Source of the DNA: Sphaerolaimus hirsutus
Taxonomy: Eukaryota > Nematoda > Chromadorea > Monhysterida > Sphaerolaimidae
Direction of reading: 5' to 3'
Assembly (NCBI GenBank): GCA_964036195.1
Contig: OZ038456.1
Location: 124,001-188,000 of the forward strand
Length of the DNA: 64,000 bases
How positions within the stretch are numbered: the stretch's first letter is position 1; the number at the start of each line of letters is the position of its first letter. This document shows positions 1 to 64,000 of this stretch, one piece after another. A model generated the notes under the pieces. It made no database searches. It was not told the origin of the DNA and saw only the letters and a list, made by a program, of their open reading frames with translations. The position numbers and the translations under genes are program-made.

Positions 1-340
1 CAAGACCTACTTGGCCATGTGCCAAGACCTACCTGGCTATGTGCCAGAACCAATGATGTTAATATCACTGCCTAAACAGAAAAACCACCTGGGCTATTGG
101 CAAGGAGCCATGACATTTAGTGTACCCAAGCGGCAAACCGTTAGTGATAAAATTAGAATAAGCACATAACATTTTAAGGTACTTACCATACCTAGGTGTG
201 TACATGTATTAGCTCCCATGTACATATTCACTACTGCCTAAATACTACCACATGTAGTGACACTGATACTTAGAATAATTATTAGATAAATATGCCTAAA
301 TTTCACAAATCACTCTCTTTTTATTGCCAAGATGGCAACA
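1..340 (-). repeat. E1 3' LTR, partial (U3 start)
   Basis: Identical to 8919-9258. Read on the minus strand it begins TGTTGCCATCTTGG at 340. The remaining roughly 480 bp of this LTR lie outside the window. Confidence 0.93.
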
Positions 341-347
341 CTCCCAA
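341..347 (-). other. E1 polypurine-tract candidate
   Basis: The minus strand reads TTGGGAG immediately before the 3' LTR TGTT. E2 has the same TTGGGAG directly before its own 3' LTR at 30739, which supports this as the plus-strand priming site. It is shorter than a classical polypurine tract. Confidence 0.5.
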
Positions 348-390
348 GAGGCCAAAAGTGTGAAGCCACCAGTGATTCACCCAGTGTTTG

Positions 391-3300
391 TCACAGAATG
401 TCATCTCCCTGGATAACACAATGTTGTTGATAGTTGACCAGTTGTTGTCCAGACACATTCTGACCACCTTGCACCAATGTGGCCTCACCCTCTGCTGCAT
501 TATAATGAACTGTAGGTCCCAGTTTGCTGAGTTCCCTCTGAGAACCATCATCCATTGACCTCTGACTCTGTTTTGGCTTTGCTCTAACTGTCCTTGTTGT
601 CATGTTGATACAAAATCCAAATAGCTTGATGATTGCCCTGAAGCATGTTCCAAATGCTTTGATTGGTAACAATGGAAGTCCCTTGCTCACTCTGTATGTC
701 CCATACATGTACAGTCCATATCCAATTAGAAATATTGCCCCTCCAATGATCAGTAAGTTCAGCATAAACTGCACTGGTCCTTTTAAGATTCCATTGCACA
801 TTGAATTGCTGCCACTCAGTGTCCCTTTGACAATGTGACCAATCTCCTTGCCGACACCCTCATAAAATCCTCCAATTCCTTGACCAACTCCAGCTATTGA
901 ATTCTTGATGACAGCTGGATCCAGTGCCCAGCTGGCTGTGTAATCTGTCAATTTCTTTGTCATGTGCTCTAGCTGCTGAAGCTTTTGAAAGTGGTAATTT
1001 GCTTCCCATAAATTAAAGTTGATGTTGGCCAGGCTGATGTGGAATATGCTTGATGCATTGAGTGTGAAGGCTGTCCATTTGCTTTTCCATGTCAATTCAA
1101 TTGGCAAAGTTGATACATGTACATGTCCTGGTCCATTTGCTGTTGTCCATTCCCCATCATCTAGTTGGAAATAGTGTGGAGTGGCATGTCTGCAATCCTC
1201 TGTTGGTGAATGCTGCAGAAGGTCTGAGCTGCCTGGACTGATAAAGTACAGTTGTCCACCTGGCTCAATTTGCACTGGAGTGTACTTGTAACAAGTCCCT
1301 TCATATTTTCCAGCAAAGTGCACTATTTTTGGCTTTACTTTCTTGCATTCCCAAAATATCACAGCTTCTCCTGCCCATTCTGCATGAACATCTTCTCTGC
1401 TCATCAAAGCTCTGATGCCCATTGTTGGATTCAGTCTGAAGAATTGCCCGATCAAATTTAATTGGCTCTGTTTCATTGTGCACATTTGTTGCCACACTAA
1501 GCCAAATTCTCTTTTTTCCATTTCAATAATCTTTTGAGCTGCATATTGAATTTTCCCCAATTCTACAGCTTCAATTGGTGCATCAAAGATCTGACTGATA
1601 TCTTTGTTATCTGTTTTTGTGTTGAAAACTGTGAAGTTTATCATCTCTGTCTTGAATTGTAAGAATACTGCTCCTTGATCAACATAGAATGCATCCTGTG
1701 GTACACATTCTGCATTTGCTGGCCATTTATTTTTATGTGTCACAGAATATGCACTCTGAATTTCTTCTATAATGACACTTTGTTTACTGATGCTGCCAGC
1801 ATATCTTCCTTGGAATTCATAGGCACATTGGTGTTTGAATTTGGTTCCATTCCAGACTGTCACAGCATGCATGACATCATGACAATATCCAGCCAATGGA
1901 GAGCATGCTGACAAGTCTTGTAAGTCTGATACCAATCTGTGCCCATCCAGTGATGCCACTTGTCCTTTCCCAATGACAAAGTTGATTGCTTCATTCTCTT
2001 TGTCAATGCAGCACCACTTGTAATTTACCACAAGTGTTTGATTGGTTGACCATAAGTCATCATTGAGTTGCATCATTGGTTGCTCTTTCCATTTCTGAGT
2101 TTTGACTGCATTCCAGCATTCATTGGTGTCCACTCTTTCAAACTGGTGAATGTCTCCAATTATGCCCTTGCTGCCAAAAATTCCCATATTGGTTGTGATG
2201 ATGTGATGATCAATGTAGCATCTGTATGCTACTGCTTTCTGTGGCTCTAGCCTTTGTGCCCATAAATTGACTTCCTGTTTCATCACTTTGTCTGTGACAG
2301 GAAATTTGCAGTGTATCTTGTCTGGTATTGCAATTGCATGCCCATTTTTTGCCTTTGTGCACAGGTTGAACTGTTTGCTGTATTTTTGCTGCCAATTGGT
2401 TGTTGCTTTTGCACCAGACATAATCACTGATATGATTGTCAACACCTGCAATCCTACCATGAAGAAATCTGCATATGTCTGCTGTCTCCTGGCTGCCCTG
2501 TGTGGATTCTTTCTTATGTCTGGTGGTTGTGCTGGTTTGTTTGATGGATTCTGTGGATCACCATGTTCAACTGTTTTAACTTTCTCTGGCCATTGTCCAT
2601 CATAGTCTTGCACTTCTAATGGACACAGGTGGACAATTGGCCTCTCAATGTGTTTTCCACTTTTCAGTTGTACTTCTGCACTTCTGATCCATCCATCCTT
2701 GCTTCTGTTCAATTTCTGAATCCTTCCCAGTTTCCATGCACCTCTTGGTAAATTCTGCTCTTTGATCAGTACCACTGCACCAACTTTGGGTTCTGCTGTG
2801 ACATCTCTGTTGCTTTGTTTCCCAAAGTTGTATCTATGTCTGAGCATATCCAGATACAGCTTCTGCCATAACTGCCATAATTTCTCCTTCTTCTGTTGAA
2901 TTGCATCCCAAATTTCTGTCATTTTTTGTTTTTCATTGTTGGCTGGTGTGTATTCTGGATCAGGATCCTTGCTTTGATTACGTTTATTTTCTGTCAGTAC
3001 TTTTTCCACAGGATTTGATCCTGTGTGGTCCCCCAGCAGAAAATCCATTGGCCTCAGGACTTGAAGTGTGTCCATTGTATCACCCACATATGTCAGTGGT
3101 CTGCAGTTAGACACCCTTTCCACCTCTAAGACCATTGTGCTGAGTTCCATCCAGCTCAACAGTGGGTTGTAATTTGCTGCCTGGGCTTTCCTCATGAGTT
3201 GTTTGATAATCCCCACAATTCTCTCATACACTCCACCTTGCCATGGTGCAAATGGAGTTATGAAGTTCCATTGTATGTTTGGCAGATTCCTGGCCAATTG

Positions 3301-6300
3301 TCTGAATTGTGGTGCATTGTCCAACCAGATTTTGTGTGGTGTATTCCTTCTGCTTTCAAATCTGGAGAATGCCATCTGAGTTTCTGCTGCTGTCATATTT
3401 GGCACAAGCTCCAAGTGTGCAGCTCTTGTGCTGAGGCATGTCATCAGAAGGACATATGCCTTTTTGCTTGCTTTCTGCTCTGCATCATTCACTACTTGAT
3501 ACCATAATGGGCCAAAGTAATCCATGCCTACATGGTGAAATGGCCTATGCAACTCTGCCCTTTCCTGTGGCAGTGTTCCATACACAGGTTGTTTGTATGG
3601 CCTTCCTGTGACTTTTCTGCACACCACACATTGTTTGATTATGTTGTGTGTCATGACTCTGCCTCTGTGGATCCAAAAACTTTCCCTGAGCTCTGCCAAT
3701 GTGTGTGTTACTCCAGCATGCATCACACTTCTGTGGTAATGTTCAATGATCAACTTTGTGATGCAGCCCTTTTGTGGCAGCAGATATAATTCCTGATTGC
3801 AATCCATATCAGGAATCCTAGTCATCACTTTGACAATCCCTTTGACACTGTCAAATTTTAGTTCCTTGCCAGTGATGCCCAAATGCTTCTGGAAGGGCAC
3901 ATTCTGCTTTTGTGCCTCCTTCATCTGTTTTATCTGATCTGCCAATTGCATTTGTTGTGCAACTTTGACCCAGTACTCAGTAGCTGCATGCCATTCACTT
4001 TCCATGAATGGTGTCTCTTTGATATTCAGAGTGATACCTTGGCATGTTGATTTCTTGTGATGTCTATTGCTCAAATATGCCACAAATCGCATCACTCTGA
4101 TTGTAACTCTGAGTAACTTGTCCCATTTTGAGAACCTCTTTGGATCAATCTGGTAGTGATTCTCTGTTTCTGCTATGAAATCCTTTGTTTCTGACTCCTG
4201 TTGTGTTGTCATTCCAACCCAGATTGATGATTTTGGCATGATGAACTCGTGTTCAATCTCTGGTTTCAAATCTGGTGGCACTAACTCACTCTCTGGTTGA
4301 AAATCTGGTGGCAACTCTTCTTTGAAACCCATTGGTCCTGTCCACCAAATCTCTTTTTGTTGAAGCTCTTGCAGATCACATCCTCTGGAAGCAATGTCAG
4401 CTGGGTTGTCTGCTGTGTCAATTTTGTTGACCTGCACATTTGTCTCAGCTTGGATGGCTTGAATCTCTAAAATCCTGTTTTTGACAAAGCATGCCATTGT
4501 TTTGTTTGAGTGGAGCCACCACAAGCAACAAATGCTGTCTGTCCATAAATAACTTTTGACAATGTTCCACTCTGCCACTTGTTCCAGCAAGAATTTGACC
4601 ATTCTAGCTCCAATTGTCAAACCCAACAACTCCAGCCTTGGAATTGTGATTGGTTTGCCTTTCTGTTTGTTTGGGGCCACTCTGGATTTTGCAAAAATCA
4701 GTTTCATTGCAAATTGTCCATTTTGTAACTGCTGTCTAAGGTATGCTGATGCTGCATATGCCTGTTTTGATGCATCTGTGAATACATGCAATTCCATTGC
4801 TTCTGAGGGTTTAATGGGCTCTAATGTCCTTGACCACTTGATCTGATTGACTTGTCTCTGCAATTCTTTTATTTCTGCAAACTTCTGATTGTAGTGCCCT
4901 GGTACTTCTGTTTCCCATTCTAATTGACCTTTTGACTTGATTTCTGCCCAGATTTGCTGCATCAGGGCTTTCAGAGTTACTGTCACCGGGCACAGCATGC
5001 CCATTGGGTCAAAAATGGCTGAAATAAGCTGAACCAGAACTCTTTTTGTTAATTTCTGTGGAAGTGGATTGACTGCACCCTTTGGTTTGCTGATATTGAG
5101 TGTGTCTGTCTCTGTATCCCAATGCAGTCCAAGCACAGTGACTTCTTTTGTTTCACTCTGGTCCTCTGCATTGAAGAACTTTCTCAACTCTGCACTATTT
5201 GTGGTCCAATCCCTCATGTTCATTGATGCCAAATTGAATGCTGCTTTGATGACATCATATTTCTGTTTGGCCAGATCCACTGAATCCACACTGAAGATCA
5301 AATTGTCCACATAAATTCCATCATTTATGCCCTTTAGCAAATGTGCATTTGCCAAACTCTCATTCTCCACAAGGACTTGTAGATGGTGTGTGATGACAGC
5401 ACCCAACAACCATGGGCTTGAAATCACTCCAAATGGCATCCTGACAAATCTGTACAGTTGTAGATTGTTCTCCATGACTGGTTTGGTTGGATCTTTGTAC
5501 CACCACCATCTGGTCAGATCTCTGTCTGGCTCTTGTAACACCACTTGCAAGAATGCCTTTTCAATGTCTGCAATGATGCCAATGCTGCTAGCTCTGAATC
5601 TGAGTAAAAGCCCAGCAAGCTCTGGTAAGATCACTGGCCCTCTGTGCAAGCAGTCATTCAAACTGAGGTGATTTTTGATGCTGGCTGATGCATCATAGAC
5701 AATTCTCAGCTTTGTTGTTGCTTTGCCTGGTGTTTCCACTGGTTGATGTGCCAGGTAGTGGATTTTTCTGTCATCCGTTGGTTGACCATAAACTTTTTCA
5801 ATGATGCCCTTTTGGAGTTGTTCTTCAATCACTTTATTGTATCTCTGGAGTAAATCCTTCCCTCTGTCATCTTTGGCAAATCTGTTTGTCAGTGCTTTGT
5901 GCCTTTGTAATGACATTGCTTTATTGTCTTGCAATTTGTCAATGCAGTCCTTGTAAGGCCATTTGACATGGTATCTGAGATCCTTGTACTCAGTTGTTGC
6001 ATGGAATTGCTGTGTTGCTTTTTCATCATCATTGATGATTGGACAATCTTTTATTCCAATTGTCTCTAATTCCCAGAATTCTTCAACTCTTGGGTTTGAA
6101 ATTTGAATTGAACTGCTGCTATTTCCATTGTTGACAGCCAGCTCATAATTCTGCTCAGTTGCAAAATGCATTGTGAAGACACTATTGCTATGTGTGTCTC
6201 CATTTGTTGTGCCATCCTGACCATTGATCATCAGCCCAAGTTTGCTTTTGACCACATGCATTCCAGACGGCAATTTGATTGTGTCCTGTTTGGTCATGAA

Positions 6301-8442
6301 TTCCCAATACACATCCAAACCAAGGACTATATCAGGGATGCTTTGTTCTCCATTGGAGTTGATTGGTTCTGCAAACAACTTGTTTGCCTGTTGGCCCCAC
6401 TTCTGTTGGATGAATTCCAAATCATCCTCTGACAGGTTATGGTGGGGTTGGATTGTAGCCAGTGTTTCAATTGCATTTGCTGTGATTGTCTGTCTGGAGC
6501 CATCCTTCAATTGCAAGTCCAGCTCCACAATCTCAGCATTGACATTCATTTTCTTTGTGGTTCCAAAGGTGCCCAGCCCAATAGTTACTGCAATTTTGGG
6601 TTGAAGCTTCAACTTCTTCATGAACTCCTTTGACACAAATGTCCTCTGTGCCCCTGAATCCAAGAAGATCTTGGCACTTTGCCAAGGTACTGACTGATCC
6701 TCTGGGTTGCATGCCATTGCTTTGGCAGTTTGCATTCTGACTGGTCTGTATTGAAATGTCCCTGTTTCTGTTTGCATTTTGTTTATTGTTGCATTTGTGA
6801 CATCCACATCAATTGTTGAATTCATTGTTTCTTCTGTTGGTTGATGCAGTCTGTCTGTGGCATCCAATTTGTCCAATTTTGTGGCTGCCATTGGTTGACC
6901 TGCCATTGCCATGGCAGTCATTGTCTGTGGCTTGTTGCCCTGGTTGGTGGATTTATGCCCACCACTGCCTTTACTAGGCTGTTTCATCCCATTACTGAAC
7001 TGTTCTGGACAAAGTGCTGAAGCATGTTGATTTCTGACTTTGCAGTAGAAACATCTGAGGTTGGTTCTGCATTCCCTCTTGTAATGTCCCTTTCTGGTGC
7101 ACTTGGTACATCTGTCTTTTGATTGCATCAATTTCTGCATTCGGTCTTGAGTTGTTGTATGTTTCCTGCACTCTGAGCTGAAGTGATTCCCTTCACAGAA
7201 GATGCAATATGGGTTGCTGTTTGTTGAAGCTGAGAATGCACTGGTGGTTGTTACTGGTTTCTGATCTCTTTTCTGATGCATGTTCTTATTGAAGTTGGAC
7301 TCTTGTTTATCTGATGTTTCTGTATCAGCTTCCTTCCTCTGTTCAATGATTTTTTCCAAACTGCTCAAAATGTTTGCAACTGACCATTCTTCCTCTTCAC
7401 CCTTTATTTTGACAATTTCAAGTCTGATGTTGCCAGGAATTTTGGATCTGATCATCTCAACTGTTGCATAATTGTTCATGTCTTCATTCTGAGATCTGAG
7501 TTGGTACACCAGTGACTGCACTTCTCTGTGAAAACTCTGCAAGCTTTTGTAATGTCCTTTTGGTTCTGGTACTTGCTGGAGTTTTGCATACAATCTTCTT
7601 TTAATGTCTCTTGTTTTTCCATATTGCTTTTGCAGGATCTCAATTGCCAATTCATAATTGCCCTCAACTACCCTGATTCCTTTGATGGCATCAAATGCCT
7701 CCCCAGCCACATATTTCAGCAGGTACTGGAACTTTGTGATCACTGCCATATCTGTCCTTTTGTGTATCACTTGCTCATATGATTGCCACCAAGCATCCCA
7801 CTGGATGACATCACCAGTAAAGTCCCTCAACTCTAACTTAGGCAACTTGGCCTCCACCAACCTTGGTGTTGTTCTCTGAGTTGTATTTGGTTGACCCTCG
7901 CTAACTGTGGTTGTTGCTGGGTTGTAGTTCTGTTGCTGAGAGAATGAGCTTGTCCCTGTGCCAGTGACTTTTTGCAGGTATTCTTCCAGTGACTGAATAC
8001 CAATGTTCAATCCAATGATTTTGTCTTCCAGCTGTTGAATCAGGTTCAAGTGTCCTTCTGCACTTTCCAAGTGTTCTGCATATTTCTGTTCTTCTTCACT
8101 CAGAATGACTTGGGATTCTTTCATGCCTTGATTTGAAAGAGCCTCTAAATTTGTCAGAACATGTCTCCATTCTATGTCTCTCTCTGTTAATTTCTGTCTA
8201 CTTGCTTCACACTTGTCTCTCAGATTAGCCATAACCACTCTGGTCTGTTTGGCATTTGAGACATTTTCATGAGTGGCACTCTCTTTCACATGTGTGAAAA
8301 CTGGTGCCACCTCTGCCAACAGAGTCTTTGCATGTTTCCTCTGTTGTCCCAAAATCCTTCTAATTGATCCAGAACCCACTAACTGTGGAACTGCAGTGCC
8401 ATTCCCTGACTGTGCCATGATTCCAGTTGCCGGCTGCGCCAT
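391..8442 (-). CDS. E1 gag-pol-env polyprotein (2683 aa)
   Basis: A single open frame encodes every product of the retroelement. Seen in order: a gag region with a Gln/Glu-rich N-terminus and CCHC-type knuckles starting near C413 and C445; an aspartic protease with D595-S-G-A; a reverse transcriptase whose catalytic box reads Y-V-D-N at 1044-1047; RNase H (FTDAS, LELLG, WTDS motifs near 1222-1330); an integrase with an HHCC-type zinc site near 1570-1605 and catalytic D1641, D1708 and E1740; then an env-like part with a hydrophobic signal-like stretch near 1996-2014, many Cys and N-glycosylation sites, a Gly-rich amphipathic segment and a membrane anchor near 2561-2580. The start ATG uses the last LTR base as its A. 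The frame is undamaged. The Asn in the RT box is unusual and may be a lineage trait or a defect. Env assignment is by position and architecture only. Confidence 0.93.
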   Translation of the reverse strand: MAQPATGIMAQSGNGTAVPQLVGSGSIRRILGQQRKHAKTLLAEVAPVFTHVKESATHENVSNAKQTRVVMANLRDKCEASRQKLTERDIEWRHVLTNLEALSNQGMKESQVILSEEEQKYAEHLESAEGHLNLIQQLEDKIIGLNIGIQSLEEYLQKVTGTGTSSFSQQQNYNPATTTVSEGQPNTTQRTTPRLVEAKLPKLELRDFTGDVIQWDAWWQSYEQVIHKRTDMAVITKFQYLLKYVAGEAFDAIKGIRVVEGNYELAIEILQKQYGKTRDIKRRLYAKLQQVPEPKGHYKSLQSFHREVQSLVYQLRSQNEDMNNYATVEMIRSKIPGNIRLEIVKIKGEEEEWSVANILSSLEKIIEQRKEADTETSDKQESNFNKNMHQKRDQKPVTTTSAFSASTNSNPYCIFCEGNHFSSECRKHTTTQDRMQKLMQSKDRCTKCTRKGHYKRECRTNLRCFYCKVRNQHASALCPEQFSNGMKQPSKGSGGHKSTNQGNKPQTMTAMAMAGQPMAATKLDKLDATDRLHQPTEETMNSTIDVDVTNATINKMQTETGTFQYRPVRMQTAKAMACNPEDQSVPWQSAKIFLDSGAQRTFVSKEFMKKLKLQPKIAVTIGLGTFGTTKKMNVNAEIVELDLQLKDGSRQTITANAIETLATIQPHHNLSEDDLEFIQQKWGQQANKLFAEPINSNGEQSIPDIVLGLDVYWEFMTKQDTIKLPSGMHVVKSKLGLMINGQDGTTNGDTHSNSVFTMHFATEQNYELAVNNGNSSSSIQISNPRVEEFWELETIGIKDCPIINDDEKATQQFHATTEYKDLRYHVKWPYKDCIDKLQDNKAMSLQRHKALTNRFAKDDRGKDLLQRYNKVIEEQLQKGIIEKVYGQPTDDRKIHYLAHQPVETPGKATTKLRIVYDASASIKNHLSLNDCLHRGPVILPELAGLLLRFRASSIGIIADIEKAFLQVVLQEPDRDLTRWWWYKDPTKPVMENNLQLYRFVRMPFGVISSPWLLGAVITHHLQVLVENESLANAHLLKGINDGIYVDNLIFSVDSVDLAKQKYDVIKAAFNLASMNMRDWTTNSAELRKFFNAEDQSETKEVTVLGLHWDTETDTLNISKPKGAVNPLPQKLTKRVLVQLISAIFDPMGMLCPVTVTLKALMQQIWAEIKSKGQLEWETEVPGHYNQKFAEIKELQRQVNQIKWSRTLEPIKPSEAMELHVFTDASKQAYAASAYLRQQLQNGQFAMKLIFAKSRVAPNKQKGKPITIPRLELLGLTIGARMVKFLLEQVAEWNIVKSYLWTDSICCLWWLHSNKTMACFVKNRILEIQAIQAETNVQVNKIDTADNPADIASRGCDLQELQQKEIWWTGPMGFKEELPPDFQPESELVPPDLKPEIEHEFIMPKSSIWVGMTTQQESETKDFIAETENHYQIDPKRFSKWDKLLRVTIRVMRFVAYLSNRHHKKSTCQGITLNIKETPFMESEWHAATEYWVKVAQQMQLADQIKQMKEAQKQNVPFQKHLGITGKELKFDSVKGIVKVMTRIPDMDCNQELYLLPQKGCITKLIIEHYHRSVMHAGVTHTLAELRESFWIHRGRVMTHNIIKQCVVCRKVTGRPYKQPVYGTLPQERAELHRPFHHVGMDYFGPLWYQVVNDAEQKASKKAYVLLMTCLSTRAAHLELVPNMTAAETQMAFSRFESRRNTPHKIWLDNAPQFRQLARNLPNIQWNFITPFAPWQGGVYERIVGIIKQLMRKAQAANYNPLLSWMELSTMVLEVERVSNCRPLTYVGDTMDTLQVLRPMDFLLGDHTGSNPVEKVLTENKRNQSKDPDPEYTPANNEKQKMTEIWDAIQQKKEKLWQLWQKLYLDMLRHRYNFGKQSNRDVTAEPKVGAVVLIKEQNLPRGAWKLGRIQKLNRSKDGWIRSAEVQLKSGKHIERPIVHLCPLEVQDYDGQWPEKVKTVEHGDPQNPSNKPAQPPDIRKNPHRAARRQQTYADFFMVGLQVLTIISVIMSGAKATTNWQQKYSKQFNLCTKAKNGHAIAIPDKIHCKFPVTDKVMKQEVNLWAQRLEPQKAVAYRCYIDHHIITTNMGIFGSKGIIGDIHQFERVDTNECWNAVKTQKWKEQPMMQLNDDLWSTNQTLVVNYKWCCIDKENEAINFVIGKGQVASLDGHRLVSDLQDLSACSPLAGYCHDVMHAVTVWNGTKFKHQCAYEFQGRYAGSISKQSVIIEEIQSAYSVTHKNKWPANAECVPQDAFYVDQGAVFLQFKTEMINFTVFNTKTDNKDISQIFDAPIEAVELGKIQYAAQKIIEMEKREFGLVWQQMCTMKQSQLNLIGQFFRLNPTMGIRALMSREDVHAEWAGEAVIFWECKKVKPKIVHFAGKYEGTCYKYTPVQIEPGGQLYFISPGSSDLLQHSPTEDCRHATPHYFQLDDGEWTTANGPGHVHVSTLPIELTWKSKWTAFTLNASSIFHISLANINFNLWEANYHFQKLQQLEHMTKKLTDYTASWALDPAVIKNSIAGVGQGIGGFYEGVGKEIGHIVKGTLSGSNSMCNGILKGPVQFMLNLLIIGGAIFLIGYGLYMYGTYRVSKGLPLLPIKAFGTCFRAIIKLFGFCINMTTRTVRAKPKQSQRSMDDGSQRELSKLGPTVHYNAAEGEATLVQGGQNVSGQQLVNYQQHCVIQGDDIL
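8424..8441 (-). other. E1 tRNA primer-binding site inside the gag start
   Basis: Directly after the LTR terminus ..CACAACA the minus strand reads TGGCGCAGCCGGCA, the same 14 bases that follow the E2 5' LTR at 22606. A TGG start fits pairing with a tRNA CCA end. The segment is also gag codons 1-6. The complementary tRNA 3' end would resemble a tRNA-Ser type; that is inference. Confidence 0.7.
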
Positions 8443-8611
8443 GTTGTGGTTGTGTGGTCAGTGGTGGGTATTTTCTCCCTAGTTCATGGAAGTCAGCTTG
8501 GCTTATTGATTGAAGGTTGTGTTTGAGGTTGCTCTCTGTTGGTGTATGAAGACTGACGTGGTTGGCTTGGTTTGAGAGTTCAGGTGTCCAGGTTCAGAGA
8601 TGGATGTTTTC

Positions 8612-8617
8612 TTTATT
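8612..8617 (-). terminator. E1 LTR poly(A) signal
   Basis: AATAAA on the minus strand, about 95 bp downstream of the TATA box. The sister copy E3 keeps the same signal at 31896-31901. Confidence 0.6.
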
Positions 8618-8711
8618 AGAGTAAGTTGTGAATATTTCACCAATTTTATAGCTTCCTCACAACTCTGGTAGACTATACTCACAATACTGCAGAATAGCCC
8701 TCAAGCGGCTA

Positions 8712-8719
8712 CTTTTATA
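8712..8719 (-). promoter_or_regulatory. E1 LTR TATA box
   Basis: The minus strand reads GAGTATAAAAG, followed by GCCGCTTGAG. The same block is kept in the otherwise different U3 of E3 (31805-31812), which supports function. Transcription would start near 8685. Confidence 0.65.
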
Positions 8720-8908
8720 CTCAACCACACGCCCACTCATTTGTCCATTCACAATGTGGCAAATAGCTTAACATTTTCCTAGTAAAACTCTAATCCATTT
8801 TTACAACTGCCATGGGCCATGGCATAGAAACATCAACACTATCACAATTCCTAGTAGCCATGGCAATTGCCACAATACGATGCTAAACAGAAAAACATCC
8901 AGGCAAAT

Positions 8909-8970
8909 GGCTATGTGCCAAGACCTACTTGGCCATGTGCCAAGACCTACCTGGCTATGTGCCAGAACCA
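8909..8970. repeat. Short tandem repeat in E1 U3
   Basis: A unit of about 23 bp (gccaagacctacytgg with ctatgtgccar) is repeated two to three times, and the phrase ctaaacagaaaaac recurs at 8884 and 8991. Repeated U3 blocks are often enhancer elements; here that is inference. The first copies also appear at positions 1-50. Confidence 0.55.
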
Positions 8971-9285
8971 ATGATGTTAATATCACTGCCTAAACAGAAA
9001 AACCACCTGGGCTATTGGCAAGGAGCCATGACATTTAGTGTACCCAAGCGGCAAACCGTTAGTGATAAAATTAGAATAAGCACATAACATTTTAAGGTAC
9101 TTACCATACCTAGGTGTGTACATGTATTAGCTCCCATGTACATATTCACTACTGCCTAAATACTACCACATGTAGTGACACTGATACTTAGAATAATTAT
9201 TAGATAAATATGCCTAAATTTCACAAATCACTCTCTTTTTATTGCCAAGATGGCAACAGCGACTGCACTGACAATTGACACGCAG

Positions 9286-9368
9286 ACTGACCGTGAGTGC
9301 GTCGTGCCCCATGCGCCTGCGCAACTTCCCCATGGACATGCAGCGCTGCGTGCTCAGCATCGGCTCGT
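9286..9368 (+). CDS. Grd: Receptor exon a: Cys-loop (83 bp)
   Basis: Acceptor cgcag, donor GTGAGT. It begins with the last base of a split Arg codon and encodes LTVSASCPMRLRNFPMD onward to IGS. An 83-bp exon covering the Cys-loop is a conserved feature of GABA-A/glycine receptor genes. A likely branch point (ctgac) lies at 9269-9273. Confidence 0.88.
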
Positions 9369-12300
9369 GTGAGTTCTCTGGCCATCGAGCCAATAGACGT
9401 GTTTTGAACAAGGAGAAAAAGATTTGAACTCGCATTTGAAAGTTTATCTAGTTATTTGTAAATTTATGTGTGTTTTGTAGGAAGCCGCAATTAAGCGTGG
9501 TAAAAATTTCCATGTTAAGCAGCTGGGTGAAATCGTCATAAAGTGTCGGACATCAATCCTATTTTAGTCACAACAACTTCCTATTTATAACGCTCAACAT
9601 AAATACTGATGGTACCAAACATAGCAAAATATAAAACACAAAAATCAGCAGCCAGCAGCCAGCAGGCTCCCCTCCCTCTAACACGACACCCCCTTTTTGT
9701 ATCGTTCACTGCAAACGACTCCACGTGCTTCACGCAGTCGGCTACCGGGCGAACGACATCGTGTACGACTGGTCGAACGTGGTGGTGGTGCGCGCCGACA
9801 TGGCCCAGTTCGTCAAGCAGACGCACATGACCAGCAAGCGATTCGTCACCTTCAGAGACGGTGCCCCAACTACCGTATTTGCTTGAATAGTTCCCCCCTT
9901 GAATAGTTCCCCCCTCGAATAATCCCCCCCCCTGTAAGACGAGTGAGGAAATAATAATCCCACCCTTGAATAATCCCCCCTTTGAAGATTTGATTAATTT
10001 GTTGTACCTAATTTTAACAAAAATGACACGTTATTATGTTTATGAAGCATATTTCGTGAAAGTAGTTGATAGAAACATGTTTGAAAATTTTTACGGAATA
10101 ATAATTCCCCCTTGAATAATTCCCGCCCTCGAAAAGTCCCCCCCTCAAAAATGTCTGACAAAATAATTATCCCCAAGGGGGATTATTCAAGCAAATACGG
10201 TACGTGTTCTTGCATGTACACGTCTGCTCGCCCTGGGGGCAGTCACGCACATTGTAAAGTGTGAAGTAAAGTGTCAAATACCACACAAATTTGTCATATT
10301 TACGTTTTTGAGGGGGGGGGAGTTATTCAAGGGTGGGGAGTTATTCAATGGGGGGGAGTTATTTTTGCCTCATAACTTTTAGGAAAACTTGCAGGTAGGT
10401 ATGTGTGTATACACTGCGCAAAATACGCACTGTGTATCTTTATTCACAAAATCACAATTATTCACAAGTTTCACTAGGAAAAACGTAAAAATGTGAATTC
10501 CTCATATGGAACTATGCAATGATTGAAAGGGGAAACTGAAAGTGCGCCGGGCACCCCGACTCCACTCGCAGGGGAGTACTCTAAGCTGGAGGTGACGTTC
10601 ATCCTGAAGCGGCAGCTGGGCTTCTACGTGATGAACTTCTTCATCCCCGCCAGCATGGTCATCTTCCTGTCTTGGCTGCCCTTCTGGCTGCCCAGGGAGG
10701 CCACCGCCGACCGTCTCGGCTTGGGTAAGTCTTTGTAGTTATACTCAGCCGATATGACACTAGGTTTTGAACCTACCATAACTAGGGTGTCAACTTTCCG
10801 TTTTCCAAAGACAATTTTTTTCCGTTTCCGTTTTCCGGCTGCAAAATTTTTTTCTGTTTCCGTTTCCGTTTTTCCGGCTCATTTTCCGTTTTCCGGCAAA
10901 ATTTTCCGGTTTTTCCGCCTTTTTTCCGTTTTCCGGTTCAATTGTCTGTTTTTCCAACTTTTTTTCACTTTCCAGCTCAATTTTTTGTCTTCTGTTTCAG
11001 GCAAACTGGTAAACATGCATGCAGGCTCTCAATTATGTGATTTTTTCCCATTATTAGTCAAATTTCTGCAAATTATTTTATTTCTGGATAAATTTCTGCA
11101 AATTTTTTCCGTTTCCGGCATATATAAGGTAAATTTTTCCGTTTCCGTTTCCGTTTTCCGCCAAAAAGTTTTTGTTGACACCCTAACCATAACCCATCTG
11201 AATAATGAACCAAAAAGTATAAATGCGGATTTTTCATCATAATATTTCGTTATAACGGAGTAATTAATTATTAATTATTATGGAGTAATAAATTACGAAA
11301 TTTATGACAATATTGTATTCATTAAATTATGGTAGGATTTTGCGCATACTCTGCCGTCCACCGAGTATACTGAATATGACTCAGAGGCAGTGCTTTTACA
11401 ATTTAAAGATGAAGAGTGGAAATGAAACGAATTCGCCTAGTTTGGAGAATTTAAACGGTTTTGCGACTTCCTGTATTAGTCATTCATTTCATGGAAATCA
11501 TTTCACTTCCCCGAATACCTATTCGATATTCGCAAACAACTCTAGTACCACTGGCAGGTGTGACCACGGTGCTAACGATGACGTTCATCGGTGCGGAGAG
11601 CAGACAGGACCTGCCCAAGATCAGCTACCCCACGGCGCTCGACGTGTTCGTGCTGGTGCCACCCCAGACCTTGTGAAATGCCCTGGAAAATGTCAAATGC
11701 CATGCAAAGTGTCAAAAGTCATGTAAAATGCACTGGAAAGTGTCAAATGCCTTGGAAAGTGTCAAATGTCATGCGAAGTGTCAAATTCCATGCAAAGTGT
11801 CCTGGAAAGGGTCAAATGTCATGCGAAGTGTCAAATGCCATGCAAAGTGTCAAAAGTCATGCAAAATGCCCTGGAAAGTGTCAAATGCCCTGGAAAGTGT
11901 CAAATGTCATGTGAAGTGTCAAATTCCATGCAAAGTGTCATAAGTCATGCAAAATGCCCTATAAAGTGTCAAATGTCATGCAAAGTGTCAAGAGACTTTA
12001 AACACTTTGCATGACATTTGATTTGGCATTTTACACGGCATTTTACAGGGTCTGGGTATGCCCCCAGATCTGCTTTGCGCTGCTCTTCATGGCCATCATG
12101 GAGTGCACCTTGGTGCACATCACCACAAAGTCGGTTATGGTGTCACCCCGTTTGGGGCATCTTTTGAGTGGATCTCCTTCTATCTGGTGGCTCTACCGCC
12201 AGTGTGTACCTAAACCAAATTTCCATTTTTGGTGGCTGGTTGGTGTCGAATACTCTCAGCTCATTTCGATCCGAATAAGCGGAATTTCTACCTATTTTCA

Positions 12301-15300
12301 TTTGTCGACTACGCAATCGTGTATCCAAATTAGATAAAAATTGGTTGACAGTGACACGCCTCTGGGAATGCAACCGGAAGTACATTCCTGTCGAAACGTA
12401 GTAAAATTGTCACCGAACTACCGAAATTTGCTCGAAATACCTCCAGAGGTTTATTTTTTCGTAGTGCAAATTTTGATTGGGGTGGGGTTAATCAAGGAAG
12501 GGTGTATTTCGATGGGGTTTTTTTCATGGGCTCGCTCATACCTGGGGTTTTTTCGAGGGTGGGGGTATTTCGAGGGGGTATCTCGAGGAAATCGCGGCGC
12601 TCCACTGGTCCGTGCTTTTCCGCGCTGCAAGTGGCAAGCACGTGGCAGCGAGCCAAACTCACTGTAAATGTCTTCAGATACTCGTATGAATGGCGCTGGG
12701 TGAACCAGTACCACATGCACGCCAGTCGTTGGTGTGTTTACGATGCACTACAGCTGACAAATTTTTTAGCCCTGTTTCTGACCCATGTCGCTTGCCACAT
12801 TGCTGTGGCCACTAGAAGCCCCGCTGGGCAACCCGGTACTTGCCCACACGCCTTCGCTTTGATGTCGTGCGCACCACAGCCTAGAGAGTAGTGAGTGACG
12901 ACTAACGATAGCAAACCCTCCAAAAAAAAGTATTTAAATTTTTAAGTGTTTTTTCCCAAATGAATTTTCGAATTTTCAAATTTTTCCTGAAATTAATTTT
13001 CGATTTTTGAATTTAATTTTCGAATTTTCGAATCTTTTTTGGCAATTTTCGAATTTTTTTGGCCATTTTTCGAGTTTTTTCAAATAATTTTTGAATTTTT
13101 TTGGAAAAATATTGAATCTGAAGCTTTAAACACAGAATTTGGACTGTTTTGGAAGTGGCTATACTCGGCAGATGTGCTAATCTACAAATAGATATGATTT
13201 ATATCTTTGGCTGGCAGACAGCCAACTGAAAACTTGTGAACTGATTCACCACTGCACTCCATTTCATCCTGACTCCGAACCGGTTCAGTCAGCCGTAAGT
13301 TCACTGCGGACTGCGGTTATGACGTCATGATGGAGTGTTACCACCAGAAAAATGTAGGGTGTAATGTCGCCCGAGTATAGCACACTGAGCGTACTCAGTG
13401 CATACAGTGCTAACTGCACGAAATATGGGTACTTCTCAAACCAATACTCAAAACCACTCTTATACTCCAGCGACATTACACCTACAATGAAATCTACCAT
13501 AACCCATCTGAATAAAAGAACAAACAAAAAACCTTTCATCATATTTATCAAAGCAATTTGATTAATATGTTGACAAAATTTGATGTTTGTTCTTTCATTC
13601 AGATGGGATATGCTAGGTTTCATTATAAAGTGTAATGTCGCTGGAGTATATCTTTGATCACATCTCTTTTACTTATAAATATGTGCAGTCCCAGACACCT
13701 GTAAAATGCTCTGTGAAATGTCAAATGTTATGCAAAGTGTCTAAAGTCATGGAAATGCTGTGGAAAATGGCAAATATGTTTGCCATTTTTCCAGGGCATT
13801 TTCATAACTGTTGACACTTTGCATGACATTAGAAATTTTACAGGGCAGTTTACATTTCAACGTTTTTGACCTTTTTTCGGTTTTGTTTCGCTTTTTCATA
13901 AGCACCGCGTATCAATTTTCGTTGTATTTAGTACGTTGAACTTAAGAGTGCCTTGAATTGCCTGAAAAATTCGAAAAGTATTTTCGAATTTTCGAATTTT
14001 TTGAAAAATAAATCGATTTTTAAGTGTTTTTTCTAGGGGTGAAATAAAAATTCGAAAATTCCGGAAAAATTCGAAAATTCGAAAATGTTTTCGAATTTTC
14101 GAATCTTTTTTTGCCATCGTTAGTGACGACCGAGCAGCTGTGGATATCCAACATCCATGGGCACCCCTGGTTTGTGTAGTTGGCATAAAACACACCTGGA
14201 CATCTAAACACACGACCGCCTTTGTGTAGCACCTGGTTCCAGTGTGTACCCAACAAAGGTGGTGCAAGTTAGTGGGACGCAATGTATTTACGTACAAATC
14301 AAATAATATGTATGTATTTATAACTGCGGCAAATCATACACACTGGAGGTGCCATTTTGGTGGGTGCTGTCTGAATGCGGCACGTGTTTGGATGTCCAGG
14401 GGTGTTTAATGCCAAATGCGCACACGCAACTGTCCAGGGGGTGCGTAATGTCCAGAGGAGTTTAATGTCCGGGGGTTATTCGCCCTGAGTGACACGTGAA
14501 GTTATCAAACACAGCAAAAAATGCGCTGGTGATCTGCCGTGATCTGCGGTGAAGTGCCTTCACGCAGACCCTCGCAGGCACTTCAACACACTTCACGAAT
14601 TTCTGATTTTTTATTTCTGTAAACAATTTAGTAATAAAATTCGTGAAGTGTTGGTGAAGTGCATTCCATCGGTGATCGGGCGTGATCAGGCTCTGAACTG
14701 TGATCACGGGCGGTGAAGTGTCTGGTGATCAGGCTCTGAAGTGTGATCACAAGGGGCACTTCAGACCACTTCAGTGCACTTCACGAGCACATTATTTGCT
14801 GGGAAAGAGCCGCGTGACGCGAGTAATGGCGCTGCGCACACTAGGTACACTAGTATACGATCGAAATTTGGGAAACTCGTAAATGTGTTTTGAACATATT
14901 TGAATTGACCAGATTGAGTGTCTGTCAACTAGTGTTGACGGCGATTAAGAAAAATTCATTCTAGTGAACTCAAATGTGTTCAAAACAAAACACCTCTACG
15001 CGTCTCCAAAGTTGCACTGGTGTACTAGTACGCGTGGCCACCAATGGCGCAGTTTTCTCCAGTGCCCTTGGTATACTCGGCGTACGTGATACTCTGCCCT
15101 CGCACTGTTTTATGTCTCGTGTTGGAAGCGTGCCAATGATTATTAAATCATGCGATTTCCGTAAAAATATGAAAAAAATTCATCGATGTGAATATGTTAA
15201 TCAATAACATTATAACAACGATCACTTGTGTCATCTTTTTATGAAACTCGGACGCGTTGACCATCGTTGGCACACTTCCAGCGGGAACCACGCGTGCAGG

Positions 15301-16479
15301 GTGTAAAGTAACCGGAGTATATCTAGTGCAATTTTCTAGTGCAGTCGCGCAATTGAGGCAAACGCAGGTATGGCACGGGCGACCCCGAAACGCAGTACGT
15401 TGAAGATGAGCGCGTGCAGCAGCTCAAAAAGATGGGTCTGTTGCCGCACAACATCAAGCGCGAGATCAAGGCCATGCGCAGGTCAGTCCCAGCTGCTGTC
15501 TAGGGTGTCAACTTTCCGTTTTTTTCAGTTTTAGTTTTCCGATGGCAAATTTCTTTCCATTCCCGTTTCCAATTTCTGGCCGCTAAATATTTTTCTATTC
15601 CCGTTTTTCCAGCTCATTTTCGATTTTCTCGGCTCATTTTTCTGGCAATTTTTTTCCGCCTCATTTTTCTTCTTTTTTTGTTGCAAAATTTCTGTTTTTC
15701 TGGCTTTCTGTTTTCTGTTTCAGCCAAAATGTAAACATGTATGCAGGTGTGTCAATTATGTGAATTTTTCTCGTTTATAGCTAAATTTCGTCAATTTTTT
15801 CATTTCTGGAAAAAGTTCTGCAATTTTGTTGCTGTTTATGGCAAAATTCTTGCAAATTTTGTCCATTTCCAGCCAAATTTTTGCAATTTTTTTCAGTTTC
15901 CATGTAAATTTTGCTTTCCGTTTTCCGGCATTGAATTTTTCCTTTTTCCTTCAAGCGCAAAATTCCATTTTCCATTAATATTTTTGGACCCTACTCCCAT
16001 CACAACCAAAATCAATTCAACCAGGTGGCAATCCCTAGCTCTGTAAAGTAAAGTGTCAAATGTAAAGTCGAATGCAAAGTTCAGTAATAAAACTTTTTCT
16101 TTTTTGTTTTGATGGACACTTTACTTTGCATTTAACTTTACATTTGACACTTTACTTTACACTTCACAGGGCTTGGGATTGCTCCCCGCTCGCTGGTAAA
16201 CGCAATTCATTTGGCCGCAGACTGGACAAGTACTACTGCGGCAAGGGGGGCACAAGTGTGTCGGGCGACTCGTCGCTGTGGGCGCGTCTGCGGCGGGGCA
16301 GCGCGCTCGTCTACGCGCAGTGGGTGCAGCGCGGCAAGAAGGCCGACCCGCACGACGTGTCCATCAACAGCGTGAGCGTCATCGACCGCGTGTCCAGACC
16401 CGCCTTCCCGCTGCTCTACGTCCTGCTCATACTCGTCTACTGGCAGATCTACTTCGCGCACGAGTCGCTGCACGGCTGA
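9286..16479 (+). CDS. Grd: Cys-loop ligand-gated ion channel subunit, Grd-type (last seven exons)
   Basis: Exons: 9286-9368, 9738-9860, 10572-10724, 11558-11655, 12068-12129, 15368-15481, 16221-16479. All have GT/AG borders and consistent phases and give 296 residues plus stop. The product is the C-terminal two thirds of a pentameric receptor: a 15-residue Cys-loop (C-x13-C with FPMD), the IGSFGY strand, M1 (GFYVMNFFIPASMVIFLSW), M2 (VTTVLTMTF), the M2-M3 loop DLPKISYPTALD, M3, a short intracellular loop and M4 (SRPAFPLLYVLLILVYW) six residues from the end of the membrane segment to a short tail. The M1-M2 linker reads TADRLGLG, with acidic Asp where anion channels have PAR; this matches insect Grd as I remember it and suggests cation permeability. 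Upstream ligand-binding exons lie beyond E1, outside the window. The family is secure; the Grd assignment is less so. Confidence 0.85.
9369..9737 (+). other. Receptor intron a/b, no recognised repeat
   Basis: 369 bp, AT-rich, with a pyrimidine-rich tract before the acceptor cacgcag at 9731-9737. No repeat family from this window is recognised in it. Confidence 0.7.
9738..9860 (+). CDS. Grd: Receptor exon b: ligand-binding loop C region (123 bp)
   Basis: It reads (F)GYRANDIVYDW then VRADMAQFVKQTHMTSKRF and ends in a one-base phase completed by exon c (Gly). The distance from IGSFGY to M1 is normal for the family. The donor is gtgcccc, weaker than the others. Confidence 0.83.
9871..10202. mobile_element. 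TACCGTAT-family MITE in receptor intron b/c
   Basis: Terminal inverted repeats TACCGTATTTGCTTGAATA and its complement at the right end enclose G/C-run arms (ttcccccctt, ccccaaggggga). It starts only 10 bp after the donor of exon b. The family recurs at 18561, 35168, 42331, 52689 and 53450. No target duplication is visible here. Confidence 0.75.
10203..10571. repeat. Remnants of two MITE families in receptor intron b/c
   Basis: 10228-10300 reads CTGGGGGCAGTCACGC then tgtaaagtg-rich DNA, one end of the AAAGTGTC family that forms intron d/e. 10308-10370 is a G-run block (gagttattcaagg) like the TACCGTAT family interior. Neither has an identifiable second end. The rest is unique AT-rich DNA up to the acceptor ctcgcag. 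Confidence 0.5.
10572..10724 (+). CDS. Grd: Receptor exon c: M1 and selectivity-filter linker (153 bp)
   Basis: It encodes GEYSKLEVTFILKRQLGFY, all of M1 and the linker PREATADRLGL, ending at the conserved split Gly codon before M2. The donor is GTAAGT. Asp at the -1' position is visible in this exon. Confidence 0.92.
10783..11185. mobile_element. TAGGGTGTCAA hAT-like element, TTTCCG-rich (copy 1)
   Basis: Begins TAGGGTGTCAAC and ends GTTGACACCCTA, with exact 8-bp duplications ACCATAAC (10775-10782 and 11186-11193). The interior is a run of ttttccg variants and holds no intact coding region. An 8-bp duplication fits hAT-type transposition. Its target, read without the insert (ctaccataacccatctgaat), is itself the end of another inverted-repeat element also seen at 13485. 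Confidence 0.88.
11558..11655 (+). CDS. Grd: Receptor exon d: M2 and M2-M3 loop (98 bp)
   Basis: It encodes (G)VTTVLTMTFIGAESRQDLP onward to DVFVL. The end at 11655 was chosen because it joins in phase 0 to exon e and gives an M3 of normal length; the next in-frame bases (gtgccacccc) belong to the inserted element. Confidence 0.85.
11656..12067. mobile_element. Introner-like element: AAAGTGTC-family MITE that constitutes intron d/e
   Basis: The whole 412-bp intron is one inverted-repeat element. Its left end (GGTGCCACCCCAGACC then TTGTGAAATG) pairs with its right end (CATTTTACAGGGTCTGGG then TATGCCCCCAG) over about 45 bp. The interior is some sixteen degenerate repeats of about 21 bp (gtgtcaaatgccatgcaaa). 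The donor GT and acceptor AG both fall inside the terminal repeats. Other copies (42486-42662, 16021-16203) have termini reading CTGGTGGC or GCCACCAG, so GT and AG are inherent to the family. The intron splits the M2-M3 coding block, which as I recall is one exon in vertebrate relatives, consistent with intron gain. Confidence 0.75.
12068..12129 (+). CDS. Grd: Receptor exon e: M3 (62 bp)
   Basis: Reads ICFALLFMAIMECTLVHITT and then two bases of a Lys codon completed at 15368. Acceptor cccccag is the last bases of the inserted element; donor is gtcggt. M3 hydrophobicity and length fit the family. Confidence 0.82.
12130..12418. other. Start of receptor intron e/f, nothing recognised
   Basis: Unique-looking DNA of mixed composition; I see no gene or repeat family here. 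Confidence 0.6.
12419..12592. repeat. TACCGTAT-family remnant
   Basis: The left part taccgaaatttgctcgaaata and the right part gggtatctcgaggaaat match the family ends with substitutions. The core is shortened. Flanking DNA to 12902 has no recognisable feature. Confidence 0.5.
13485..13625. repeat. Nested small inverted-repeat element
   Basis: AATGAAATCTACCATAACCC at the left end pairs with gggatatgctaggtttcatt at the right, with internal ttctttcattcag complementarity. Outside it, copies of gtaatgtcgcyggagtata at 13364, 13460 (inverted) and 13635 suggest a further disrupted host element. Confidence 0.6.
13687..13860. mobile_element. AAAGTGTC-family MITE (short copy)
   Basis: Starts gcagtcccagacacctgtaa and ends near ttttacagggca, with tgtcaaatg and gacactttgcatgacatt blocks in inverted order. 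It lacks clean termini. Confidence 0.55.
14131..14480. other. Intron e/f, imperfect inverted phrases only
   Basis: Phrases such as tggacatctaaacacac (14196) and gtgtttggatgtccagg (14386) are inverted relative to each other, suggesting a decayed foldback element. Nothing coding is seen. Confidence 0.4.
14481..14800. repeat. GTGATCAGG/GAAGTG palindromic repeat block
   Basis: Repeated phrases tgatctgc, ggtgaagtg and cacttcac occur in both orientations, forming several short hairpins. A similar phrase set (gaagcgtgtggaag) occurs at 42945-43130, so this is probably a decayed foldback family. Confidence 0.45.
14851..15027. mobile_element. TAGTACACC-family MITE (copy 1, 177 bp)
   Basis: The left end tagtatacgatcgaaatttg and right end caaagttgcactggtgtact are inverted repeats. 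A better-kept copy is at 17778-17950. Confidence 0.65.
15028..15367. other. End of receptor intron e/f, nothing recognised
   Basis: Unique-looking DNA ending with the acceptor aacgcag before exon f. No repeat family is recognised. Confidence 0.6.
15368..15481 (+). CDS. Grd: Receptor exon f: intracellular M3-M4 loop (114 bp)
   Basis: It completes Lys, then reads YGTGDPETQYVEDERVQQL and continues to KREIKAMR, ending two bases into an Arg codon. The donor is gtcagt. The K-Y-G junction after M3 fits the family. The loop is short and charged. Confidence 0.85.
15501..15993. mobile_element. TAGGGTGTCAA hAT-like element (copy 2, decayed)
   Basis: Starts TAGGGTGTCAACTTTCCG 19 bp after the exon f donor. 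The right end is degenerate (ggaccctac) and no matching duplication is visible. The interior resembles copy 1, including the gtaaacatgtatgcagg core. Confidence 0.7.
16021..16203. mobile_element. AAAGTGTC-family MITE upstream of the last receptor exon
   Basis: Left end CAGGTGGCAATCCCTAGC; right end ACAGGGCTTGGGATTGCTCC. Inside, aaagtgtcaaatgtaaag pairs with ctttacatttgacacttt. It ends about 18 bp before the exon g acceptor, so its right arm lies where the polypyrimidine tract and branch point should be. Confidence 0.75.
16221..16479 (+). CDS. Grd: Receptor exon g: M4 and C-terminus with stop
   Basis: Acceptor ggccgcag joins AG|A (Arg) to exon f. It encodes LDKYYCGKGG, a charged loop, then VIDRVSRPAFPLLYVLLILV, a short tail AHESLHG and TGA at 16477-16479. 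It is strongly GC-rich compared with its flanks. Confidence 0.88.
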
Positions 16480-16910
16480 CCGGCAAATGCCCGACAAATC
16501 GGGCGTCGGGCTAATTATACAATGGTGCCAAAAATGGGTTGTAATGGCGGCGACAGCTGACGCGCGCCCGCAGTGTGTCCCATGAGAACACGAGAAATGC
16601 AGCGATGGTTCCACAGTGTGCTCAAGATAGTGCTCGCAGCCAAATGAATCGATCGAACGTGTGAAACCGTTTTCTTGTAAGTAGTTATTAAAATGTGAAT
16701 CACGAAGTATGAACCCGGATAGAGTATAGACCCAATGTGATCCTAAATACAGTACACGGTAACGGAACAACGAATAAAGAATACCGAGTAAAGAACGACA
16801 ATGATAAATACAAATATGACAGCGAACAGAACCTCCTAACATTGTGCTAACGAAATGTTTATAGCAGTGTGATAAATCTCGTCTCTGGGATGGCAGAAAA
16901 ACCTTACACT
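16480..16910 (+). other. Receptor 3' untranslated region and downstream flank
   Basis: No second gene is seen. Composition falls to AT-rich after about 16600. The first AATAAA is at 16773, giving a 3' UTR near 310 nt. Confidence 0.5.
16773..16778 (+). terminator. Receptor gene poly(A) signal candidate
   Basis: AATAAA 294 bp past the stop codon. Further AATAAA-like sites occur near 17190-17210, so the cleavage site is uncertain. Confidence 0.45.
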
Positions 16911-16916
16911 ATTGGC

Positions 16917-17145
16917 CCTACACGCACTAGTTTTCACCGTGACGTGTGTGAAAACTGAAATGGCCACATGGCGACATTCGACCTTCTCTTATTGTATGCT
17001 ATAAGTGTTTTAATTTTCAAATTTTCAAACTAACTTTTATTAATTTGAATTCAAATTTTATTAAAATCAAATCATTCAACTGTGCTCATTAATTTGCATT
17101 TTTAAAAATTTCACACGAAGTCACGGTGAAAACTAGTGTGTGTAG
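16917..17145. mobile_element. CTACACRCACTAGTTTTCACC MITE
   Basis: CTACACGCACTAGTTTTCAC at the left pairs with gtgaaaactagtgtgtgtag at the right. It is short, AT-rich inside and non-coding. Confidence 0.7.
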
Positions 17146-17309
17146 GCACATTGATCCAATGTATAGGTAAACATTCGTGTGAATATAAATAAACGCGTGT
17201 TCTCTCAAATAAATAGCTGCCGCGCTGGGCATCTCAATTGCCAGTAGTTACCTGTACGGCAAGTATTTGTGTTAAAATGGTCACGCATTGTGGTCACGCA
17301 CTCTAGTAC

Positions 17310-17771
17310 AAGGGCGTACGCAGGGGGGGGGGGGCGGGGGGGCGGCCGCCCCCCCCGTTCCCGGGTCGGACAGAAAAATTTGCCAGAAATGGCACTTTTC
17401 TGAGGCGAACTGGTAGGCACTTTAAAAATTTTTTTGCGCGCAAGCGCGCAAATCTCCACCCCATTCTTTAATATGTCTTTTCAAGCGTCAAATTGCACTA
17501 GAAAAGTGTCCAACAGTGCCAAAAGCGGACCTACCTAGTACCATTTATAGGTATAAATAGATACCTATATGGTAGACGTTGGCGCCAACGCCAACGCCAA
17601 TACTGCCATGGCGCTGGCGCCTACAAATGGCGCCAGCGCCATGGCTCTATTCCTTTACTATAGGACAAAATTTTAGGGGGGGGCGCCGCCCGGCCGCCCC
17701 CCCCATTCGCCGGGCTCCGTATACAATCCGCCCCCCCCCCCCCCCCGCTCAAAAATCCTGCGTACGTCCCT
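17310..17771. mobile_element. AAGGRCGTASGCAGG MITE with GCGCCATGGCGC core (copy 1)
   Basis: The ends aagggcgtacgcagg and cctgcgtacgtccct are flanked by ctctagtac and gtctagtac, a duplication of roughly 10 bp with one mismatch. The inside has long G and C runs and a palindromic ggcgccagcgccatgg block. The sister copy is at 41422-41836. Confidence 0.75.
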
Positions 17772-17777
17772 GCAGTC

Positions 17778-17950
17778 TAGTACACCACCGAAATTTGGGA
17801 AACTCACAGATGTGTTTTGAGCACATTTGAGTTTGCCACAATCAATAATTTTTGATCGCCGTCAACAGAATTTGATACATTCCCCATTGTGGTTAACTGA
17901 AATGTGTCCAAAACGGATTTATGAGTCCCCAAAGTTTCGGTAGTGTACTA
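17778..17950. mobile_element. TAGTACACC-family MITE (copy 2)
   Basis: The left end TAGTACACCACCGAAATTTG is complementary to the right end caaagtttcggtagtgtact. The previous element appears to have inserted at its left edge. Confidence 0.7.
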
Positions 17951-18017
17951 GTGATACATTGAGCCAGTGAGCCATTCGCGTAATACATTTCGGTCAAAAA
18001 TATTGGAAAAGTCTAAC

Positions 18018-19268
18018 CTGCACAATGGACATCTGCTGCGTGCGCGGCAGACCGACCAGCCTGTCGTAGCGCACCTGCATCGAGTACACGTTAGATAGAT
18101 GTCTCAAGGGTGAGTACAGTGTGAAGAAACGCCCTCCCGAACCCGCTGGACATCTACATCTACTGTTGGTTCTACACTTTCAAAAACGTTTTTGTTAGTG
18201 TTAAAAGTGAGGTAAAATATCATTCAACCTGTCAAAAGTCATTTAAAATATCATTCAAAGTGTCAAAAGTCATGTAAAATGACCCGTATGATTGAAATCT
18301 TCCTTTGAAACTGCCCCCAGGGTGCCCAGCCGAGAACAAGCGTGCCAAAAGCAGCACCCCCCCCCCCCCCACGGACCATTCTAATCACGAAGAACACGTA
18401 GAGACTGAAGAAGACCCAGACGAGGGGGGAGAGGTGCTCGTTGAGCACCATCACCAGCTCGTAGTTGTCGGCGAAGGCGGACATCTGCGGGCCGCGCAGC
18501 ACCAGCAGCACGCTGTTGTTCACCAGGAACGAACCTGCCAGCGAGCTAATGCTTTACAGATACCGTATTTAGGTACTCGAAATACCCCCCCGGGGGGTGA
18601 TTGTTTCAGGGTGAGAATTTTGAGGGGGGGGGGGGGGGTTAAACGAGGGGGTATTTAGAGGAAATACGGTATTTATTTAGGTGAAGAATGATACTCGGCG
18701 TGAATGGTAATAGCTGTAGTCTACTGACGGCACGCACACCTTACCGAATGAAATCTACCGTATTCCATCGGAATAAACGAACAGTCATTATTTTTTTCTC
18801 ATCATAGAACATCACAGCTCACTCTTTTGGATAATTTGGTGCACAATTCTTAATAATTGTGTAATAATAAAAAAAGCCCGGGATAATGCATAATTTTCCA
18901 GTGTGCGTCAACTAGCGCACCTTGTATGAGACAGCAAAAAACGATGAACAATGCGCGGTTGGTGACGAGCGCCAGAGCGACCGCCAGCCACGCTGCGAGA
19001 ACGTCGCCTGCGACAAGTCATTACCGTATTTCTTCCAATAGAAGACGTGTGTCAGCGAGAAGCACGCACCGGCGAGTCTGACGGCGAAGTACTTGCACGA
19101 GTCCCAGCTGGGGCCGAGACTGGTGCCCCACTCGGTGACGTACATGTAGCCGGCCACCATGGCCCAGTAGCACACGTTGAGCACGACGAGCAGCGCGTAG
19201 CCGGCGGTCGCGTGCCGCACGTGGTCCTCGGTGGTCAGCTTGGCGCCGCACGCGCACATGTCGGACAC
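18018..19268 (-). CDS. Multi-pass membrane protein, possibly gustatory-receptor-like (four internal exons)
   Basis: Minus-strand exons in order: 19268-19070, 19007-18921, 18534-18377, 18074-18018. Every border is GT/AG and the phases chain 0-1, 1-1, 1-0, 0-0, giving 133 codons without a stop. Hydrophobic segments: GYALLVVLNVCYWAMVAGYM; DVLAAWLAVALALVTNRALF running into FIVFCCLIQ; and LSPLVWVFFSLYVFFVIRM. The phrase ELVMVLNEHLSPLVW (Asn before a membrane entry) recalls insect gustatory-type receptors, but I do not recognise the family with certainty. Neither the start nor the stop is in reach; the remaining exons were not found. The introns contain a MITE (18561-18671), AAAGTGTC-like repeats and a solitary transposon end. 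Confidence 0.5.
18185..18360. repeat. AAAGTGTC-family remnant in a minus-strand intron
   Basis: Repeats of gtcaaaagtcatgtaaaatg, ending in aaactgcccccagggtg, match one terminus (CTGGGGGCAGT reversed) of the family that forms receptor intron d/e. It lies in the intron between exons 18534-18377 and 18074-18018. Confidence 0.5.
18561..18671. mobile_element. TACCGTAT-family MITE, short copy
   Basis: TACCGTATTTAGGTACTCG at the left and gaggaaatacggta at the right, with G/C-run arms and no core. It lies in the minus-strand membrane-protein gene intron. Confidence 0.7.
19008..19069 (-). other. 62-bp intron carrying a solitary transposon end
   Basis: Positions 19022-19043 read taccgtatttcttccaatag, the terminal repeat of the MITE at 51454-51886. 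Reading it as coding would give FYWKKYG between membrane segments; treating 19008-19069 as an intron (donor GTGCGT, acceptor TCGCAG) keeps the frame and removes it. Confidence 0.5.
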
Positions 19269-19318
19269 CTGCGACGGGACTGCGCGGCAACTGGCGATTG
19301 CCATGCAATTATTATTAT

Positions 19319-19788
19319 TAGTGATGGAATGGCGCCATGGCGCTGGCGCTTTTTAATGGCGCCAAAGGGTGTGTGCCGAACTTGATGATTTTAGGCACGG
19401 CAGTTATTTAACATCTATCTTTGCACTTATTCACACCTCTATGAACGAAATGCGATCGACCTATTAATTTTATTGATATTTTAGGCTTGCCGCATACCTG
19501 TGTCTAGACAAGATAATATTCTTTTGAAGCTAGTAAAGGTTATTAGTAAAAGGTGATTCTGTGCTGTGTGCTGTTTTGCTAGCGGGTGGCCTGAGGCGAG
19601 TCAGTCAAAACGACTTGATTGAATAAATGAGAAAAGCTTTAATTGAAGTGTTTATTGAATAGAAATCAACCTCAACTCATTAGCTGAAATCCTTATACCT
19701 AATTTCACATCCTCACAATAAACAACGTAGGGATTTTATAGGGTGCCGGTGCCACGGCGCCATTTTTCCGGGCGCTTTTCCATCACTA
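19319..19788. mobile_element. TAGTGATGGAA MITE interrupted by a solo LTR
   Basis: Ends tagtgatggaatggcgcc and ggcgcttttccatcacta are inverted. Without the LTR the element is about 100 bp of ggcgcc-rich DNA. It is related at its ends to the element at 59163-60086. Confidence 0.65.
19372..19740. repeat. Solo LTR related to E2
   Basis: Starts TGTGCCGAACTTGATGATTT and ends AGGGATTTTATA, as E2 LTRs do, and is flanked by the 5-bp duplication GGGTG on both sides (19367-19371, 19741-19745). It is diverged from the E2 LTR in the middle. It marks LTR-LTR recombination of an older relative. Confidence 0.85.
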
Positions 19789-19904
19789 CCTAATAAAATA
19801 CACTCACACGCATGGCTCCGGCAATCCACTGTAAAAACACTTTTTTACCTCTCAATTATGATTTATGAGAGGGGGGAACGATGGCAAACCCTCTGCGGAG
19901 GCGG

Positions 19905-20027
19905 AACGATGGCAAACCCGCTGGAAAAAGTGTTCAAATTGTTGTGTTTTTCCTAACTTTCCGAATTTATTTTTTCGAATAACCAATTTTCCAAAAATAG
20001 TTTTCTAATTTCTATTTGCCATCGTTA
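19905..20027. mobile_element. CTAACGATGGCAAA-family short element
   Basis: AACGATGGCAAACCCG to atttgccatcgtt; a second left end lies 29 bp upstream at 19877. It belongs to the family of 12903-14122. No duplication is visible. Confidence 0.6.
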
Positions 20028-20634
20028 ACATGGGTCGTTTGCGACGGATACAAATGCACGTTTTGGCAAAGAAAATGGGCCATTGTGGGTAGAATGGGCT
20101 GTATTTCCACGTGGCGTTATACATTTTTATGTGGCGGGGCTCAAACAGACCTGCGAGTGCAACCGACGTAACGCTGTATGCTGCGGCTGTTCTCGCGCGC
20201 CGATACCGTCTGTAATATTTACGTGCAAACATTCAGGTGGAGTTAAAGCATAAGGCGGCGTTTACACGGATTTGCTGTGACGACAACAAATGCAATTTTT
20301 ATAACTGTTGTTGTGGAATCGACGTGAAATGTATTACATGTGTGATACCTCAATTGATCATGATTGTGCCAGCTTCACTGCCTGGGGCAAACATCAAATT
20401 CCATAATTACCTTAATCACGCACACAAGATCACACTTTTTTCATGTTGTCGGAGGTTTGTCGCCGCATTTGTTCATAGAACAAACCCTCCGACAAAGCTA
20501 CGACAACAAGAAAAATACATTATCTGTTGTGCATTATTGCGTAATCTATAAAAATTAATTATTGTTACACGTAATGGGGTTGATCAAATAATGATCAATT
20601 GAGGCGTCCCATCTATCTACTTATTGTTTTTCAC

Positions 20635-22033
20635 TAGGGTGTCAAATTTCCGTTTCCGTTTTTCCGCCTTTCCGCCGAAAATTTTTTACCTTTCCGTTTT
20701 CCGTTTTCCGTCAGCTGAAAATTTTTTACTTTTCCGTTTCCGTTTTTCCGGCCCATTTTTCCGTTTTCCGGCTGAAAAATTTTTACCTTTCCGTTTCCAT
20801 TTTACCAGGCCATTTTTCCATTTTCTGGCTCGATTTTCAGTTTTCTGGCATTTTTCCATTGTTTTTCCAATCTGTATTTATCTTCAATTGGCTCATCCCA
20901 TTGTGTTGTTTTTGTCTCTTGGAGCAGCATTGACAACTGGGATTTTAGGGTCAGTGAAACAGGTGCTGTGAACCCAATTGGGTCATATGCTGACACCAAT
21001 AATTTATTCAAGTTTCGTCTGGTTGGTGTTGTGATGCTGTCAATTTGCAATTTTGGTGTTGATATTGCCAGCATGTCCGTTTGGTGAAATTATTTCATGC
21101 CCATTACTGCGACAATTTTATTCACCTTTGGACTCCTGTCATTTTCTGTTATTTCATTCATGACTGATCTGGAGTTTGACAGCCATTCCCTCATGTTCAT
21201 AGAACATTGGTTAAATAAAGCCTTGACTTTGTAATATAGTTCTAAAGCTTCAACTTCAATATAGTAATGAATCCCCTTGTTGTCTGTTTTGTTGTCACAG
21301 ATCTCAATTATTCCCTTTTCTAGTTGGTTGTCCAAAACTTTCCGGTATTGTTTGAATAAGTTTGGATCTTTGTTGAATCTTCTTATCAGTGATTTAAGGT
21401 GCACCAAGGCTTCTGCTTTTCCTGTGGGCAGGTCACTGATACTCTCTTTATACGGCCAGTCAATATAGTATCGTTTGTTGTTGTTGTTGAATTTTATGCT
21501 ATTTATTATCATCTCCTCTGCAATGTTGTCATCAATTGCATAGGGGTCATCAGTGATTCCCACTGCTTCTAGACTGTGAAATTGTCATAATGTTTCCTTT
21601 CCTATGGCCACTATGGCTACTTTTTGATGATTTTTTGTTGGTTTGGTTAAGCTTGAACTACAAGTGAAGTTACAGGCATGATCCATAGTTGCAGAATGTA
21701 CAGCTACCACAATCAAAGCCAAACAGGCAAACCTGCATGCAGGTTTTCCTTCTGCAAATTTGTCTATTACAGTGCTAATTTCACTTTATTTTTTTCCGTT
21801 TCCATGAAAATTTTGCTTTCCGTTTTCCGTTTTCCGGCATTTCATTTTTCCGTTTTCCGTTTTCTGGCCAACAAGTTTTTTTTACCTTTCCGTTTTCCGT
21901 TTTCCGCTGAGTGAAATTTTTTTACCTTTTCGTTTTCCGTTTTCCGGCAGAAATTTTTTTTTTCTTTCTGTTTTCCGTAAAGTGAAAAAATTTTACCTTT
22001 CCGTTTTCCGTAAAAAAATTTTTTGACACCCTA
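20635..22033. mobile_element. TAGGGTGTCAA hAT-like element carrying BEL/Pao pol DNA (copy 3, 1.4 kb)
   Basis: TAGGGTGTCAAATTTCCG at the left, TTTTGACACCCTA at the right, exact 8-bp duplications TTTTTCAC (20627-20634, 22034-22041). The TTTCCG arms at 20645-20850 and 21780-22015 flank about 800 bp of rearranged retroelement coding sequence in place of the usual core. Confidence 0.88.
20815..21590 (-). pseudogene. BEL/Pao pol fragment, rearranged
   Basis: On the minus strand, 21563-21110 reads a protease-RT linker and RT N-terminus closely similar to E2 (DDPYAIDD, YYIDWPYKE, QLEKGIIE), then jumps within RT to ALFNQCSMNMREW; 21074-20830 continues with PKLQIDSI and RRNLNKLLVSAYDPIGF. The order is that of an intact element, but the RT catalytic block is missing and no LTRs, gag or integrase are present. 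It is broken by shifts and cannot be functional. Confidence 0.85.
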
Positions 22034-22105
22034 TTTTTCACCCAAAAACATGGTTGACAAAATCACAATTTTTGTCGTCACAAAGAATCCGTGTAAACAC
22101 CGCCT

Positions 22106-22239
22106 TACGACAAATTCAGTCTCGACGAATTACAAATCCAAAAACATGTTAAAATGAGAAATGTATGAAAAATTTAGAAAATTAGAACGGTAGGTAAAAA
22201 AGGTTGACGACAAAATAGAACGGCAGCCTCCAATAGAAC
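22106..22239. repeat. Partial element flanking E2
   Basis: tagaacggcagcctccaata and, beyond E2, agaatggcgcccttccatta with agaagaaatacggta at 31151-31165 match the MITE at 51454-51886. E2 therefore inserted into a member of that family, whose left end is not visible. Confidence 0.55.
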
Positions 22240-22244
22240 AGCAG

Positions 22245-22605
22245 TGTGCCGCATTTGATGATTTATGGCACGGCAGTTAATGATCATCTTATTTGCATTC
22301 CTATTTTGCACCTTTAAACGAACCTTTAAGCGAAATTGTTTTGGTTAAACTTATCTCGCCGCATACCTGTATGTAGACATAATAATGCTCTTATTTGAAT
22401 GCTGTTCTGAAATGTTACATGTAAAGGTGATTCGGCAGTAGCTTTTTGCGAGCGAACGTTTTCAACTCATTCTGTTGAATAGAGAGTTTTTTAACTGCGA
22501 ATAAACGTGGAGAACAAATTTGAATTCGATTTATACCATCATAACAACTTCTGAAATCCCTTTGAAAATAATAATTAAGTCACCAATTCAATTAGGGATT
22601 TTATA
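22245..22605 (+). repeat. E2 5' LTR
   Basis: Starts TGTGCCGCATTTG and ends GGGATTTTATA, so it lacks the usual CA end. The boundary is fixed by the 5-bp duplication and by the primer-binding site. A poly(A) signal AATAAA lies at 22500-22505; no clear TATA box was recognised. Confidence 0.95.
22500..22505 (+). terminator. E2 LTR poly(A) signal candidate
   Basis: AATAAA in gcgaataaacgtgg; the equivalent in the 3' LTR is at 30994-30999. Confidence 0.45.
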
Positions 22606-22623
22606 TGGCGCAGCCGGCATCCT
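22606..22623 (+). other. E2 tRNA primer-binding site
   Basis: TGGCGCAGCCGGCATCC directly follows the 5' LTR. The first 14 bases equal the E1 site, so both families probably use the same tRNA primer. Confidence 0.75.
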
Positions 22624-22736
22624 AGTTTACTAGGTGTCACACAAACGGCTTTTTGCGGAGAGCCGCCCAGCAGCAAATTTTGAAAATTCAAACAAAATCA
22701 CAACAAATTGCTTTAATTCACACAGAATTCACAAAA

Positions 22737-25631
22737 ATGAGTGATTTAACAGCGACTAGGCCGATGCGCGCGTCGCTCAACGCGTACCGCACGCAAGCGA
22801 TCACGCTATTGAAAGAAAATATACCTTATTACAAGGCTGACCCTACGATTTCGGCGCAACAAAATATCACCGTGGCAGAGAGTGCCATAACTGCACTAAT
22901 TCACCTCAACAACAAAGTCACTATAAAATCGGAATGTCTACAAACAGCGGCCGATAAGTATTCTGAACTAGTGCAGCAGATAATTAGAGAAGCAATGCTC
23001 CCTAGTGCGGCTGCCAGCGCAAAAGACTTAGCTTCACAAGAAACAACAAAAATGGAAGAAGTGCTATACAACGAGCAAGGCTTCTATGTGGTCATTGATA
23101 AATTGAGAGAGCGCAGCGCGTACCTACTGGCGCAAATCGAAGTCACAAAACGACAAATTCAGGACTTAAAACATCCAAGTGAGTCCTTGAATGCTTCGGG
23201 CACAAGTTCCTCGGGTAATCAAAACACCCCAACGAGAAAACAAGGATTGCTGAGAATGCCAAAAGTAGATCTCAAAAAATACGATGGCGACCCATTAAAA
23301 TGGGAAACCTGGTGGAATATTTATCTTGACCAAATTCACACAAGAGATGACCTAACTGAAGGGTTGAAAATGACGTATCTGAGCTATGCGTTAACTGGTG
23401 AAGCTGAAAAGCTGCTCGCCGGAAAAAATTCTGATGGGTCTGATAATGACACCACAATAGAACTACTGAAATCAAATTTCGGCGACACAGCTCAAGTCAC
23501 AAATGCGTTGTGGGGGGCGCTAAATAAACTGGAAACACCATCGAGCAGAGGTGACAGTTTAATGGCTTTCCATCGCGACTTATGCGCGACCCTCTCACAA
23601 TTAGATAAAAGAGGTGAAACGGTTGAATCGGGGTCAGTGTTGAATAAAATAAAAAGCTATTTAACAAATAACATTTTAATTGCAGTGTCAGAAGAGGACA
23701 GAAACGCGCGCCGAGGCCAACCAGAAGCATCCATGACAGTGAACAGGTTCGTGAGTGCTTTACAAGCCGTGGCAAAAGCGCGAATGTCAATTCTGACCGA
23801 TAATTCAGAAAAGTCACAAAACCAAACAAATGCAACGAATCAAAGTAAATTCAAAAAGAAGTCACAAGTTTTTCACAACACGGTGGGGTTTTCTGGTTCT
23901 GAAGTAAAAGATGACAATTCACACAGCTCGGCGGCGGCAGCTACTCAGAATGCTGGGTACCGCAGCGCACCGAAGAAAGATGAAAAATCGGTGCCGCCCA
24001 CCTATGGGTGCCTGTTCTGTGAATACACCAATCACTACTCTACGGACTGCAAAAAGTTCCCGGATGTAGCATCTAGAATTCAAAGCCTAAAAAAGAAGAC
24101 AGAAACCTGCCTGCGATGCACTAAATGGGGTCACTTGAAGAAAGATTGTCACACAAACCTTTCATGCTACTACTGCCGGGCGAGAGAAGAACATCACAGC
24201 GCTCTGTGTCCCGTGCAGTTTGGTGGAAAAAAGAACGTCAAAACTCAACAAAACAGCTCAAATTCACAAACTACGACGAAGCGCAGTTCGACGGAGAAGA
24301 CTGGATCGACGACTGCGAACAGCATGCATGTGTATTCAGAGACACAAGAAGACAGCACACTGGCAGCAGCAGCGCCGATCCGGAATTCATCAAGTAAGCC
24401 TAATTTGTACCCAACGGTACGTTTGCAAGTGGCCCGGGCAGCAATTTTAAATAAAGAAAATGGTCTGACGTCTGATTTTCTGGACATTTTCTTTGACTCA
24501 GGGTGCGAATATTCATTCATAAAGGCAGAAATCGCTGAAGATTTAGAATTACCAGTAAAAAGTGAAGTCACATTGAGAATGAATGTATTCGCGACCCCAG
24601 AACCAATAAAAGTAAAAGCTAAAATAGTAGAGGCACATATCCCAATGGGTCACAAAAATAAAGATGACATCAAATTAACTTTGAGAGCAGTGGAAGACTT
24701 AGCAACATACTGCCAACCACCCCCATTATCTGACAACGACAAAAGAACAATTTACAGACACTGGGGCACCAATGCCCAGCGCAAATTTGCCGAAAAATTC
24801 GAGCCAGATAAAACGAAATCACAGTATCAATTGAACAAACCATCGCTGGTGATAGGCCAAGATAATTTTTGGAAGTTTCACATACAACCCTCGGGAGTCA
24901 TTTTGCCCTCAGGGTTACTCGTAGTTGAATCAACCCTGGGGAACATGTTTGCAGGGGCAATTAACAGTGTGGACAATGAAAATGATGACAACATCATCTC
25001 GGCCTCGTCAGCGTGTTCATCAACTGCAGTTGCTGTAGGTAAAGAAACGCTGCGAGAATTTCACAGTTTAGAAGCGGTCGGCATCAAAGACGACCCATAC
25101 GCCGTCGATGATGACGTCGCGGAAGAATTGATAATAAATTCCATTCAATTCAACGTCACAGAAAATCGATACTACGTCGATTGGCCATATAAAGATAATA
25201 TAAAAGATCTACCAACCAACAGGGCTGAGGCCTTTTCTCGATTTAAATCGTTACTTAGAAGATTACAAAAGGATCCCGAGTTGTTCGCCACATATGCCAA
25301 AGTGCTGAAAGATCAGATGGAACAGGGGGTGATTGAGGAAAGCCCCGAAAACGCAAAAAATGAACAAATCCATTATTTGCCACATTCACCAGTTCTCACA
25401 CCGGGTAAATCAACTGCCTGCCGCATTGTTTATGATGGCTCAGCAGGCAAGCCAAGTTTAAATGAATGTCTTTATCGAGGACCAATTACAACCCCTTTGG
25501 CATTGGGTCTCTTGATGCGGTTCCGGGGGGGCAAATTCACATTAATGGCGGACATCGAGAAAGCATTCCTACAAATTGGGTTGCACCCACAAGCACGAAA
25601 CTATGCAACGATCACCGAAACTGCAACCTGA
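22737..25631 (+). CDS. E2 gag-protease-RT N-terminus (broken by deletion)
   Basis: Start ATG at 22737 (acaaaaATGa); the open frame extends further upstream but without another ATG. Seen: an N-terminal gag with DUF1759-like composition (GDPLKWETWW near residue 190), three Cys-rich knuckles beginning at C425 (CLFCEYTNHYSTDC, CLRCTKWGHLKKDC, CYYCRAREEHHSALC), protease D587-S-G-C, and RT motif A with D939 (MADIEKAFLQ). After about residue 950 the frame runs into a non-homologous tail and stops at 25629-25631. Comparison with E1 puts the loss at about 150 codons, including the Y-V-D box. Gag and protease may still be made. Confidence 0.9.
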   Translation: MSDLTATRPMRASLNAYRTQAITLLKENIPYYKADPTISAQQNITVAESAITALIHLNNKVTIKSECLQTAADKYSELVQQIIREAMLPSAAASAKDLASQETTKMEEVLYNEQGFYVVIDKLRERSAYLLAQIEVTKRQIQDLKHPSESLNASGTSSSGNQNTPTRKQGLLRMPKVDLKKYDGDPLKWETWWNIYLDQIHTRDDLTEGLKMTYLSYALTGEAEKLLAGKNSDGSDNDTTIELLKSNFGDTAQVTNALWGALNKLETPSSRGDSLMAFHRDLCATLSQLDKRGETVESGSVLNKIKSYLTNNILIAVSEEDRNARRGQPEASMTVNRFVSALQAVAKARMSILTDNSEKSQNQTNATNQSKFKKKSQVFHNTVGFSGSEVKDDNSHSSAAAATQNAGYRSAPKKDEKSVPPTYGCLFCEYTNHYSTDCKKFPDVASRIQSLKKKTETCLRCTKWGHLKKDCHTNLSCYYCRAREEHHSALCPVQFGGKKNVKTQQNSSNSQTTTKRSSTEKTGSTTANSMHVYSETQEDSTLAAAAPIRNSSSKPNLYPTVRLQVARAAILNKENGLTSDFLDIFFDSGCEYSFIKAEIAEDLELPVKSEVTLRMNVFATPEPIKVKAKIVEAHIPMGHKNKDDIKLTLRAVEDLATYCQPPPLSDNDKRTIYRHWGTNAQRKFAEKFEPDKTKSQYQLNKPSLVIGQDNFWKFHIQPSGVILPSGLLVVESTLGNMFAGAINSVDNENDDNIISASSACSSTAVAVGKETLREFHSLEAVGIKDDPYAVDDDVAEELIINSIQFNVTENRYYVDWPYKDNIKDLPTNRAEAFSRFKSLLRRLQKDPELFATYAKVLKDQMEQGVIEESPENAKNEQIHYLPHSPVLTPGKSTACRIVYDGSAGKPSLNECLYRGPITTPLALGLLMRFRGGKFTLMADIEKAFLQIGLHPQARNYATITETAT

Positions 25632-28600
25632 AAGCATCACAGTGGCAACTAGAAGAAATCTGAACAAACTGTTGGCGTCGGCATTCGACCCAATGGGTTT
25701 CACGGCCCCAGTATCCCTAACCTTGAAGTCACAACTGTCACAATTGTTAAAAGACACCAAAACGACCCAATGGGATGAAGTGATAGAAGATCCGAGAGCA
25801 GAAAAACTAATGCAAGAGTTGAAATTTCACCTGAGCCAGTTACATCGAGTCACAGTACCACGATCACTTCACACATTCGAAATTGACGTTTTTGATGAAA
25901 ATAGAAAATTGGAATTACACGTGTTCTGCGATGCATCCAAAATCGGATACGCCACGTGTGCCTATGTACGACAGGCAGACAGCACGTACAGTGACAATTA
26001 CAGTTCAGCATTCATCACTGCAAGAACCAAACTGGCCCCCTTGCCAGCCAAATCCGGCGCCACCACCCCGATAACAAGGCTAGAATTACTGTCAGTCACG
26101 ATCGGGGCTGAATTAGTCAATTATTTGCAAGAAGAACTGGGAAGATTGGGGGGGTGGAAAATTCAAAGCACATGCATTTGGACAGACAGCACAGTTGTGC
26201 TGGGCTGGTTGAAAACGGGAAAGCCATTGGCCACATTCGTAAATAATCGGGTCAAAAGAATCAATGAATTGAGCAAACAACATGCGTTCCAGGTAGCTAA
26301 GGTAGCTACCGAAGTGAACCCAGCGGATTTAGCATCACGGGGCTGCAGCATTGATGAACTGCTGCAATCGACTTTATGGAAAGCAGGGCCGGAATTTTTG
26401 CGAAACAAAATCACGGAAGACATGCTGGATGTCTCCTGCTATCAACAGGTCACAACCGAAATAGCAAAATCACAAAATACAGTGGCTCGACCCATTTGGG
26501 CGGGGTCACTGACACAAGGACCAGAAACAAGTCACACACAACTAGAAATTGACATCACCAGATTCAGCTCCCTGACAAAACTACTAAACACGATTGTTTG
26601 GGTCAAGCGGGGTTGCAAATTTCTCATAGCAAAAGTGAGAAAAGAGAAAACAGAAAAAATTCACAGTGAAATCACAGAAGCAGAACGAAGCGAAGCATGG
26701 AAAGACGTGCTACGCATTGCTCAGAAGGAGCAATGTGAGAAATTAATTAGTCAAGTAAAAGTAAAGGGACACCCAGAATTGGCATGGGATGAAACTGAAA
26801 AATTACTTGTAAGAACTACAAGGATTTCAAAAAACACAGAAAGACAACCAGTTGTACTGTATTTTCTACCAAAACACGGGCACCTCACACAAATCACAAT
26901 AACGCATTTCCACAGAAAAGCGGGCCATGCAGGGATGTTGCACACAGTTGCTGACATTCGAGAACAATGTTGGCTACAAAATGCAAAGAAAATAGTTTCA
27001 GCGACGATCAAACGCTGTGTGACCTGCCGAAAAGCTGAAGGCGACAACTTCACATTACCGCAATTTCACACGCTACCCCTATCTCGAACACAGGGGCAAA
27101 CAAAGCCATTTCAACACTGTGGAATTGATTACATGGGGCCCTTCTACTATTTGCACAACCAAGTCACACACAAACAACATATTTTGTTAATAACTTGTTT
27201 CACAACGCGAGCGGTCCACTTAGAAAATTGCAACACGGTCAGTACGGCAGACACAGTTATGGCACTCAATAGGTTCATCTGCAGACGCGGCATGCCAGCC
27301 ACTGTATGGTCAGACAACGCTCCGGCCTTCAAAAATTGCACAAAAATGTTGCCAGAAATTAAATGGACTTTTATCACACCGTGCAGCCCCTGGCAGGGGG
27401 GTGTGTATGAAAGAATGGTGGGGCTAGTGAAACGACTACTAAAGAAAGCATGTGGTCGCCGTATTCTGACATGGCATGAATTTTTGACAGTAATTTTGGA
27501 CATCGAATATTCTGTCAATTCAAGACCGCTAACTTATGTGTCAAATTCAGACTTGGCAGCTGCAGTTCTGCGGCCAATTCATTTTCTTTGGGGGACGCCC
27601 CCGCTGCAACAGTCAGCAGGAGGTCACAACAAAACTCACAATGAATTAGACACCGACATCAACTGCATCGATAAAATTGAATTAAGTGCAATTGCGGAGA
27701 AAGACAGGGAGGACATGTTGTTGCTTTGGGACTCAATAAGACAAAATAGGGAGCTGCTTTGGCAAAATTGGCAAAAATACTATATTGATGCCCTAAAAGA
27801 GTCTTCAAGTCAAAAAGTAAAAAACGCGAATAATGGAACTACCCCAGTAGTGGGCCAAGTAGTCCTGGTGCAACAAGAAAAACTGCCCAGGGGAGCCTGG
27901 CAGTTGGGAAGAATTGTCAGCATCAAAAAATCATCTGATAAGAAAATACGCACTGTCCGAGTAAAAACAAATTCACAGCACGAAATTGAGAGATCCCCAG
28001 CACAACTGTGCCCTCTAGAAATTATTCCAGAAGTTACGGCAGAAAATGAAGAACCAACACAAGAAAAGAAACCAAAAGAAGAAACAAATCGCCCGAACAG
28101 AAGAGAAAATAGAGCGAGAACATGCAAGTTTGTTGGGTCATATGCGTTCTGGGCCGCAATAGCGTTAGGAATAATTTTCAATGCTGGAATGGCAAGTGCA
28201 ACGGGAGGATGGAGCACCCAGTATAATAACAATTTCAACCTGTGTCACAAAACAAGAACAGGGCACCCTATCCAAATCCCCACTACAGTCAACTGCAAGT
28301 TCCCAAAAGTAAATCAAGTTCAAAATGCAGGCATTAGACTGTGGGCACTTAAAACAGAACCGCAGAAAACAAAAGTCATAAGGTGCTACGAACAACAACA
28401 TGCTATTGTTACCTACATGAGCTTGGTAGGAGGTAAAGCGATGCTTCCTCCTGAAATACTAATTAACAAAATGGTCACAGTAGCCGAGTGCATGGAAGTC
28501 AACAAAACAAAAATCTGGAATGGAATTCCCTTAACTCAAATAAATTCGGCACTGTGGAGCACCAATCAGTCATTACACATTGAATATTGTTATTTTTGCC

Positions 28601-30558
28601 GGAACTTCACAAATTCAATTACAAATTTCCATCTAGAATTGGGCACCGTGGCCAGCATGAATGGGCAAACCTTGGTTTCAGAGATCCAAGATCTTTCACA
28701 CTGTAGCCCTGAAGCAGGTTACTGTTTTGACAGTAACAATGCTGTGTCCATTTGGAATGCTTCAGTTTTCACACATCAATGTTCTTACAAAGTGTTTGGC
28801 AATTTTGAGGGTCAAGTGTCAAATGAACACATAGTAATTCCCGACCTGCAAGCAGCGTTTTCCATCTCTAGAAAATATAAACGGCCAGATAATTCAGAAT
28901 GTGTCCCTCCCGCAGCAAAATATACTGATCAAGGATCTACTTTTGTAGAGATAGAAAAGTTAAAATTTCAAGAAAAATCCCCACTCGAACGAGAACAATA
29001 CACAAAAAAACTAAATCACATGGATTTTTCACACCTGGTGCAAGGCCAGAGACAATTCACAATTGAAAAATTGGCACAGTTAGAAGTCCAACAATTTTCG
29101 CTGGTATGGCAACAACTGTGCCATCTGCGACAAAACCAGTTAAACATCATCACTCAGATTATTACATTCAACCCAACCCTGGGTTTGAGAGCCCTTTTGG
29201 GTCGAAGTGACATCTATGCCGAATGGCATGGGGAAGTTTTGATGTTCTGGGAATGTTTAACAGTGAAAGCAAGTCACATATATTTCGATCACAAAGTCAA
29301 TGGGACATGTTTCAAGTTTCTGCCAATCAAATTAACAAATCACACGCACTTAATGTTTGTCTCACCGGGAAGTCGAGATTTGATAACACAATCACCAGAA
29401 GAACATTGTGAATATAAAGATCACAAATACTATCATCTTGACAACAATGCATGGGCCAATGAAAATGGACCCACCAATTTACACATCACCAAAGTACCGC
29501 TGGAATTAGTGTGGGAAGGATCATGGCGACCCTTCACGCTAAATATCTCGGGAATGCCAAGTAAAAGTATGACTGATGTGGCGTTTAGCATTATTGCTTC
29601 ACGACACCAGTTCGAAAAACTTCACAACCTAGAAAAACAGCTTAGCCGATCGGTGGAATATTTTTCCACAATGTCAAATGATCCTAAAGCCATCCAAGCC
29701 TTTGTGGCCGGAGTTGGTCAAGGGATTGGAGCTTATTTTGAGGGCGTGGGTAAAGAACTGGGTCACATTATTGAGGGCACTTCACAAGGAAGTGCGTCAA
29801 TTTTAGACACATTGCTCACCGGGCCACTGCAAACATTGCTGAATGTTATAATAATTATTGCCGTTGTCGCAGCTGGCATTTACCTTCTATATTTACTTTT
29901 TCAGTGGAAGCTGATTTCGGGCACAATGTGCAGCTGCAGGCGACACGGCAACCACGGCGGCCGAGCAAAGAGAGTTCTCACAGCCCTAGTGAAAAAGATG
30001 AACTTTCGGAAACGAACGAAAAGAACGAAGTCACACTTGGAGAAATTCACACCGAATGCAGCGGAAATCGAGATGACCAATCTCGAAAGTCAAAATGTCA
30101 CAGAAATCACACCTCAACTCGAGCCTCTCGAAGCCAATCCACCACTAATCATGGGGCCGCTTCCATTGTTGAGAATAAGGGCGCGACCGATAACTTGGGC
30201 GAATATTCACCCAGGGATCTGCGAATCACCATCGACGCAACATCAACAGACAACACACTGCTCGATGGAGTCAGTGAACTCACTGGACAACCCTCCAAAC
30301 CCCCTGCAGTGGGAAGTGGATTCACAGCGCATGTCGATCCACTCGCTCAGCTCACTGAGAAGGAACGAAAGGGCCTGTTTTACGGCCCAAAGTCTACCGC
30401 GAGCCAGACTTCGCCACCGACCAAACGCAGGAGGAAGAAGCGACAGTCATCAACATCATCAACCTCCAGCAGCTCAACAACCACTTCAACCAGCAGTTCG
30501 AGTCAGAGTGGTACCAAACCAGGACCACCGCAAGTGTCAAGTGAAAAGTCACAAGTAA
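25576..30558 (+). CDS. E2 RT C-terminus, RNase H, integrase and env (second frame, no own start)
   Basis: This frame continues the polyprotein after the deletion, in +1 relative to gag; homology starts near 25604 (PKLQPESI, RRNLNKLLASAFDPMGF). The upstream edge has no ATG that would make sense. Seen in order: RNase H (HVFCDASK at 25919, ITRLELLSV, WTDSTVVLG), integrase zinc site (HFHRKAGHAG near 26900 and CVTC at 27018), integrase Asp, Asp and Glu in CGIDYMGP (27118), WSDNAPAF (27304) and GGVYERMVG (27399), then env with a signal-like helix (28140-28200), Cys- and Asn-rich ectodomain, Gly-rich amphipathic segment at 29704-29780 and a membrane anchor near 29836-29900. From 29904 on, a second frame is open on the same strand. 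Confidence 0.88.
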   Translation: MGCTHKHETMQRSPKLQPESITVATRRNLNKLLASAFDPMGFTAPVSLTLKSQLSQLLKDTKTTQWDEVIEDPRAEKLMQELKFHLSQLHRVTVPRSLHTFEIDVFDENRKLELHVFCDASKIGYATCAYVRQADSTYSDNYSSAFITARTKLAPLPAKSGATTPITRLELLSVTIGAELVNYLQEELGRLGGWKIQSTCIWTDSTVVLGWLKTGKPLATFVNNRVKRINELSKQHAFQVAKVATEVNPADLASRGCSIDELLQSTLWKAGPEFLRNKITEDMLDVSCYQQVTTEIAKSQNTVARPIWAGSLTQGPETSHTQLEIDITRFSSLTKLLNTIVWVKRGCKFLIAKVRKEKTEKIHSEITEAERSEAWKDVLRIAQKEQCEKLISQVKVKGHPELAWDETEKLLVRTTRISKNTERQPVVLYFLPKHGHLTQITITHFHRKAGHAGMLHTVADIREQCWLQNAKKIVSATIKRCVTCRKAEGDNFTLPQFHTLPLSRTQGQTKPFQHCGIDYMGPFYYLHNQVTHKQHILLITCFTTRAVHLENCNTVSTADTVMALNRFICRRGMPATVWSDNAPAFKNCTKMLPEIKWTFITPCSPWQGGVYERMVGLVKRLLKKACGRRILTWHEFLTVILDIEYSVNSRPLTYVSNSDLAAAVLRPIHFLWGTPPLQQSAGGHNKTHNELDTDINCIDKIELSAIAEKDREDMLLLWDSIRQNRELLWQNWQKYYIDALKESSSQKVKNANNGTTPVVGQVVLVQQEKLPRGAWQLGRIVSIKKSSDKKIRTVRVKTNSQHEIERSPAQLCPLEIIPEVTAENEEPTQEKKPKEETNRPNRRENRARTCKFVGSYAFWAAIALGIIFNAGMASATGGWSTQYNNNFNLCHKTRTGHPIQIPTTVNCKFPKVNQVQNAGIRLWALKTEPQKTKVIRCYEQQHAIVTYMSLVGGKAMLPPEILINKMVTVAECMEVNKTKIWNGIPLTQINSALWSTNQSLHIEYCYFCRNFTNSITNFHLELGTVASMNGQTLVSEIQDLSHCSPEAGYCFDSNNAVSIWNASVFTHQCSYKVFGNFEGQVSNEHIVIPDLQAAFSISRKYKRPDNSECVPPAAKYTDQGSTFVEIEKLKFQEKSPLEREQYTKKLNHMDFSHLVQGQRQFTIEKLAQLEVQQFSLVWQQLCHLRQNQLNIITQIITFNPTLGLRALLGRSDIYAEWHGEVLMFWECLTVKASHIYFDHKVNGTCFKFLPIKLTNHTHLMFVSPGSRDLITQSPEEHCEYKDHKYYHLDNNAWANENGPTNLHITKVPLELVWEGSWRPFTLNISGMPSKSMTDVAFSIIASRHQFEKLHNLEKQLSRSVEYFSTMSNDPKAIQAFVAGVGQGIGAYFEGVGKELGHIIEGTSQGSASILDTLLTGPLQTLLNVIIIIAVVAAGIYLLYLLFQWKLISGTMCSCRRHGNHGGRAKRVLTALVKKMNFRKRTKRTKSHLEKFTPNAAEIEMTNLESQNVTEITPQLEPLEANPPLIMGPLPLLRIRARPITWANIHPGICESPSTQHQQTTHCSMESVNSLDNPPNPLQWEVDSQRMSIHSLSSLRRNERACFTAQSLPRARLRHRPNAGGRSDSHQHHQPPAAQQPLQPAVRVRVVPNQDHRKCQVKSHK

Positions 30559-30638
30559 AATCACATAAGAAGGCTGAGCTGCCTGAGGAGGAGGGGGAGT
30601 TGGAGGATTCGGGGGATGATTTATTGCCGCCCGAATAA
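29904..30638 (+). CDS. E2 overlapping 3' open frame, Ser-rich with basic cluster (possible accessory or true tail)
   Basis: 244 codons open in a different frame from env, overlapping its C-terminus by about 650 bp and running 80 bp past it. There is no ATG; the first codon is GTG directly after tatttactttttcag, a strong splice-acceptor-like sequence, so expression by splicing is possible. The product would be hydrophilic: many Glu/Asp, a basic RRRKKRQ, a Ser/Thr run (SSTSSTSSSSTTT) and an acidic end (EEEGELEDSGDDLLPPE). The Ser run uses TCA, TCC, TCG, AGC and AGT, which argues that this frame, not the env frame, was selected there. It could also be the genuine env tail reached by a frameshift. 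No homolog is recognised. Confidence 0.5.
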   Translation: MEADFGHNVQLQATRQPRRPSKESSHSPSEKDELSETNEKNEVTLGEIHTECSGNRDDQSRKSKCHRNHTSTRASRSQSTTNHGAASIVENKGATDNLGEYSPRDLRITIDATSTDNTLLDGVSELTGQPSKPPAVGSGFTAHVDPLAQLTEKERKGLFYGPKSTASQTSPPTKRRRKKRQSSTSSTSSSSTTTSTSSSSQSGTKPGPPQVSSEKSQVKSHKKAELPEEEGELEDSGDDLLPPE

Positions 30639-30731
30639 ATGTGTTCTAATAGTGCTACACTTAGGATTTTCCCCTACAAAAAAATTGTTGACGCTGTTTA
30701 GCTTGCAATTATTTCCCTCTTTATTTTGTTG

Positions 30732-30738
30732 TTGGGAG
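30732..30738 (+). other. E2 polypurine-tract candidate
   Basis: TTGGGAG immediately before the 3' LTR; same sequence and position as in E1. Confidence 0.5.
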
Positions 30739-31099
30739 TGTGCCGCATTTGATGATTTATGGCACGGCAGTTAATGATCATCTTATTTGCATTCCTATTT
30801 TGCACCTTTAAACGAACCTTTAAGCGAAATTGTTTTGGTTAAACTTATCTCGCCGCATACCTGTATGTAGACATAATAATGCTCTTATTTGAATGCTGTT
30901 CTGAAATGTTACATGTAAAGGTGATTCGGCAGTAGCTTTTTGCGAGCGAACGTTTTCAACTCATTCTGTTGAATAGAGAGTTTTTTAACTGCGAATAAAC
31001 GTGGAGAACAAATTTGAATTCGATTTATACCATCATAACAACTTCTGAAATCCCTTTGAAAATAATAATTAAGTCACCAATTCAATTAGGGATTTTATA
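30739..31099 (+). repeat. E2 3' LTR
   Basis: Identical to 22245-22605 on visual comparison; followed by AGCAG. Confidence 0.95.
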
Positions 31100-31104
31100 A
31101 GCAG

Positions 31105-31529
31105 GTAAAAAATGTCGACGTAAAAATAAATAGAATGGCGCCCTTCCATTAGAAGAAATACGGTAGTAATTCATTGGCCTAAGCCAAGGCATAACTAAAA
31201 AGTATAGGTCAAAGTAGCAATCAATTCCAGGAGCATGTAAATATTTATGTCCACTCGTAGTGTGATTCATAGTTCAAGCTACCTATTTACGTTTCTACAC
31301 AAACTCGACAAACCCGGTAAAAAAACTCACTCGTTTCTTGAGTTGAGGCATCGGCCCCGACCGCATCCGTGAACGGAGTGGCTTCTACATCGTTCAGCAT
31401 AATTATCGATAACGCAAAAATTAAATCTGTAATACACTAGCGTGCAGAATAGTTGGGACTGTGCATGCTGTAGGTTAAACATTGCCAAAATTTCAAAACG
31501 TTGAATGTGCACAATGTTTGGATACCATT
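31105..31529. other. Between E2 and E3, mostly unrecognised
   Basis: The first 60 bp complete the MITE that E2 entered (ending agaagaaatacggta at 31165). The remainder is AT-rich and has no gene or family I recognise. Confidence 0.6.
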
Positions 31530-32049
31530 TGTTGCCATCTTGGCAATAAAAAGAGAGTGATTTGTGAATATTAAAGTATATTTATCTAATAAACTATTCT
31601 AAGTATCTCAGTGTCCTCGTGAGAGTGTATGAAAAATAGTGTCGGAGAGCTGGTTTTTGTTTATTAGGCTTGATCTTGTTTATAGATTCCACTGATGGCC
31701 CTATGCATTTTGTAAATCCCATTGATGGCCCTACGTATGTTTTAGTGCTTCCACTGGAGGCCATGGCTTAGTTTTTATGTCAGACAATCTGTCTGGAGGC
31801 TGAGTATAAAAGCAGCCGCTTGAGAGCTATTGGGAGTAGTCTACCAGAGTTGTGAGGAAGCTATAATATTGGTGAAATATTTGCAACTTTACTCTAATAA
31901 AGGAAAACATCCATCTCTGAACCTGGACATCTGAACTCTCAAACCAAGCTGACCACTTCAGTCTTCACACAACCTTCAATCAACAAGCCAAGCTGACTTC
32001 CATGAACTAGGGAGGAAAATTACCCACCACTGACCACACAATCACAACA
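31530..32049 (+). repeat. E3 5' LTR (520 bp)
   Basis: Shares its start, TATA box (31805-31812) and poly(A) signal (31896-31901) with E1. Two phrases of tgatggccctayg at 31694 and 31726 and ggaggccatgg at 31756 form its own U3 repeats. Confidence 0.85.
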
Positions 32050-32306
32050 TGGCGCAGCCGGCAACTGGAATCATGGCACAGTCAGGGAATGGCACTGCAG
32101 TTCCACAGTTAGTGGGTTCTGGATCAATTAGAAGGATTTTGGGACAACAGAGGAAACATGCAAAGACTCTGTTGGCAGAGGTGGCACCAGTTTTCACACA
32201 TGTGAAAGAGAGTGCCACTCATGAAAATGTCTCAAATGCCAAACAGACCAGAGTGGTTATGGCTAATCTGAGAGACAAGTGTGAAGCAAGTAGACAGAAA
32301 TTAACA
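32049..32306 (+). pseudogene. E3 gag fragment (86 codons, truncated)
   Basis: Identical in predicted protein to the N-terminus of the E1 polyprotein, starting MAQPATGIMAQ. The frame then enters unrelated sequence and stops at 32349-32351. No downstream gag, pol or 3' LTR follows. Confidence 0.85.
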
Positions 32307-32809
32307 CTACTGTGGGTACTGTGGGCTGTTGGCTACATGTGCCCGGGATGACCACCCATCAAGTTTGTATGTGCATATATTCTTAGTGCAGTAACTAAAT
32401 TCACTCAGTTTCTTTGTGGTTCAGAATAGTTGGGACTTTTATTATTTTGGCCAGTAGCTGCCTAGTATCATATTTTTAAGACTGTATCCAACACCTACGT
32501 TCATTTTTAAACAAAATTTTCAACATGGCAACTGGCTGCCTGTGTTGCAGAGCTCTGTGAGCAGCAAGGAACATTCAGAGCATGAAGAGCAAATGGTTAT
32601 GCATGTTGGAATGTGGCATGTTGGAATGTATTTATTTCAGCCACAGGCTTGCATCCATTGCCAGCCACATGGAAATTGGGGCATGTATACTAGTCTGTGT
32701 GGCTATTTGGTGTGGAAATGTGAGGTTTTTGCTTTGCTCTATTGAGGAGAAAACTTGGCTCAACTGTCAATGTGTAATGTGCAGGTATTTTGTAAGGGAA
32801 AGGTGATGG
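32307..32809. other. Sequence after the E3 break, unrecognised
   Basis: AT-rich DNA with no support for a gene; short open frames have no recognisable motifs. Confidence 0.5.
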
Positions 32810-33146
32810 AAGTTTGAAGTGCTATAACTTTTGATTGGAAAGATATATTGAAAAAAAAATTTATGCATATGAATTCTGTCTGTCTAAAGTATATGATAGC
32901 ATGCTCGAAAACTCTTTATGTTGGAAACAATATCAGTTAAATCAGTATAAGGAATTTAGACACCACTGATAAGTTTGAAGTGCTATAACTCTTGATTGGA
33001 ACAAGATATTGAACTCATTTCTGTTTTATGTGAAGTTTTATGTTAGCTGTCTAAAGTATATGATAGCATGTTCAGAAATATGTATTTTTGTGTTGAAAAA
33101 CTGGGTCAAATCAGCATACAGAATTTAACCATCACTAATAAGACCT
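32810..33146. repeat. Two-copy tandem repeat, period 161 bp
   Basis: aagtttgaagtgctataac starts at 32810 and again at 32971; both copies contain ctaaagtatatgatagcatg. The copies are clearly diverged. 33147-33815 beyond it holds nothing I recognise. Confidence 0.75.
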
Positions 33147-33815
33147 CAAAAACAATACTTTCGGGTTTTGCCAATCATTTTAAAAGTTGAACGAGCCAAA
33201 TCGGCCCTGAAATGGTTGACTTATTAAGCTTCAAATTCAACCATGCAGATTGGCCATTTTTGTAGTTTTATGAAACATCTTTTTATAGACCCCCCTTCTC
33301 TTGGGTGTGGGGGATTTTTTGAGCCAACAAAAAAATTTTAGTCATACCTCTAAACTCAAACCGCAACATACTCAAACAGCATGGAGCATGGACATTCTGT
33401 CAAATTTCAATGGAGTGGGAAGCGACAAAAGTATGATGAACCTGCTGCCCCCCATTTCTCTATGGTGAAAAGTCCCATCTATTCTGCACGGTAGTGTAGT
33501 TTGAATTTGGCTAACTATATTCGATCATAGATGCTCAAATTTGACATTAAAAGTCAAATGAAAATACGCGGAAAAACGTTTAACATAGAAAATGTTATCA
33601 TCATGTCATGACTATGAGTGAACGATAGAAGTGTAATAGCTAAGTTCGTTTCTGCTTGGAAAACACAAAGGTTAATATAAAATATTCAGCTGTCTGCAGG
33701 CAATGTCGGTTGTCGGCAGAATGAAAAACAGTGCTGGGCCCTGATTCAATTGGGCGGACAAATTGATGAGAGTCAGGTAAAGGTTATTTGAATACATAAT
33801 ATGTGTCCTATAAAT

Positions 33816-34347
33816 CAGAGTCGTTAAAAGTACTGAACTTTTTTCAAAGTAAACGTAAACGTAAAGTATTTTATTTTTACTCAACCCTGAGTACAGAAAA
33901 CGTAAAGTATTTTTTAAACACTTTGCCACTGCGTAAAACATGAGTAAAATTTTTTTTTCAGAGAAAACGTCAAACTGAGTATTTTTTCTCACAGAAAACG
34001 TAAAAATGAGTATTTTTCTCATATAAAATGTTAAAGTGAGTATTTTTCTCACAGAAAACGTAAAAATCAGAAATTTTGTCAAAATTTACTCTAGAATACA
34101 TCAAATATGTGTTTTTTCTCTCGATAACTATTTCTAAGGAATATGTCCTATTTTTGTCACTTTCCATCTGTCAAAATGTCACCTTCTATGTCCCGCTTAA
34201 ATACGTTAAGCGTACTCGCGTACTTTCAAAAAGTACGCGAGTAAGTGCGTACCGGTAATTTTTTTCGGGAGGAAACGTAAACGTATTTACGCAGTACTCG
34301 AGTATCCGTATTTATCGAGTAAACGCAAATACGTTTTAACAACTATG
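33816..34347. mobile_element. CAKAGTYGTTAAAA hAT-like element
   Basis: CAGAGTCGTTAAAAG at the left pairs with gttttaacaactatg at the right; 8-bp duplications CTATAAAT lie at 33808-33815 and 34348-34355. The interior repeats aaaacgtaaa and gagtattttt. Related decayed DNA is present at 46520-46915 and 58610-58770. Confidence 0.8.
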
Positions 34348-34355
34348 CTATAAAT

Positions 34356-35159
34356 CTGCACTATCGATTCTTACATATTTAGGTACCTTACATAAATACA
34401 CATTGCCGCGCAAAGTGGGCCAGCTGAGAAAATCGGTCGGGTCAGTTAAATTTGTCTCCGGGATTGACATAACAAGTCAAGCATAAACATACGGTACTTG
34501 AGAACAGGTGAAACGATAGCCGCACTTATATTTAGAACACCTTAGGAACAATTTAAAAAGGATATGATGTAACCTATGATAAATTACTGTGCGCTTTACA
34601 GATCTTGATCAAATTACCTACCATATCCTGATGAATAAAGACATTTGACAAATCATGCATCAAATTAATCCATGGCGAAAGCAATCTTATGTGATGTGAA
34701 ATCAACAATATCACAATCCCACTCACAAGAAACAACGCCAAGTGCTCGAGACAAGAGCTTCTAGAATATAGGCTGGCGGTGCGCCAAGTTATTTTTTACA
34801 CGATGGATCTAAGAATTATTGCACTAGAAAAGCAATAAAAGGGAGCTATTGAGAAACCACGCGAAGAAAATTCCAGCAGTTTTTTTGTGGACTATATAGT
34901 GCTCATTTCGAATACTCGTGCGGATTTACAAGACCTGATGTTTAAGTTCACAGATTCGGCTTAGAACTGGGGGTTAGCTATTATGTTTTACATGTCAGCC
35001 CAAAAAACATGTTTTACATTTTAGGGTGAAAGGCAAAAGCAGGTTGAAATGGCAACTACGTAGGTAGGCTACGATGCTGACAAGAATAAACTACGGATAT
35101 CAGAGGTAGACCAATCTAGGGATATTTTACCGTATACCGTAAAATGATTTACGGGATAA
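34356..35159. other. Unrecognised AT-rich stretch
   Basis: No gene or known repeat is seen, apart from short taccgta phrases near 35128-35150 just before the next element. Confidence 0.55.
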
Positions 35160-35505
35160 AAATGATTTACCGTATATTCTCGAAATACCCCCCCCCTCGA
35201 TATACCCCCCGTCTCGAAATACCCCCTCAAAATGGACACAATGAATTTCCTCGAATTACCCTCCCGGGGTTTATTTTTTCAGAGTGGAAATTTTCAGGGG
35301 GGAGTTAAACGAAGAGGGGGGGGGGTATTATTTCGCTAGAAATTTTTTGAACTCCCAGCACCTATTCGTTGTTTGTATTTAAACCTCGCAGAAAATTGCA
35401 ACAATAACTGACATGTATACGCGTCTACTTATTTATGTATGCAGATGGTATGCCCTGTCCTAATGTGCTCAGTCATTGTTTCTAATGGTCAGATCACAAA
35501 CCATT

Positions 35506-36638
35506 GGGGGTATCCCATTAAGACAAAAGCGCTTTATGACAACAGTAGCTCTAATGCTACAAAAACGTTGTAGTGTTTGAAGATAGTTAAGTTCATGTGA
35601 AAGTTCATTTTGTCAATTCTACTTAACTACTATACTTCCAGCCTAATCGCATCACCAAAAAGTTACAAAATCTATTTATATTTTTATCATAATTATAAAA
35701 GTCTATTTATATTTTTCGACCTGGAACATGACATGACCATGGTTGGTTTTAGTAAAATTCTTTTTACTAAAATTGTATTTTATTTTTATTAAAATTGTAT
35801 TTTATTTTTATTTTATACATGTTTCAGTTTATTTTATTTTATTTTATTCTGAAATGTCATTAATAAAATAAAATGAAACCATTTTACAAAAATTTTACAA
35901 ATATTTTACAAAAATTTTACAAAAAATCGGAAATCTTGGATGCAAGGACATAAAACAATGTGCACGCTAGAAGCATGTGGATGACTACAAAAAATTTTTT
36001 TTGTAAACTTGTGACACGGGTTGCGAGGTAGGTATTTTGTATTTTGACCCTCAGGGGGAGCTAATTGCTCCTCCCAAGGGAAGATAGCTAAAAGTGGGTT
36101 GTTGTTTTTTGGGTGGGGGGGGGGGGCTTGCGGGATTCAATATATTTATAGGCTTTTTCAAGGTATGGAACGAAGAAAATAAGAAAAAAATCACAAATTA
36201 GTGATTTTTAAGGTGAAAATATTATAAAAAATGTGAAAATTGGCAATTTTGAGCAACAATATTTCTCAATCACAACAATGAAAGATACAACAAGGCACTA
36301 GTTCTGCAAATTGGCAGCAAGAAACTTAAGCAACATGATAGAAAACTTTCTATAGAATTGAACAGACAGACACTCGAGTTTTTGTAAAATTTTTACTAAA
36401 ATTGTACAAAAATTCGAATTATTGTACAATTTTACTAAAATTTTACAAAAATTCGAATTTTAGTAAAATTGTATTTTTATTTTATTAATTTTCCATTTTA
36501 TTTTATTTTATTTTATTCTCCAATTTTCCATTTTATTTTTATTTTATTTTAATTTTTTTCTGAGATTTTGCCAACCCTGGACATGACCCAGAACGTTTGT
36601 CTCAATGAGCATTTTTGTTCTATATTGATGCACACCCC
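35506..36638. mobile_element. GGGGTATCCCATTAAGACAA foldback element, middle of the nest
   Basis: Duplications AAACCATT at 35498-35505 and 36639-36646. Its left arm (cattaagacaaaagcgcttt) and core (agttaagttcatgtgaaag) match the copy at 44850-45478. It is interrupted by the element at 35738. Confidence 0.78.
35738..36579. mobile_element. CAGGGTTGG hAT-like element (copy 1), innermost
   Basis: catggttggttttagtaaaa to gagattttgccaaccctg, with 8-bp duplications GACATGAC (35730-35737, 36580-36587). The arms are runs of ttttattttatt and aaaattttac. Copies 2 and 3 are at 43344 and 51101. Confidence 0.85.
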
Positions 36639-36828
36639 AAACCATTGATGTGTTCTGCGTTTCCCGGATCACAAACCACAGCGTATGTTATTTACGTTTT
36701 CTTTCTGCTTGATTGGGGGGGGCTATTTTCAGGGGGGTATGTTAATTCATGGTGGGTATTTCAGGGAGGTATATTAATTCATAGTGTCCATTTTGAGGGG
36801 TATTTCTAGGAAATACGGTAAAATGATT

Positions 36829-37468
36829 ATTGAGAAGCAAAGTGAACGGTCACCGCACTGCCAAAATTCGCAAAAAATATCCATGGGCAATTGTGTGAAG
36901 AGTTTGTTTGTTTTCACACTATAAAAACCGAAACAAAAAATCTTTCGCAAAGCATCAATAAAAACGTTTTACATAATATACACATACCTATTTGTTATAT
37001 AGTTGGAACGCGGCGCACAGAGCTTACAATCGATCAGAAGCCTCAAGCTTTTTCTAATCATAGCAAACATCCAGGCTCAGGTATTATTTTACTCAGATGT
37101 AAGGATTACGGCTGAATGACCACTGAGCACATGGATGTAGATATAATTATTTATGTAGATAAAAACACATAATTAAGATTTTTGTGCTCATTTACGTAGC
37201 AGGTTTGTATTCAGTTATTGCGTTCAGTTATTTAAACATTCAGTTATTGCGATTGAGCTGTAATTTGATCATGTAAAAATGAGACGAGATATGTTGACGT
37301 TTATCGAGTTAATGAAGTCACTCGCCAATCAGACACCTAAATCATGAATTTTTCATGTTTCTTTTCCTCTACCAACTCTTCGCAACAGTTGCACCCCAGA
37401 AAACACAGACAAATGTGATAAAAGAAAAAAATGGGAAAAAGGAACAATGAGGTGTAAATTTAAAAAGT
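36829..37468. other. Unrecognised AT-rich stretch
   Basis: No coding or repeat family is recognised. A short cattcagttattgcg phrase is repeated at 37208-37250. Confidence 0.55.
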
Positions 37469-37476
37469 ACCATGTC

Positions 37477-39206
37477 CAACGATGGCAAAAACACACATAT
37501 TAAATACGGAAACTCATTGAGTTTCTGTGTTTTTGTTTAACACAGAAATACGGAAACTCAACAATTTTGAAAAACACGGAAACTTAAATGAGTTCTTTTT
37601 TGGAGAACACGGAAACACGGAAACACAGAAAATACGGAAATGTTTTGTTTGGAACTCCATGTAGGAGTTTTTTTATCCAAGCAATTGAAGGCACAAGATT
37701 TGAACTGAACAATGTTTGTATGTGCATACATAAGGTATGCATGTATGTATAGTGTGTAAATATGTACATGGTCGGGCTGAAAAGTCCCCGGGCAGTGCTC
37801 GCCATTCGCGCTAGGGGTAAGCCACGGTAATAAAATTTTAACACGTTAATATATCAGGTGTTTTGAGTTTTCACCCAAAATTTCACCCCTCTAGCTCCAC
37901 CCACTGCGGAACTGTGCGGATTTCAATTTCGGTCATTTTGTACTGATGTACAAATGGTGCTCTAGCTCAACGCTGCTGTAAGTTGTGATCATGAAACTTT
38001 GGCTAGAGTAAGCCACCAGTGTTGGCAATGTGCCAGCACTAACCAACATTAGCTATGATATCATAAGCCTAGTCCATATTGCCATTACTGTCACTACCAA
38101 ATTCATCATTCTGCCTCAACGGTTTGTCAATACAGGTTAATACAGGAGGCGTTTTTCATGCACACTGCTGTTGAACACAGGCAATGTGTCCACTACAGAT
38201 TAGTAATGAAACACAAATGAAATTTTATTGACATAATAATTTACTGCACATTTCAAAACAATATTAAAATCACAGCATTACAACATGATCTCAGATGATC
38301 ACCATAAACATCCATCACAGTTCCCACTTTCCTGCACATCACCCTGATCTGCATATTAATTTTACCTTAATAGCAATGATGTTGATGAAAGTGTTGAATA
38401 CTATCAGCACATTGTCAACACTGGTGTCTTACACTAGCCAAAGTTTCATGATCACAACTTAAAGCAGCGTTGAGCTAGAGCACCATTTGTACATCAGTAC
38501 AAAATGACCGAAATTGTAACCCCCACAGTTCCGCAGTGGGTGGAGCTAGAGGGGTGAAATTTTGGGTGAAAACTCAAAACAGCTGATATATTAACGTGTT
38601 AAAATTTTATAACCGTAGCTTACCCCTAGCGTGAATGGCGAGCACTGCCCGGGGACTTTTCAGCCCGACCATGTACATAGTATCCAAGTTTAACAATAAA
38701 ATAAGTATCCAAAAAATAACGGTGTCCGCATCTCCTGGTGGTTTTGACAATATTAGGGACTGTGATAGAAGTGTTGAGGAGTGTCCACCAGGGTCTGCCA
38801 GCTCACACAATTGAGCTGAGGGCTCCTCACCTCCCAAGCTGTCAAAGGTATTGGTCACCAATTTGGAACTACCTCCAGTGAACTAACGAAAATTTGAAAA
38901 ATTTTCCAATACACGACAAAAAATATGCAAAACCAGTACATATTTGATAAGAAAACCACTGTTTCAACAGTAAATGCTGTAAAATGCAACTTTTTGTCAA
39001 ACAATTTGAGTTTTTACCAAAAAAACTTGAGTTTTTATCAAAAAACTTGAGTTTTTATGAAAAAACTCAAGCTTTTTCAAAAAACACAGAAATAAAACAC
39101 AGAAACTCAAGTTTTTTTTGTGAAAAAAACTCAAAACACAGATATTCATTTTTGAAAAACTCAAAATACAGAAAGTGTTTTTATTTTGAGAACTCACCCA
39201 TCGTTG
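37477..39206. mobile_element. CAACGATGG hAT-like element with nested mariner-like foldback
   Basis: CAACGATGGCAAAA at the left, cacccatcgttg at the right, 8-bp duplications ACCATGTC (37469-37476, 39207-39214). The arms repeat aacacggaaactcaa and aaaaacttgagttttt. The middle holds the element at 37767-38673. Confidence 0.88.
37767..38673. mobile_element. Mariner-like foldback MITE, arms about 265 bp
   Basis: CATGGTCGGGCTGAAAAGTC at the left and its complement at the right, each next to TA. The arms 37767-38032 and 38409-38673 are nearly complementary throughout; the centre is a single-copy spacer. TA duplication and a CTGAAAAGT-type end suggest Tc1/mariner mobilisation. No transposase is encoded. 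Confidence 0.85.
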
Positions 39207-39432
39207 ACCATGTCAATGGAATATTGCATAATAAGCGACGACACGACAAAACACACGTAGACAAAGTGGTTAAAACTGTAGTCAACTAATTTATGTAGAT
39301 CAGTCGGGGACGGCACGACACTGATGCAAAAACGTCAATGCTGCATCACTTTAATCACATTTGAATGTTATACACACTAGACAAAATATGCATAGCCCGT
39401 TCCTGTGGCCTCTCCCAGTAAAATGTAATACC

Positions 39433-39920
39433 CTAAATACTCGAATAAAAACCCAGGGAGTTGTTTTTCGTCAGAGATTTTCAGGGGTGGAGGGTGGAGA
39501 CTTATTCAAGGGGGGACATATTCAAGGGGGGTATTCAAGGAGAGTGATTTTTCCTCAGAAGTTTCAGGAAAACATGAACTTTATTCATTGTAGGAATTCA
39601 TTCCGTCAACTCATGCAATCCAGGCATTTAACAGTTAGACAACAACAAAAAAGTATGCATTCTAAAATTCGTATCGTCGGCATCCGGTTTATTCAAATAC
39701 ACATTGTATCTGCTGTCGGCGCGCTGTGGGCTAATATTATTTTGTATTTTTGCACAGCACTGCATTTGCATTCGATGAATCAGTGCAGGGTCTGTCTTCA
39801 TAAATTGTTTTGTTTTTTTTGCGGGGGGGGGGGGGTATTCAAAGCGGAAGTTTTTTTCCTCACTTGGCGAAAGGGGGGGGGCGGGTATTCGTGGGGGAAT
39901 TATTCAAGGAGGTAATACTT
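39433..39920. mobile_element. TACCGTAT-family relative
   Basis: aatactcgaataaaaaccca at the left and ggaattattcaaggaggtaa at the right, with ggggg-run arms and an AT-rich core of about 250 bp. Its ends are diverged from the family consensus. Confidence 0.5.
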
Positions 39921-40081
39921 GTGAAGACGAACGGCGCATGTCATTTTCATATTATGCATGATCACATTCTAATTTTACATGTCACTTCCTTGTCAGTCAA
40001 ACACAAGCACACCACCCGTTATACCATCTGCAGCAGAGTTTTTAAATTACTGAACTGTCAAATGTCAAAGTATATGTAAAT

Positions 40082-40703
40082 ACTATAAAGTCGGCAGACG
40101 TATCGCCCTACAAACATTTGCGTCAATCTCTCCAGTGGAGAGTGCATGACGGCATTAGGTATTGTGACGCAATATTTTAACGATTGGAATAGATCGGGTC
40201 ACGTATGAAAACTTGGCCCTTATCCCAGTTACCAGTTGCGTATTATACAAATGAGAGTGAAAACTCAAAGTTAGCTAAAAATCGTTAAAATTTGCTTCGC
40301 TTTGCCAATTTCCACCTTCATAATCGCTATTTTTGTTTATATACATGGTTATATAGCTATTGGGAGCCTATTTTAATAGCGGATTTCGAAATTTTGGCCG
40401 GCTGCCAAGTTCTCTTCTGTTGGAACGGAGCCAACAAATGAAAAATAAAAGAAAAACAAAAACGGTAGTTTGAACGGTAAAACAATAGTTTAAACGGTCA
40501 AATTCTTTACGAGCAACGTTGCAAATGTAGATAACTAGGGCGTGGCACGCACGGACGCAGCGAAACGTCCATTTTTCTTTTAATATGATTTTCTTTTTCA
40601 ATTTCTAGCGTCCGCGTGGGACACAAGTTTCGTTGTTCGCTCTATTCACGAGTGAATTCTAACTCTCCGATTTTGTAGGGTGAAATGTCCGCCGACTTTA
40701 CGT
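40082..40703. mobile_element. TATAAAGTCGGCRGAC element
   Basis: tataaagtcggcagacgtat with cgccctacaaa at the left pairs imperfectly with ttgtagggtgaaatgtccgc and cgactttacg at the right. The interior is unrecognised and non-coding. Confidence 0.55.
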
Positions 40704-41192
40704 AAAATGCTTTTTACTAGACACTGAGTGCAGAAAATGTAAGTATTTAGCATTAAAAAAGGGCATAAAAAGCACACCGGAGATTTCCATTCACATTTCT
40801 CTGAACAAACATTTCACTTTTTCCATCTATCACTTTTGAATTTGGAAATTTTTGGGGGATTGTGATCGTCATTGTGGGTATTTTTGAGATCGGTGTTTCT
40901 AAATTTCAGGATAGCTAAATTGAGATCGCTAAATCGCAAAAATTACCGGATTTCAGGAGCGCAAACCCGTCTGAACTCTACTTTTAGGGCAGTGGTTTAA
41001 GAGGGAAAATAGAAAGCGCAGGGAAAAATGGTAAACCAATTTCTACATCAATTTCATAACATACCTAGGTAGAATAATCGGACCCAAATTCAACATTCTA
41101 TTCGTTTGCTGTGGGACCGCAATAAATATTTACATACCCGTCATACGAACTCAAATCATTCGAAAATAATGAATGTCAGCCAGTGCCGTGTG
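40704..41192. other. Unrecognised stretch
   Basis: AT-rich; no gene or repeat family is recognised. Confidence 0.5.
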
Positions 41193-41378
41193 CGGCCAGT
41201 CCCGCGCCTTGTAAAGTGTAAAGTAAAGTGTCAAATGTGATGTAAAATTTCACACAAGTTTGTAAAATGCCATGTAAAGTGTCCAAAGTTCAGTAATAAA
41301 ATCATTTCTTTTTTCTTGTAATTGACATTTTACATGAGATTTGACACTAGTTTACACTTGACAGAGTGCGGACCATGT
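41193..41378. mobile_element. AAAGTGTC-family MITE
   Basis: gccagtcccgcgccttgtaa at the left, ttgacagagtgcggaccatg at the right; inside, aaagtgtcaaatgtgatg pairs with catgagatttgacact. The family is the one that forms receptor intron d/e. Confidence 0.7.
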
Positions 41379-41421
41379 CCCGTGATTGCAAAACAAACAT
41401 CGCTCGCATGTGACGTGACTC

Positions 41422-41836
41422 AAGGACGTAGCCAGGGGGGGGGGCGGTCGCCCCCCCCCCTTCCCGGGCCGGACCAAAAAATGTGCCAGAAATGGCACCT
41501 CCAGAAGACGATTTTGTCGACAGTTTGAAAATTTTTTGGCGCATTTTCCCTCCACAACATACATTTTCGGCTGACTGGTCTCCGCGGCCTCAAAGCCAAT
41601 GAAAATGGACCCAATTCCTGTCCATGTCGCTCTTTATGCCTGTAAAAAACAGACGTATACTGGTGTTTTCGCGCCAATGCAAATGCCAGTGGCGCCTACG
41701 AATGGCGCCAGCGCCATGGCGCCATTCCCCTACTACAGGGGTAAAATTTTAGGGGGGCGGGGGCGCCGCCCCTCCCGTTCGCCGGGCTCCGTATACAATC
41801 CGCCCCCCCCCGCTCAAAAACCCTGGCTACGTCCCT
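41422..41836. mobile_element. AAGGRCGTASGCAGG MITE with GCGCCATGGCGC core (copy 2)
   Basis: aaggacgtagccagg to cctggctacgtccct, with exact 10-bp duplications GACGTGACTC (41412-41421, 41837-41846). A duplication of 9-10 bp suggests a Mutator-like source. The inside has G and C runs and a ggcgccagcgccatgg palindrome. Confidence 0.85.
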
Positions 41837-41971
41837 GACGTGACTCTTTAGCAAACGTCGCAATTGCCTCATTAAGGCGGCGAGCAATCACTCGAAAATT
41901 CAGAATGACAAGGCCAGACAAGACAGCAAACTAGCTGCGCGCCTCGGACCACCCAGTTCGCTCGACGCAAC

Positions 41972-42227
41972 TAGGGTGTCAAATTTCCGTTTTCCGCAGG
42001 CATATTTTTTCCTTTTCCGGCAAGTGCATAAAAATTTCCGTTTCTGTTTCCGTTTTCAGGCAAGTGCAAAAAATTTTCCGTTTCCGCTTTCCGCAGGCAA
42101 ATTTTTTTCAGTTTCCGTTTTCCGGCAAGTGCCAAAAATTTTCTGTTACCGTTTCCGTTTTCCGGCAAGTGCAAATTTTTTCCGTTTCCATTTCCGTTTT
42201 CGGTAAAAAAATTTTGTCGACACCCTT
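41972..42227. mobile_element. TAGGGTGTCAA hAT-like element (copy 4, short)
   Basis: TAGGGTGTCAAATTTCCG to gtcgacaccctt, with 8-bp duplications GACGCAAC and GACGCAGC (one mismatch). It consists of TTTCCG arms only, without the core of the longer copies. Confidence 0.82.
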
Positions 42228-42330
42228 GACGCAGCCCACATCCCCGATAGGGAGTAATCAGGCCAGTCAATTCGCGAAATTGGTCGCAAAGCCTAGTCAA
42301 AAGTAAATAAATACAACAAAATGCGGCATT

Positions 42331-42944
42331 CCCCGTGTATTTCCTTGAAATACCCCTTTCGAAATAACCCCCCCTGAAAATGGACACTATGAATTTATAA
42401 ACCCCCGGCGAAATACCCCCCCCCCCCAAAAAAAAAATATAGTGTACAGAGAAAGTAAATGACAAAAGCTACGGTTGTGATCAGGGGGCAGTCCCAAGCC
42501 CAAGTAAAGTGTCAAATGTAAAGTCAAATGCAAAGTAAACTGTCAATCAAAACAAAAAAAAAATTTATTACTGAACTTTGCATGACAATTGACAGTTTAC
42601 TTTGCATTTGACTTTACATTTGACACTTTACTTTACACTTTACAGGGCTTGGGATCGCCACCAGGGAAATGCAGAACACACGCTAAAAACAATGACTGTG
42701 TTATGTTAGAACAGTATTTATACCGTCTACGTAATTATATAAGTCTATAGTCTTATACATGGCGGTTTTTGTTGCATTTTTCGACGTCTGCGTACGTTAC
42801 AAACAACGAATTAGTACCGGGATGTAAAAAATTTTCTGGCGAAATAATAACCCCCCCCCCTCGAAATACCCCCTCGTTTAAGCCCCCCCCGCTCAAAATT
42901 CTCACTCTGAAAATATAAACCCCCTGGGGGTATTTCGAGGAAAT
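42331..42944. mobile_element. TACCGTAT-family element interrupted by an AAAGTGTC MITE
   Basis: Left ccgtgtatttccttgaaata, right gggggtatttcgaggaaat. The core (ttatgttagaac, gacgtctgcgtacg) is the family core in reverse orientation. The insert is at 42486-42662. 42945-43140 beyond it is a gaagcgtgtggaag-rich block. Confidence 0.72.
42486..42662. mobile_element. AAAGTGTC-family MITE, best-preserved short copy
   Basis: The left end CAGGGGGCAGTCCCAAGCCC pairs with the right end GGGCTTGGGATCGCCACCAG. aaagtgtcaaatgtaaag and its complement form the arms around an A-rich centre. Its right terminus, GCCACCAG, carries the AG (and by symmetry the GT) used as splice sites in receptor intron d/e. Confidence 0.82.
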
Positions 42945-43343
42945 GTTAGTGAAGCGTGTGGAAGCACCAGCATTGTGAAGTGTCTTCTCCCCAATTTTGG
43001 GAAGCGCCTAAAGCGCACGGTGAAGCGTGTGGAAGACGTTTCACCCAGAATTTCGTGATGCTTGTGGAAACGTGTGGAGGTGTGTTGAAGTGAAGCGCTT
43101 TGCATCAAACATCCATTTTTTGCTGTGTATGGGCAATTGCGTAACTTTGTTACCGTATTTGACTGACTTTGATCTTTAGATGCCAAAACATAATACCATA
43201 GCCTAAATATATTTAAACTGCAAGTGGGTGAAAGAAAAAATCGCCACCAGAATATAATGAGAAATAACCTTGCAATCCTGAACAACAATAAACAATTATC
43301 TAAGGTATTCTAGTTTTACAATAAAAATATACCTAGTCTGCAT

Positions 43344-44388
43344 CAGGGTTGGCAAAATCTCAGAAAAGAATAAAAATAAAATGGAAAATTGAAGAATGAA
43401 ATAAAATAAAATAAAATGCAAAATTTCAAAATAAAAATAAAAATTGTATAAAAGTTCGAATTTTTGTAAAAATTTTGTAAAATTGTATACAAATTCATAT
43501 TTTTGTAAAAATTGTATAAAAATTCAAATTTTTTGTAAAATTTTTTTCTGTTGTTTATAGTTCAACCTGTTCATTTGCGGAGCTGGGGCAGTCCCAAGCC
43601 ATGTAAAGTGTCACAATGTCATATGAAATGGAATGGAAAGTGTCAATTTTCATGAAAATGTTAAGTAAAGTGTCAATTGTCATTACAAATATAAATTAAA
43701 GTGGAAACTGTAAAGCAAATTGTATCCAAATCTTATCTTTTGTATCCAAATCTTGTTGTTTTTGTAACCAAATCTTATGTGAACATTTTGATACAAAAAC
43801 ATAAGATTTGGATACCAAAATATAAGGTTTGGATACCAAAACATAAGATTCAGATCCACAATTTACACTCTTGTAGTATTTGATTGAATTACTACAATAT
43901 CAAATACTACACTCTGCACGACATTTGTAATGACAATTATACTTTGCTTGACATTTGAGATGCCAATTGACTCTTTACTACATTTGTCATGACAATTGAC
44001 ACTTTGTATGATGTTTTACAAATATGCCCAGCACACTCCAGTAATCCTTTACTGAAAATTCAAACCATTCTTATCGATAATTGTAACTTAACACTTGCAA
44101 CTAGTTAACAATACCTACTGCATGCAACTTTTGCAAAGTAATGGAAAAATTTGTCACATGTTTTTCATGTTTAGGTCTAATTATCACATTTTTCTGACCT
44201 TGCATGCAAGATTCTGATTTTTTGTAAAATTTCTGCAAAATTTTTGTAAAATTTTTGTAAAATGGTCCATTTTATTATTTTATTATTATTTTGGAATAAA
44301 ATAAAATAAAATGAAATGAGGATAAAATAAAAATAAAATACATTTTTATACAATTTGTATACAAATGATTTTTATAAAACCAACCCTG
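43344..44388. mobile_element. CAGGGTTGG hAT-like element (copy 2) with nested MITE
   Basis: CAGGGTTGGCAAAATCTCAG to ataaaaccaaccctg, with exact 8-bp duplications GTCTGCAT (43336-43343, 44389-44396). The arms are aaaataaaat and tgtaaaatttt runs. It contains the AAAGTGTC-type insert at 43581-44033. Confidence 0.88.
43581..44033. mobile_element. AAAGTGTC-family MITE (long copy)
   Basis: CTGGGGCAGTCCCAAGCC at the left, tttacaaatatgcccag at the right, with internal gtgtcaattgtcattac repeats and a central inverted part built of ccaaatcttat and ataagatttgg. Confidence 0.65.
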
Positions 44389-44396
44389 GTCTGCAT

Positions 44397-44841
44397 GCAT
44401 TAGAGGCTTAGGCCTTAGGCTCGGAAATGAAAGACCCTGTACACATGAAAAAGAGTTTGAACTGGAGTAAACGCATGGATTTGTTTATATTGTAGTGACA
44501 CTGAGTGAGTGGGCGGTCACTACGGTGGTCTGGCGTATAATTGACATTCGGTCTGGCGCGGCAGACGCGGCGATCGCAATCGCAAACAGCGCATGCACAC
44601 AGATCGGATCAGAGCTGCCGGCGTGCATGTAAACGAGGACACGATGTAAAAAACACAAACAAAATTTGGGTGGAAAAAGTTTTGAAAAGTTTTCCGAAAA
44701 AGTTCGAAAACTGTCTTAGGAAAAAATTAAAAAAGTGATTTGAGAAAAAAAATTAACATTTTAAAATATTTTTCCCATATCTTGCCACCATCAGTATACT
44801 GGAACCGTCAGTGGGTGCACGTGTGTGCGACGCGTCCATTT
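44397..44841. other. Unrecognised, locally GC-rich
   Basis: 44540-44640 is GC-rich against an AT-rich background but has no supported reading frame. No repeat family is recognised. Confidence 0.4.
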
Positions 44842-44849
44842 ACAAAGCC

Positions 44850-45478
44850 GGGGGTATCCCATTAAGGCAAAAGCGCTTTAAGACAACAGTAGCTTCAATA
44901 CAACAAAAATGCTCATTCAGACAAAAGCTACTTTAATACAACAAGTTGTGCATTAATACAACAGATGTTGCATTAAGACAACACTTGTTGCTTTAATACA
45001 ACATAAATAATTGTTTATGCAGATACACAAATATATAAATAAAGTTTAGTAGCAAGTAAATTGTGGACAGTTAAGTTCATGTAAAAGTTCATTGTGTCAA
45101 TTCTACTTTAAGTACTGTACTTTCAGCCTAATTGTGTCACCAATAGCAGCAGATAAGTCATGCTGATTAGGCTCTGGCAAATGTATTTAATCCATGCATG
45201 CTGTTTAGGTAATCATGATGCATGTTTACGCTTTTTGCAAACATGTGTGGGAAATTGAATTCCATCTCAATATTGCATTTCATATAGAAATGTAACTCAA
45301 ATTGTGTTGTACAAAAGCAACACGTGTTGTATTAAAGTGACAAGTGTTGTATTAAAGCAACGTGTGTTGTACTAATGCACAAATTGTTGTATTAAAGTAG
45401 CTTTTGTCTTAATGAGCGTTTTTGTTGTATTAAACTTACTGTTGTCTTAAAGCACTTTTGTCTTAATGACACACACTG
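44850..45478. mobile_element. GGGGTATCCCATTAAGRCAA foldback element (intact copy)
   Basis: 8-bp duplications ACAAAGCC (44842-44849, 45479-45486). The left arm aaggcaaaagcgctttaaga pairs with tcttaaagcacttttgtctt at the right. Both arms are built from ttaatacaacaa-type repeats in opposite orientation. It is non-coding. Confidence 0.85.
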
Positions 45479-45486
45479 ACAAAGCC

Positions 45487-45665
45487 ACTTGGGGCGGGTG
45501 GCGGCGACGACAGTGACGCAGGTGCACCGGCGGCGCTAATCCACCGAACAATGCGTCATTATGAAGCCAATCAACGCGCCGCTCACAATAATGTGGACAA
45601 TTATCGCGGCGGTGATGCGATGGGCTGCGGGCCACCTGCACCGCGCTTGTTTGATTATACGCGCT
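45487..45665. other. GC-rich island, possible relic exon
   Basis: It stands out from AT-rich flanks by composition similar to the receptor exons. The minus strand has an open stretch with a hydrophobic run (ITAAIIVHIIVSGALIGFIM) after a tgcag|g acceptor-like site, then a stop. The evidence is weak. Confidence 0.2.
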
Positions 45666-46965
45666 TACCGGTTGAGCTTATCCAAAAGTAGGTGGCTACC
45701 GTATTTCCTCGAAATACCACAGTCGTTAGAATGTACCTATTTACATTTACTCGAAAAATACATATACCTACTCGAGTACTGGGTAAATACATTTCTCGAG
45801 TACTGGGTAATTGTAAAAGTCGACAAAATGAGATATTGAGTAAATCGCATTTTAAGCTTCAAACCCAATTCCACACCATAGGTGCGTGTCCAATTTGGCT
45901 CTCTCATGCTCTCCATCAAGTTCCATATGTTAACAAAAAGCGTCCAATTTTCAGCCCCTTATCTCAACGTACATGTGAAAAATGGGGTGTCCATTCAATT
46001 CCATTTGGTCAGAGCAAAACTGTTTTTGGGAGGGAAATTGACTTGTCGCCTTCTTGCACGCGAGAACAATTTTGTTCCCGCCCGCGTTGGTCCTGTCTTA
46101 TGGTGCGATTACAGCTAAATTTACGCCGCGTAAAATGCTGACGTAAAAGTCCATAGACGTAATTTATGGGAAATTTATGCACTTGTCGACTTTTAGAAAT
46201 CGGTGCCCATAGTGGACTTATCACATTTCTTGTGTTTTTTTGCCCATAAAAAAAGGATGCGGAGGATGGACTTGTCGACTTTTAGCCCAAAACTAAGTGG
46301 ACTTATCGACTTCTTGCCCATTTTTTTGCATTTTACCCAAAAATGTCAAATTTGGCACTATGCCATATGGGCATGTGAGGTCAAAAAATTTAGGGAAAAC
46401 GATGAAAAATGTGCGGAAGTAGCCCCAGATCACGTTTCCGGGCCTAACTCGAAATTTTCATATTTTGGACTTGTTGACTTTTAGAATAGGACGCCTCATT
46501 TACATACACTTGTTACCTGTACTCTGCTTCTGTACCTGTACTCACTTGTAGGCGTACTTTTGAGCGGTACACGTGTATTATAAAGAAAATTTATTTCTGA
46601 AATTGCAAATCACAATTTTTGTTGCTAAAATAAAGAAACCTTGAAGAAATCATATCATTTTTCGTATAAAGATACTAAATAATTATAAAAATCTGTTAGG
46701 TATTTCAGTGTAAAAATCGCTCCCACATAAAAGTAGTAGCTTTTACATTTTCCATGAAAAAGTACCCACTTTACATTTTCCATGAAAAATGTAGATACCC
46801 ACTTTTACAGTTTTATGGGAAAAAATTAGACAGGCAAAAAAGCATTTTACATTTTCTGTACTCAGGTGAGTAAAAATAAATTATTTTACGTTAACATATA
46901 CTGAAAAGTTCAGTAGTTTGAACAAATACCCCCACACCACATCGATTACCAGGCCCCTCGGAAAA
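45666..46965. repeat. Diverged repeats, GGACTTGTCGACTTTTAG phrases
   Basis: The phrase acttgtcgacttttag or close variants occurs at about 46182, 46270, 46300 and 46470. 46520-46915 resembles the element at 33816-34347 (ttacattttccatgaaaa repeats). No clean termini or gene are found. Confidence 0.45.
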
Positions 46966-49245
46966 CTAAACACCTTCCCGATCAAGTCCGGGCCCCCCAT
47001 TTTTTATTTTACTTCTGATGTCCTATCTCCAGTTCTAGGACGTGCCAGAAGCTGAAACTTGGGGTAGATATTGGCGCTGTTGTGCACACGGGAAACGGGG
47101 CTCACTGCGTACCGAGTCCGTGGTGCACATATGAGAAATGTGTAGTTGGTTTCAGTTGGATTGGCATGTGGACCTTGGACAAGAGGCGAAGCCAGTCCAC
47201 TAAGCCAACGACCAGAGGAGACTTGCGTTTGTGATGTGGTGTAGTTGTGTGTTCTTGGTGAAATGTCGCTCGGCGACACGGGTCTCAAAGTCTAGCATCT
47301 CATATTCATAGATGGTCACCCCCCGAAGGGGACATGAATGATGAGGGAAAAGTGAGTTAATGAACATCAACTGACCTGAACACCCAAGTAGTCCCTACTC
47401 AAGAATGGTTGAAACATAAAAGTTAACAGTTCAGACCAATCACTAAAACCTATCCAACTTTAGGAATGCAAGTAAATAGTATTTATGTAGTGTACTATAA
47501 CTACAACAGTCCCCCCCCAAGTTCACCCTACAGGGTGTTTTTATTTACCAGTGTCACTGATTGACAGCCGGCATGATGGTTTGGGTTTACAGTGTTGCTG
47601 TTTGACAGCTGGGATGGTGAGGCTGTCGGTGTCGCTGCTTGACAGCTGACCTGTTTGCCTCAATTCCTGGTGCTTGACAACCGGGGGTTTTAGGCTGTCG
47701 GTGTCTCTGCTGGACAGCCGACCTGTTTGCCTCTGTTGCCGGTGTCGCTGCTTGCCGACCAGGGTTTTTGGGCTGTTGGTGTCATTGCTTGACAGCCGAC
47801 CTATTTGCTTCAGTTCCTGGTGTCGCTGCTTGATGGCTGGGGTTAGGCTGCCGGTGTCTCTGTTGGACCGCCGACCTGTTGCCTCTGTTCCCAGTTGCTG
47901 CTTTGACGGGACCCCCCTTTACTTCGGGAGGGGTTGCGGCGACTCCCTACAGGGTGGGTCACCCTAAGTGCGAAAAATTTTCGTGGCTTTTTTAGTGTCC
48001 CACACAGGTCCGGCCCCCACTGATTTCTTGCACTGCGGGTGCCATACCTCCAGCTGTGGGACGGATATAAATCTAAAATTTTGGGGATGTGTCCCCAACA
48101 CCCCTCCCCTACTTTACACTGGCCAGGTGGTTTTTGGCAACTCACCACAGTGTGGGGTGCAGAATTCAAAATTTATCAAAACATTACTGTCCCACACAGG
48201 TCCAGCACCCAATTGAATTTTAAAAAATAAGCACTTTTGTGTTGTTTCAACACTAAAGTGATTAAATTGTCAAATAAGCATTAAATATCCTCTATAAATA
48301 TTGTATCCCACCAAAAACTGCCTACCACATGAACCCATCCCTCCAGTGGCTGACGAAAAATCACTTTTTACAACTTTCTTATTAGACACTTGAACTGCTG
48401 GTTTACAATAATTTTTAAGGGAGAGTTCAAGGTTTCAAGTTGTGTAAAAAACCTTACCTCCAAAATGCCTTCATAAGAAAATTTGCTTGGGGTGAATTTC
48501 GAATTGAAAAAATGACATCATTGCAGGAACAAAAATAAGTAAAATTTACAATTTTAAATTTACAACAAGCAAATTTTCTTATGAAGGCTTTTTGGAGCTA
48601 AGGTTTTTTACACAACTTAAAACCCTTAACCCTCCTCTTTAAAATATTGTAAACCAACAGTTCAAGTGTCTAATAAAAAAGTTGTACAAAGTGATTTTTG
48701 TCAGCCACTGTAAGGGATTGGTTCATGTGGTGGGCAGTTTTCAGTGGGATAAGATATTTATAGAGGATATTTAATGCTTATTTGACATTATCAATCACTT
48801 TAGTGTTAAAACAACACAAAAGTGTTTATTTTTTCAAATTCAATTGGCTGCTGGACCTGTGTGGGACAGTAATGTTTTGATATATTTTGAATGCTGCACC
48901 CCACACTGTGGTGAGTTGCCAAAAACTGCCTGGCCAGTGTATAGTAGGGGATGGGTGTTGGCGACACATCCCCAAAATTGTAGATTTTTACCCCTCCCAC
49001 AGCTGGAGATACGGCACCTGTAGTGCAAGAAATCAGTGGGGGCCGGACCTGTGTGGGACACTAAAAAGCCACGAAATTTTTTGCACTTAGGGGGACCCGC
49101 GACCCCTCCAATGCATGCGAAGTAGAGGGGGGTTGTGCCAATATCTCCCCCAAGTTTCAGCTTCTGGCGCGTCCTAGAACTGGAGATAGGACGTCAGAAG
49201 TAAAATAAAAAATGGGGGGCCGGACTTGATCGGGAAGGTGTTTAG
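46966..49245. mobile_element. Large foldback element, CTAAACACCTTCCCGATCAAG ends
   Basis: ctaaacaccttcccgatcaa at the left pairs with ttgatcgggaaggtgtttag at the right, extending about 100 bp inward. Inside, 47966-48515 and 48580-49095 form a second long inverted repeat (arms about 530 bp, diverged). A tandem block at 47540-47900 repeats gctgtcggtgtcnctgctng. No transposase is evident. Confidence 0.78.
47540..47900. repeat. Minisatellite in the foldback element
   Basis: Units of about 45-60 bp (gacagccgacctgtttgcct then ggtgtcgctgcttg) are repeated six to seven times with variation. Confidence 0.7.
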
Positions 49246-49754
49246 ATAGCAAAGCCAAGCTGTCACACTGCTGATCAACATTCCATCTAAAAATACATCA
49301 GCGACAACCCCACCCCACCCCCACAAAACCCCCCTGAAATGTTCTTTCAAATCCATCTAAAATGTGGCGGCAATTCAGTTAGCACACTGAAAATTCACGG
49401 TTCTGATTGCTGAAATTCACGATGTCTGCTGAGAGCGTAAGAAGTGACCATAGTCACATTCTGTTTAAAAAATTTTTTTTTCATTCAAATTTTGCCCCAA
49501 AAAATCGTTACGAATGAGCGAAGGCAGCAGAAAATGCTCAGCTAAAGAAACATTCCGCATGGAAAATGTCGCGCTTTACGATCCGCAATTTCTATAAAAC
49601 TACAGGAAATGTATTTATTTATTCCATTATAACATTCTTACCGAGGTGCCGGATCTGTGTGATAGGAAGCGAGCTAATTACTTATGTACAAACAAGGATG
49701 TAATGCAAAGGTGCTTTAATGGGCAGCGTAGCTGTTACGCACACAGACACATCC
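49246..49754. other. Unrecognised stretch
   Basis: AT-rich; no gene or repeat family is recognised. Confidence 0.5.
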
Positions 49755-50197
49755 ACAAGTTTTACAGGGGGGGGGGGGGTGCCACTAAGTTCCATTGGTA
49801 TATTGCACCAGATATTGGAAATAGACGATTTATTCTAAATTCATTTATATTCAATGTATTCATGCATATGCACCAATAATAAAATATATATAAAAACCAC
49901 CTGTTAAATAATGAATAAGCCAAATTCCCCCCCTCAAATTTTGCTGGCGAAATAATAAACCCCCATGGGGGTATTTCGAGGTAATACGGTATATACCTAG
50001 GTAAGTATGTAGATCGTATAAACATGTTCTAACGTAACACAGTCATTGTTTTAACGTGTGTTCTGCATTGGCCGGATCACAAACCGCAGCTTTCGTCATT
50101 TATTTTCTCTTTACACTCAATTTGGGGGGGGGGGTATTGCAAGGGTGGTTTATTAATTCATAGTTATTCTAGGGGAGTATTTCGAGGAAATACGGTT
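49755..50197. repeat. TACCGTAT-family remnants
   Basis: Two right ends (gggggtatttcgaggtaata at 49970 and gagtatttcgaggaaatacg at 50176) around core phrases (tctaacgtaacacagtcatt, gatcacaaaccgca). This suggests two overlapping or nested copies. Confidence 0.6.
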
Positions 50198-51092
50198 TAT
50201 TACGTTTCTAAAATACCCAATAAGCACCAAATGCCTAAAAAATTACAACATAAAATTGAATGTTCAATAGAGTATAACACGGGCAGACTGCCACTAACTA
50301 CGTAATGGTGAGTAACCTCAATTTTCAGATCAAAGTGGAATAAATCCAGAGTAAGTAGTGAAAACAAGTGGGAATGAATTATCTAACTACAATATCATAA
50401 AAATAAGTCTACGCAGTAGTCATCCCTGGGGAGGGGAGCCACAGATAACTCGGGTGGATGAAGGTGGTTCACCAATAACTTACCCAGTAACTTGCCCCAC
50501 TTTAAAATAGTAATTTTTGTAACTTGATATTTAACTAAACTGATGAAGGTTGGTAAAGAAAACAGTATCTTAAAATTTTTTTAAGGCATCATTATACGAT
50601 AAAAATAATGCACATGGCTTGACTCAAGACTCAGTTCTCACAGACTTGACTACTACTGAACCAAAAAAAATTCAGACTCAAACTAGAGTATGAAAAACTC
50701 AAGTTTCACTCCCCACCCAGTCCCCAAGGTAAATGCTGTAGCGATAGGCAGACTAATTAATTAAAAAATGAGATGGCAGGCATGTCACACATAGACGACT
50801 AGGATAACAAATAGCATTTAATTATCATGTGATTAGGATGGAAACCAGTACAGCTTGCGGTAAATCATAGCTTTTTGCGGTAAATGGTTAGGTATGGTAA
50901 ATTTCAAATTTTACTGCAGAGGGTGCAAATTTTACAGCTTATCTGGAAACTGCAGTAAATATTGTGGTCTGATTAATTTGTCAGAAATGCATCTACACTC
51001 TACAGTTGATTGTTACTCCATCAATTTTATGCCAAGGGAAGGGTGGGACATTGATGCAAATGAATGAAATATTGTGTGTGCTCAAGCTAGAT
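50198..51092. other. Unrecognised stretch
   Basis: AT-rich, no gene support; the phrase gcggtaaat is repeated near 50855-50885 only. Confidence 0.5.
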
Positions 51093-51100
51093 GCCAGAAT

Positions 51101-51426
51101 CAGGGTTGGTTTTAGTAAAATTCTTTTTACTAAAATTGTATTAAAAATGTATTTTTTTATTCTTCAATTTTCCATTTTACTTTTATTTTATTCTTCAATT
51201 TTCCATTTTACTTTTATTTTATTCTTCAATTTTCCATTTTATTTCTATATTGTTTTATTTTATTTTATATTAGATCATGACCAGAATTGGTTTTTGTAAA
51301 ATTATTGCAGTAAAATTGTATAAAAATTGTATTTTATTTTTATTTTTTTCTTCAATATTCCATTTTATTTTTATATTATTCTTCAATTTTCTTTTCTTGT
51401 TTTTTCCTGAGATTTTGCCAACCCTG
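51101..51426. mobile_element. CAGGGTTGG hAT-like element (copy 3, 326 bp)
   Basis: CAGGGTTGGTTTTAGTAAAA to gagattttgccaaccctg, with exact duplications GCCAGAAT (51093-51100, 51427-51434). It contains three near-identical tattcttcaattttccattt units. Confidence 0.9.
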
Positions 51427-51453
51427 GCCAGAATTACTTTGGTATTACCTAGT

Positions 51454-51886
51454 TACCGTATTTCTTGTAATAGAAGAGTGCCATTCTATTTTTTATCAAC
51501 TTTTTTACCTGCCATTCTATTAGAGGTGCCGTTCTATTGGAGGCTGCCATTCTTTTTTTTCACCAATATTTTTCAGACATTTTTCATTTGAACATAGTGT
51601 TTTTAATGAAAAATGAATAACATTTTACTATCAGAGCATCAATTCAAACAAAACCAAATGTGAAAATAACCCTAAATCATAGTTCTGAACACCTTGGATG
51701 TTCACACCACATATTTTTCTAATATTTGTGTGTTCTGGCACTCTTCCAATGTAATTTCTACCTGCCGTTCTATTGGAGGCTGCCGTTCTATTAATTTCGT
51801 GAGTGTAAAAAAGTGCCAAAACCTGCCGTTCTATTGGAGGTGCCGTTCTATTGGAGGTATGCCGTGCTATGAGAAGAAATACGGTA
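51454..51886. mobile_element. TACCGTATTTCTTSTAATAGAAG MITE
   Basis: taccgtatttcttgtaatag at the left pairs with atgagaagaaatacggta at the right. Repeated gccgttctattggaggy units occur near both ends. E2 inserted into a member of this family and one solitary end lies at 19022. Confidence 0.75.
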
Positions 51887-51962
51887 AGTACTTGTATAGA
51901 AATATTATAGGTATTTTCACAAAAAAGGAAATGTGCACTGTGCAATGTTATTTACTTATGAT

Positions 51963-52605
51963 TAGGGTGTCAAATTTCCGTTTTCCGTTTCCGTTTTCCG
52001 CAGGCAAATTTTTTCCGTTTTCCATTCCGTTTTCCGGCTGCTGAAATTTTTTTTCCGTTTTCCGTTCCATTTTCCGGCCACTTTTTTTTCCGTTTCCGTT
52101 TTTCCAGCTCATTTTCCGTTTTCCAGCTAAAATTTCAGTTTTTCCGCCTTTTTCCGTTTTCCAGCTCAATTTCCAGTTTTTCCGCCTTTTTTCCATTTTC
52201 CGCCTCAATTTTCTGTTTTTCCGCCTCATTTTACCTTTTTTGGCTCAACTTTCTGTTTTTTGTTCCATCCAAACTGGGAAAAAGTTCAGATTGTCAATTA
52301 TGTAAAATTTTTCTGTTCCAAGCAAATTTTCAGCAAATTTTTTTCCACTTCCAGCAAAATTTCAGCAAATGTTATCCATTTTCTGGCAAAATTTCAGCAA
52401 ATTTTTCCATTTCCATGCAAATTTTATTTTTCCGTTTCCGTTTTTCCGGCCCTTTTTTCCGTTTTCCGGCCACTGAAAATTTTTTTCCGTTTCCGTTTCC
52501 GTTTTCCGCCAAGTGCAAAAATTTTTCCGTTTTCCGTTCCGTTTTCCGGCCGCTAAAATTTTTTTTCCGTTTCCGTTTTCCGTAAAAAAATTTTTTGACA
52601 CCCTA
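51963..52605. mobile_element. TAGGGTGTCAA hAT-like element (copy 5, 643 bp)
   Basis: TAGGGTGTCAAATTTCCG to ttttttgacaccctac, with exact duplications CTTATGAT (51955-51962, 52606-52613). Long TTTCCG arms surround an AT-rich core (gtcaattatgtaaa) shared with copies 1 and 2. Confidence 0.9.
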
Positions 52606-52688
52606 CTTATGATACTTGATCATACTCTCCACTCCTATTGTCTTATGCAATGTCAGTTTTTTCTAATGCAATGAAATATTTTTTTGGA

Positions 52689-53119
52689 TACCGTATTACC
52701 TCGAAATACCCCCAGGGGGTTTATCATTTCGCCAGCAAAATTTGAGGGGGGGATAATTCGAGGGGGGGTTTATTCGAGGGGGGGGGGGATCTATTATTTC
52801 GCCAGAAATTTTCGGAAATTCCGCATACGCAGACGTAGAAAAATCGAACCTTTACGTAGATGTATATGTGTTTATAGGCATATATAACTGTATATACACA
52901 TAAGCCCTTCCCTACATCACTTAATCATCAGTTTTAACGTGTGTTCTGCATTGTACAGATCACAAACTACGGTATTTGTCATGTACGTTCTCTTTACACT
53001 CAATTTTAGGGGGGTATTTCGAGGGGGGTTTATTATTTCCTCAGCCGAATTTTAGGGGGGGGGGGGGTATTTCGAGGGGGGGTTAATTCAAGGGGGGGAT
53101 AATTCGAGGTAATACGGTA
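52689..53119. mobile_element. TACCGTAT-family element
   Basis: TACCGTATTACCTCGAAATA to gataattcgaggtaatacgg, with the shared core (aacgtgtgttctgcattg, gatcacaaac). Arms have G runs (aggggggg). Confidence 0.8.
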
Positions 53120-53449
53120 CATACATTGCCAGCACTGATGACATACAGCTTATTTATTGCTTGCTCATGGCCAGCTGCCAACACTCCACGTGAGCTGATT
53201 GGTGGGTGTCGTTTCACAAGCCATTCAGATGACAAGCGGTTAGATTCTAATTCAGCTGAACAATTTCCCCATTCTGTCAAATATATGTGACTCAATTATT
53301 ATTCAGGTTGACAAAAGCCATATTCCAGTTATCATCCAAGACATTTTTTGCGAACATGCCCACTTAGTGATTGGGGTGCACATTAGTTTCTGCCCTGCCA
53401 CTATCTACATATCTCAGCCATCTATCTCGCCACTCAGCCAAAATCTACT
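53120..53449. other. Unrecognised stretch
   Basis: No gene or repeat family is recognised. Confidence 0.5.
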
Positions 53450-53903
53450 TACCGTATTTCCTCGAAATACCCCCGGGGGGTTTATTTTTTCAGAGTGAGA
53501 ATTTTGAGGGGGGTTAAACGATGGGGGGGGGGGTATTTCAAGGGGGGGGGGTTTATTATTTCGCCAGAAATTTTTTGAAACCCCAGTATTAAAATGTCGT
53601 CTGAAACGTACGCAGACGTCGAAAGATGCAACAAAAATCGCCATTTATAAGACTGTAAAGACATTTATAAGTGTGTAGACGTACAAACGCTGTTCTAACA
53701 TAACAGAGTCATCGTTTTAAACGTGCGTTCTGCATTGCCCGGATAACAAACCGCACCTTTGTCATTTACGTTCTCTATACACTAAATTTGGGGGGGGGGG
53801 GTATTTCGAGGGGGGGTTTATAAGTTCATAGTGTCCATTTTGAGGGGGGTATTTCGAGGGGGGGGTATTTCGAGGGGGGGGGGTATTTCGAGGAAATACG
53901 GTA
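53450..53903. mobile_element. TACCGTAT-family element (best complete copy, 454 bp)
   Basis: TACCGTATTTCCTCGAAATA at the left and tatttcgaggaaatacggta at the right; the core holds acgtacgcagacgtcgaaag, ataacagagtcatcgtttta and cattgcccggataacaaacc. A matching target duplication is not obvious. Confidence 0.85.
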
Positions 53904-54054
53904 TCTTACAATGTGTTTGCAGGGCTGTGAAAGGTTTCTTTTTGATAAGGATCAAAACTGATAAGGATAAGGATAACTGAGAAGGATTTGATAAGGATCA
54001 AAACTAATAAGGATGATAAGGAAATATTGGCATGCTCTTGGTCAGCTCAAAGTT

Positions 54055-54376
54055 CATCTCCACCTATACAATTTCGAGAGAACTGCGTGCAAAGGATGCC
54101 TAATGCAAAAGATAGGGGCACAATCACAGCCTCATTTTTTGCCCGATTCGTGTGTGTTTTTGCACACAATGCAGTCACTATTTATTAGTACAAAATGCCC
54201 TTTACAAACACGTTACATCTCCACCTATACAATTTCGAGAGAACTGCGTGCAAAGGATGCCTAATGCAAAAGATAGGGGCACAATCACAGCCTCATTTTT
54301 TGCCCGATTCGTGTGTGTTTTTGCACACAATGCAGTCACTATTTATTAGTACAAAATGCCCTTTACAAACACGTTA
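54055..54376. repeat. Two-copy tandem duplication, period 161 bp
   Basis: 54055-54215 and 54216-54376 are essentially identical (catctccacctatacaattt to acaaacacgtta). The near identity suggests a recent duplication. Confidence 0.92.
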
Positions 54377-54429
54377 CAATCTTGACAAACAGGGTTAGTA
54401 GATGGCAAAGTTGCTTCCCAAGAATGCAA

Positions 54430-54650
54430 TTGCACATGTATAGGGGGTGAACTTGAGTTTTTAGGGGCTGAGTTTTCAATTCAGGGTTGAGTTGATGGGT
54501 GTTTATAAATTAGGGTTGAGTTGACAGAAGTTTAAAAATAAGGGGCTGTTGACACAAGTTTACAAATTAGAGGCTGAGTTTATGGGAGTTGAGTTGATGG
54601 GTGTTTGCCAAATTTGGGGCTGAGTTTATGGGAGTTAACATTAACATTAC
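54430..54650. repeat. Short tandem repeat, GGGCTGAGTTGATGGG type
   Basis: Units of about 35-40 bp (gttgagttgatgggtgttta then aaattagg) are repeated five to six times and merge into the next array. Confidence 0.7.
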
Positions 54651-56520
54651 CATAATCCTTCAGTGAGGCCCCCGGGGCTAAAAAATATAAATTGTGATAT
54701 GATGCATTTGTGGGTTACTGATTACAATGATTTGAAATATGCACTCCATTCTGACAGTACATTACCATAACCCTGAAATTGAATCCCTGGGGCCAAAACT
54801 TTCAAATTGTGAAATGATGCATTGTGGGTTTCTAATTGCACTGATTTGATATATAATGCACTCTATTTTGACACTACATAACCCTGAAAACTACATGACC
54901 ATAACCCTGAAAATGAACCTCTGGAACCAAAAACTTTCAATTTGTGAAATCATTCATTCTTGGGTTTCTGATTGCACTGATGAGTTGATGGGTGTTTGCC
55001 AAATTAGGGGCTGAGTTTATGGGAGTTAACAATAACATTACCATAATCCTTCAGTGACGCCCCCGGGGCTAAAAAATATAAATTGTGATATGATGCATTT
55101 GTGGGTTACTGATTACAATGATTTGAAATATGCACTCCATTCTGACAGTACATTACCATAACCCTGAAATTGAATCCCTGGGGCCAACTTTCAAATTGTG
55201 AAATGATGCATTGTGGGTTTCTAATTGCACTGATTTGATATATAATGCACTCTATTTTGACACTACATAACCCTGAAAACTACATGACCATAACCCTGAA
55301 AATGAACCTCTGGAACCAAAAACTTTCAATTTGTGAAATCATTCATTCTTGGGTTTCTGATTGCACTGATTTGATATATGCACTCCATGTTGACACTACA
55401 TTACCATAACCCTAAAAATGAACCCATGGGGCCAAATACTTTCAATTTGAGAAATAATGCATTTTCGGGTTTCTGATAGCACTAATTTAAAATATGCACT
55501 TCATTTTGACACTACATTACCATAACCCTAAAAATGAACCCCCTGGGCCAAAAACTTTCAAATCATAAAATGATGGATTTGTGGGTTTCTGAGTGTAACG
55601 ATTTCAAATATGCCCAGGGCTTCAAAAATTAGAAATTGTGAAATGATTCAATGTGGGTTTCTGATTACACTGATTTGAACTATGCACTCCATTTTGATAC
55701 TACATAACCCTGAAAACTACATAACCATAACCCTGAAAATGAACCTCTGGAGCCAAAAACTTTCAATTTGTGAAATCATTCATTTTTGGGTTTCTGATTG
55801 CACTCATTTGAAATATGCATTTCATTTTGACACTACATTACCATAACCCTGAAAATGAACCCCCTGGGCTGAAAACTTTCAAATCATAAAATGATGCATT
55901 TGTGGGTTTCTGATTGTAGCAATTTCATATATGCACTCCATTTTGACACTAAATTACTAAAACCCTGAAATTGAACCCCTAGACCAAAAAATTTCAAATT
56001 GTGAAATGATGCATTTTGCAGGTTTCTAATTGCACTGATTCGAAATGACTCAATTTCAACTCTACATTACTGTAAGCCTTAAATTGAAAATTGAAAATAA
56101 ATTAGAAATTGTGAAATGATGCATTTCTGGCTTTTTGATTGCCTTGATTTGAAATATGCACTTCATTTTGACACTACATTACCATAACCCTGAAAATGAA
56201 CCCCCAGGGCTAAAAAATTTCAAATCATAAAATGTTGTGTTTGTGGGTTTCTGATTGTAGCAATTTCAAATATACACTCAATTTTTACACCACATTACTA
56301 AAACCCGGATAATGAACCCCTGGGCCCAAAAACTTTCAATTTGTGAAATGATGCATTTGTGGGTTTTTTATTGCAGTGATTTGAGATGTGCACTCCATTT
56401 CTACTCTACATAACCATAACCTTTAAGTCTAACCCCTGGGGCTAAAAAATTGAAGATTGTGAATTGATGCATTTGTGGATTGATGCTAGAGATTATTTCA
56501 AATATTCATTCTATTTTGAC
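54651..56520. repeat. Satellite-like tandem array, unit about 115-130 bp
   Basis: Roughly fourteen units share ttgacactacattaccataa, ccctgaaaatgaacccctgg, aaactttcaaattgtgaaat and gatgcatttgtgggtttctg. A higher-order duplication covers about 54600-54975 and 54980-55350. It is non-coding. Confidence 0.88.
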
Positions 56521-56784
56521 ACTACATGACTTAATCGAGGATATACGGTAATTACGTTAAACACCATAAAATGTATGTGACCAAACTGAATAGGATTATC
56601 TAGAATCAAGCTATCAAAATTCTACTTACAAATCAAGAACTCCATATTATCTTAGAGCAAAAACGAAATTAACTTCATGTATGTAAATTTACTCTCTTCA
56701 TGTATTTCAGATTAACTTCATGTATTTACTCTCTGGTTTGAGGTTGCAGCCATGCCACTTGTATTTATAATAAGGGTGGGTGCA
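56521..56784. other. Flank of the array, nothing recognised
   Basis: AT-rich; attaacttcatgta is repeated near 56670 and 56712 only. Confidence 0.5.
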
Positions 56785-56880
56785 AATTTCCGTATTACCT
56801 CGAATTACCCCCTCCCCCTCAAAATGGGCTGCGGAAATAATACCCCCCCCCCCCCGTAATACCTCCCTTCGGAATGATGT
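56785..56880. repeat. TACCGTAT-family fragment
   Basis: ccgtattacctcgaattacc followed by C runs (cgtaatacctccc) and a truncated right side. Confidence 0.5.
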
Positions 56881-56944
56881 ACGTCATGTACGTCATAAAT
56901 AAGTCACGCATGCAATGTACATGATGTATATAACGGGGGTGCAC

Positions 56945-57257
56945 TGATACGCACATCTGCCCGATACGCACATTTGCCCGTTTTTTTCACTTGACACTTT
57001 TTAAGTGATTTTCAGATATGAGTGAAGTGAAAAACGCTGCGCAATGACATTCGTGAACTTTTTTCACTTCAATCATATCTGAAAATCACTTGAAAATATG
57101 TCAAGTGAAAAACAGTGAAAAATGGCTATTTTTCACTGAGCAACTTTCAAATGTCATTGCGCATCTTTTTTCACTTTACTCATATCTGACAATCACTTTA
57201 AAAAGTGTCAAGTCAAAAAAACGGGCAAATGTGCGTATCGGGCAGATGTGCGTATCA
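56945..57257. mobile_element. TGATACGCACATCTGCCCGA foldback MITE
   Basis: TGATACGCACATCTGCCCGA at the left and its complement at the right, continuing as atacgcacatttgcccg with near-complementary arms almost to the centre; internal repeats of tcacttgacac and gtgaaaaa. Confidence 0.85.
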
Positions 57258-57402
57258 GGCCTGCCCATATATAACTGCTAATTTGCATTGCAGCTAGAGT
57301 AGTTTGTGTAGCTATCTACGTTTTGATGTCCAAAAATATCCTGTTTGGACACATTTATTACCTGTTTATTACACATTTATTACCCGGTACGCAAATGCCT
57401 AC

Positions 57403-58460
57403 TATTTACTACGAGTGTGCATCATTTCTAATCATGCACGCTTCTCATCAAGTCCAGGTCCATCACATCTAATCAGGAACTGCCTCACTTCTAATCAGAA
57501 CTTAATTAAACGTTTCTGCCTCACTTCTAATCAGGTACCGCTTCATTTCTCATCAAACGTGCATCACTTCTCATCAAAGCTCTTAATTGGCCCACTGCCC
57601 CACATCTAATCATGAACTGCATCACTTCTAATCAAATATTTACTTACACAATATTTCTCATCAATATTTGTGCTGTGTCTATGGTGCTTATCACATTACC
57701 TCACATCATAGTCAAAAAATTGATCTGATCAATGCAGCTGGTCAAAAAAGCTACAGAATGCACTTTGCACCACACCTGTTGCAATTAGTATTGCCTGGGA
57801 AATGCATATGTCAGTGTGGCACCTGCTTGTTTGTTGCCCTTTGTACTCAGTTCTTTTGATACCGCAATGCAGCATCACTTCTAAGTACACTTGACCTAAA
57901 AATGGAAAGGGATTAGCTCGGGATTATGCACAGTTTCCACACACACAGTTTTTTTTAATGAGAGACCTGGGATGACATCCTCATCCCCAATCAAACGAAA
58001 AGCAGTCATGCTTTCAATGAAGTGAAAATTTTATTTGGCTGGGAAACCTAAATACTTGTGTAAGATGTGCATCCTTCGCATGAGCTAATCCCTTTCCATT
58101 TTTAGCTCAAGTGTACTTAAAAGTGATATTGGCATTTTGAATTTTATGAATTTTTTGACTTTGACGTGAGGTAATGAGATAAGCACCATAGACACAGCAC
58201 AAATATTGATGAGAAATATTGTGTAAGTAAATATCTGATTAGAAGTGATGCAGTTCATGATTAGATGTGGGGCAGTAGGTCAATTAAGAGCTTAGCTTAT
58301 GAGAAGTGATGCACTTTTGATGAGAAATGAAGCGGTACCTGATTAGAAGTGAGGCAGAAACACTTAATTAAGTTCTGATTAGAAGTGAAGCAGTTCCTGA
58401 TTAGATGTGATGCACCTGGCTTGATGAGAAGCGTGCATGATTAGAAGTAGTCCGTACTCA
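57403..58460. mobile_element. Foldback element built of CATCACTTCTAATCA repeats
   Basis: The left arm (from about 57408) contains catcacttctaatca-type phrases; the right arm carries the complementary tgattagaagtgatg phrases up to 58450. Near the centre, gaaagggattagctc (57905) pairs with gagctaatccctttc (58082). Arms are about 450-500 bp, with a short spacer. Confidence 0.78.
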
Positions 58461-58469
58461 TTTACTACG

Positions 58470-58573
58470 ATCCTTACGATAATTTAAACCCCTGGCGAAA
58501 TAATAACCCCCCCTCGAATCTTGCTGGCGAAATAATAAACCCCCATGGGGGTATTTCGAGGTAATATGGTACG
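58470..58573. repeat. TACCGTAT-family fragment
   Basis: gcgaaataataacccccc and gggggtatttcgaggtaata resemble the right end of the family, almost identical to 49925-49991. Confidence 0.6.
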
Positions 58574-59044
58574 TTTATCTTGGTTCCCAGTAAAGTTAGA
58601 GGTTACCTTTTGTGAATACCTACTATATTCCAGAGTTTTTTAAAATACTGGTATTTTCGGACAACGTAAACATAAACGTAAAAATGTAAACAGGAACCTT
58701 TTCCAAATATTGGGTATTTATACCGAAACAAATAATTTAAAAAATACCTGGGTAAACATTAAAAAAAAAACATTCAGAAATGCACGTTTAAGTATTTAGA
58801 ATTTATGCAAAACAAACACACTTCCATGCATTTCAAATGTCTTTTGAGTTACATATCAAGTCCCATGCAAAGTTATTGGATGCAAAAGTATCATTTATTA
58901 TCATATTTTTCATCGTTTCCACACACAATATCTTGACTCCAGGGAGTGTGGTAAATATTTATATAAAAAATTATGTTCCTCTGTTCATACATATTTAGGT
59001 ATTTACAAGTATACGTGTACATGTGAAAATAAACAGATAAATAT
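58574..59044. other. Unrecognised stretch
   Basis: AT-rich; 58610-58770 has aacgtaaacataaacgtaaa phrases like the element at 33816. No gene is seen. Confidence 0.5.
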
Positions 59045-59052
59045 GATCCGAC

Positions 59053-60149
59053 CATAAGCGGCGCAAGGTCCCAATTTGTGCTTGTGACATTCACAATCAC
59101 ACTGGCCAAAATTTGACCTTGTGCACTTTTTACTAGGTAACATAGGTATTTCTGCTTGTGACTAGTGATGTAAAGGCACCAGGGCACCGGTGCCCCGGTG
59201 CTGGGCACCGAAGGGCACCAGCACCGGTGCTGGTGCGGTGCAATTGCTATCTTCAGGGGTGCCATGCCGGTGCCGGTGCCATTTTTTTCAGAATAGCGCC
59301 GGTGCCGGTGCGGTGCGGTGCCATTTTTTTGCCGGTGCCAAGGTGCTAGCACCAGGGCAAAGTAAAAGGCACGGGAAAGGCACCGGCCAAGGTATCATGT
59401 GGTGTGCAATTTTGTCCATAGTATGTGCTTATTCATATTTCAAAAAACAGCGATATATTTACCCAACCGTTTTTACCTATTTTGTAAACCTCCCATCAAA
59501 TAAGTATACCTACTGTGAAATCCATTATACCCGATACGTGATCTGATGAGCAAATCTAAAATTTTGTTCAAGTTTGAATCATTTTTATATTTATCTTACT
59601 TGTTTGTTCAAAATTTGTTGTCAGTTTACGACAGAGATAGATTGTTCTGTACAGCAACGACTTCGATCAGTAGACAAAAGTGGCAATGGACATTGCATTG
59701 AATTAAATATTTTATCTTTCATTTGTAATCATTGTAATTGCTTCATGAAAGTGATTGCCACATCATTCTGATCATTTTAAGTGCTCAACCATCAAAATCG
59801 GTTGAAAATTCATGGAAAAATGCACTTCCGAATGTGAGACCACTGAGAAACTGCCCGATATTCACTTCAGAAATTCCAGCCCGGTGCGGTGCCTTTCGGT
59901 GCTAGCACCGGCAACCCGCCGGTGCCCTTCGGTGCCGGTGCCATTTTTTCCAAAAGGCACCGGTGCCGGTGCGGTGCGGTGCCATTTTCTGGCCGGTGCC
60001 CCAGGGTGCCAGGTGCCCTTTGCATGCGTTGGCAAAGGTGCCGGTGCGGTGCGGTGCCATTTTTCCCGGTGCCTTTAACATCACTACTTGTGACACCGAA
60101 AATTCCGCTTGTGACATTCACAAGCGCACAAGCACTTACGCCGCCTATG
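59053..60149. mobile_element. CATARGCGGCG element, host of nested GGCACCGGTGCC element
   Basis: CATAAGCGGCGCAAG at the left pairs with cttacgccgcctatg at the right; exact 8-bp duplications GATCCGAC (59045-59052, 60150-60157). Inner arms share cttgtgacattcacaa. Confidence 0.85.
59163..60086. mobile_element. TAGTGATGTAAAGGCACC hAT-like element, GGCACCGGTGCC-rich
   Basis: TAGTGATGTAAAGGCACC to ggtgcctttaacatcacta, with exact 8-bp duplications CTTGTGAC (59155-59162, 60087-60094). The arms are packed with ggcaccggtgcc-type palindromes; the AT-rich centre is non-coding. Confidence 0.9.
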
Positions 60150-60157
60150 GATCCGAC

Positions 60158-60643
60158 TTACTACAATATGATAAACAGTAGGTAAAATATATTAAAAACT
60201 GTATCTGCTTTTAGCTTCAGAAAACATATGTACACCACTGATCACTAACATCCAACCACGAGCGATTTTTTTTTAAAAGTTCGCCACCCCCGATCTAGGA
60301 TATATCGGTTGGGTGTGTTCCATGAAAAATAAAGTTTAAACATTTGTCTAAAAAAGTATATGGGCACCCCCGCTGAAACCCCCCGTGGGCCGTGTAAACG
60401 CCCCACACTTTTTAATACAATTTTTGCTGATCGCTCAAGTCCAATCGCGAGTTATAATTCACTGAAATCCTGTCTTTCAAGGCCGTTTTTGGCCTTAAAA
60501 ACAGAACAGGCTCATGGCGACGTGCCAAAAGCTATTTCAACGGCATTTTTACCTATCAAAATAAGATAATGATATTGTGATTTTGTATTGCTTTGTACCG
60601 CGGAATGCATGCGGTCGTCATTCTTATCGCAGAACTTTCTAGC
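60158..60643. other. Unrecognised stretch before the gap
   Basis: No gene or repeat family is recognised. Confidence 0.5.
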
Positions 60644-60843
60644 NNNNNNNNNNNNNNNNNNNNNNNNNNNNNNNNNNNNNNNNNNNNNNNNNNNNNNNNN
60701 NNNNNNNNNNNNNNNNNNNNNNNNNNNNNNNNNNNNNNNNNNNNNNNNNNNNNNNNNNNNNNNNNNNNNNNNNNNNNNNNNNNNNNNNNNNNNNNNNNNN
60801 NNNNNNNNNNNNNNNNNNNNNNNNNNNNNNNNNNNNNNNNNNN
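60644..60843. other. Assembly gap (200 N)
   Basis: Exactly 200 N, probably a placeholder of unknown true length. Confidence 0.99.
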
Positions 60844-61276
60844 TAAATGCACAAAAGCAATATATCATTACATCTGCATTGTGAGAAATGTCTCACATGG
60901 AACCCAGACTTTTACTTATTCAATAGTTTTCAAGGCAGATTACAGTGTTAGATGTACACATCCATGTAAAAAAAGTTTCACACCCTTCAACTATCTGAGA
61001 CAAAAAGGAAAAAAATTCACTCAAGTTTATCACAGCTGCGTGAGCTGTGCTATGTGTGTGTTTAAAACCAAAAAGCTCACGCTGCTATGATAAACTTGAG
61101 TGAATTTTTTTCCTTTTTGTCTCAGATAGTTGAAGGGTGTGAAACTTTTTTTACATGGATGTGTACATCTAACACTGTAATCTGCCTTGAAAACTATTGA
61201 ATAAGTAAAAGTCTGGGTTCCATGTGAGACATTTCTCACAATGCAGATGTAATGATATATTGCTTTTGTGCATTTA
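60844..61276. repeat. Long near-perfect palindrome beside the gap
   Basis: 60844-61033 is complementary to 61087-61276 apparently without mismatch; shorter gcgtgagct and agctcacgc phrases continue it toward the centre. The left arm begins directly at the gap. Confidence 0.9.
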
Positions 61277-61599
61277 ACAGTCAATACATGTAACTCTTGT
61301 GATGTAATACAAATAGTTTCTTTATTCAGGTGGGAAATGTAACCACAGTAAAGTGTGTTATCAGTGAAGTGTATGCCATTTTCTAAGCAATGATACATTA
61401 CTTTTGTGCATCCAATATATATTAATGTCCATTTGAGAGACGCACTTCATGTCCATTTGAGAGACACACTTCATCTCTATTTGCTGTGGAGGCAGCGTCC
61501 ACTTTTTGTTTGGCGTTAGCCATTTTTTTACTGATATACTTCTTTTGTGTGGCCAGTGGCCCAGGCTTTCCCGAATGACACCCAGTAGGTGTCTTGCTG
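61277..61599. other. Flank of the palindrome, short repeat only
   Basis: catttgagagacrcacttca is present twice near 61430-61471. Nothing else is recognised. Confidence 0.5.
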
Positions 61600-61795
61600 A
61601 ACAATATATAAATATGCTGGCGAGTAGATGGTGCTACTCCACAAAAATGGCACCATTTTGGAGTAGATGGCACTGCTGTTTTGGAGTAGATGGCGCCATC
61701 CATGAAAATGATGCCGCTTTGGAGTAGTTGGCGCCACTCCATGAAAATGGCACCATTTTGGTATAGATGGCACCACTCCATAAAATTGCACAATT
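61600..61795. repeat. Tandem repeat, GGAGTAGATGGCRCCAYTCCA type
   Basis: Units of about 35 bp (ttttggagtagatggcncca then tccatgaaaatg) are repeated about five times. Confidence 0.75.
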
Positions 61796-62189
61796 TGAAA
61801 TTATAACCGTTGAAGACCCATATAGTGGCAGTATCACATCAAACAGCAGTATATTTTGATCAAAAATATGCAACCCATAACTTGGATGAGGGCCAAGTTT
61901 ATATGTGACAGGGTGAATTTCATCCTACAAATATTGGCTGGCATGGTGCCAGCATGTGCCAACGATATTTGCATATGCTATGTGTTAAATGACATATCCA
62001 AAACTCATTGAGAAATGTCTCTTAAACAAAATTGGTCCACCATTAAGAGTTAAGGAGTGTATCATAATTCTATGTACAACTCATATTTGTGACAATAGCA
62101 TAATGTGATTGTTCACCAAAAAAAATTAACTAGAAATATGGATCACAGTTCAGTATCCATTTATCAAAGTTTTTCAATTAAATTTTTTA
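61796..62189. other. Unrecognised stretch
   Basis: No gene or repeat family is recognised. Confidence 0.5.
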
Positions 62190-63905
62190 CTTGCCATTTC
62201 ACTTCTCATTTGACTTTTGCCAATTTTCTTTGCAATTCACTTCTCACTTCTCTTTTTACTTGCCATTTGACTTGCCACTTTAGACTTGACATTTATAACT
62301 TGACATTTGACTTGATATTTGATCACTTGACATTTAACTTGACAATTGACTTGACATTTACCACTTGAAATTTGACTTGACATATGACTTGTTATTTGAC
62401 TTTTGACATGACATTGATCAGTTGACATTAAACTTGACATTTGACTTGACATTTGACTTGACATTTGACATGACATTTATCACTTGACAATTAACTTGAC
62501 ATTTCACTTGAAATTTATCACTTGACATTAAACTTGACATTTGACATGACATTTATCACTTGACATTAAGCTTGACATTTAACTTGACATTTGACTTGAC
62601 ATTTCACTTGAAATTTATTACTTGACATGTCACTTGAAATTATTCACTTGACATTAAACTTGACATTTGACATGACATTTATCACTTGACATTAAGCTTG
62701 ACATTTAACTTGGCATTTGACTTAGACATTTCAATTGAAAGTTATCACTTTATATTCACCTTGACATTATCACTTGACATTTGACTTGACTTGACTTTAG
62801 ACTTGACATTTACAACTTGACATTTGACTTGACATTTATAACTTGACATTTGACTTGATATTTGAGCACTTGACATTTAACTTGACATTTGACTTGACAT
62901 TTGACATGACATTTATCACTTGACATTAAACTTGACATTTCACTTGAAATTTATCACTTGACGTTAAACTTGACATTTGACATGACATTTATCACTTGAC
63001 ATTAAGCTTGACATTTAACTTGACATTTGACTTGAAATTTATTACTTGACATTTCACTTGAAATTTTATCACTTGATATTTTATAACTTGACATCTATCA
63101 CTTGACATTTATCACTTGATATTTATCACCTGACATTTATCAGTTGACATTAAACTTGACATTTGACTTGACATTTGACATGACATTTCACTTGAAATTT
63201 ATCACTTGACGTTAAACTTGACATTTGACATGACATTTATCACTTGAAATTTGACTTGACATATGACTTGATATTTTACTTGATATTTATGAGTTGACAT
63301 TACACTTGACATTTCACTTGAAATTTGTCACTTGACATTTGACATTTGACTTGACATTTGACATGACATTTCACTTCAAATTTATCACTTTACATTTGAC
63401 TTGACATTTGACATGACATTTATCACTTGACATTAAACTTGACATTTCAATTGAAATTTATCAGTTGACATTTGACTTGACAGTTATCACTTGAAATTTG
63501 ACTTGATATTTTATCACTTGATATTTTATAACTTCACATCTATCACTTGACATTTATCACTTGCCATTTATCACTTGACATTTATCAATTGACATTTATC
63601 AATTGACAGTTGTCTTGACATTTATCACTTGACATTGAACTTGACATTTCACTTGACAGTTATCACTTGACATCTATAATTTGACATTTTTCATTTGACA
63701 TTTCACTTGAAATCTACCACTTAACATTTATTACTTGATATTTGACTTGATATTTTATCACTAAATATTTTATCACTTGACATCTATCATTTGACATTTA
63801 TCACTTGACATTTTGCCTGACATTTATTGCTTGACATTTATCACTTGACATTTGACTTGACATTTATAACTTGACATTTGACTTGACATTAACCACTAGA
63901 CATTT
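62190..63905. repeat. Minisatellite array (ACTTGACATTT)n, about 1.7 kb
   Basis: Basic units of 11-17 bp (acttgacattt, atcacttgacatt) are repeated over 100 times with higher-order patterns such as gacatttgacatgacattta. It is strongly strand-asymmetric and non-coding. Confidence 0.95.
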
Positions 63906-64000
63906 ATGACCTGATAGTAATCACCATGCAAGGTCACATGCTCAGTATCACATCAAGCAGTAGTTCAGGCATGTTTGCGCATATTACACAAAATAAGCAA

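Follow-up and report, generated by a model that had tools for sequence, protein, structure and literature searches.

A mobile element appears to make new introns in the genome of the nematode Sphaerolaimus hirsutus, and sequence comparisons suggest that it most likely represents a large introner family. One such intron, in a receptor gene within the 64,000-nt stretch of DNA analysed here (the window), is very probably an introner insertion of a non-autonomous NuwaI-type element that is spliced at the borders of the element and its target triplets. The initial annotation had attributed this intron to an inserted non-autonomous DNA element. This attribution is supported, as the putative intron consists of the element plus one copy of the target and the same arrangement recurs in unrelated genes.

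Among the matches listed, the best named relatives of the receptor are arthropod GABA receptor alpha-like/Grd proteins, and the closest Grd matches are collembolan, insect and chelicerate, mostly at 42-46%. Translation and homology place its exons on the forward strand at 9286..9368 (Cys-loop), 9738..9860, 10572..10724 (M1 and the beginning of M2), 11558..11655 (M2 to the start of M3, ending ...ALDVFVL) and 12068..12131 (the remainder of M3, ICFALLFMAIMECTLVHITTK, beginning ICFALLF; 3' border approximate). A probable M4 exon with the stop codon, also on the forward strand, was located by motif search at 16249..16476 (start approximate); its match to the C-terminus of PF02932 (E 0.045) is below the Pfam cut-off. 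In addition, a loop-D exon is present at C9:122.5 kb, and C9 also has an N-terminal exon at about 121 kb. None of the M3-M4 loop exons of this gene was found, nor was the exon that follows loop D. As far as found, i.e., with the N-terminal and loop-D exons, the Cys-loop, M1, M2, M3 and the probable M4, the gene looks intact.

According to the translation, the 412-bp gap between the last two of these M2-M3 exons is in M3 of a Grd-type GABA receptor, and its removal would neither add nor drop a residue. Joining the exons across 11655/12068 gives a match to PF02932 (2.6e-24), and no gap interrupts the joined protein at the junction, either in the four alignments displayed with GABA-A chains or in 13/13 aligned homologues, which were hand-picked from 120 listed and comprise arthropod Grd-type proteins and one annelid protein. 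This bears out the in-phase join and normal M3 described in the initial annotation. The last codon before the junction is L here and F, A or N in the 13 homologues.

The putative intron (GTGCCA...CCCCCAG, phase 0) covers 11656..12067 on the forward strand, exactly where it had been placed initially, and its borders are given by translation, inverted-repeat scoring and the alignment of the tips. Tip alignment delimits a NuwaI-like MITE of 409 bp at 11656..12064 (L001 1507-1915), with end 1, GTGCCA, at 11656 and end 2, whose reverse complement is GGGGCA, at 12064. The element is preceded by a CTG triplet at 11653..11655, which has the same position as the CWG duplications elsewhere and would remain in the mRNA as a Leu codon. 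Translation and tip alignment show that it is followed by a CAG triplet at 12065..12067, all of these on the forward strand. The 409-bp element and the 3-bp triplet make up the 412 bp, with nothing left over. The borders are those of a canonical GT-AG U2 intron, with GT at 11656 being the first two bases of the element and AG at 12067 being the end of the CAG that is the target-site copy in other insertions.

Terminal inverted repeats had been reported with a length of about 45 bp. They are present, but the well-matched length in the receptor copy is about 36 bp: in the outer 53 bp per side, 31/36 aligned positions are identical, and the repeat begins 7 bp (left) and 11 bp (right) inward of the intron borders. 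Further, both splice sites were thought to be inside the repeats. The GT does belong to the element but is located in the tip just outside the well-matched repeat, while the AG comes from the target duplication and lies just outside the element. An equally high inverted-repeat score was obtained in 1/1981 random 412-bp stretches of the window, and the score is 47 for this intron versus 11, 17 and 11 in three other introns of the receptor gene. End 2 starts with GGG and end 1 with GTG. Inside the element, a tandem array of period 19, with longer periods scoring too, covers 11672..11991 on the forward strand, and no ORF of 180 aa or more is present in the receptor copy. As RNA, the element-intron is predicted to form a hairpin of -138 kcal/mol (z -7; 0/100 shuffles equally low), which in the model brings the intron borders together. 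A smaller element, ending at the inner TCCCAAGCC repeat, was considered and dropped, as the conserved tips reach out to GTGCCA/GGGGCA.

Within the element, an alternative acceptor ACAG at 12045..12048 (forward strand), 19 nt upstream of the border, counts against splicing at the element borders. Used together with a donor at 11673, it would add 36 nt (VPPQTLVWVCPQ) in frame to M3. Both inner sites look usable, and reading by hand shows the addition to be stop-free in the receptor copy. However, extra residues are found at this position in 0/13 aligned homologues, and twelve added residues would break M3. Moreover, copies with the usual tip length would keep 37 nt, giving a frameshift (also by hand). 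We consider use of the inner sites highly improbable and take the borders of element and triplet as the splice sites.

The genome searched consists of 348 Mb in 762 contigs and contains the window. A DNA search with the intron as the query gives at least 173 matches, and two kinds of tips, GTGCCAnTCCCAGACCCTGTAAAATG and GGGGCAnTCCCAGACCCTGTAAAATG, can be read from the copies. One tip of each kind is found in 59/65 bounded copies from the genome segments analysed, while the other 6/65 have the GTGCCA-type tip at both ends. The family was initially described as repeated in the window. Copies do recur there and the family is far larger: genome-wide there are 7106 GT tips with the CAG pattern and at most one mismatch, against 0 in a reversed control. 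Exact GT tips with CTG number 1900, and exact GG tips 1760 with acceptor CAG and 1185 with acceptor CTG. By position, the first 11.92 Mb of contig C1 contain 100 CAG and 87 CTG tips, from which we guess that about 2,200 exact CAG-GT tips exist genome-wide. Pairs of exact tips span 116-347 bp, plus one at 953. The family is short, TIR-bearing, non-coding and of high copy number, i.e., it is a MITE family.

A repeat search in the window gives two related copies, both unstranded, one upstream of the M4 exon at 16025..16185 with CAG/CCG flanks and one at 42485..42661 with CAG/CAG flanks. The intron at 9861-10571, between receptor exons, starts with GTGCCCC and contains a truncated NuwaI-like tip at 10233 as well as inverted copies of another repeat at ~9865 and 10170-10200. 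At 18199-18311, a possible exon is preceded by NuwaI-like tandem units that finish with ACTGCCCCCAG and for which a left tip is not seen. A 1.6-kb array at 62254-63890, with 12/26/38/50-bp units (TTTGACTTGACA type), is similar to the tandem interior of the MITE and possibly is a satellite derived from it. The window also contains two long retroelement regions, 391-8442 on the reverse strand and 22653-30558 on the forward strand, which we take to be of the gag-pol type; the first is one uninterrupted frame of 2683 aa. Finally, there is an inverted repeat at 60844-61276 (203-bp arms, 99% complementary, 27-nt loop) and a 161-bp unit that occurs twice, head to tail and 100% identical, at 54055-54378.

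The flanks of the copies show a duplicated CWG triplet. In 59 bounded GT..GG copies, counted with a one-base shift of the right border allowed to reach CWG, with both tip-selected samples described below included and with the receptor copy left out (its tip is one base short), the triplet pairs are CAG/CAG in 21, CTG/CTG in 15, CTG/CAG in 8, CAG/CTG in 1 and other in 14. The pair is thus an identical CWG in 36/59 copies and differs only at W in 9/59, while the 14/59 copies with other flanks count against our reading. Pairing by position only on C1, the 100 CAG donors have 24 CAG and 1 CTG acceptors, with 75 lacking an exact acceptor tip, and the 87 CTG donors have 17 CTG and 7 CAG acceptors, with 63 lacking one; donor and acceptor triplets match with a Fisher p of 8e-7. 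CTG/CAG outnumbers CAG/CTG by 8 to 1 in the bounded copies and by 7 to 1 in the C1 pairing (p 0.07), two overlapping data sets. Such an excess is consistent with an acceptor AG being selected for, without proving it. An 8-bp hAT-like target duplication was dropped as a candidate, as the 8-bp flanks mismatch whereas CWG matches. Contigs C14 and C15 (L005 and L023) share one larger duplicated segment with two NuwaI-like copies, and the W of one target triplet is not the same in the two.

From its signature, a CWG target and a GGG start of the TIR, the element family is probably of the NuwaI type. NuwaI belongs to the PHIS superfamily and is described from animals, with the TSD 5'-CWG-3' and TIRs of 12-61 bp starting with GGG (PMC4482050). 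The CWG TSD is shared with our family. Its TIR, about 36 bp long in the receptor copy, is within this range and starts with GGG at end 2, but with GTG, which would give the donor, at end 1. Autonomous NuwaI copies would carry a DDE transposase and a Myb/SANT partner. Intron making is not mentioned in the sections of PMC4482050 used for this comparison.

The arrangement seen in the receptor is also found in other genes. The flanks of copies were joined minus one triplet and compared with known proteins (Pfam, PDB), and a protein match spans the junction at 8 other copies. These are found in GluCl (L003; PF02931 1.6e-14, PDB 3rhw 6e-14, one-residue gap at the junction), IFT122 (L043; 8bbf 1.5e-25, gapless at the junction, Pfam giving none), IFT80 (L047; 8bd7 1.6e-12, gapless), Na/K-ATPase (L070; 8zyj 6.7e-15, gapless, and PF00689 4.2e-8), PAN (L063; PF00024 6.6e-5, alignment not displayed), CHGN (L079; Pfam 1e-6, alignment not displayed), ALKBH7 (L085; 4qkd 4.7e-22, gapless at the junction, Pfam below cut-off) and BCKDHA (L086; 1v1m 2e-14, gapless at the junction, and PF00676 (E1_dh) 4.4e-5). 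The closest matches of the ALKBH7 copy are nematode and hymenopteran, the best at 60%. As expected for introners, element borders and inferred intron borders coincide at the receptor and at these 8 copies, and many similar inferred introns are present in unrelated genes of one genome.

It could be argued that an old intron existed at this codon of the receptor and was later replaced or filled by the MITE. Repeats are common in introns, and copies or fragments of the family are found at 10233 and 16025 inside longer receptor introns. However, no remnant of an older intron is seen, and both borders are on element ends, here and likewise at the 8 other copies. Borders that recur exactly in unrelated genes would not be given by an ordinary repeat-invaded intron, and an old intron is very unlikely compared to introner insertion. 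The receptor gene also probably contains a second intron formed by the family, at 7013-7190 of L031. This copy is flanked by a signal-peptide-like stretch and by NITRLLDGLLGGYDKKIRPG, a sequence similar to the conserved Grd start; conservation is limited to the downstream side, and no Pfam match was obtained.

Two fixed samples of 20 tips each, one for CAG and one for CTG, were taken by selecting each fifth tip from listings of 100 on C1; all 40 map to its first 13.1 Mb. In the CAG sample, a second end with CWG is present for 14/20 tips (12 CAG, 2 CTG), doubtful for 2/20 and absent for 4/20, with the pairing of L064 being ambiguous and differing between two tallies. In the CTG sample, the second end has CWG for 17/20 (10 CTG, 7 CAG) and ATG for 1/20, with none for 2/20. 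A junction-spanning match in Pfam or PDB is found at 5/40 sampled tips (L063, L070, L079, L085 and L086), where sense joined frames were tested for 21/40 tips, picked as more coding-looking. Extrapolated roughly to all exact tips, this would mean that a few hundred copies are exonic. The CTG sample was planned as a control and expected to contain no exonic copies; that it does contain them is evidence against a strict AG rule.

Many joined frames gave no Pfam match. For the first five, 1/5 matched, while L018, L029 and two L007 frames had no match. For ten others, 2/10 were above the cut-off, with L071 (Tyrosinase, E 0.097) and L059 below it, and no match was obtained for the joined frames of L031, L033, L037, L041, L043, L005 and L029. 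Among further sample frames two were above the cut-off (CHGN and E1_dh), and of the weaker matches L085 alone was borne out. Coding-looking frames that are not counted are L018, L029, L033, L037, L041, L059, L065, L068, L069 and L071, as well as L077, L078, L081, L083, L084 and L088-L091. L041 may be a GPCR, L033 a tectonin and L071 a tyrosinase, all three being tentative labels. In the antisense direction, 0/9 joined frames had a Pfam match, in a small comparison, and by eye none of the 31 longest antisense frames looked coding.

The ALKBH7 and BCKDHA copies, with CTG/CTG in conserved exons, have TG instead of AG at the border and are not GT-AG introns. The missing acceptor AG implies that these copies are either spliced as GT..TG or not spliced at all. 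The exonic copies, in part or in full, could then be recent unspliced insertions (dying genes or segregating nulls), in which case the in-frame join would simply reflect the target duplication, as any clean insertion joins in frame once one triplet is removed. Read-through of the element hits a stop in 9/9 copies tested, which is in line with this reading. However, the hundreds of exonic copies that the sample scales to would be a large number of nulls for one genome, two likely copies are found within one otherwise intact-looking receptor gene, and the excess of CTG/CAG over CAG/CTG is expected under selection for AG. Unspliced insertions are therefore improbable, and we favour spliced introners.

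The GT end is upstream on the coding strand in all 7 orientation-informative copies (the receptor, L047, L063, L070, L079, L085 and L086), a tally based on more tests of sense than of antisense frames; L003 and L043 are uninformative, as each of their ends carries a GT-type tip. A reversed copy at 8308-8676 in L047, with the GGGGCA end upstream and CAG/CAG flanks, seemingly interrupts a C-type-lectin-like exon in frame (Lectin_C E 0.024 for the joined frame, below cut-off). This copy does not fit splicing from GT. Removal of the element at the DNA level in the soma, similar to the internal eliminated sequences of ciliates, would account both for this possible reversed exonic copy and for the CTG/CTG copies. 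However, both the orientation bias and the lack of Pfam matches in the antisense frames argue against it, and DNA elimination is extremely unlikely.

We suggest that the receptor intron arose by an introner insertion, a gain that would be specific to this lineage. A NuwaI transposase encoded elsewhere would move the element into a CWG triplet within the M3 coding sequence, and the triplet would be duplicated. With the GTGCCA end facing upstream on the coding strand, the borders would read exon-CWG|GTGCCA... and ...TGCCCC-CWG|exon. Splicing from the first GT of the element to the end of the downstream triplet would then take out the element and one triplet and give back the old mRNA. If the target was CAG, the insertion would be a ready-made GT-AG intron. 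In the receptor the two target copies differ, CTG in the exon and CAG at the acceptor, which counts against this mechanism. We propose that one of the W bases was altered later, or was mispaired when the element inserted. As the homologues have F, A or N at this codon, the original target is more likely to have been CTG (Leu) than CAG (Gln). Most likely, CTG became CAG at the acceptor and was retained for providing the AG.

A more speculative scenario, possible although not probable, is that a NuwaI MITE became an introner by a change of one TIR tip from GGG to GTG, which would provide a splice donor in one of the two orientations of insertion. CAG insertions would be spliced at once as GT-AG, while CTG insertions would first be spliced as GT-TG and later, once the T of the downstream triplet had mutated to A, as GT-AG. 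The receptor (CTG/CAG) would then be matured, and ALKBH7 and BCKDHA (CTG/CTG) would be immature.

In 2019, Henriet et al. reportedly described many non-canonical introns of MITE origin in the tunicate Fritillaria borealis. This is likewise an animal with non-canonical introns; here, the donor stays GT and the acceptor alone varies. A 2025 paper reportedly deals with horizontal transfer of introners. No title among the introner papers listed since 2023 concerns this NuwaI-type family, although an earlier report of it may exist.

Introners are repeated introns that derive from DNA-transposon-like elements with TIRs and TSDs of 3-9 bp (PMC9860276). Families with their own 5' site and a 3' site from the TSD are described there, the mRNA length is mostly unchanged, and in the survey of Gozashti et al. 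2022 introners were found in two animal groups alone. The family described here shares with these introners the TIRs, a 3-bp TSD, a predicted donor of its own, a predicted TSD-derived acceptor and presumably the lack of a net change of the mRNA. It differs by a NuwaI signature in an animal and by copies at CTG targets without AG; the term superfamily is absent from the main text of PMC9860276. The terms introner and Harbinger occur together in PMC8476143. The introner elements of Amoebophrya form hairpins, have inverted repeats and often use non-canonical splice sites, with 3-5 nt direct repeats at the exon borders and, in the account given in PMC7789003, no family-specific repeat motif. While Amoebophrya is a dinoflagellate parasite with motif-less elements, here a single family has fixed tips.

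The origin of new introns in animals is a long-standing question. This family is copy-rich and readable, with the target triplet, donor and acceptor legible for each insertion. Intron birth would be directly testable, as the CAG and CTG targets form a natural experiment on acceptor choice, and introners would be tied to a named transposon group. The introner kind is already known; what may be new is a NuwaI-signature family in an animal and, possibly, a non-canonical variant.
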